A DNA stretch of 33,058 nucleotides, taken from contig JACEMX010000031.1 of NCBI GenBank assembly GCA_013867335.1, positions 1-33,058 on the forward strand, given 5' to 3'. The translations under genes were made by a program, and so were the position numbers. Below, piece by piece: positions 1-33,058 of this stretch. The DNA is from Candidatus Nitrosomaritimum aestuariumsis. GTDB lineage: Archaea > Thermoproteota > Nitrososphaeria > Nitrososphaerales > Nitrosopumilaceae. Position 1 is the stretch's first letter; every line of letters starts with the position of its first letter. A model generated the notes under the pieces. It was given only the letters and a program-made list of their open reading frames with translations, had not been told where the DNA came from and made no database searches.

Positions 1-60
1 CAGTTGGTTGTGTTATGTCGTCAGTTGGTTGTGTTATGTCGTCAGTTGGTTGTGTTATAG
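1..60. repeat. Tandem 21-bp repeat (about 2.8 copies)
   Basis: The unit cagttggttgtgttatgtcg+t (21 bp) repeats without mismatch from base 1 until it diverges near 58. It is in frame with the minus-strand gene and encodes repeated TDDITQP. The array probably continues left of the window. Confidence 0.9.
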
Positions 61-742
61 TTTCAAAAAACTCAAAATTTGTAGTAATTTCTTTTTCAGC
101 ATAATGAGCCTTGACAGAATAAACGCCATCTAATTTGAAATTAACACCTGCCTTGACTAGAAAACTAGTTGAAAATTCTAAATTTTTGTCAATTGTTCCA
201 AAATAAAATCCTGCTGGAGTTCCAAATGGATCATAAATTCCAATTAACACAGTTGGAGATTCCAATGAGGATACTAGCCCAGAAATTTTTACAGTTTCCC
301 CATCTGTATACACTTCTTTTTCTGTGGTCAATAAAATAATTTCAGGAATAATATCATCGTTTAGAATTGGATCCGGTAAGATTTCTCCCCCATTAATTAC
401 AAAAATCTCTTCTTGACTAATTTTCTTGTAGTCTATTTTTATCTTGTAGGTTCCAGAAATATCATAGAATGGAGAATCTAAAGAGATTACTTTAGAAAAA
501 GATCCCGTTTCATCCAATTCTAAATTATTTGCAGATAAAATTTTTCCATTTGGATCATAAACACTAACAGCAACTATCGGCATAGTGAATTCTGGAATAA
601 TTCCAGAAAGTGTCAATTTGTCTCCAGTTTTGTATTCTGATTTATCAAAATCAACTAAAATATCCTGTGCAAAGCTTTCCGAAATTAAAGATAAAGATAC
701 TACGGCTACCACTAGCAGCATCCACACTTTGTTTCCTAGCAC
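1..742 (-). CDS. Secreted repeat protein, 3' end outside window (partial)
   Basis: Open frame on the minus strand, running off the left edge. I start it at GTG 742 because a TATA-like box (765-773) lies about 26 bp upstream; an internal ATG at 721 is the alternative. The N-terminus is a signal peptide (charged Asn-Lys, hydrophobic run, then SESFAQ). Two beta-sandwich modules follow, with the pattern SEYKTGDKLTLSG...YDPNGK and YTDGETVKISG...YDPFGT, resembling the Ig/MG2-like module in the PEFG proteins at 9839-13384. The frame then enters a TDDITQP heptad repeat (1-60). Such Thr/Pro/acid-rich stretches usually act as stalks. The C-terminus, and so any membrane anchor or sorting signal, is not visible. 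Function is unknown; probably a cell-surface protein. Confidence 0.75.
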   Translation of the reverse strand, partial: MLGNKVWMLLVVAVVSLSLISESFAQDILVDFDKSEYKTGDKLTLSGIIPEFTMPIVAVSVYDPNGKILSANNLELDETGSFSKVISLDSPFYDISGTYKIKIDYKKISQEEIFVINGGEILPDPILNDDIIPEIILLTTEKEVYTDGETVKISGLVSSLESPTVLIGIYDPFGTPAGFYFGTIDKNLEFSTSFLVKAGVNFKLDGVYSVKAHYAEKEITTNFEFFETITQPTDDITQPTDDITQPT

Positions 743-796
743 ATATCTAAAATCGTAATTTTGTATTTAATAATCACGTAGAAATTATACTTTTAT

Positions 797-1978
797 CTAT
801 TTGATGTTAATTGATGTGGATAAAAAATCAGAAAGGGGTATTTGCTCTGACAAAGAAGTCCAAACAAAAGTTTGAATGGTAAAATTTCCAGAATTTTTTG
901 GAAGCCAAGATTGAGAAACATCTAGATTTTGATTTCCCGAAAGATTTCCTGAAACCCAGGAGAGGGATACAACTTTGTCATCTTGATCTTTTACCTGAAT
1001 TAAATATACAAATGGTTGATCAAAATTTTGTTCATTGATAATAGATCCAACAATTTGAATCCTGTTGTTAACGCCAAAAGAATCAAGTTGGTTTCCCATG
1101 CTATTGGTAAAAGAGATTGGAAGATTAGAAACACGTTCTAATGTTGGAATTGATGAATTTACTTTTGATAATGAAATGATTTCTAAATTATCTGCAGTAG
1201 TGTATGGTTTTGGCAACGTATAATCAATATATTTTGCATAAATTCCATCTCCTGGCAAAGCTAACAATCTACTTCCACTTGAAGACAAGTTTTGAGTAAA
1301 TGAAATTGTAGCAACGAAAACACCTGAACTTTCTGAAGTTTCAACAGCATCAACATCAATTCCAGCTAAATCCGAATCCGAAGATACTTCTACCATAATG
1401 GTATCTAAAGCCTCAGGATTAAGATTAAGATCAGGATCTATTACTCTAATCATGGCAGTTTTATCAGAAAGATAATTACTTTCAGAGAATTGAGTATCCC
1501 CTAAATTCCAAGATACAGGAACCGATTCAGTTAGAACAACTCCATCGGCAAATTCAAATGAAATTGTGATAGCAGAATCTCTTTCTGTTTCCAAAAATCC
1601 ACTTGTGGGCCCATTGCCCAAAGTCCGTGGCATGGTGTCAAACTCACCATCACCGTCAACATCATGAAGAAATCCAGTTAATGTAACTTCAGCTGTGAAT
1701 ATACCGGTGTTAGTTCCAGTTTCAGTGAATCTATAAGGTTCAAGGGATTTTTCATTGGTTGAAATTTTTATGGGGTTAAAATTGTCATCTCCAATTGTAT
1801 CAATCAAATGCCTATCAGTATTCCAGCTAGGCGCTAAAATTGTAATTCTCATTTTATCAGTCCAAGAGTAGGAAGGTTTATCGGTAAAAATTGGAGCATA
1901 TGGTTTTTCATAGTCAGGAATTTGTTGAGCAAAAGCAGGAGTGAAAAAAATTGCAAAAATTAAAAAATATTGTAACAT
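797..1978 (-). CDS. Secreted beta-domain protein, S-layer-like modules
   Basis: 393 residues with a clear signal peptide (MLQYFLIFAIFFTPAFAQQ). At least two repeated modules follow. One is near residues 30-100 (TDKPSYSWTDKMRITILAP ... ETGTNTGIFTAEVTL). The other is near 165-235 (DPDLNLNPEALDTIMVEV ... ETSESSGVFVATISF). The motif DPDLNL...DT...V, then ET-x(3-4)-GVF, also occurs in the 1069-residue S-layer-like protein at 21685-24894 (DPDLNLKNDRIDTYQV, ETDYDTGVFEGVF), so the two share a domain family. The C-terminal third looks like another beta sandwich. No transmembrane anchor or PEFG tail is present, so it is probably released or bound to the cell surface. An AT-rich TATA-like box (about 2002-2008) lies 26 bp upstream of the ATG. 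Exact function is unknown. Confidence 0.7.
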   Translation of the reverse strand: MLQYFLIFAIFFTPAFAQQIPDYEKPYAPIFTDKPSYSWTDKMRITILAPSWNTDRHLIDTIGDDNFNPIKISTNEKSLEPYRFTETGTNTGIFTAEVTLTGFLHDVDGDGEFDTMPRTLGNGPTSGFLETERDSAITISFEFADGVVLTESVPVSWNLGDTQFSESNYLSDKTAMIRVIDPDLNLNPEALDTIMVEVSSDSDLAGIDVDAVETSESSGVFVATISFTQNLSSSGSRLLALPGDGIYAKYIDYTLPKPYTTADNLEIISLSKVNSSIPTLERVSNLPISFTNSMGNQLDSFGVNNRIQIVGSIINEQNFDQPFVYLIQVKDQDDKVVSLSWVSGNLSGNQNLDVSQSWLPKNSGNFTIQTFVWTSLSEQIPLSDFLSTSINIK

Positions 1979-2029
1979 TAAGAGAATAACTATTTGATTT
2001 GATTTAATCTTTGACTTGGAATTAATTTT

Positions 2030-2260
2030 CTAGGATTCTTCATCTGGTAAAGAAATTGCCAAGATATTATCACCACGTAAAAGAATTTTTCCTAATTTTA
2101 TTGGGTTTTCTTCTGAAACATCTTCAGCATCATTCAGTGTCAGATTCATATGAACATCAAAGTCTACAAGATTTCCCTTTACAGTTTTGTTATTTCTAAG
2201 TCGTAATAAAACAGATTTGTCTTTACTTTGACTCATCAGATTAGAAATTTCGTCGGCCAT
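2030..2260 (-). CDS. Sm-like (LSm/SmAP) RNA-binding protein
   Basis: 76 residues, the usual size of an archaeal Sm-like protein. The Sm1 motif spans about residues 17-45 (VLLRLRNNKTVKGNLVDFD, then HMNLTLNDAE, with the D..MN RNA-binding residues). The Sm2 motif is near 57-70 (GKILLRGDNILAISL, with the RGDN signature). Members form hexameric or heptameric rings that bind U-rich RNA and act in RNA metabolism. It starts 12 bp after the rpoA stop on the same strand, so it is probably the last gene of the rpoH-rpoB-rpoA operon. That would couple an RNA-binding factor to RNA polymerase expression. Confidence 0.9.
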   Translation of the reverse strand: MADEISNLMSQSKDKSVLLRLRNNKTVKGNLVDFDVHMNLTLNDAEDVSEENPIKLGKILLRGDNILAISLPDEES

Positions 2261-2272
2261 CTACTTCACTAA

Positions 2273-5200
2273 CTATTGTTTTTTCTTACTAACCTGCATG
2301 TAAAGGTCAACAGTACCACTTCCAATTGGAATGTTACTTCCGACAATAACATTTTCAGTGATACCTTTCAATTGCTCTATCTCTCCGCCTAATGCAGCAT
2401 GAGCTATTGTAGGTACTGTGATTTCAAATGCTGCTCTTGCAAGAACACTGTCTTTAGTTCCAGCAATTCCATGACGTCCAATTTGTTGCATGTATCCTTT
2501 AGAGCACATCAAATCGGCTACTAACATAATGTACCTATTATCAACTTCCAATCCTTGATCTCCAAGAGTATTGTTTAGCTCATCAATCAACGCATTTCTT
2601 GATGCCTCAATTCCTAGAGTTCCTGCAATTTCAAATACATTGTTTGTTCTAACATTTTTCTTATCAATTCCTTTTACTTCAAGAACTTTTGCAATGTTTG
2701 ATCCAGTTGTTTGGATTATCCACTCATCATCTTTTTGTACCAAAGTTACACGAGCAATGTCTGGAACTCCTTTTACAGTAGAATTGAGAACTTTGTTTCT
2801 AATTGCAATAACAGTAGGTGCATCAGATTCTTCAACCAGTTTTAAGGTAATTAGTTCCCCAGTTGTTTCTGTCTTGAATTTTTTGTTAGATTGTAATGCG
2901 GTTTCTACTTCAGTTATGCTGCAACCTCTGTTTCTTAACTTGTTAGGACTAAGTATTAGTCGGATTTCAGTGTTATAGTCAGTTTCACTATCTTCAATCA
3001 AGTCTGTAATTTTGGTTTGTAAAATATTTCTTGCAACTTCGATTGATTTTTCTCTTGATTTTTTAGACTCTTCATCAAGGTAAATATCCATAGTTGGAGT
3101 TACTGGTTTCTTTCGTGCATCAACTAACTCTATTAATCTTGGAAGACCCAAGGTTACGTTTCTTTCTTTAATTCCTGCAAAGTGGAATGTTCTTAGTGTC
3201 ATTTGAGTTCCCGGCTCACCAATTGATTGAGCAGTAACAATTCCCACGGCTTGACCAGGTTCAACTTTAGCCTTGTTATACAATGAAAGACCTTTTTTAC
3301 CTACAATAGTAACACCTTCTTTGCTTAATTTTGAGTCTATCAAGCCATCGGTTACAAGTTTCTTCAATCTTGGATTGAATGTTTTTGTGTATTTTTTGGT
3401 AATTTCCTCAATCTCATCTTTTGTTGCCTTCTTTCCAGAGTCAACAATGGTTTGAGATTCAATTAATCTATTGATGTTAAATGCCTCACCATGATCACTT
3501 TTTGCCACATCAATACCATCCTCTCCATATAGGAATTGGATGATATGTCCATGAGGATCTCTAACTGTTCCATCATATTCTAACCTAATGTGTTCAAGTG
3601 CGTTAATCAATCTACGCTGCATGTATCCACTCTGTTGGGTTCTAACTGCTGTATCTACCAGACCTTCTCTTCCACCCATTGCATGGAAGAAAAATTCTAG
3701 TGTTGATAGACCTTCTCTGTAATTTGATTTTACAAATCCTTTTGCATCAGGATTTGTTTCGTGTTCCTGGAAGTGGGGTAAAGCACGATTATGATAACCA
3801 GAGTGTAATCTATTTCCTCTTCTTGATTGTTGTCCCAATGCACCTGCCATCTGACCAATATTCAATGCAGAGCCTCTAGCTCCGGTTGTTGCCATTATTC
3901 TTCCAGAATTACTTTGATCAAGTGATTGATCTGCTGTGTTTCCTGCTTTGTCTCTGGCTTTACCGAGCTCATTTACAATGTATGCTTCAAGTGCTTCTTC
4001 TGGTTTCATACCTCTTGTTAGTTTTAGAGTACCTTTTTCATATTGATCTGTTAAATCAGAAATTACGTCATAGGTTTCCTGAATATCATCTAAGATTTGC
4101 TGTTTGTTTTTCTCAGGGATTTCCAAGTCTGCAAAACCATAACTGAATCCATAATGAGTAATGTATTGTTTTACCATAATCAAGATAGAGTTTAGGAAAG
4201 ATTTTGCTTCTGCATTTCCATAATCTTTGGCAATTCTATGCAGAACACTTTCTGGTTCTTCAGCACCGATTGAAGCCTTGTCAATTACTCCGCTGATTAG
4301 CTCACCTTGTTTGATTACTACATCTTTTGGTGCTCCTTTAGTTCCTTTGGACCATTTTGATGTTATGACATAATTGAAGTCTTTAGGTAAGAATAGGGAG
4401 AATAGTTGTTTTCCTGTATATGCGGGACCATCTTTTGTTTTTGTTCCGGGTTTTGGAAGTGGTCCAGAATAACCTCCCAACATTGCAAGGTTGGAAAATT
4501 CTTGAATTGAAAGAGTAGTATCATCTTTTGTAAGAAGATATGCACCAGTTACAAAGTCTCTTAGTGCACCGATAATTGGACCGCCATATCTTGGAGAGAT
4601 TAATTGGTCTTGAACTCTCATAAGTAAGATAGCTTCTGCTCTTGCTTCTTCGCTTTGTGGAACGTGTAAGTTCATCTCATCTCCATCAAAGTCTGCATTG
4701 TATGGTGGACAGACAGATGGATGTAATCTGAAGGTTCGTCCTGGCAATACTCTAACGTAGTGGGCCATAATGGACATTTGGTGAAGTGATGGTTGTCGGT
4801 TAAACATTACAATATCACCATCAGCAAGATGTCTTTCCACAAGATATCCTATTTCAAGGGTCTCAGCAATTATTGAACGGTCTTCAACAAAATCAAGTCG
4901 TATCTTTACACCATCAGGTCTTACAATATAGTTTACACCGGGGAATTTGTTTGGTCCATTAATTACAAGTTGTCTCATTCTTTCAATGTTCCATTCAGTG
5001 ACAATTTCTGGAATGGTAAGCTTCATGGCAATTTGTTCAGGCACACCGACCTCAGACAAATCGAGATTTGGATCAGGTGAGATTACAGTCCTACTTGAAA
5101 AGTCTACTCTTTTTCCAGATAGTGAGCCTCTAAATCTTCCTTCTTTACCTTTGAGTCTTTGTGTTAATGTTTTAAGTGGTCTTCCAGAACGATGGTGAGC

Positions 5201-6067
5201 TTGGGGAATTCCAGATACTTCGTTATCAAAGTAAGTAGTTGCATGGTATTGTAACAAGTCAACTAAATCCTGAACAATAAGAGGCGGAGTTCCTGCTTCT
5301 TTGCTTTCTTTTAGTCTCTGATTTACTCTAATGATATCTACCATCTTGTGTGTTAAATCATCTTCAGATCGTATTCCTGTTTCAAGGATGATAGATGGTC
5401 TTACCGTTACAGGAGCTACTGGCATTGCCTGTAGGACAAACCATTCTGGTCTTGCAGTGACAGGATCGTATGAAAGAAGTTTCAAGTCATCATCAGTAAT
5501 TTGGGAAAATCTTTCTCTAATGGTAATTGGAAGTAATCTGTGTTCTCCAATCTCTGTCTTTTCTACAAAGATAGTTGGTTTTGTAAATATTAGTTCGTAT
5601 TGTGTTTTTCCACAATGAGGACATTCTTTTGCCTTCTTTGCTTTTTCAATAATTTGTTCTGGAATACGTTTCTGAGAGATTAGGGTGTAGGCCAAATGCT
5701 TTTCTTTAATTGCTTGGAATTCATCAAGATCTTCTTGAGGTACTCTTAATCTAGCACATGATCTGCAAGTTGATTGTAATAGTTTGTGAATATTATCAAT
5801 AAATGCAATATGTAAAATTGGTTCTGCAAGCTCGATATGTCCAAAGTGGCCAGGGCATCTTGCAGCAGTGTTTCCACATGTAAGACATTTTTGTCCAGGT
5901 TCCAGGGTTCCTAGTCGTCCATCCATTAATCCTCCTTGAACAGGCATTCCATCTTCATCATAAGTTTCAGGAGCTGTGATTTCAGCAACAGAGTATTTTC
6001 TTATTTCAGTTGGGGACCATACTGAGAATCTTATCCCGTCAATTGATTTGATTGCTTGAACAGACAT
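2273..6067 (-). CDS. rpoA: DNA-directed RNA polymerase subunit A, unsplit (A'+A'')
   Basis: 1264 residues, the catalytic largest subunit. Visible landmarks in order are an N-terminal zinc site (CLTCGNTAARCPGHFGH, about residue 60); further Cys pairs (CRSCARL, CPHCGKT); the catalytic Mg motif YNADFDGDEMN near 455-465, whose three Asp residues hold the metal; the bridge-helix region (AVRTQQSGYMQRRL, then EYDGTVRDPHG) near 805-845; and the trigger-loop segment (TAQSIGEPGTQMTLRTFHFAG) near 940-965. Most other archaea split this protein into A' and A'' genes. Here one frame covers both, a known trait of Nitrososphaerota. The start codon overlaps the rpoB stop (TAATG), implying translational coupling. 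Confidence 0.98.
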   Translation of the reverse strand: MSVQAIKSIDGIRFSVWSPTEIRKYSVAEITAPETYDEDGMPVQGGLMDGRLGTLEPGQKCLTCGNTAARCPGHFGHIELAEPILHIAFIDNIHKLLQSTCRSCARLRVPQEDLDEFQAIKEKHLAYTLISQKRIPEQIIEKAKKAKECPHCGKTQYELIFTKPTIFVEKTEIGEHRLLPITIRERFSQITDDDLKLLSYDPVTARPEWFVLQAMPVAPVTVRPSIILETGIRSEDDLTHKMVDIIRVNQRLKESKEAGTPPLIVQDLVDLLQYHATTYFDNEVSGIPQAHHRSGRPLKTLTQRLKGKEGRFRGSLSGKRVDFSSRTVISPDPNLDLSEVGVPEQIAMKLTIPEIVTEWNIERMRQLVINGPNKFPGVNYIVRPDGVKIRLDFVEDRSIIAETLEIGYLVERHLADGDIVMFNRQPSLHQMSIMAHYVRVLPGRTFRLHPSVCPPYNADFDGDEMNLHVPQSEEARAEAILLMRVQDQLISPRYGGPIIGALRDFVTGAYLLTKDDTTLSIQEFSNLAMLGGYSGPLPKPGTKTKDGPAYTGKQLFSLFLPKDFNYVITSKWSKGTKGAPKDVVIKQGELISGVIDKASIGAEEPESVLHRIAKDYGNAEAKSFLNSILIMVKQYITHYGFSYGFADLEIPEKNKQQILDDIQETYDVISDLTDQYEKGTLKLTRGMKPEEALEAYIVNELGKARDKAGNTADQSLDQSNSGRIMATTGARGSALNIGQMAGALGQQSRRGNRLHSGYHNRALPHFQEHETNPDAKGFVKSNYREGLSTLEFFFHAMGGREGLVDTAVRTQQSGYMQRRLINALEHIRLEYDGTVRDPHGHIIQFLYGEDGIDVAKSDHGEAFNINRLIESQTIVDSGKKATKDEIEEITKKYTKTFNPRLKKLVTDGLIDSKLSKEGVTIVGKKGLSLYNKAKVEPGQAVGIVTAQSIGEPGTQMTLRTFHFAGIKERNVTLGLPRLIELVDARKKPVTPTMDIYLDEESKKSREKSIEVARNILQTKITDLIEDSETDYNTEIRLILSPNKLRNRGCSITEVETALQSNKKFKTETTGELITLKLVEESDAPTVIAIRNKVLNSTVKGVPDIARVTLVQKDDEWIIQTTGSNIAKVLEVKGIDKKNVRTNNVFEIAGTLGIEASRNALIDELNNTLGDQGLEVDNRYIMLVADLMCSKGYMQQIGRHGIAGTKDSVLARAAFEITVPTIAHAALGGEIEQLKGITENVIVGSNIPIGSGTVDLYMQVSKKKQ

Positions 6068-9000
6068 TATACTTTCTCCTTTATCAATAGTCTTGGGGCC
6101 ACATTCAAACTCTGCATTTCTTGTAATAATAATTTGAATGCATATGCAACAGAGACTGAAGATACTTTGGCTTTATCACCACAAACTCTGCAAACATATT
6201 TTCTTTGTTTAACATCATGATAAGCAACTAATCCACATCTCTCACAAACAAAGATATCAGCTTTGTCAGACTCATCTAGTAATCTATCTTTTAAAATCAT
6301 GGAAGCACCATAAGCAATTAAACAATCTCGTTCCATTTCTCCAAATCTCAAACCACCACCTCTTGCTCTTCCTTCAGTTGGTTGCTTAGTTAACATTTGG
6401 ACTTGACCTCTTGCTCTTGCATGTATTTTGTCTGCAACCATGTGATGTAGTTTTTGATAATAAACAACTCCAATGAAAACTTCTACTGGGAATGCTTTTC
6501 CAGTTCGTCCATCATACATTATTTCTTTACCAGAATATTTGAAACCTGCTGCATCCATGACAGGCTTTACTTCTTCAATCTTTTCTCCAACAAATGCAGA
6601 ACCATCAAATTGACTTCCTCTTAGTGCACCTGCTTTTCCACAAATAGATTCCATCATCATCCCTACTGTCATTCTAGATGGGAAAGCATGGGGATTAATC
6701 AAAACATCTGGGGAAATTCCATCTGCAGTATATGGTAAATCTTCTCCTTTAGCTAAAATACCTAAAACTCCTTTTTGCCCATGTCTTGATGCAAATTTAT
6801 CTCCAATCTCAGGGATTCTCATATCCCTTGCTCTAATTTTATACATTTTTCCACCTTCATTTGATTGAGTCATTACGACAGTGTCTATTACACCAGTCTC
6901 TGATGGTCTAACACCAATTGAAGTATCACGTCGGTATGGTCCAGTTGATTCAAACTCTCTGTATTCTTCCATAAATCTTGGTGGACTTGTTTTTCCTATT
7001 AGGATGTCACCACCTTTTACTGAAGCCTCAGCTGCTACAACACCATCTTCTTCTAAAAGACGATATGCTTTTTCGCCTTTGTATCCTCTAATGTTATCTT
7101 CAGCATTAGGAATTTCAAAATTATCACGCATTCCACCTGGGTATTGTTTTGCTTCTGCATCATAAACTCTAAAGAAGAATGTTCTTCCTAAACCTCTATC
7201 AACTGAAGACTTGCTCAAAACAATTGCATCTTCAATGTTGTAACCATCAAAAGGTAAAACAGCAACAACACAATTTTGACCAGCAGGTCTGTCTTCTAGT
7301 CCAAGTAATTTCATTGCTTTTGTGTTTACCATAGGAGTTTGAGGATATAGCATCAAGTGTTGTCTGACATATGTACTGGTATTCATCATAGGTGTGGAAA
7401 ATCCTAAACTTTGTTTTGCCATTGCAGATTCGTATGTGTTTCTTGGAGATTGGTTGTGTTCTGGATATGGAATAATAGAAGCGCCAGCTCCCAGAATTGA
7501 TGGTGGGAATACTTCAAGATGGGTGTGTTTCTTGGTATCTTTTTCATCTAACGTAACATAGCAGTTTTCTTCTTCATTTGCATCAATTAATTCAAGAACT
7601 CCCATTCTCAAAAGATCATTCCATGAAAGAAGTTTCTTTGCCACTTTGTCTAAAAGTTCTTGAGTGAGTAATGATCTGCCATCTTTGATAATTATTAACG
7701 GTCTAAGAACTCGACCTGCATTACAATTTACATAGAGCCTTTTTGTTGCACCTTCAACATCTGATTGATGGAATGAAATTCCAACATGTGGATGAATTTT
7801 TGAATTCCTCCTTAACTCTCTTAGGGACTCGGCTAGTTGTTCGCCATCTTTGAAATATCCAATAAGACGACCATCAACAAATATTCTGGTTCCATCTTTT
7901 TTCAAGTCCTCTTTTGCATCAAAGAAATGTACCGTTCCAAGATCGTATAGTTTTTCAACAATTTCTTCAGATGGTATGTTAACTGAAATAATTCCTGAAA
8001 GTGCGAGATTTTTAACAAGGCCACAGTTTGAGCCTTCTGGTGTTTCACTTGGACAAATTCTTCCAAAGTGAGTAGCGTGAAGGTCTCTTGCCTCAAAGTT
8101 TGGTTGGGTTCTACTTAGAGGAGATTGAATTCTTCTAAGATGACTGATTGTTGAAAGATAATTTGTCCTATCAAGTAGTTGTGTTACACCTACTCTTCCT
8201 CTACCCCAGTTACCGGTTGCAATTGCATTGTTTAATTTATCACTAATAATTCCAGGACGAATTGCCGCAGCTACTGCATTGATTCCTCTTTTTTGTCCAG
8301 ATCTCTCTAATTGGTATTTCATATCTCGGACCAAATTTCTAAAGGCAGTTCTGAAAAGATCTGCTAACATTTGTCCTGCAAATTTGATAACCTTATTTCC
8401 ATAATGGTCCTTGTCATCAGGATCAATCCAACCTAGTCTTAACTCTAATAATTTACAAGCAGCTTCTCCCAAAAATTGTGCTTTTTCTTTTCTGTTTTCT
8501 GGATGTTTACCCAAGTGTGGTAATAAACCCCAGTCCAAAAGAGTTTCAGCTCTTTTTATCTGGAACTCTTCTAACATACCTGGAGCGATACGTTTACTGA
8601 TATACACAATTGAGTCTTTTGATGTTGGAACATCGGCTGCTTTTTCAAATGACCCTTCTAATTCATCTTGAACTTCATCAACTAAAGAAACTGCTGCTGC
8701 AATTTCTTTGTCTGATTCTAATCCAAGTGCCCTCATTAAAATTACAACTGGGATGTCTACTGGAGAGCCAGGAATTCTAGCTACAATAAGACCATCATTT
8801 TTCATTACTAGTTCTAATTTTGCACGGTAACCAACAATTGAAGAATATACTTTAGCTTTGAAAACAATATTTCCACCAACAGTTTCTCTATCGACAATTA
8901 TTTTGTTGTAAGAAAGATCTTCTAATCCAACAATTACTCTTTCAGAACCGTTAATGATAAAGTAACCACCAGGATCATTAGGATCCTCTCCATGTTCAAC

Positions 9001-9414
9001 TAATTTTTGGGATGAAAAGTTATTCAAAATACAGGCATTTGATTTTGCCATAACTGGTACATCTCCGATGTGTACAAATCTTGATTCAAGAATTTTTCCA
9101 TCCTCAATCACACTTGCCTCCATCATGACAGGTGCAGAGTATGAAACATTTCTTAGTCGAGCTTCTGCAGGAGTAATATGAGTAATAGAACCATCAAGCT
9201 CCATCATTCTTGGTTGTTGTAGTTTTACCTTACCTAGTTGAATTTTGTATGGATATTCTGCATTCTCAATTTCAATTTGTCCGACTTCGTTAATGATACT
9301 TTGAAGACCTCTTTCCAAAAATTCATCAAATGAATTAAGATGCTGTCTTGCAATTCCTTCTCTTTTGAGAATGTCTTGAATAATTGGCCAGCGTTTAGTT
9401 GAAGGATCTACCAT
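6067..9414 (-). CDS. rpoB: DNA-directed RNA polymerase subunit B, unsplit
   Basis: 1115 residues, the second-largest catalytic subunit, not split into B' and B'' as in many euryarchaea. Visible conserved blocks include HATHFGRICPSETPEGSNCG and NLAL near the middle, the GDKFASRHGQKGVLG block near 880, QPTEGRARGGGLRFGEMERD near the C-terminus, and a terminal zinc ribbon (CERCGLVAYHDVKQRKYVC then CGDK). The ATG directly follows the rpoH TAG stop (TAGATG), and its own stop shares one base with the rpoA start. The three subunits are therefore one transcription unit. Confidence 0.98.
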   Translation of the reverse strand: MVDPSTKRWPIIQDILKREGIARQHLNSFDEFLERGLQSIINEVGQIEIENAEYPYKIQLGKVKLQQPRMMELDGSITHITPAEARLRNVSYSAPVMMEASVIEDGKILESRFVHIGDVPVMAKSNACILNNFSSQKLVEHGEDPNDPGGYFIINGSERVIVGLEDLSYNKIIVDRETVGGNIVFKAKVYSSIVGYRAKLELVMKNDGLIVARIPGSPVDIPVVILMRALGLESDKEIAAAVSLVDEVQDELEGSFEKAADVPTSKDSIVYISKRIAPGMLEEFQIKRAETLLDWGLLPHLGKHPENRKEKAQFLGEAACKLLELRLGWIDPDDKDHYGNKVIKFAGQMLADLFRTAFRNLVRDMKYQLERSGQKRGINAVAAAIRPGIISDKLNNAIATGNWGRGRVGVTQLLDRTNYLSTISHLRRIQSPLSRTQPNFEARDLHATHFGRICPSETPEGSNCGLVKNLALSGIISVNIPSEEIVEKLYDLGTVHFFDAKEDLKKDGTRIFVDGRLIGYFKDGEQLAESLRELRRNSKIHPHVGISFHQSDVEGATKRLYVNCNAGRVLRPLIIIKDGRSLLTQELLDKVAKKLLSWNDLLRMGVLELIDANEEENCYVTLDEKDTKKHTHLEVFPPSILGAGASIIPYPEHNQSPRNTYESAMAKQSLGFSTPMMNTSTYVRQHLMLYPQTPMVNTKAMKLLGLEDRPAGQNCVVAVLPFDGYNIEDAIVLSKSSVDRGLGRTFFFRVYDAEAKQYPGGMRDNFEIPNAEDNIRGYKGEKAYRLLEEDGVVAAEASVKGGDILIGKTSPPRFMEEYREFESTGPYRRDTSIGVRPSETGVIDTVVMTQSNEGGKMYKIRARDMRIPEIGDKFASRHGQKGVLGILAKGEDLPYTADGISPDVLINPHAFPSRMTVGMMMESICGKAGALRGSQFDGSAFVGEKIEEVKPVMDAAGFKYSGKEIMYDGRTGKAFPVEVFIGVVYYQKLHHMVADKIHARARGQVQMLTKQPTEGRARGGGLRFGEMERDCLIAYGASMILKDRLLDESDKADIFVCERCGLVAYHDVKQRKYVCRVCGDKAKVSSVSVAYAFKLLLQEMQSLNVAPRLLIKEKV

Positions 9415-9666
9415 CTAAATTTCCACCACGTATCTATAGTAAAGGCTCTCTCCTGCAGTAGGACTTTTTCTAGTAATTTTTATCATGTCTCCTGGTTTTA
9501 CTCCAAGCTCCAGAATTGCGGGATCATTTACAAAAATTAATGGTAATTCAGTGGGTTTACAATTGTATTTTTTTAAAACATCTTCTGCTTCTTTTTTGGA
9601 TATAATCTCATGTTTTGGAACATAAACATGGTCAGGTACAAGGATTTGATTTTTCTTAGTTGCCAA
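9415..9666 (-). CDS. rpoH: DNA-directed RNA polymerase subunit H (Rpo5)
   Basis: 83 residues, full length for archaeal RpoH, which equals the C-terminal domain of eukaryotic Rpb5. Family landmarks are VPDHVYVPKHEIISKKEAEDVLKKY near the start, then LPLIFVNDPAI, GVKPGDMIKITRKSPTAGES and YYRYVVE. It uses a TTG start. A GAGGT Shine-Dalgarno-like element lies 8 bp upstream, and an out-of-frame ATG at 9673 reads into a stop. A TATA element at 9743-9755 predicts a leader of about 55 nt, unlike the leaderless genes elsewhere in the window. It is the first gene of the rpoH-rpoB-rpoA-lsm operon. Confidence 0.95.
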   Translation of the reverse strand: MATKKNQILVPDHVYVPKHEIISKKEAEDVLKKYNCKPTELPLIFVNDPAILELGVKPGDMIKITRKSPTAGESLYYRYVVEI

Positions 9667-9742
9667 TTTTCATAACCTCACGACGAACATTAGATGTAGC
9701 GATAAATAATACACACAAACTGTCAAATTTTCGCTTTGAGGT

Positions 9743-9755
9743 TAATATATATCTA
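9743..9755 (-). promoter_or_regulatory. Probable TATA box of the rpoH-rpoB-rpoA operon
   Basis: The minus strand reads AGATATATATTAAC. A start about 26 bp downstream falls near 9722, leaving a leader of about 55 nt that contains the GAGGT element before the TTG start of rpoH. Confidence 0.55.
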
Positions 9756-9808
9756 ATCTGAAATTCGTCAGGGTTTTTTCTTTTTAGTCAATTATATTTT
9801 TCATAACG

Positions 9809-9823
9809 TTAAATAGTATAAAT
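9809..9823 (+). promoter_or_regulatory. Probable TATA box of the first PEFG gene
   Basis: TTAAATAGTATAAAT. The AAATAG part is centred about 26 bp before ATG 9839, predicting a leaderless transcript. It argues for ATG 9839 over the in-frame TTG at 9824. Confidence 0.5.
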
Positions 9824-9838
9824 TTGAGCGTACAATTG

Positions 9839-10654
9839 ATGAATACTCATCTATCGGTGTTTGCCTTATTTGCGATCATGGTTGCAAGTATTGGAATGGC
9901 ACCAGCATTTGGACAAACAGTACAGCCAATCGTTGTTACTACTGACAAGACATCCTATTCAGAGGGTGAAACAATCATGGTGACAGGAGAAGTAAGTGAA
10001 ATTCTTTTCGGCTATGCCATTAGCGTCATGACAATTGCTCCTAACGGAAATCTTGTATCTATCGACCAAGTTATGGTTGGATCAGATAAAACCTTCAGCG
10101 CAGAGCTTTCCGCAGGAGGTTCACTCATGAAACAAAGTGGTGAATACACGATTCAAGTATTGTATGGAACCGAAAATCGAACTGCTGAGACCACGTTTAC
10201 CTTTGGAGGTTCTTCCGTAGTGTCTGGCCCAGAAGGTCTTGTACCAGTAGCTGGAACTGACTTTATGGTAGGATACGAAATCACAGGTGGAAAACTTATC
10301 TCAATTACGCCTGATGTAGACGCAAATTCTCTCATCATAGCAATAGATGCAACAGATGATGGTCAACTAACCATTACCTTGCCAAGAGAATTGATTGATG
10401 CAAAGATTGGAGATGAGGATGATGATTTCTTCGTCTTAGTTGATGGTGAAGAAGTTGACTTTGATGAAACAATGACATCCACAGACAGAACTCTAGTTAT
10501 ATCATTCCCAGCAGGTGCTGAAGAGATTGAAATTATCGGTACACATGTAGTCCCAGAATTTGGTGCAATTGCAGCTTTGATTCTAGCAGTAGCAATTATC
10601 TCAATAATTGCAGTTTCTGCAAAATCAAGACTTAGCATTATGCCAAGATACTAG
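9839..10654 (+). CDS. PEFG-CTERM surface protein 1
   Basis: 271 residues from ATG 9839; the in-frame TTG at 9824 is less likely because the TATA box spacing points to the ATG. The signal peptide ends near MAPAFGQ. An Ig/MG2-like module follows (TDKTSYSEGETIMVTGEV ... APNGN ... GGSLMKQSGEYTIQVLYG). A second beta region has the acidic stretch DEDDDFFVLVDGEE. The tail is PEFG (residues 239-242), a hydrophobic helix, and the basic end SAKSRLSIMPRY. This tripartite signal is the PEFG-CTERM type, thought to be recognised by an archaeosortase that cleaves and anchors the protein at the cell surface. No sortase is in the window. It is the first of four adjacent paralogues. Confidence 0.85.
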   Translation: MNTHLSVFALFAIMVASIGMAPAFGQTVQPIVVTTDKTSYSEGETIMVTGEVSEILFGYAISVMTIAPNGNLVSIDQVMVGSDKTFSAELSAGGSLMKQSGEYTIQVLYGTENRTAETTFTFGGSSVVSGPEGLVPVAGTDFMVGYEITGGKLISITPDVDANSLIIAIDATDDGQLTITLPRELIDAKIGDEDDDFFVLVDGEEVDFDETMTSTDRTLVISFPAGAEEIEIIGTHVVPEFGAIAALILAVAIISIIAVSAKSRLSIMPRY

Positions 10655-10680
10655 ACCTACAACTTTTTTTCATTTTTTAA
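10550..10680 (+). repeat. 131-bp segment identical to 12402-12532
   Basis: Covers the PEFG tail codons, the stop codon and 26 bp of T-rich 3' flank of PEFG gene 1. I compared it base by base with 12402-12532 and saw no mismatch. Confidence 0.9.
10662..10680 (+). terminator. T-rich terminator after PEFG gene 1
   Basis: Two T runs (ctttttttcattttttaa) begin 8 bp after the stop codon, typical of intrinsic termination in archaea. The same element follows PEFG gene 3. Confidence 0.5.
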
Positions 10681-10692
10681 ATATATAAATAG
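10681..10692 (+). promoter_or_regulatory. Probable TATA box of PEFG gene 2
   Basis: ATATATAAATAG; its ATAAATAG part is centred about 27 bp before ATG 10717. This gives the gene its own promoter, directly after the upstream terminator. Confidence 0.5.
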
Positions 10693-10716
10693 CCATATAG
10701 CGCGTGTTGAATCAGG

Positions 10717-11574
10717 ATGAATTTTAAATATTCAACAACATCTATTGCTTTAGTTCTAATGGCATTCTCAGTTTTGTCATTAAACTCAATACAGCAAGAT
10801 GCTTTTGCAGAATTTCAAGGAATGTCTTTGACTGCAGAAGCTGCAGATGGATCAGATATCATCAAAATTCACGGTCAAACAGCATCACAGGTAACAGACA
10901 TTACATTTACTGTAACATCACCTGATGGATTCAATGTCTTGGCAGCAGATCAAATAAAACCAGATGCACAAGGATTCTTTTCCACAGAATTCAAAATAGG
11001 TCCATCATGGAGTCAAGATGGTTTCTACACAATAGAAGCTATGCAAGGCGTAAGAGCAAATCCCTTGTACACAATGTCAGTATCAGTCGAAATAATCGAT
11101 GGTATGACACTTGAAACTTTAGAAACAGAATCTAATTTAGTAACAGGAATATTTGTTCCAGCACAAGAAGAAGTTGCTAAAAAAGGACTTACAATGAAAG
11201 CAAATGCTATGGAAGGTTCTACCACGATAGGAATTATCGGAAGCTCAGATAGAACTAATTTGGATGTTACATTGAAAGTTATTGCTCCAAATGGAAATGT
11301 TGTATCTGTAGAACAAATCACACCAGATTTGGACGGTAAATTTGCCAAAGACATTACAACCGGTGGTCCACTTTGGACACAAGACGGAATCTATACCGTA
11401 TCAGCACAGCAAGGTGAATCTCCAGATCATAAAGCTTCAGTAGAAGTTGAAATTGTAGACGGTGTTGTTATTCCAGAATTTGGTGCAATTGCAGCTTTGA
11501 TTTTAGCAGTAGCGATCATGTCAATAATCGTAGTTTCTGCAAAATCAAGACTTAGCATTATGCCAAGATACTAG
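10717..11574 (+). CDS. PEFG-CTERM surface protein 2 (two tandem modules)
   Basis: 285 residues. The signal peptide ends near QQDAFAE. Two copies of the same beta module follow, near residues 35-125 (LTAEAADGSDIIKIHGQT ... SPDGFNV ... SWSQDGFYTIEAMQG) and 150-240 (LTMKANAMEGSTTIGIIG ... APNGNV ... LWTQDGIYTVSAQQG). The tail is PEFG at residue 253, a hydrophobic helix and SAKSRLSIMPRY, the same sorting signal as its neighbours. The 3' end is similar to copies 1 and 3 but carries several silent and missense differences. It has its own TATA-like box. Predicted to be a cell-surface protein; ligand unknown. Confidence 0.85.
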   Translation: MNFKYSTTSIALVLMAFSVLSLNSIQQDAFAEFQGMSLTAEAADGSDIIKIHGQTASQVTDITFTVTSPDGFNVLAADQIKPDAQGFFSTEFKIGPSWSQDGFYTIEAMQGVRANPLYTMSVSVEIIDGMTLETLETESNLVTGIFVPAQEEVAKKGLTMKANAMEGSTTIGIIGSSDRTNLDVTLKVIAPNGNVVSVEQITPDLDGKFAKDITTGGPLWTQDGIYTVSAQQGESPDHKASVEVEIVDGVVIPEFGAIAALILAVAIMSIIVVSAKSRLSIMPRY

Positions 11575-11603
11575 ATCCATACTTTTTTCAATTTTTAAAT
11601 ATA

Positions 11604-11612
11604 CATAAATAG
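11604..11612 (+). promoter_or_regulatory. Probable TATA box of PEFG gene 3
   Basis: CATAAATAG, within a longer AT-rich run from 11590, is centred about 28 bp before ATG 11637. It is close in sequence to the box of PEFG gene 2. Confidence 0.5.
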
Positions 11613-11636
11613 AGATTCTTGTGAATCGCATACAAG

Positions 11637-12506
11637 ATGAACAACCGTACGTCGTTCGCGCTACTGGCCGTTTTGACTGCAGTCGGTACTTTAACTGTGT
11701 CATCAGCATATGCTCAATCAGCATGTCCTGATTGTGAATTAGATGATCCAAGAATAATTGCAAAGCAATTATTGTTGGAAGATATTCCGATTTCACTTTG
11801 GACAGATAAAGCAACATATGATCATAAGGACACAATTATAGTAGAAGGCCGTGTAGCAAATGTAGTTTCTGGGGTTCCAGTAACACTTACTGTTATGAGT
11901 TCATTAAATTCAGTTATCACAATTGACCAAGTGGATGTTGATGATATGGGGAATTTTAGAACCACATTCAGTACAGAAGGTAATCTTTGGAAGTATGATG
12001 GAACATATTTCATTAAAGCCAATTATGGAAGTGCTGAGAAAAGCAACAAAGTATTGGTAGAATTAGTAAATGGAATGGTTTCCAAACCAACACCTGGACA
12101 ACCAAGCAAAGTATGTGGCACATCAGAATTATCCGTAATGGGTAATTGTGTACCATATAGTATTTCAGGAGGAGTGGTAACAGGAGCATCTGTTAACACT
12201 AACGATAATTCTCTTATCGTAAACATTAGTGCAAATGAAGATGGAACACTCACATTAAATCCATCCAAGAACGTTCTCGACGGTGCCTTTATGGTACTTG
12301 TTGATGGAGAAGAATGGGATGATGTAGAGATTAATGGAAATGAAATTTCTGTAATGTTCCTTGCAGGCGCAGAAGAGATTGAAATTATCGGAACATTTGT
12401 TGTCCCAGAATTTGGTGCAATTGCAGCTTTGATTCTAGCAGTAGCAATTATCTCAATAATTGCAGTTTCTGCAAAATCAAGACTTAGCATTATGCCAAGA
12501 TACTAG
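11637..12506 (+). CDS. PEFG-CTERM surface protein 3
   Basis: 289 residues. The signal peptide ends at SSAYAQ. A short CPDC motif follows directly, which could form a disulfide or bind metal outside the cell; this is inference. A module resembling that of copy 1 comes next (TDKATYDHKDTIIVEGRV ... NLWKYDGTYFIKANYG), then a Cys-containing linker (KVCGTSELSVMGNCVPYSISGG) and a second beta region with FMVLVDGEEW. The tail is PEFG at residue 257, a hydrophobic helix and SAKSRLSIMPRY. Its last 131 bp, including flank, are identical to gene 1, although the bodies have diverged strongly. Confidence 0.85.
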   Translation: MNNRTSFALLAVLTAVGTLTVSSAYAQSACPDCELDDPRIIAKQLLLEDIPISLWTDKATYDHKDTIIVEGRVANVVSGVPVTLTVMSSLNSVITIDQVDVDDMGNFRTTFSTEGNLWKYDGTYFIKANYGSAEKSNKVLVELVNGMVSKPTPGQPSKVCGTSELSVMGNCVPYSISGGVVTGASVNTNDNSLIVNISANEDGTLTLNPSKNVLDGAFMVLVDGEEWDDVEINGNEISVMFLAGAEEIEIIGTFVVPEFGAIAALILAVAIISIIAVSAKSRLSIMPRY

Positions 12507-12532
12507 ACCTACAACTTTTTTTCATTTTTTAA
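12402..12532 (+). repeat. 131-bp segment identical to 10550-10680
   Basis: Second copy of the repeat, covering the PEFG tail, stop codon and 3' flank of PEFG gene 3. The flanking bases differ from copy 1 at both ends. Confidence 0.9.
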
Positions 12533-12577
12533 TTTTAGATAGTAAAGGAGATATAGAAACAATTAAGCATATTTTTT

Positions 12578-13384
12578 GTGAGCAGTAGGGGTTTCATAGT
12601 TTTAATTTTGTTAATGTCATCTACAATACCTGTTTTTGCACAAAGTGACATTCCTTTTCTCACAGTTAAAACAGATGATAATCATTATGATGAAGGAGAT
12701 ACCATTGTAATTTCAGGCCAAGTGGCCACGGTAATTGCCGATACTCCAATTATTCTTCAAGTATGGTTTGAAGGAAATATGATAGATATTGCTCAATTTT
12801 TCCCAGCACAAGATGGTAGTTATTCTCATACAATAATTGCAGAAAAACCATCTTGGAAACAAGAAGGAGAATACCTAGTGCGAGTTTCCCATGGAGAAGG
12901 AAACATTGCTGAAACCTCAATTGAGTTTACACCAAAAAAAGAAATTCTTGAAACAAAAGATAGTTTTGAAGTCCAAATCCCAAATGGTGGAACTTTTGAT
13001 GTAGAATATTCCATCAGAGGAGGAACGGTCAAAGATATGATTCTCATTCCGGATGATTACACCCTAGAAATTTCAATTGATGCTCCTGATGAGGGAAGTA
13101 TATCCCTTAAACTTCCAAGAGAATCAATAGATGCAGAAAAACCAAATGGTCAAGACGAAATATTCATTGTTTTGCTTGATAATGTACAATTTCCTTACCA
13201 AGAAACAGAAACTAACAATCAATTAAGATTGATTACAATAAATTTTGAAGAGGGCACCTCAATTATAGAAGTGATTGGAACTTTTGTAATACCCGAATTT
13301 GGATCAATGGTAATGGTTATTTTACTAATCGGAATAGTATCCGTAATAGGAATTACAAAAAATAAATTTCAAATTAAAATTTAG
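12578..13384 (+). CDS. PEFG-CTERM-like surface protein 4 (divergent tail)
   Basis: 268 residues from GTG 12578. A TATA-like stretch (GATATAGAAA, about 12549-12558) lies 26 bp upstream and supports this start. The signal peptide ends at IPVFAQ. One module has the same layout as copies 1-3 (TDDNHYDEGDTIVISGQV ... SWKQEGEYLVRVSHG), then a second beta region with PRESIDAEKPNGQDEIFIVLLD. The tail keeps PEFG at residue 239 and a hydrophobic helix, but ends in TKNKFQIKI instead of the MPRY end of its neighbours. It ends 8 bp from the convergent cysteine desulfurase gene. Probably an older paralogue of the array. Confidence 0.8.
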   Translation: MSSRGFIVLILLMSSTIPVFAQSDIPFLTVKTDDNHYDEGDTIVISGQVATVIADTPIILQVWFEGNMIDIAQFFPAQDGSYSHTIIAEKPSWKQEGEYLVRVSHGEGNIAETSIEFTPKKEILETKDSFEVQIPNGGTFDVEYSIRGGTVKDMILIPDDYTLEISIDAPDEGSISLKLPRESIDAEKPNGQDEIFIVLLDNVQFPYQETETNNQLRLITINFEEGTSIIEVIGTFVIPEFGSMVMVILLIGIVSVIGITKNKFQIKI

Positions 13385-13392
13385 ATTTTGTG

Positions 13393-14550
13393 TTAAAAAG
13401 AATATTTTTCTTTAAATGGAGAAACGGCACGAAGTTCTTCTACAACTGTCTTTAAAATTTTTACAGTTTCATCCATCTCTTCTATAGTATTTGAAATTCC
13501 CACAGTTAATCTAAGAGACCCGGTAATTTGTTCATGGGAGAAACCCATGGCCTGAAGAACATGAGATGCTTTTTGTATGTGAACAGAGCATGCAGAGCCA
13601 GTAGATGCGGCTACTCCGTTTTCGTCTAATTTAATTAAAAGATCTTCTCCATTTACACCAAGAAAAGTCAAGTGCACGTTATTTGGCAATCTTTTGTCAG
13701 GATCACCATTTAGCGTAACACTGGAAATTTCTTTTAGAATTTTATTTGAAAGGTGATTTCGTAATTCAGTCATTTTAGAAATATTGTTTACGAGATTTAA
13801 TCTTGCAATTTCGCATGCCTTGCCAAACCCAACTATATTAGCCACGTTTTCTGTTCCAGAGCGCAATCCCTTCTCTTGGCCACCTCCCAAAATTATAGGA
13901 TCTATTGAAATTCCGTTTTTAACATATAATGCTCCTACTCCTTTTGGACCGTTAATTTTATGAGAAGACATTGATAACAAATCTATTCCCAATTCTTTCA
14001 CATCAATGGGGATTTTACCTACTGCCTGAACTGCATCTGTATGAAAAATGATATTCCTTTTTCTGCAAATTTTTGCTATTTCAGAAATAGGTTCAATGGT
14101 ACCCACCTCATTATTTCCAAACATTATAGAAACTAACGATGTATTTTCATTGAGATTATTTTCAAGGGTTGCAGGATCAACCAATCCAAATTTATCTACA
14201 GGTAAATAAACAACATCAAATCCATCTTTTTCGAGATTTTTACATGGCTCTAGGATAGCATCATGTTCAATTAAGGAAGTGATAATTCTAGAGTTGGGAT
14301 TTTTTTTTCCAATCCCACGTAGAGCAGTATTATTTGATTCGGTCCCACCAGAAGTGAATAAAATTTCAGATGGCTCTGCATTAATTAATTTGGCAACTTC
14401 TTTTCTTGCTTTTCCTATTGCTTTTTGACCAAGCCGACCATATCGATGGATAGATGAGGGATTTCCGAATTGTTCCTTAAGATAAGGAAGCATAGCATCT
14501 AAAACTTCGCCATGAATTTGTGTGGAGGCAGCATTATCTAGATAAATCAA
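13393..14550 (-). CDS. Cysteine desulfurase (NifS/IscS type)
   Basis: 385 residues, a complete PLP-dependent cysteine desulfurase that moves sulfur from L-cysteine onto its own Cys as a persulfide. Landmarks are the YLDNAAST start, TSGGTESNN near 66-74, EHDA (His96), TDAVQAVGK (Asp172, Gln175), the PLP lysine in SSHKINGPKG (Lys198), GGGQEKGLRSGTEN, and the catalytic Cys321 in TGSACSVHIQKASHVLQAMG. The start overlaps the larE stop by 4 bp (ATGA), so it is translated with larE. That position suggests it supplies sulfur for the NPN cofactor, though a general Fe-S role is equally possible. Confidence 0.93.
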   Translation of the reverse strand: MIYLDNAASTQIHGEVLDAMLPYLKEQFGNPSSIHRYGRLGQKAIGKARKEVAKLINAEPSEILFTSGGTESNNTALRGIGKKNPNSRIITSLIEHDAILEPCKNLEKDGFDVVYLPVDKFGLVDPATLENNLNENTSLVSIMFGNNEVGTIEPISEIAKICRKRNIIFHTDAVQAVGKIPIDVKELGIDLLSMSSHKINGPKGVGALYVKNGISIDPIILGGGQEKGLRSGTENVANIVGFGKACEIARLNLVNNISKMTELRNHLSNKILKEISSVTLNGDPDKRLPNNVHLTFLGVNGEDLLIKLDENGVAASTGSACSVHIQKASHVLQAMGFSHEQITGSLRLTVGISNTIEEMDETVKILKTVVEELRAVSPFKEKYSF

Positions 14551-15347
14551 TCAGCAATCACGTTAATTTTTCCGGGTTTGTATCCTTCTGAATCTATTAT
14601 GACTTCAGAAAATCCAATTAATTTCAATTTGTGTGTAATTTCATCCAAAATTCCTGGAGAGTGTAATTTTGATATATCCTCTTTATTTACTTCAATTTTT
14701 GCTACACCTTGAATATCACGAACTCTAACTTGTTGTAATTTTGTAGTTTGTTTTACCATTTTTTCACCATATTCTATTCGTGCTAATCGCTCAGAGGTTA
14801 TCTGCTGCCCCCATGGAATTCTAGAGGCCAAACAGGAGTTTGATGGTTTGTCAAAAACAGACAGTCCTACAGATTTAGCAATTGTTCTAATCTCAGATTT
14901 GGTAAAATTTTTTTCAACTAATGGACTACGTATTCCATTTTGTTTTAGGGCAGCAATTCCTGGCCTGTAATCGCCCAGATCATCGACGTTTGTCCCATCT
15001 ACAATAAAATCAATTTTTTTCTCTCCTGCCAAATTTACGAGATGATTTCCTAATTCCTGCCTACAGTAAAAACACCGATTTGAATCATTTTTTACAAAAT
15101 TTTCGTTTTCCAATTCATTGTAATCTAAAAGAATTTGAGATATTCCTATTTCTTTGCAAATTTGTTTTGATGTGTCAAGTTCTTCTTGAGATAGAGTTTT
15201 GTAATCAGCTGTGACGGCAATTGCAGAGGAGCCTAATTTTTGAAAAGCAGCATATGCTACTAGGGCACTATCAACTCCCCCTGACAGGGCAATTAAGACA
15301 GTGTTTTTGTTCTCAAACCAATTTACAAGATCATCAAGTTTGGCCAT
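14547..15347 (-). CDS. larE: Pyridinium-3,5-bisthiocarboxylate nucleotide synthase LarE
   Basis: 266 residues of the PP-loop ATPase family. The SGGVDS loop (residues 22-27) binds ATP; DGTNVDDLGDYRPG (117-130) and SCLASRIPWG (171-180) are LarE signatures. LarE adenylates the two carboxylates of the LarB product and inserts sulfur. Cys172 matches the sacrificial sulfur-donor Cys of Lactobacillus LarE. This protein also has a CFYC pair (Cys92, Cys95). Three such cysteines are the pattern of LarE proteins that use a [4Fe-4S] cluster and act catalytically, a family inference. It overlaps larC by 14 bp upstream and the desulfurase by 4 bp downstream. Confidence 0.9.
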   Translation of the reverse strand: MAKLDDLVNWFENKNTVLIALSGGVDSALVAYAAFQKLGSSAIAVTADYKTLSQEELDTSKQICKEIGISQILLDYNELENENFVKNDSNRCFYCRQELGNHLVNLAGEKKIDFIVDGTNVDDLGDYRPGIAALKQNGIRSPLVEKNFTKSEIRTIAKSVGLSVFDKPSNSCLASRIPWGQQITSERLARIEYGEKMVKQTTKLQQVRVRDIQGVAKIEVNKEDISKLHSPGILDEITHKLKLIGFSEVIIDSEGYKPGKINVIAD

Positions 15348-16572
15348 TTCCTACATTCCTTTTGAGTATTTCTTTTCTAATCAATGATTCTGTTTCTCTA
15401 ATTGACTTTTTAAGAAAATCTGAAACTAGTTTCAAATCATCAAATTCCACCTTAAAGTTTGATTTGCCTTGAAAAAATGAAACCTTGTATTTGATATCGA
15501 ATTCTTTTCCATCAAAAGTTAATTTTATCTGATGCATAGAACGTGGAAGAATTATCCTATCAGAGAGAGTAACTCGTATGCCTAAAGTTCCTGTCTCATC
15601 TATTAAGATACTGGCAAGACTATCATAATTTTCATTATCGCAGATTACCTTTACAAGATTAGTTGGCCTTCCTTTTTTCGTAATTCCATGAGTAATGAAA
15701 GCATCTTTTGCTCCATTATTCATCATTTTTTCTATTAAATTCCCTAAAACTTCTCCGGATACATCATCTACATTTGTTTCAAGAACAATAACTGAATCTG
15801 AATCAAAAGTATTTTTCTTCAATCCTTTTACAATTTTTAAAACATTGGAGAATTGTTCAAAATCTTTTTTCCCAGCTCCATATCCAATTGATTCAATTTT
15901 CATAGAAGGATAGTAATTGATAGGAGAGTTTGTCAGATTTACAAGAATGCAAGCACCGGTGGGTGTGGTTAACTCGCTTTCAGCATTGCGTCCATGAATG
16001 ATTAATTTTGAATTTTTGAAAATCTCTAAAATAGCACTTGCAGGATTAGACATGACTCCATGTGAAAATGAAACTGTGCCATTACCCACACAAATGGGCA
16101 TTGAAAAAATTTCGTCTTCAAAAAGTTTCAGATCATCTGATGCAATAGCGACGCCTATAACATCAATAAGAGTGTCAATGCTGGACGCCTCATGAAAATG
16201 AACAGATTCTTCTGGAATACCATGGACTTTAGATTCTGCAGAAATTAAAGAGTTAATGCACCCCTCTGCAAAATTTTTTGCTTTTGCAGACAAATTAAGC
16301 TCAATTAAGGAATTTTTTATAGCTTCTTTGATTTCAGAGCCTTTTCTTTCGTGAGTGTTTTCTTCAATTTCTAAAATCAGTGATGTGGATTGTATTCCAT
16401 GTTTATCGATTTTGGTAAAATCTAATTTTTTAATTGTTGAATCGGGTAAAAATTTACCGCATTTTTTTATTCCTTCAAGGATTTTATTTTTATCTGCGCC
16501 AAGGTCAATTAAGGCACACAGAGCCATATCCCCAGAAATTCCCGCAATGTAGGGATCCACAACAATTACCAT
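15334..16572 (-). CDS. larC: Nickel insertion protein LarC
   Basis: 412 residues, a CTP-dependent nickel chelatase that completes the nickel-pincer nucleotide. Family landmarks are the N-terminal DPYIAGISGDMALCALIDLG, HFHEASSIDTLIDVIG near 125-140, TPTGACILV, VLETNVDDVSGEVLG, and HGITKKGRPTNLVKV. Both halves (LarC1 and LarC2) lie in one frame. In Lactobacillus plantarum they need a programmed frameshift; here none is required. It is the first gene of the larC-larE-desulfurase operon. The minus-strand TATA-like sequence TTATATG (16597-16603) sits about 27 bp from the ATG, so the transcript is probably leaderless. The ATG lies inside an inverted repeat (16570-16587). Confidence 0.92.
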   Translation of the reverse strand: MVIVVDPYIAGISGDMALCALIDLGADKNKILEGIKKCGKFLPDSTIKKLDFTKIDKHGIQSTSLILEIEENTHERKGSEIKEAIKNSLIELNLSAKAKNFAEGCINSLISAESKVHGIPEESVHFHEASSIDTLIDVIGVAIASDDLKLFEDEIFSMPICVGNGTVSFSHGVMSNPASAILEIFKNSKLIIHGRNAESELTTPTGACILVNLTNSPINYYPSMKIESIGYGAGKKDFEQFSNVLKIVKGLKKNTFDSDSVIVLETNVDDVSGEVLGNLIEKMMNNGAKDAFITHGITKKGRPTNLVKVICDNENYDSLASILIDETGTLGIRVTLSDRIILPRSMHQIKLTFDGKEFDIKYKVSFFQGKSNFKVEFDDLKLVSDFLKKSIRETESLIRKEILKRNVGNGQT

Positions 16573-16587
16573 GAATTAAAATTCATG
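16570..16587. promoter_or_regulatory. Inverted repeat over the larC start
   Basis: CATGAATT-AA-AATTCATG: two 8-bp arms around 2 bp. It covers the larC start codon and predicted transcription start, between larC and the divergent malate dehydrogenase. It could be an operator, but AT-rich palindromes arise easily by chance. Confidence 0.3.
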
Positions 16588-16633
16588 AAAAATGCATATA
16601 AGTTCTGTCTAAGTGTATTTTAGTTTCATTAGA

Positions 16634-16641
16634 TTTAATTA
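16634..16641 (+). promoter_or_regulatory. Probable TATA box of malate dehydrogenase
   Basis: TTTAATTA is centred about 26 bp before ATG 16664, supporting that start over the in-frame GTG at 16613. Confidence 0.4.
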
Positions 16642-16663
16642 TCGAAAATTTTCACCGAATTTT

Positions 16664-17578
16664 ATGATTACAATAATAGGATCTGGAAAAGTAGGCGGAG
16701 ATGCAGCATTATTTTCAGCATTAAAAAGATTAGACGATCAAATTTTACTTCTTGATGTAGTAGATGGACTCCCACAAGGAGAAGCCATGGATATCAACCA
16801 CATGCTATCTGAGCAAGGGATTGATGTAGAAGTAAAAGGTTCAAATAATTTTGCAGATATGCAAGGCTCCAACATTGTTGTGGTGGTAGCAGGTTCTGGA
16901 AGGAAGCCAGGTATGACCAGAATGGATCTTTTAAAAATTAATGCGAATGTTGTGAAAAGCGTAGTTGAAAACATCAAAAAATATGCAAGTGATTCAATGA
17001 TTATTCCAGTAACAAATCCGTTGGATCCAATGGCTTATGTTACATACAAAGCATCAGGATTTGATAAAACAAGAGTTTTTGGAATGGGAGGAATGTTGGA
17101 TCTATCAAGATTTAGACAATTCATACATGAGGCTACAGGTCATTCTAGAGATTCAATTCGTGCTTTAGTGATAGGAGAGCATGGAGAAAACATGTTACCC
17201 TTGCCAAGATTTTCCTCAGTATCTGGAATTCCTCTTTCTACATTCTTGCCAAAGGAGAAATTAGATGAACTAGTACAAAATACAAAACAAGTTGCAGCAA
17301 AGGTAATTGAGCTCAAGGGTGCAACTGTCCATGCACCGGGAAATGCAATTTCTGCTATTGTTGAATCAGTCGTAAGAGACAGAAAACAAGTCATTCCAGT
17401 AGCCACATTTTTGGATGGAGAGTATGGACATTCCGATGTTACGATAGGAGTTCCTGCAATAATAGGAAAGAATGGAGTAGAGAAGATTATAGAGTTAGAG
17501 CTAAACAGTGAAGAAAAAACAGCTTTTGATGCAGGTGTAAAAAATGTTAAAGACGCAATCTCAGGAATTGAGATCTAA
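16664..17578 (+). CDS. mdh: NAD-dependent malate dehydrogenase
   Basis: 304 residues from ATG 16664. An in-frame GTG at 16613 would add 17 residues ahead of the Rossmann strand, and the promoter spacing argues against it. LDH/MDH superfamily landmarks are GSGKVG (6-11), an acidic end of strand 2 (LLLDVVDG, Asp31), Arg80 in [10 protein letters not shown], where malate enzymes have Arg and lactate enzymes Gln, Arg86, Asn118 in VTNPLDPM, Asp146 and Arg149 in LDLSRFR, and the catalytic His173 in GEHGENMLP. It interconverts malate and oxaloacetate. Asp31 favours NAD over NADP. It is divergent from larC and 33 bp before larB; any functional link to NPN synthesis is unproven. Confidence 0.92.
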
Positions 17579-17611
17579 GCATTTTTTTATTCAAAAATTC
17601 TGTAACAATCA

Positions 17612-18394
17612 TTGGAAATTGAAGAAATTTTAAACTCATTAGAAAAAGGAAAGATCTCATCGAATACTGCAAAGAAACTTTTGTCATTATACTCGATTGA
17701 AAAAATTGAAAACATAGCACAAATAGATGTAAATCGAAAGAAAAGACGCGGAATTCCCGAAGTTGTTTTTGCCGAAACTAAGCAATTAGAGGAAATAAAA
17801 AAAATTATCAAAGCCACTTTGGAAAAGAATAACTCTCTAGTAGTGTCCAGAATAAAAAAAGAACATTATTCAAAAATTATTTCCTTTTCTAAAAGATTAA
17901 AAATCAAAATAAAAACCGGAAAAAATTCCTCATCTCTATTATTGTATAAAAAACCGATAAAATTGCATGGAGGTAAAGTAGGAATCATTACAGCTGGAAC
18001 TTCAGATATTTCAATAGCAGAAGAAGCCAGATTGATGTGTGAGGCAATGAATTGTAAATGCTTTACCAGTTATGATGTGGGTGTAGCAGGAATTCAGAGA
18101 ATATTTCCCATATTAAAAAAAATGGTCAATGAAGAAGTAGATTGTATAATTGTAGCAGCAGGAATGGAGGCGGCTCTTGCAACCCTTGTTTCATCTTTGG
18201 TAGACATTCCTGTAATCGGATTGCCTACCTCTATCGGATATGGATATGGGGAAAAAGGAATAGCAGCTCTTGCATCAATGCTTCAGAGTTGTTCATTAGG
18301 ATTATCAGTTGTAAATATTGATGGAGGTATTGCTGCAGGAGCCATTGCAGCAAATATTGCCAATAGGACAGTCTGGAAAAACCTAAAAAAATAG
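17612..18394 (+). CDS. larB: Pyridinium-3,5-biscarboxylate mononucleotide synthase LarB
   Basis: 260 residues. LarB carboxylates and hydrolyses nicotinic acid adenine dinucleotide, the first NPN step. The C-terminal half is PurE-like: GIITAGTSDISIAEEA (about 125-140), CIIVAAGMEAALATLVSSL, PTSIGYGYGEKGIAALASML and NIDGGIAAGAIAANI. The N-terminal half is the LarB-specific region, ending in RGIPEVVFAETK. The start is TTG 17612; an in-frame stop at 17603 excludes an upstream start and no early ATG exists. It lies 33 bp after malate dehydrogenase, possibly with its own weak TTTTTATT box. It completes the larB, larC and larE set, on the opposite strand from the other two. Confidence 0.92.
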   Translation: MEIEEILNSLEKGKISSNTAKKLLSLYSIEKIENIAQIDVNRKKRRGIPEVVFAETKQLEEIKKIIKATLEKNNSLVVSRIKKEHYSKIISFSKRLKIKIKTGKNSSSLLLYKKPIKLHGGKVGIITAGTSDISIAEEARLMCEAMNCKCFTSYDVGVAGIQRIFPILKKMVNEEVDCIIVAAGMEAALATLVSSLVDIPVIGLPTSIGYGYGEKGIAALASMLQSCSLGLSVVNIDGGIAAGAIAANIANRTVWKNLKK

Positions 18395-18400
18395 AAAATA

Positions 18401-18419
18401 CAAAAAATTCGATTTTTTG
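18401..18419 (+). terminator. Hairpin with T run after larB
   Basis: caaaaaat-tcg-attttttg: perfect 8-bp arms and a 3-nt loop, 6 bp after the larB stop and ending in six T. Probably marks the end of the mdh-larB transcript. Confidence 0.5.
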
Positions 18420-18449
18420 TTGCTATCAAAGGGGTCAATTCTCGTAAAT

Positions 18450-18458
18450 CATATATAA
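18450..18458 (+). promoter_or_regulatory. Probable TATA box of the radical SAM gene
   Basis: CATATATAA ends only two bases before ATG 18460, too close for that codon to be in a leaderless message. It is about 24 bp from ATG 18478, which it supports as the real start. Confidence 0.5.
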
Positions 18459-18477
18459 CATGCCAAATCGAATCAGA

Positions 18478-20061
18478 ATGATATTGTCGGGTAAAAGAAT
18501 TGTTCTTACTGCTGATAGAAGCTTAATGACTAATTATCGAGGAAATTTTCTTTATGGATTTATTGCATGTGGTCCTTATGAGGTTCTACCAGAATGGGTT
18601 TTCGATAAAGTATTCTGTCCTGCTGTAGAAACAGACCCAATAACTGGAGAGTCAAAAGTCGCCCAAGTAGGATTACGTAGGGTAGAAAGCTCTCTTTTAC
18701 AAGGATACAACAGAGATGAGGTATTTGTTGCAAATCCTGACATGTTAGAAAAATCCATTGGGCCAGATACCAAAGTTGTTGGAATTAATGTAATGGATCC
18801 ACTTGGAATGGCTCCTGTGACAACTACAATGTCACCTGAAAAATTATCTTATGTTGCAATGAAATTTAAAAAAATGTGTGCAAGTATTATTCAGCTCAAA
18901 AAGAAATATGATTTCAAAGTCGTAGTAGGTGGTAACGGGGCATGGGAACTAGCAAAATCAGATAGAATGAAAATTCATGGAATCGATACTGTTGTGGTAG
19001 GAGAAGCTGATGAGCTTGCTTTGGATTTATTCCATGATCTGGAAAAAGGAGATGCTCCAGAATTGATGCATTGTTTTGTAAGAAATATTCAAAATATTCC
19101 AACAATTGAAGGACCTACAATTAATTCGTTAATTGAAGCTATGAGAGGATGTGGTAGAGGATGTGATTTTTGTGACGTTAACAAAAGATCCAAAAAAGAT
19201 CTTCCCTTAGACAGACTACAACACGAAGCAAAGATAAATCTAGATTATGGATTTGATTCTATTTGGTTACATTCTGACGAAATGTTGCTTTATGGATGTG
19301 ACAATAGAGATTTTGTTCCAAATAGAGATGCAATAACAGAACTATGGAGTGGCCTCAAAGGATTAGGTGCTAATTTTGTAGGTACAACACATATGACATT
19401 TTCAGCAGTTGCAGCAGATGAAAAGTTGATGCAAGAAATTTCTCACATTAATCAACAAGACCAAACTGGAAGATGGCTTGCAACTAATTTAGGAATTGAA
19501 ACTGTTGCTCCTAACTTGGTAAAAAAACATCTTGGTGTAAAAACGAAACCATTTTCTCCTGAAGAATGGGGAAGTGTTGTAAGAGAAGGAGCTAAAATTC
19601 TCAATGAAAATCATTGGTTCCCTGCTGCTACAATAATCATCGGATGGCCTGACGAAACACCGGATGACATTCAACATACAATTGACATGATAAGTGATTT
19701 CAGAGAGATGGACTTTAGAGGATTAGTTGCTCCGTTACTGTATCAGGACTTTAGTGAGAAAAATTCCATGCACTTTGGAAATCTAAATGAAGCTCAATTT
19801 ACATTGTTTTGGAGATGCTGGGAAAACAATCTACGTGTAATTAATGACATTATTCCAATTATACTTAGAAACAAAACCTATGGCCCTCCCATGAAAGTTT
19901 TCATGTATGGAATTCTAAAAGCTGGAACATGGGCGATAATGAGATATTTGAGAGGTTTATGCAAAGATCTCTTCAATGGACGAACACCAGATGAGATTAT
20001 TGACAAATATGCTCGTGCCAGATCCGTATCTGCACCAAAAATTCAAACAAAGAAACTATAA
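18478..20061 (+). CDS. B12-binding radical SAM protein, possible lipid-modifying enzyme
   Basis: 527 residues from ATG 18478; ATG 18460 would add six and is disfavoured by the TATA position. The N-terminal half fits a cobalamin-binding domain (VVGINVMDPLGM ... VVVGGNGAWELA ... TVVVGEADELALDLF). The radical SAM cluster motif is C-x3-C-x2-C (CGRGCDFC, Cys225, 229 and 232), followed by barrel segments such as SIWLHSDEMLLYGCD and AATIIIGWPDETPDD. The C-terminal region (about 420-510) is helical and unlike methylthiotransferases. Cobalamin radical SAM enzymes of this layout in archaea include the GDGT ring synthases GrsA/GrsB, a fitting role in this lineage, but sequence inspection alone cannot prove it. 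Its 3' end overlaps the next gene tail to tail by 6 bp. Confidence 0.85.
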   Translation: MILSGKRIVLTADRSLMTNYRGNFLYGFIACGPYEVLPEWVFDKVFCPAVETDPITGESKVAQVGLRRVESSLLQGYNRDEVFVANPDMLEKSIGPDTKVVGINVMDPLGMAPVTTTMSPEKLSYVAMKFKKMCASIIQLKKKYDFKVVVGGNGAWELAKSDRMKIHGIDTVVVGEADELALDLFHDLEKGDAPELMHCFVRNIQNIPTIEGPTINSLIEAMRGCGRGCDFCDVNKRSKKDLPLDRLQHEAKINLDYGFDSIWLHSDEMLLYGCDNRDFVPNRDAITELWSGLKGLGANFVGTTHMTFSAVAADEKLMQEISHINQQDQTGRWLATNLGIETVAPNLVKKHLGVKTKPFSPEEWGSVVREGAKILNENHWFPAATIIIGWPDETPDDIQHTIDMISDFREMDFRGLVAPLLYQDFSEKNSMHFGNLNEAQFTLFWRCWENNLRVINDIIPIILRNKTYGPPMKVFMYGILKAGTWAIMRYLRGLCKDLFNGRTPDEIIDKYARARSVSAPKIQTKKL

Positions 20062-20379
20062 TTTTTCTATTGCAACATCTGCAATGGTATTTCTCTTTGG
20101 AGTTAAAGATACGAAATAACTCTTATCTGCTCTTTCAATAGAATCAACTTTTTTGAATGATTTGGAGGCTACATCAAACTCATAAATCCCAGGTTCGAGT
20201 TCGCCTTTTGCATAAATCATTAGATATGTATCACCATTTGATCCACTTAATGGAATAAATGACATCACATAGCCTTTGTAGGAATTAACGGGCATAGTAT
20301 TTTTCATGGGTGGTGCTGCTGATGCCATATACATGAAAACATCCTCAATTGTATCAAATTCTTCATATTCTATTTGCAT
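20056..20379 (-). CDS. Conserved-looking small protein, function unknown
   Basis: 107 residues, not recognised. It has no signal peptide or membrane helix. The N-terminal part is acidic and helical (YEEFDTIEDVFMYMASAAPP). The rest looks like alternating strands (KGYVMSFIPL, DTYLMIYAKGEL, GIYEFDVASKSF, KSYFVSLTPKR), suggesting a small beta-rich cytoplasmic protein. A TATA-like box (TTATTATAC, 20401-20410) lies 26 bp upstream of the ATG, which supports a real leaderless gene. Its last 6 bp overlap the 3' end of the convergent radical SAM gene. Confidence 0.65.
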   Translation of the reverse strand: MQIEYEEFDTIEDVFMYMASAAPPMKNTMPVNSYKGYVMSFIPLSGSNGDTYLMIYAKGELEPGIYEFDVASKSFKKVDSIERADKSYFVSLTPKRNTIADVAIEKL

Positions 20380-20463
20380 TGATTTTTCTAAATCTTTTTA
20401 GTATAATAACTTAGAGTGGGAATGCTAGGAAAAGTTATGAAATTACAAGAATTTCTTTTATTA

Positions 20464-20616
20464 TTATGACTTGGTTCTTTCTAATTTTTTATTTTTCATA
20501 ACTTTTACAACTATAGCTACAATAATTGCAACAAGTGTTACAATAAAAGCAATAACTCCAATTTCGATCTCAAATAAAAAAATTGAGGAGAGAAATGCCA
20601 AAAAGAAAAACATCAT
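20464..20616 (-). CDS. Small membrane protein, 50 residues
   Basis: Short frame below usual length cut-offs. It starts with two Met codons (20616, 20613), has one or two hydrophobic segments (FFFLAFLSSIFLFEI and GVIAFIVTLVAIIVAIVVKV), and ends in a basic tail (MKNKKLERTKS), consistent with a membrane protein whose C-terminus faces the cytoplasm. The minus strand has a TATA-like TTTAATTT centred about 26 bp upstream of the first ATG, inside the end of the neighbouring gene. It fills most of the gap between 20379 and 20641. Function unknown; without homologues it could still be a chance AT-rich frame. Confidence 0.5.
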   Translation of the reverse strand: MMFFFLAFLSSIFLFEIEIGVIAFIVTLVAIIVAIVVKVMKNKKLERTKS

Positions 20617-20640
20617 AATTATTTGAAGTATGTCCAGAAA

Positions 20641-21630
20641 TTAAATTTTTGATTTTAATTGTCTGTGAACTGTAAATCCAATTGCTGCAGGTGCTGCAAC
20701 ATACATTCCTAAGTTCAATGCAATTACAGATATTCCTAGTCCTAAGACTTGAGCATCATTTCCATCTTCTGCCAAAGTCATTATAGACAATGTCGATATC
20801 ATTGGGGTAATAAACATCCTAACTGCTTCTTGGAATAATGGATTCTCCCGTTCCATATCAGCTATTGTTGGTGAAAATGAGTAGTATAGTTGGTTAAAGC
20901 CAGTCATAAATGCTGCACCAGATGTTGTACTCATAACTGTATTATCCCTAATTTCTCTTAAGAATTGAACTTGAGGAGCAAGTTCAGATCCGTATGCAGC
21001 TGTTGCAATTAAACATCCGCCTCCAGATGGTTCTTCATCTTTTACAACTTGGCAGATGCCATTAACTAATTCAGTTCCAGGACCACATGTGGGTTCTGGC
21101 TCAGGTTCTGGCTCAGGTTCTGGTTCAGGTTCTGGCTCAGGTTCTGGCTCAGGTTCTGGCTCAGGTTCTGGCTCAGGTTCTGGTTCTGATCCTGGTCCGT
21201 TATCTTGTCCGGGTAAAGAGGGCTCAAATTCCCCTCCAGTATACAACATTTTTGTTTCTCCTTTAATTGAGCCAAAGAATAATTCAATATTATAATCTCC
21301 ACTTTCTTTGAAAAGACTTCCGCCAGATACAAAATTAAAACTAAAGTCTCCATTAGAATCAGGTAAGATTTGACCAATGGTTACTATATTGCCAGTGGTA
21401 TCAGTAATTCGATAAGTTAGAGCAGTGTTAGAATGAATGTCAGGATCAAAGTCTCTAATTGAGCCATCTACATAGACTCTATCTCCGTTTTCATATGATG
21501 GTAATTCTGTTGAAGCAGAAATGGGTGGAATGTTATGAGAATCTGCAAAAGCTGAACCGCTGAACCCATAAGATAGAATAGATACGGATAATATTGTAAA
21601 CATCAGAAAACCAGCTAATCTCATTTTCAT
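20641..21630 (-). CDS. Secreted protein with Glu-Pro repeat and CFI-box C-terminus
   Basis: 329 residues. The signal peptide ends at GSAFADS. One Ig/MG2-like module (about 35-130: [17 protein letters not shown] ... [18 protein letters not shown]) resembles those of the PEFG proteins. A rigid linker of exactly 16 Glu-Pro pairs follows (21091-21186), then [13 protein letters not shown], with two Cys likely paired. The C-terminal region begins [19 protein letters not shown], then [18 protein letters not shown] and two hydrophobic helices. This is the CFI-box-CTERM pattern (Cys-hydrophobic-Ile-A-T-A-A-Y-G), a domain seen at the ends of secreted prokaryotic proteins whose mechanism is unknown. Probably a surface-anchored protein with a stalk. 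Confidence 0.8.
21091..21186. repeat. 96-bp hexamer/12-mer tandem repeat (Glu-Pro codons)
   Basis: Sixteen hexamers of the form tgg[ct]tc or [ag]ggttc, mostly alternating as the 12-mer tggctcaggttc, encode (EP)16 on the minus strand. The perfect 12-bp periodicity makes this stretch prone to slippage, always in frame. Confidence 0.95.
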
Positions 21631-21684
21631 TTTGAATCAGGCTCGAGGGTATTTATGTATTAAATGAAAGAAAAATTGACCAGA

Positions 21685-24600
21685 TCATATTCGAATTATA
21701 CCTTTTTTTATCAAAAACTCAATTGCCAGTATAAAGTCATCATCAGAAATTTGATCATCTGACCACCATTTTGCCGTTGTTTTTATCCAATCAGGAATGT
21801 TCGTTGTCATCGAGGAACTTGGAGAGGATGGAATTCGAATAATTCCCTTATCGATTAGATCCTCCAAGCCATCAATAAATTCTGAATCAGGAATAACATC
21901 TGTTGACCACCATTTAGCGTTATTTTTTATCCAATCTGGAACGTCTGGCATTAGCACTGTAAACGAGACAGACCCTGCTTTCAATCCATTGTGAGTTAAA
22001 TTAATCCCATATTTTCCAGTTAAGGAATTGCTGTCGATTGTTAAGACAGCTTTGTAATCTCCAGAATTAGTCAAGGAGGCCTCAAAGTTTTGAGTTGCAC
22101 CATCAGGTCGAACCAATTCAACAATTAGAGGAAGACCAAACTTATGATTTGAAATATTTCCTGATAAAGTAATTTCTTTCAACCCACCAGAAATTGGTCG
22201 AATAATTTCGCTTTCACTTAATCCAGGAAAACTGGAAAATTGATTTTGTTGCTTGCTGGCTGAAAGACTGAAGATATTAGCCTCACCTGAGGCATCACGT
22301 GCATCATAATATTTTGCATCTAAACTTCCACCTGCTGATGAGATCAATTTGGTTCCAGATTTATCACAAATTTGTGAAGGCATTTTGAAAACCCCTTCAA
22401 AGACTCCTGTATCATAATCTGTTTCAACCAGGCTAAATCCAGTAGAACCTAATCCTCCAGTTTCTACTCCGTTGATTGTACATCGTTGATACCGAATATC
22501 TTTGATTAGAATTTCAAGTAAAATATTTCCATTGCTGCCAACAGTATCCACATAAGGAGAATTTGGATCGTTGATTACTTGGTAAGTGTCAATACGATCA
22601 TTTTTCAAATTAAGATCAGGATCAATTAATGTGAATTTTACTGGTTGGCCAAATCTGTATGTAGTAGACTCTAAAAATACTCCTCCAGAATTAGTTTTGA
22701 TATCTGACTTTACAGAAGTTGTAATAACTACTCCAACATCAGCTAAATCGGAATAATTAATTGATACTCCTTCTTCATCCACCATTCTATCAGTAACAAT
22801 GAATTTTATTTCATCATCAATAGTTCTTATCGTTTGAATAAAACTAGGATCAAAAATATTTAGTTGATTAGTAACTGCATATTCCAAGGTTCCTTCAAAG
22901 ATAGAAGAATTGTCACTTGTTTCTTCTAATTCAAATCTGTAAATGGAGTTATTTACGTCATCACCATTTACAATTCCAAAAGAAAAGAAATCCATTACAA
23001 TTGGTTGTTTGGTGTTTTCATTGGAGATTTTCCCTACACCAAAGCTATTTTCAGAAGCATCAAAATTGATTACAACATAAACAGATCCATTTTCAGAAAA
23101 AATTTCTTGGATATCAGAATCACTTAATTGAATAAATCCACTAGATGCCATTTGGCCTGGATTTACAATTGTGATAGGAGATGAGCTTAAACTTCCAATT
23201 AAGAGTTCAATAGAAGTGTCTGAAAAATCATTTACTTCCAAATCTCTTGAAAAAGATCTTAAATCATAATTTAGCCAACTTGTACCATCGGAGTTTGATT
23301 TTGATGTATCAATCAAAGTAGATTTCAAATTAGAGGCGGAAATTCCAAGGTTGAAGGAAATTTTTTCAAAATCAGAATTACCCAATTTTGATGTATCAAT
23401 TATCAGCCTATCAGAATTTTTATCAGGCACAGAAGAACCAGCAGAAATTCCAGAACTTGATAAATCATCATTTGAATTTGTGTAAAATTTTACATTTGAG
23501 GCAGATTCGAGGGTGACTGGATTCCCTATTTCCAAGGTAGGAATGAGAGCTGAGTCTCTGAAATTATCAAGATCATCTCTTGCGCCTGAATTAGTATTCT
23601 GATCTTGATCTTCAAGAATTACTGGAAATTCTGTACCTGCTCTTAGAGAAGTTGAACCATCTCCAATTTTCAGAGATGGTTCAAAGGAAACAGAGGCTGT
23701 TGAAAATCCAGATAATACAGATACTGACTGATCATCATATTCAATTCGACCTGTCTCTCCTCGTGGAGCATCTTCTAGTATTCTGATTGTGGATTTGTCA
23801 TTATGATCAGCAGTATCAAAATTTCCAGAATAAGGACCTTCTTCTACAAGTGTAATGATTTGTGAGAAAGAAGACAATCCATCAGTAACATATGTTTCCT
23901 TCTGTTCAGAATTTGTTGTTAATTCCATAATTTTTCCAAGGTCAGCTGATACGACTCCATTTCCTTCAAACCCTAAAGCAGAAAGATATGATTTCAAATT
24001 AACCAAACCAGGTCCACCATTTGCAGCATCTTGTCCATTGTTATCATATGCTTGATAGAATACTGCATTTGGAGAATCAAGGTTAAAAGTCCATGAATCT
24101 TCATCTGTAGGATCTTGGTTTAGTTGAATGTCATTTACAGTTAGAAACACTTCAGAGTTTTGAGGGTAGTTATCACGATCAATTTCTAAAGATATGTTTG
24201 GAATTTCATCATATTCCAAGTCTACTTGTTGAACTCCTCCACCTGGATTGTATTGGATTGTCACATCATCAAATGAATAAAGTTGAATGAATGGCCATGC
24301 ATCGTTATCAACACCAATTTGTCCACCTAATTCATTTGGGGAATCATTTGGAATACTCGTGTTTATTGCTTTTGCTTTTCTAACAACATTATTTTGATTT
24401 ATTCCAGAATTGTCTAAGGTTCCAGTACAAGAAGTAAAAGATACTTTTCCATTAGTAAAACTCCCTACATCTAAACCACTTGAATATGGAATGGCAACTC
24501 CGTCCGTTTCAGATAAATCAATTCCTAAGGAAGTGGTATTTCTGTCGCAAAAAACACCAAAGTCAAGTCCTTCTCCTTCTTTACCTACAGTTGAATCAGC

Positions 24601-24894
24601 AATCTTTGCTCTATCGACATTAGCAAAATAAGCATACCAATTCCCATCTGTGGCTTGAACCATTCTAAGAGATTTTCCGTTTATAGTTACATCAGGTTCA
24701 CCTTTTCCTTCATCAGTATCCCCAATGCTTGAATCACGAATTACAACCTCAATTACCATAGAACCTGAAAAATGATTATCAAATTTTGAATTTTCAGCAG
24801 AAACTGTCAAGTTGGGATTCATGGCAGCATCAGCTTGAGAAATTGGAATTAGCAATAATGAAAAGCTCAGCAAAAGAAGGAATTTTTTACCCAT
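21685..24894 (-). CDS. Large secreted S-layer-like protein with tandem Trp-rich C-terminal repeats
   Basis: 1069 residues. The signal peptide is MGKKFLLLLSFSLLLIPISQADA. The N-terminal region (NPNLTVSAENSKFDNHFSGS, VTINGKSLRMVQATDGNWYA, GEGLDFGVFCDRNTTS) looks like thaumarchaeal S-layer proteins as I recall them; this is memory, not a search. Several beta modules follow, including DPDLNLKNDRIDTYQV and ETDYDTGVFEGVF, shared with the protein at 797-1978, and an Ig-like module with the VRPDGATQNFEASL strand. The end holds two tandem 37-residue repeats, P-D-W-I-K-x2-A-K-W-W ... I-R-I (DNA about 21831-21941 and 21688-21799). There is no PEFG tail or membrane helix. Likely a structural or surface protein; it may be an S-layer paralogue. 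Confidence 0.75.
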   Translation of the reverse strand: MGKKFLLLLSFSLLLIPISQADAAMNPNLTVSAENSKFDNHFSGSMVIEVVIRDSSIGDTDEGKGEPDVTINGKSLRMVQATDGNWYAYFANVDRAKIADSTVGKEGEGLDFGVFCDRNTTSLGIDLSETDGVAIPYSSGLDVGSFTNGKVSFTSCTGTLDNSGINQNNVVRKAKAINTSIPNDSPNELGGQIGVDNDAWPFIQLYSFDDVTIQYNPGGGVQQVDLEYDEIPNISLEIDRDNYPQNSEVFLTVNDIQLNQDPTDEDSWTFNLDSPNAVFYQAYDNNGQDAANGGPGLVNLKSYLSALGFEGNGVVSADLGKIMELTTNSEQKETYVTDGLSSFSQIITLVEEGPYSGNFDTADHNDKSTIRILEDAPRGETGRIEYDDQSVSVLSGFSTASVSFEPSLKIGDGSTSLRAGTEFPVILEDQDQNTNSGARDDLDNFRDSALIPTLEIGNPVTLESASNVKFYTNSNDDLSSSGISAGSSVPDKNSDRLIIDTSKLGNSDFEKISFNLGISASNLKSTLIDTSKSNSDGTSWLNYDLRSFSRDLEVNDFSDTSIELLIGSLSSSPITIVNPGQMASSGFIQLSDSDIQEIFSENGSVYVVINFDASENSFGVGKISNENTKQPIVMDFFSFGIVNGDDVNNSIYRFELEETSDNSSIFEGTLEYAVTNQLNIFDPSFIQTIRTIDDEIKFIVTDRMVDEEGVSINYSDLADVGVVITTSVKSDIKTNSGGVFLESTTYRFGQPVKFTLIDPDLNLKNDRIDTYQVINDPNSPYVDTVGSNGNILLEILIKDIRYQRCTINGVETGGLGSTGFSLVETDYDTGVFEGVFKMPSQICDKSGTKLISSAGGSLDAKYYDARDASGEANIFSLSASKQQNQFSSFPGLSESEIIRPISGGLKEITLSGNISNHKFGLPLIVELVRPDGATQNFEASLTNSGDYKAVLTIDSNSLTGKYGINLTHNGLKAGSVSFTVLMPDVPDWIKNNAKWWSTDVIPDSEFIDGLEDLIDKGIIRIPSSPSSSMTTNIPDWIKTTAKWWSDDQISDDDFILAIEFLIKKGIIRI

Positions 24895-24988
24895 GATAAA
24901 TTAATTGGTTCGTTAATACCAAATAATCTTGTCGTATTATTCCTCCTTTTAGAATACATGTAATAGATAGAACTGACACTTGAAATAA

Positions 24989-26347
24989 ATGGAAATGTTT
25001 GTTCAGAGAACAAAAGTTCTTCAAATATCCCTTGTTGCGATATTTTCTGCATTTTTAGTAGAACTAATTTTCGGACTCATTTCCAATAGTTTGGGATTAA
25101 TCACAGACAGCATTCACGCTTTACTAGACAGTATGGTCACAGTTATCCTTCTATTGGCAGCTAGGATGGCGATAAAACCACCTGATGAAGAACATACTTA
25201 CGGTCATGGAAAAATTGAGTCCCTTGGTGGATTAATTGGAGGAATTGCAATATTTTTGATTGCAATTTTTTTCATTTACGAGTCAATTAACAGATTGCAA
25301 AGCCCACCACCAAGTATTTTGCCAGGATTTTTTGCAATAATTGGAGGATTATACACTATAGGAGTTGATATTTTTAGAATTGTTATTTTGAGAAGATCAA
25401 TTTCTAAAATTGGCGGGACCACTCTCAAAGCCGATTTTTATCATGCCCTAATGGATTTGGGTTCCACTCTTGTTGCCATTGCGGGAATTGTTCTGGTAAC
25501 CTATGGATTCTATAGTGGTGATTTTATTGCAGCTTTAATCTTAGGAGGAGTTTTAGCAGTACTAAGTTTGAAATTGATTTACAGAACTTCACAGGAATTA
25601 ACAGATATTATTTCGCCTGAACTTGTAAAAAAGGTAAGACAGATTATTTCAAACACTGAGGATGTAATTGAGGTTGGCGCCATTTTAATGAGGAGATCCG
25701 GAGATACAATATTTGCCGATGTAACTATATCATTGAGAGGAGATACCAGTTTTGACAAAGCTCATGAAATCAGTAATCGGGTGGAAAATAATATCAAAAA
25801 AGAAATTTCCAATTCTGAAATCACAATACATTTTGAACCAACTTGGGAAAATGTTCCATTAGATGCAAAAATTTTTGATATTGCAAAAAATATTCCTGGA
25901 GTTAAAGGAGTTCATAATGTTAGCACACACAAATCAAAAGGGAAAACTTTCTCAAATTTACACGTCATGGTAGATAGGGAAATTAATCTATATTCAGCAC
26001 ACAAGATTTCAGAAATAGTTGAAGAAAAAATTCAAGAAAGTATTCCTGAAATTGAACATGTAACAATTCATTTGGAGCCATTTCTTGCAGTTCCAGAAAG
26101 TTTTAACGTAGAGGATAAAGCAACTGAGAGAAAAATCAGCGAGATTTTGAACAAGTATCCAGAAATCAAAAATATTGGCCGTATTGTGTCGCTTAATTTT
26201 GAAAACATACTCAAAATAGATATTGATTGTTCTTTTGATAGAAACTTGTCAATAGAAAAAGTCCATGATTTAACATCGGAGATAGAGCATCTGATTCGTT
26301 CTGAAATTCAAAATGCTGTAATTACTATTCATCCTGAACCTGTTTGA
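24989..26347 (+). CDS. CDF-family metal cation efflux protein with three C-terminal domains
   Basis: 452 residues. The N-terminal 205 or so residues form six membrane helices of the cation diffusion facilitator family. The metal site is HxxxD in helix 2 (TDSIHALLDS: Asp40, His43, Asp47) and HxxxD in helix 5 (FYHALMDLGST), the pattern typical of zinc transporters. It exports Zn or a similar divalent metal in exchange for protons. The cytoplasmic part contains three repeats of about 80 residues (near 210-290, 291-372 and 373-452), each ending in a strand like TIHFEP, TIHLEP and TIHPEP. The usual family member has one such domain. The gene ends 4 bp from the convergent ZIP transporter gene. Confidence 0.92.
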   Translation: MEMFVQRTKVLQISLVAIFSAFLVELIFGLISNSLGLITDSIHALLDSMVTVILLLAARMAIKPPDEEHTYGHGKIESLGGLIGGIAIFLIAIFFIYESINRLQSPPPSILPGFFAIIGGLYTIGVDIFRIVILRRSISKIGGTTLKADFYHALMDLGSTLVAIAGIVLVTYGFYSGDFIAALILGGVLAVLSLKLIYRTSQELTDIISPELVKKVRQIISNTEDVIEVGAILMRRSGDTIFADVTISLRGDTSFDKAHEISNRVENNIKKEISNSEITIHFEPTWENVPLDAKIFDIAKNIPGVKGVHNVSTHKSKGKTFSNLHVMVDREINLYSAHKISEIVEEKIQESIPEIEHVTIHLEPFLAVPESFNVEDKATERKISEILNKYPEIKNIGRIVSLNFENILKIDIDCSFDRNLSIEKVHDLTSEIEHLIRSEIQNAVITIHPEPV

Positions 26348-26351
26348 AATT

Positions 26352-27539
26352 CTAGATTATGATGCTTGTAAGGTACATTATGAGCATTCCTAAGGCAAAT
26401 CCAGAGGCAACTGCAGCACTTGATAAATTCTTGTCTCCTTCCTCACGAATCCATTTTAAAATAATTACTATGACTTGAAATATTGCTCCTGCTCCAATAG
26501 AAAGGAAAACCACTGAAGAGAAAGGAGAAAATGCAAACCCTCCTACCCAAGCGCCAAAAATTGCAGGTGCTCCCGCAATTAGACCCAAACCTAACAGCTT
26601 TCCAACAGTAGATTTACCTCGAGAAAGAGGAGCAGCTATTGCAAGACCCTCTGTTGTGTTATGTAGTGCAAATCCCACAATCAGAAATGTACTAAAAGCA
26701 ATTGATCCTAAACCAACAGCAGCTCCAATTGCAAGACCTTCACCAAAATTATGCAATCCAATTCCTATTGCAATCATTAATCCAATGGCAACAGGTTTGG
26801 AAATTTTAAGGGAGTCTGCACTTCCCGTTAATTTTTCTGAAGTATAATACAATCCTAAAAAGGATAAGACAATAGTAGTTGCGATCAATAATGCACCATT
26901 AAAACTTCCACTGAGGTTTTCATCAGATACATCAAAGGCCTCCTCAATAGAATCAATTCCTAAAAATAATAGCAGACCGGCAGTTAAAGCCAAAAAGAAA
27001 TGATATTTGCTTTTACTAATTTTTTTAATAAATGGTAGCCAGAGAAGACCTATCATTACAGGAATAATTCCTACATAAGTTCCAATTATTGCAAAAAATC
27101 CTGCAAACTCCAAGTCTGGCTTTAATGCTGGTGCAGCAGCTTCGATTTCTCTTTCAAATCTGGTCCCATCATCTATAGTCAAGCCGATAATGTATGGTTC
27201 TGCAACATTCCATTCAAAGGGAATTCTAACTAGTGCTGTCTCATACCTTTCAAGAAATCTGTCAGGCTCAATTGCGGCAGGTTGTATCCTATCATTAACA
27301 TCGGCCATTACAACCTCAACTGGGATGGGGCCAGTATTCCTAACGGTAACATGAATTTCAGATTCAGAAAATTCAATTTTTTCAAGTGATATTTCTGGTA
27401 GAGGGGTACCAAGATCTAAAAGATCAGATCCAGGACCAAAAATGTAGCCAATCATAATTATTAGAAGAATAAATGGTGCTATTCCGCTGGCAATAATTTT
27501 TCCTTTTGATGATTTTTTACTAACTTCCATAATCAACAT
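26352..27539 (-). CDS. ZIP-family metal transporter with extracytoplasmic N-terminal domain
   Basis: 395 residues. Helix 1 (about 15-35) is followed by a soluble beta region (45-140, FSESEIHVTVRNTGPIPVEV), then seven or eight membrane helices from 143. The ZIP signature is in two helices: HNFGEGLAIGAAVGLG (His263, Asn264, Glu267) and HNTTEGLAIAAPL (His293, Asn294, Glu297), which form the binuclear metal site. ZIP proteins bring divalent metals into the cytoplasm. The ATG overlaps the end of the multicopper oxidase gene by 20 bp (second Met codon at 27530). The two are therefore one operon, and the transporter may handle a metal linked to the oxidase. Substrate unknown. Confidence 0.9.
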   Translation of the reverse strand: MLIMEVSKKSSKGKIIASGIAPFILLIIMIGYIFGPGSDLLDLGTPLPEISLEKIEFSESEIHVTVRNTGPIPVEVVMADVNDRIQPAAIEPDRFLERYETALVRIPFEWNVAEPYIIGLTIDDGTRFEREIEAAAPALKPDLEFAGFFAIIGTYVGIIPVMIGLLWLPFIKKISKSKYHFFLALTAGLLLFLGIDSIEEAFDVSDENLSGSFNGALLIATTIVLSFLGLYYTSEKLTGSADSLKISKPVAIGLMIAIGIGLHNFGEGLAIGAAVGLGSIAFSTFLIVGFALHNTTEGLAIAAPLSRGKSTVGKLLGLGLIAGAPAIFGAWVGGFAFSPFSSVVFLSIGAGAIFQVIVIILKWIREEGDKNLSSAAVASGFALGMLIMYLTSIII

Positions 27540-28575
27540 CCTCTATTGGTTTAGAAGGATTATCCCTTGCAAGGAAGATTCCAACCCATCCCTTCTCAGA
27601 AAACTCTACTTTGTGAGCATGGAACAGATATTTTCCAGGATAAATATACTCAAATTCCATAATTCCACGCTCTGTCTGTGAAAGGGTTATCATGTCGGTG
27701 TAAAAGGACGGAACAGTGTCAGTTCCAGTTGGATAGTAATGGTACAAATTTCCATGTAAATGGAAATTATTGATTGGATCAAACTCAACCATATTGACCA
27801 CATAAACTCGAATTAGCTCATTTGTGTTGATTTGAATGGGATGATGTTGATAATAAAATGGAATAGTATTTGCAGCATAGAAATTATTTTCTGTGTCAAA
27901 ATCAGTATCCAAACCATTTAGAACCATTACCATTTCATCAGCTGGTGCTCTTTTCTCTTTTGGATCAACTATGAAAACACCATACAATCCATGGACAATG
28001 TGTTCCTCAAGTGGCATTACATGGCAATGATAAGGATGAACTCCAACAGGACCTGCTCGGAATTCATACGTGAATTTTCCTCCGCCAGATCCTACAATCT
28101 CAAATACACCATCCATCTCGGCAGGATGGATACCGTGAAAATGTATAGTGTGTTCTTTTGAACCATTGTTGATGAATTGGATCCTAACAAGATCACCTTC
28201 GGTAGCTCTAATAGTTGGGCCTGGAACTGTCCCATTAAAAGTCCAAACATTATAAAAAACACCTGGAGATACCTCCATTATTTTGTCATCCTCAGCTATT
28301 ATTGTAAATTCTCTTAATGTTGTTCCATCAGGTAGAGTTGAGACTTTGCCATAATTGAAATCTCGCAAATACTCCATTGGATCAAATTCCATGGTCGATT
28401 CAACATAAACGGGATCAATGACTTCTCCAGAAGTGGTAATCACACCACCAGTATGAGTAACAAACGTCTTTTGTTCAGTTTGAGCTTCAGAAATCGTAGG
28501 GAAAATTAATCCAACTGAGATTCCAAACATTCCAAGGAAAATGAATATCATAAGATTTGATCGATTGAATTTCAA
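27520..28575 (-). CDS. Two-domain multicopper oxidase, type 1 copper in domain 1
   Basis: 351 residues, exported (signal peptide 1-31, ending SEAQ). Two cupredoxin domains. Aligning by eye with nitrite reductase gives type 1 copper ligands His142, Cys184 and His192, all in domain 1, with Leu197 where nitrite reductase has the axial Met. Eight His in four HxH motifs (145/147, 183/185, 272/274, 319/321) fit a laccase-like trinuclear centre rather than the type 2 site of nitrite reductase. Domain 2 has HAH without Cys, so no type 1 site. This is the two-domain oxidase class common in ammonia-oxidising archaea. The substrate is unknown; metal oxidation or a nitrogen-oxide step are options. A TATAAATA box (28599-28608) lies upstream. 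Confidence 0.9.
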   Translation of the reverse strand: MKFNRSNLMIFIFLGMFGISVGLIFPTISEAQTEQKTFVTHTGGVITTSGEVIDPVYVESTMEFDPMEYLRDFNYGKVSTLPDGTTLREFTIIAEDDKIMEVSPGVFYNVWTFNGTVPGPTIRATEGDLVRIQFINNGSKEHTIHFHGIHPAEMDGVFEIVGSGGGKFTYEFRAGPVGVHPYHCHVMPLEEHIVHGLYGVFIVDPKEKRAPADEMVMVLNGLDTDFDTENNFYAANTIPFYYQHHPIQINTNELIRVYVVNMVEFDPINNFHLHGNLYHYYPTGTDTVPSFYTDMITLSQTERGIMEFEYIYPGKYLFHAHKVEFSEKGWVGIFLARDNPSKPIEDVDYGS

Positions 28576-28598
28576 AGTTAGCTTTTAAAAGCAAGATA

Positions 28599-28608
28599 GA
28601 ATATTTAT
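28599..28608 (-). promoter_or_regulatory. Probable TATA box of the oxidase-ZIP operon
   Basis: The minus strand reads TTATAAATAT, about 28 bp before the oxidase ATG at 28575. It directly abuts the DtxR-like site at 28609-28628. Confidence 0.55.
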
Positions 28609-28628
28609 AATTTAGCCTAAGCTAAATT
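28609..28628. promoter_or_regulatory. DtxR/IdeR-like operator, site 1
   Basis: AATTTAGCCTAAGCTAAATT: 8-bp inverted arms around CTAA. The core 28612-28625 (TTAGCCTAAGCTAA) matches 13 of 14 bases of the corresponding part of the DtxR/IdeR consensus (TTAGCCTAACCTAA). It adjoins the TATA box of the oxidase operon, where a bound repressor would block TBP/TFB. Confidence 0.6.
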
Positions 28629-28649
28629 TCTTACCCTGTGCTAAATTTT

Positions 28650-28663
28650 TTAGTTTAGTCTAA
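28650..28663. promoter_or_regulatory. DtxR/IdeR-like operator, site 2
   Basis: TTAGTTTAGTCTAA matches 12 of 14 bases of the DtxR-type half-consensus TTAGGTTAGCCTAA and shares the pattern TTAGnyTArnCTAA with site 1, 38 bp away. It lies upstream of the TATA box of the divergent gene at 28715. Confidence 0.55.
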
Positions 28664-28683
28664 TATTGCTATTGGAGAATTAG

Positions 28684-28691
28684 GTTTAAAC
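28684..28691 (+). promoter_or_regulatory. Probable TATA box of the divergent membrane-protein gene
   Basis: GTTTAAAC is centred 27 bp before ATG 28715, predicting a leaderless transcript. Confidence 0.4.
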
Positions 28692-28714
28692 TGAAGAAAA
28701 TTTAATCCAAAAAG

Positions 28715-29215
28715 ATGAAAAAATCTGGAATTGCTTTGGCCGTGGTAGGTGGCCTCATTGGAGTTGGAATTATTCTTTCATTCTATGGGAATTACATATT
28801 ATTCGAAGAACTGGTTCAGGGTAATGGAGAAGTAGGAGTTGGAGAAAACTTAGTTATCGAAGTTGAGTTAGATAGTTCTAAAAGCCAAACTGGAATTTAT
28901 GCAATACAGATTTTAGATTTTAAAGGAGGGGTAGTTACTGCAACCATTATTGATCCCTCTAACACAACAATAGAATCAGAAGATATCAACCAAGAAGTGT
29001 TTGAAGGGTTGTTTGAAGTTACAACATCAGGAAATTACAAATTGCTAATTGAAAACAATGGAGAGACAGAGAATGTTTTTGGAGTGATAGGACCACAACC
29101 AGATGAAGGTAAACGGGCTTTATCAAATATTTCTATGTATATTTTGGTAATAGGTTTGGTAGGAATGGCCAGTATAGCAGTTTATCTATTCATTAATCGC
29201 AGAAGATCTAGTTGA
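28715..29215 (+). CDS. Two-helix membrane protein with external beta domain, unknown function
   Basis: 166 residues. An N-terminal helix (about 6-27) lacks an obvious signal-peptidase site and may be an uncleaved anchor. An external region of strands follows (LVIEVELDSSKSQTGIYAIQ, GGVVTATIIDPSNTTIES, GLFEVTTSGNYKLLIENNG). A second helix (about 141-160) precedes a basic end (NRRRSS). The layout resembles small membrane-bound beta-sandwich proteins found widely in thaumarchaeal genomes. It shares a promoter region with the oxidase-ZIP operon, including the DtxR-like sites, which suggests a link to metal handling. The last 8 bp overlap the convergent winged-helix gene. Confidence 0.7.
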   Translation: MKKSGIALAVVGGLIGVGIILSFYGNYILFEELVQGNGEVGVGENLVIEVELDSSKSQTGIYAIQILDFKGGVVTATIIDPSNTTIESEDINQEVFEGLFEVTTSGNYKLLIENNGETENVFGVIGPQPDEGKRALSNISMYILVIGLVGMASIAVYLFINRRRSS

Positions 29216-29519
29216 GGAAACTATCCATTTTTTCTAAACCTTCAATAGCAGCGCCAAAATTTTCCCCGTCTTCAACAACCTTAGATAGTTTTTCGATATT
29301 TGCAGAAAATGTTGTTTTTCCATCTACTTGTTTTTGAATAATAAAACCGCAAGTTATCAAATAAGAAAGTCTGTCGGTTACTTCGTTTTCAGATATTGTG
29401 GCTTTTTCAGAAAGATATTGTAAATTTTTTTCACCGTCTTCTAACTCTGCAATTAATGCAGATGTTATAGGATCGAACATACAATCAACTACTTTTTCTC
29501 TATCATAGGAGTCATCCAT
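29208..29519 (-). CDS. Small winged-helix DNA-binding protein (ArsR-like)
   Basis: 103 residues from ATG 29519; a TTG one codon upstream (29522) is an alternative. A winged helix-turn-helix fold is likely: helix 1 (DPITSALIAELEDG), the HTH (NLQYLSEKATISENEVTDRLSYLITCGFI), and a wing (IQKQVDGKTTFSAN). The C-terminal helix (LSKVVEDGENFGAAIEGLEKM) may mediate dimers. It has no metal-binding domain of DtxR type, so it is not an obvious candidate for the operators at 28609-28663. The TATA-like TTATTAATTT (29543-29553) fits a leaderless start. Probably a transcription regulator; target unknown. Confidence 0.75.
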   Translation of the reverse strand: MDDSYDREKVVDCMFDPITSALIAELEDGEKNLQYLSEKATISENEVTDRLSYLITCGFIIQKQVDGKTTFSANIEKLSKVVEDGENFGAAIEGLEKMDSFLN

Positions 29520-29634
29520 CAAATAGCATTCTCATCCTTCTAAATTAATAATTTTCTAGATCTAGAAAATATTTGAGATATTAGAGCTAAAAATTGACCA
29601 AGAACATATTAAGAAAAATGACTTAGAATCAATA

Positions 29635-29787
29635 TTGCAAAAATTATGTGTAAATGACCCTTCTGGAAAAGGAGATCATTGTTTTTGTATAGACGTAGAT
29701 ACTAGAAGTGGAATTAAAAAGTGCTGTAAATGCAACCAATGGAATATTCATGGTACAAATTGGACCAAGGATTCTGACTTCAAATAA
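29635..29787 (+). CDS. Small Cys-rich protein, 50 residues
   Basis: Short frame from TTG 29635, with the TATA-like CATATTAAG centred 26 bp upstream (29604-29612). It encodes six Cys: Cys5, a CFC pair (16, 18) and CCKC (30, 31, 33), plus His15 and His39, a spacing that could bind zinc or an Fe-S cluster. The open frame continues upstream to a stop at 29563, with coding-like residues but no ATG, GTG or other TTG, so the true start could be a rare codon upstream or the gene may be shortened. It is the only coding signal in the 360-bp gap between the winged-helix gene and rps13. Function unknown. Confidence 0.4.
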   Translation: MQKLCVNDPSGKGDHCFCIDVDTRSGIKKCCKCNQWNIHGTNWTKDSDFK

Positions 29788-29883
29788 CAGTAAATTTTAG
29801 ATGTTAATTGACGTCATTTTGTAATCACATCGAATCGACGCCTAGCATGGTTTTTATCGGGGAAATTTAGCATTTTTGAATAC

Positions 29884-30447
29884 TTGAGTAGTCAAGAATA
29901 TAATCACATTGTAAGGATAGTAGGAAACGATATTCCTGGAGAAAGAAAGCTCATCATAGGATTAACTCAGATCAAAGGAATTGGATATAATTTTGCTACA
30001 GCCATTTTAGATAATTTAAAAATTAATCCTAACTCCAACGTGGGATACCTCTCTGATTCAGAGGTTCAAGCCATTGAAAAACTAATAACAGATCCAAGTT
30101 CTGCAAATTTCCCAACTTGGTTCTTAAACAGAAGAAAAGATGTTGAGACAGGAAATGATCTTCACCTTTTAACTTCAGATATTGATTTCACTTTAAGAAA
30201 TGACATAGAAAGAGAAAGAGTTACTAGTAGTTGGAGAGGATATCGTCATCTTTACGGACTAAAAGTAAGGGGACAAAGAACAAGATGTACAGGTAGAAAA
30301 GGAGGAGCAGTTGGTGTAGCTAAAGGAGGAAAAGCAGCTCCTGTCAAAACAGCAGCACCAAAAGCAGTTGCAGCACCAACGGGTGAAGCAGCAGCCCCAG
30401 TTCCTGCAGCAGAAGTAAAAGCAGAGCCAGCGGAGAAAAAAGAATAG
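29884..30447 (+). CDS. rps13: Ribosomal protein uS13 with Ala/Pro-rich tail
   Basis: 187 residues. uS13 landmarks are [19 protein letters not shown], the H2TH-like [16 protein letters not shown] region and the rRNA-binding end ([27 protein letters not shown]). The start is TTG 29884, with TTTTTATC about 28 bp upstream. After residue 150 comes a low-complexity tail rich in Ala, Pro and charged residues, longer than in most archaeal uS13. It is followed 9 bp later by rps4, as in many archaea. uS13 sits in the head of the small subunit and contacts tRNA and the large subunit. Confidence 0.95.
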
Positions 30448-30456
30448 GTGAATTAG

Positions 30457-31080
30457 ATGGGAGATCCTAAATATCCAAGACGTGTTTGGAGGAAGCCAAA
30501 GAGACCTCTTAATTATGATTTGAAGATGGAAGAGTTGAAAACTTTAGGTACATATGGTTTAAGAACTAAAAGAGAGTTATGGAAGGCTCACACGCAATTG
30601 TCAAACGTAAGACATCAGGCAAGATCTTTACTTGCTTTGCAACAAGATGTTAGAGAAGAAAAAGAACCTATCCTCATGAAATCATTAGCAAGAGTGGGTT
30701 TGGTAAGTGGCGATGCAACATTAGATGACGTTTTAAATCTGCAAGTAACTGATTTGTTAACAAGAAGATTACAAACACTTGTTTTCAAAAAATTTGGATT
30801 CAAAACTCCATATCAAGCAAGACAAGCAGTTGTACATGGTCACATTATGATAGGAGACAGAATAGTAAATATTCCATCATACACAGTAACAACCTCTGAA
30901 GAAGATAGTATCAAATTCACACCAGAATCAAAATTTCCAGAAATGCTAGAGAAAAGTAAAGAAACTCCAGTAGAAGCACCAGTTGAATCAGAAGAGGTAT
31001 CTGAACAAGAAGCAGCTGCAACTGAGGCACCACCAGCACAAGCTCCCGAATCTAAAGCCGAAAAACCCTCAGCTGAGTAA
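30457..31080 (+). CDS. rps4: Ribosomal protein uS4 with acidic Ala/Pro-rich tail
   Basis: 207 residues. uS4 landmarks are the basic N-terminus (GDPKYPRRVWRKPKRP), LGTYGLRTKRELWKA, and the S4 RNA-binding domain (about 105-160: RRLQTLVFKKFGFKTPYQARQ, GHIMIGDRIVNIPSYTV). A tail of about 45 residues rich in Glu, Ala and Pro follows, similar in style to the uS13 tail. uS4 is a primary 16S rRNA-binding protein in small-subunit assembly. In many archaea rps11 and rpoD come next; here glmS follows instead. Confidence 0.95.
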   Translation: MGDPKYPRRVWRKPKRPLNYDLKMEELKTLGTYGLRTKRELWKAHTQLSNVRHQARSLLALQQDVREEKEPILMKSLARVGLVSGDATLDDVLNLQVTDLLTRRLQTLVFKKFGFKTPYQARQAVVHGHIMIGDRIVNIPSYTVTTSEEDSIKFTPESKFPEMLEKSKETPVEAPVESEEVSEQEAAATEAPPAQAPESKAEKPSAE

Positions 31081-31099
31081 TACTAGAACAAGCTAATTA

Positions 31100-31108
31100 G
31101 TAAATAAG
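31100..31108 (+). promoter_or_regulatory. Probable TATA box of glmS
   Basis: GTAAATAAG is centred about 28 bp before ATG 31132. It implies that glmS can be transcribed separately from rps13-rps4. Confidence 0.4.
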
Positions 31109-31131
31109 CATCATTAACAGTTAGAATAATC

Positions 31132-32889
31132 ATGTGTTCAATTATTGGCTATTCAGGAGATGATATAGCGGCTCCAATTATTGTAAAGGGTCTAAGAAGA
31201 ATGGAGTATAGAGGCTACGACAGTGTAGGAGTAGCCACGGAGTCAAATAATCAAATTGAACTAAAAAAAGGAGTAGGAAAAGTTGAAGAAGTAAACTCCA
31301 AGGTGAATCTAGAACAATTGCCAGGAAAAATTGGGATAGGACATACCAGATGGGCCACTCATGGGAAAGTTACAGATGCTAATGCCCATCCACATCCTAG
31401 TACATCAGGAAAAATAGCAATTGTACATAATGGAATAATTGAAAATTTTGTAGAATTAAAAGAAAATTTGAAAAATGAAGGGTTTATTTTTCAGAGCGAC
31501 ACGGATAGTGAGGTTATTGCAAATCTTTTACAGAAAAATTTTGAATTATCAAAAAATGTAAAAGATGCAATGCTCAAAACAATTTCAGAGTTAAAGGGAC
31601 ATTATTCTTTCATAGCAATGTTTGAAAATGGTCAATTAGCTGCAGCAAGATTTCATGAACCGCTAATTATCGGAGTTGGTAAAAATAATTATTTTCTTTC
31701 CAGTGACGTGTTAGGATTTATCGAGCAAACAGATGAGGCCATTTACATGGATAACGGAAATTTTGCAATAATTAATCAAGATCAAATTCAAATTTTAGAT
31801 TTTCAAGGAAATGAAATAAAACCAGAAATAACAAAAGTATCAAAAGAATTTGCAGATGTCTACAAAGGAGATTATGCACATTTTACATTAAAGGAAATTT
31901 CTGAGCAACCAGAGACAATATTCAAAGCAGGGGAGAATACCAAAAATTCAATTAAAGCGGTCTCTGACTATCTAAAGCATTCAAGAAATATCTATCTTAC
32001 AGGTAGTGGGACAAGTTACAATGCATCACTGGTAGCAAAATACCTCTTAGCAAAATATGCAAAAATCAAATCCGAATCAATAATTTCAAGTGAATTACAG
32101 TTTTCCCCAGATAGCATTGAGCCTAATTCGATAGTAATTGCAATATCCCAAAGTGGAGAAAGTGCAGATGTTTTAGAGGCAGTAAATATTGCAAAGAAAA
32201 ATGATTGTAAAATAATATCTATTATCAATTCAATGACATCTACCCTTTCTAGAGAATCAGATATAGTAATAGGGATGAATTGTGGCCCAGAGATTGGCGT
32301 TGCTGCAACTAAAAGCTTTACATCACAATTAATCATCCTCTATAAGATAATACAGGAACTAAATGGAGATGTTGAGATTGATTTGGATGAAATTTCTTCT
32401 TCAATATCGAAAATATTAGAAGAGCACAATAATATTAAAAAAATTGCAAATGCACTAAAGGAAATATCTGACATTTACGTTTTAGGGCGAGGCATACACT
32501 ATCCGATAGCAATCGAATCTGCATTGAAAATTAAAGAGCTTACATATATCCATGCAGAAGGAATTGCTGGAGGAGAATTAAAGCACGGACCATTAGCATT
32601 GATGGATGACAATGTTTTTGTAATCATAATTAATCCCGAAGACTCTACATATCAGGATACTCTAACAAGTGCACGAGAGATAAAAGCTCGCGGTGCAAAA
32701 ATTATCGGAATTTCAGATAAGGAAAGTGATGCATATGATTACTGGGTAAAAATTCCAAAAACTAGTGAACTGACATACCCAATTGCTGAAACAATTCCAA
32801 TTCAGCTTTTGTCATATTATTGCGCTTTAGAAAAAGATACAGATCCGGACTATCCGCGAAATCTTGCAAAATCAGTTACAGTGAAGTAA
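31132..32889 (+). CDS. glmS: Glutamine-fructose-6-phosphate aminotransferase (isomerizing)
   Basis: 585 residues, full length. It makes glucosamine-6-phosphate from fructose-6-phosphate and glutamine, the entry to UDP-GlcNAc and surface glycans. The start MCSIIGYSG places the catalytic Cys at position 2, exposed after Met removal. Glutaminase motifs are GHTRWATHG, HNGIIENF and SDTDSEV. The two SIS sugar-isomerase domains carry TGSGTSYNASL, ISQSGESADVLEAV, then GRGIHYPIAIESALKIKE and AEGIAGGELKHGPLAL. It ends in the typical YPRNLAKSVTV. Its last 14 bp overlap the 3' end of the convergent partial gene. Confidence 0.97.
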   Translation: MCSIIGYSGDDIAAPIIVKGLRRMEYRGYDSVGVATESNNQIELKKGVGKVEEVNSKVNLEQLPGKIGIGHTRWATHGKVTDANAHPHPSTSGKIAIVHNGIIENFVELKENLKNEGFIFQSDTDSEVIANLLQKNFELSKNVKDAMLKTISELKGHYSFIAMFENGQLAAARFHEPLIIGVGKNNYFLSSDVLGFIEQTDEAIYMDNGNFAIINQDQIQILDFQGNEIKPEITKVSKEFADVYKGDYAHFTLKEISEQPETIFKAGENTKNSIKAVSDYLKHSRNIYLTGSGTSYNASLVAKYLLAKYAKIKSESIISSELQFSPDSIEPNSIVIAISQSGESADVLEAVNIAKKNDCKIISIINSMTSTLSRESDIVIGMNCGPEIGVAATKSFTSQLIILYKIIQELNGDVEIDLDEISSSISKILEEHNNIKKIANALKEISDIYVLGRGIHYPIAIESALKIKELTYIHAEGIAGGELKHGPLALMDDNVFVIIINPEDSTYQDTLTSAREIKARGAKIIGISDKESDAYDYWVKIPKTSELTYPIAETIPIQLLSYYCALEKDTDPDYPRNLAKSVTVK

Positions 32890-33058
32890 AAATTCTATGA
32901 TATTCTTGTTCTGCCAACTCTAAGTATTTGGCATGATCGTTTCTTGTTTTTAGCATAGAGGCAATTATGCTTCCTCCAGCTCCGACTCCTTCTTTTGCAA
33001 ATCCTTCTGAAAACGCTCTTAGACCAGGGAATTTGGAATTCTCTAGGCGTGGATTTAC
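32876..33058 (-). CDS. C-terminal end of an unrecognised protein (partial)
   Basis: The last 60 codons of a minus-strand gene that enters from the right edge, with stop at 32876-32878. The visible end reads RLENSKFPGLRAFSEG, AKEGVGAGGSIIASML and NDHAKYLELAEQEYHRIF. The glycine-rich GVGAGGS could be a nucleotide- or phosphate-binding loop, and the C-terminal helix looks amphipathic. I do not recognise the family. The frame is clean to the window end and convergent with glmS. Confidence 0.65.
   Translation of the reverse strand, partial: VNPRLENSKFPGLRAFSEGFAKEGVGAGGSIIASMLKTRNDHAKYLELAEQEYHRIFTSL

Follow-up and report, generated by a model that had tools for sequence, protein, structure and literature searches.

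The radical SAM protein encoded in the stretch of 33,058 nucleotides from Candidatus Nitrosomaritimum aestuariumsis analyzed here (contig JACEMX010000031.1; hereafter, the window) is a member of the Grs-type family, to which the GDGT ring synthases GrsA and GrsB belong. It falls in a clade of its own that is restricted to ammonia-oxidizing archaea (AOA), and it is a good candidate for a lipid enzyme. We consider that it is probably a radical SAM enzyme of the Grs type, with a cobalamin-type fold, which modifies the tetraether lipids that span AOA membranes, and that it is a candidate for the AOA-specific ring chemistry. Thaumarchaeal homologs of the Grs proteins have already been reported (PMC8473941, PMC11442133), so the family as such is known; our study adds the clade assignment, the start codon and a test of the distribution. 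The features of the gene and its neighbors are collected in Table 1.

Table 1. Position of the Grs-type radical SAM gene, its parts and its neighbors in the window.
Feature	Coordinates	Strand	Basis and remarks
Grs-type (GDGT-ring-synthase-like) radical SAM gene	18484..20061	+	525 aa, start TTG 18484; PF04055, GrsA/GrsB as best match, start codons of relatives
TATA box	18451..18458	+	Centre ~29 nt upstream of TTG 18484; sequence and conserved spacing
N-terminal alpha/beta domain, cobalamin-binding-like fold	18484..19098	+	Residues 1-205; AlphaFold, Foldseek, weak PF02310
Radical SAM core	19135..19692	+	Residues 218-403; PF04055, 6.5e-9
C-x3-C-x2-C [4Fe-4S]/SAM cluster motif CGRGCDFC	19150..19173	+	Residues 223-230; invariant in 27 family members
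Two long C-terminal helices	19789..19971	+	Residues 436-463 and 468-496; AlphaFold; like those described for GrsA
larB, upstream neighbor	17612..18394	+	NF033503, 242 bits; judged not functionally linked
Convergent gene for a 107-aa protein	20056..20379	-	Adjoins the radical SAM gene in Nitrosopumilaceae and Nitrososphaeraceae, including N. viennensis

The reading frame of the radical SAM gene is intact on the forward strand up to its stop at 20061. To map its start, the upstream DNA of the orthologs was aligned on the conserved VLTADRSL block, which gave 51 distinct sequences. At window position 18484, TTG stood in 28 of them and ATG in 18; two Nitrososphaeraceae rows that we inspected had GTA or GTT there, with an ATG one codon upstream. 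Moreover, 46 of the 51 orthologs have a TATA-like hexamer whose center precedes this codon by 24-30 nt. Because of the conserved TTG or ATG and the spacing of the TATA box, we place the start, judging from the relatives, at TTG 18484, which gives a protein of 525 aa, and the spacing suggests that the mRNA may be leaderless. The initial annotation had noticed a TATA box at 18450-18458, which we find at about 18451-18458 and conserved in the relatives, and had moved the start to ATG 18478. It was right in discarding ATG 18460, for which the TATA box leaves no room and with which the relatives disagree, but the codon it chose instead was wrong: of the 51 distinct sequences, only that of the window has ATG at this column, and an in-frame stop makes it unusable in 13 of the 51 relatives. 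Expression constructs beginning at ATG 18478 or ATG 18460 would carry two or eight stray codons, respectively. A scan for sigma-70-type promoters and terminators gave no signal above shuffled sequences, as expected for archaea.

With regard to the architecture, the protein belongs to the radical SAM superfamily, with PF04055 scoring above its cut-off (36.6 bits vs 29.5), and of its cysteines only those of the cluster (Cys 223, 227 and 230) are invariant in all 27 rows of the family alignment. The AlphaFold model (mean pLDDT 90.5) has two long helices at its C-terminal end. Both the C-x3-C-x2-C motif and the long helical C-terminus had been read from the DNA in the initial annotation, and both are evident here. 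The B12-binding domain of the same annotation stands as a fold, since the top Foldseek matches of the model are MgmA (9ccb, the first), MiaB, TsrM, AprD4, OxsB and TokK, with the cobalamin enzymes MgmA, TsrM, OxsB and TokK among the nearest. At the level of sequence it does not: PF02310 (12.4 bits vs 32.1) and TIGR04013 (56.6 bits vs 251) remain below threshold, and the DxHxxG motif is absent from the window protein in the family alignment. Thus, the model supports a cobalamin-type radical SAM architecture, and cobalamin binding itself is not supported by the fold, though the protein may use cobalamin. To our knowledge, AprD4 and MiaB do not use B12. Four further cysteines (C29, C45, C132 and C272) are invariant in the aligned AOA orthologs, not family-wide, and could possibly form an extra metal site.

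In the genome that we take to be S. acidocaldarius DSM 639 (G135), the family has two full-length members, one at 199 kb and the other at 1,354 kb, the places expected for Saci_0240 and Saci_1585. These locus tags denote GrsB and GrsA, respectively (PMC8473941). When these two proteins were used as queries, the window protein was the first match in its genome for both GrsA (E 8.5e-59) and GrsB (E 1.2e-64). It was followed by a paralog on another contig (C135 of G000), after which the next radical SAM match dropped to E 0.027 for GrsA and 1.7e-5 for GrsB. All other radical SAM proteins that PF04055 detected in the window genome belong to named families, namely CofG, CofH, an MqnC/MqnE-like protein, tRNA methylthiotransferase, Elp3, RlmN, TYW1 and QueE-like, AmmeMemoRadiSam and KamA-like proteins. 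The window protein is placed in the Grs type by its homology to GrsA and GrsB, which spans the full length and exceeds that of these radical SAM proteins, and by the two C-terminal helices of the model, as described for GrsA. The helices of GrsA are elongated and have been proposed as a membrane anchor (PMC11186832). The NCBIfam search of the window protein reached only models below cut-off (TIGR04013, TIGR04014 and MiaB-type models) and none named for Tes, and no Tes chain was among its PDB matches up to E 1.

In the family tree (67 rows), the AOA clade of the window protein is fully supported, with a protein of the non-AOA genome G041 as its nearest relative. The larger clade around it (100/99) consists mainly of Nitrososphaeria and is distinct from those of GrsA (100/100) and GrsB. 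The AU test rejected a union with GrsA (p 1.8e-64) and with GrsB (p 2.6e-4), p-values somewhat weakened in that the tested groups were partly picked after viewing a first quick tree. The window protein is therefore regarded as an ortholog of neither, and function is not transferred by orthology. In addition, the radical SAM homolog Saci_1785 has served as an outgroup to the Grs proteins (PMC8473941), and therefore homology at such depth does not fix the substrate. Reciprocal searches, tree and fold all agree with the class containing GrsA and GrsB to which the protein had been assigned at first; a phylogeny of the kind suggested at that time as a check, here with GrsA and GrsB, puts it within the Grs-type family, in its own clade rather than with GrsA or GrsB.

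We surveyed 275 genomes of the order with completeness of at least 85%, 221 in the four AOA families and 54 others, for which 40 no-match genomes were counted as non-AOA families from the order of their handles. The survey includes genomes that we take as N. maritimus, N. viennensis and N. gargensis. The ortholog was present in 211 of the 221 AOA-family genomes, including all 31 single-contig (closed) ones, and absent from the 54 non-AOA genomes, four of which have distant homologs only. True gene loss in the ten exceptions was rejected: every one of them is a draft assembly, the paralog is present in most, and in one a fragment of the gene with 96% identity lies at a contig edge. The gene for AmoA (amoA) shows the same family pattern (200/221 and 0/54). 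GTDB contigs gave 252 relatives, and the named records in the best 80 of these are Nitrosocaldus, Nitrosothermus, Nitrososphaera, Nitrosotenuis, Nitrosarchaeum, Nitrosopumilus and Cenarchaeum, and the remaining records are unnamed Thaumarchaeota and archaea. This AOA-restricted distribution bears out the link to the crenarchaeol-making lineage that the initial annotation had drawn. The AOA-only pattern, compared on genes alone on the non-AOA side, would fit an enzyme of crenarchaeol, and the paralog shows it too. Co-occurrence with crenarchaeol amounts to a single event, at the AOA ancestor in the tree, and is common to the paralog and hundreds of AOA genes. Distant members of the broader clade are found in the non-AOA genomes G041 and G051.

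The window genome contains exactly two Grs-type proteins, the window protein and the paralog (568+ aa); an apparent third homolog on contig C104 proved to be the end of this paralog, the two contigs overlapping by 43 bp. The paralog is likewise AOA-universal and Grs-type and is 32-34% identical to the window protein, but it is longer, with inserts, and its core is nearer to GrsA. The identity to GrsA in the catalytic core is 40-43.5% for the paralog vs 33.5-35.5% for the window clade, and a C-x-V-T-L-R stretch after the cluster is common to GrsA and the paralog. A recent duplication from this paralog was rejected by the AU test for union with the window clade (p 9e-102, subject to the same reservation about the choice of groups). 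In the genome that we take to be N. viennensis (G587), two copies of the paralog (frames of 568 and 595 aa) lie 30 kb apart at 2.35-2.38 Mb, and the ortholog of the window gene lies at 0.65 Mb. By interpolation of locus tags, NVIE_028400, which has been published as the GrsA of N. viennensis, falls at about 2.30 Mb, near the paralog copies, and the paralog is probably of this published GrsA type. Two grs clusters in AOA, GRS-A and GRS-X, are described in PMC11442133; the window clade is one of these two, probably GRS-X, a match of names that we infer. Most mesophilic AOA have two Grs-type proteins, whereas thermophilic ones (Nitrosocaldus; G037, G053 and L045-L051) have as many as six, among them a pair in tandem.

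Our best guess from these comparisons is that the window protein is a GDGT ring-forming enzyme, leaning to the cyclohexane step of crenarchaeol. AOA lipids have up to four cyclopentane rings, with one cyclohexane in crenarchaeol, and a review expects AOA to have a GrsA homolog and, for the cyclohexane, a further Grs protein. Crenarchaeol is known from AOA only, and the enzyme for its cyclohexyl ring was still called unknown in a paper of February 2026. The two universal, AOA-restricted Grs-type proteins may correspond to these two kinds of ring, cyclopentanes and cyclohexane, and of the two the window protein is the stronger candidate for the chemistry specific to AOA, because the paralog is more GrsA-like. 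In the proposed mechanism, the [4Fe-4S] cluster bound by the CxxxCxxC motif would cleave SAM to give a 5'-deoxyadenosyl radical, which would take hydrogen from an unactivated carbon in a biphytanyl chain of GDGT. The enzyme would reach this carbon from the surface of the membrane with the help of its two long helices at the C-terminus, and closure of a C-C bond would then give the ring. A more specific proposal, that the window clade is the missing enzyme closing the cyclohexane of crenarchaeol and a third Grs-type clade that arose with AOA, is put forward only tentatively. The evidence for this leaning is indirect, both proteins having the AOA pattern and thermophilic AOA having further Grs-type copies. 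A lipid phenotype was found for no member of the window clade. Crenarchaeol is the signature lipid of AOA and the basis of the TEX86 temperature proxy. The Grs-type candidates for its cyclohexyl ring are now narrowed to two AOA-restricted proteins, of which the one in the window is not a GrsA ortholog, and this narrowing reduces the ring question to an expression experiment with two genes.

The roles of the two proteins might be exchanged, so that the window protein would be the AOA counterpart of GrsA and make the C-7 cyclopentanes (up to four), with the cyclohexane made by the paralog or by an unrelated enzyme. This arrangement seems to us rather unlikely, given the nearer core of the paralog with its shared C-x-V-T-L-R stretch and the position of NVIE_028400 away from the window ortholog, but it gains from full-length alignments to GrsA and GrsB, which give more bits for the window protein than for the paralog. 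The occurrence of the broader clade in non-AOA genomes also fits it, as does the conservation of the window protein among orthologs, which is at least as strong as that of the paralog (71.5-94% vs 71-95%).

AOA also make methoxy archaeol. Hydroxy-GDGTs are likewise reported from AOA in the literature, and the nearest solved folds include the methylases MgmA, TsrM and TokK, such radical SAM folds often being methylases. These facts leave some room for a non-ring, AOA-specific lipid change, such as methylation or hydroxylation of ether lipids, which we nevertheless hold to be improbable, as the relatives nearest in sequence among those studied by experiment are ring synthases. Quite improbable, too, is a role outside lipids as an MgmA-like cobalamin-type radical SAM methylase of protein or RNA. 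MgmA is the top fold match and the NCBIfam search reached nothing closer than the sub-threshold models above, but the structure alignment with MgmA has only 14% identity, and by sequence MgmA scores 18 bits against about 200 bits for GrsA or GrsB, and the two ring synthases match the same sub-threshold models.

The neighborhood contains a nickel-pincer cluster at 13393-18394, in which larE-larC and larB stand with genes for a NifS-type desulfurase and, in the middle, a member of the malate/lactate dehydrogenase family that could be a partner linked to NPN. A service of the radical SAM protein to this Lar pathway is very improbable: larB ends only 66 bp upstream of ATG 18460, with larC, larE, NifS and malate dehydrogenase alongside, and the gene order is kept in most Nitrosopumilaceae inspected, but the block is inverted relative to the radical SAM gene in G020, the linkage is absent outside Nitrosopumilaceae and one Nitrosothermus-like genome, and LarB is kept 106 kb away in Nitrosocaldus and at least 129 kb away in Nitrososphaeraceae. 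LarB is present in all AOA genomes checked, and because it is unlinked in these two groups we read no functional link. We also know of no Lar pathway elsewhere that needs such a radical SAM enzyme. On the other side, the convergent gene overlaps the end of the radical SAM gene; its product is conserved in AOA, has a confident, beta-rich model (pLDDT 89.5) and gave no Pfam or NCBIfam match. Further upstream, four tandem paralogous secreted proteins are encoded on the forward strand at 9824-13384, the last with a PEFG-CTERM sorting signal. In Nitrosocaldus/Nitrosothermus-like lineages (L044, L069 and L070), the radical SAM gene is near two large rpoB/rpoA-like genes, and the same two genes lie at 2273-9414 of the window.

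Finally, among known systems, GrsA (Saci_1585, the GDGT C-7 ring synthase of S. acidocaldarius) resembles the window protein in near-full-length homology (E 8.5e-59, 32% identity in BLAST), the same cluster motif and the two long C-terminal helices. It differs in the residues after the cluster (CSVTLRPTR, compared with CDVNKRSKK in the window protein), in a C-terminus only 12% identical and in its separate clade (AU p 1.8e-64). GrsB (Saci_0240, the GDGT C-3 ring synthase) is similarly close (E 1.2e-64, 31%), but its union with the window clade is rejected (p 2.6e-4), and no more than four cyclopentane rings are reported for AOA. The cobalamin radical SAM enzymes MgmA, TsrM and OxsB share the overall fold (TM 0.49-0.56 by query length), whereas their identity to the window protein is 11-14% and they act on other substrates.
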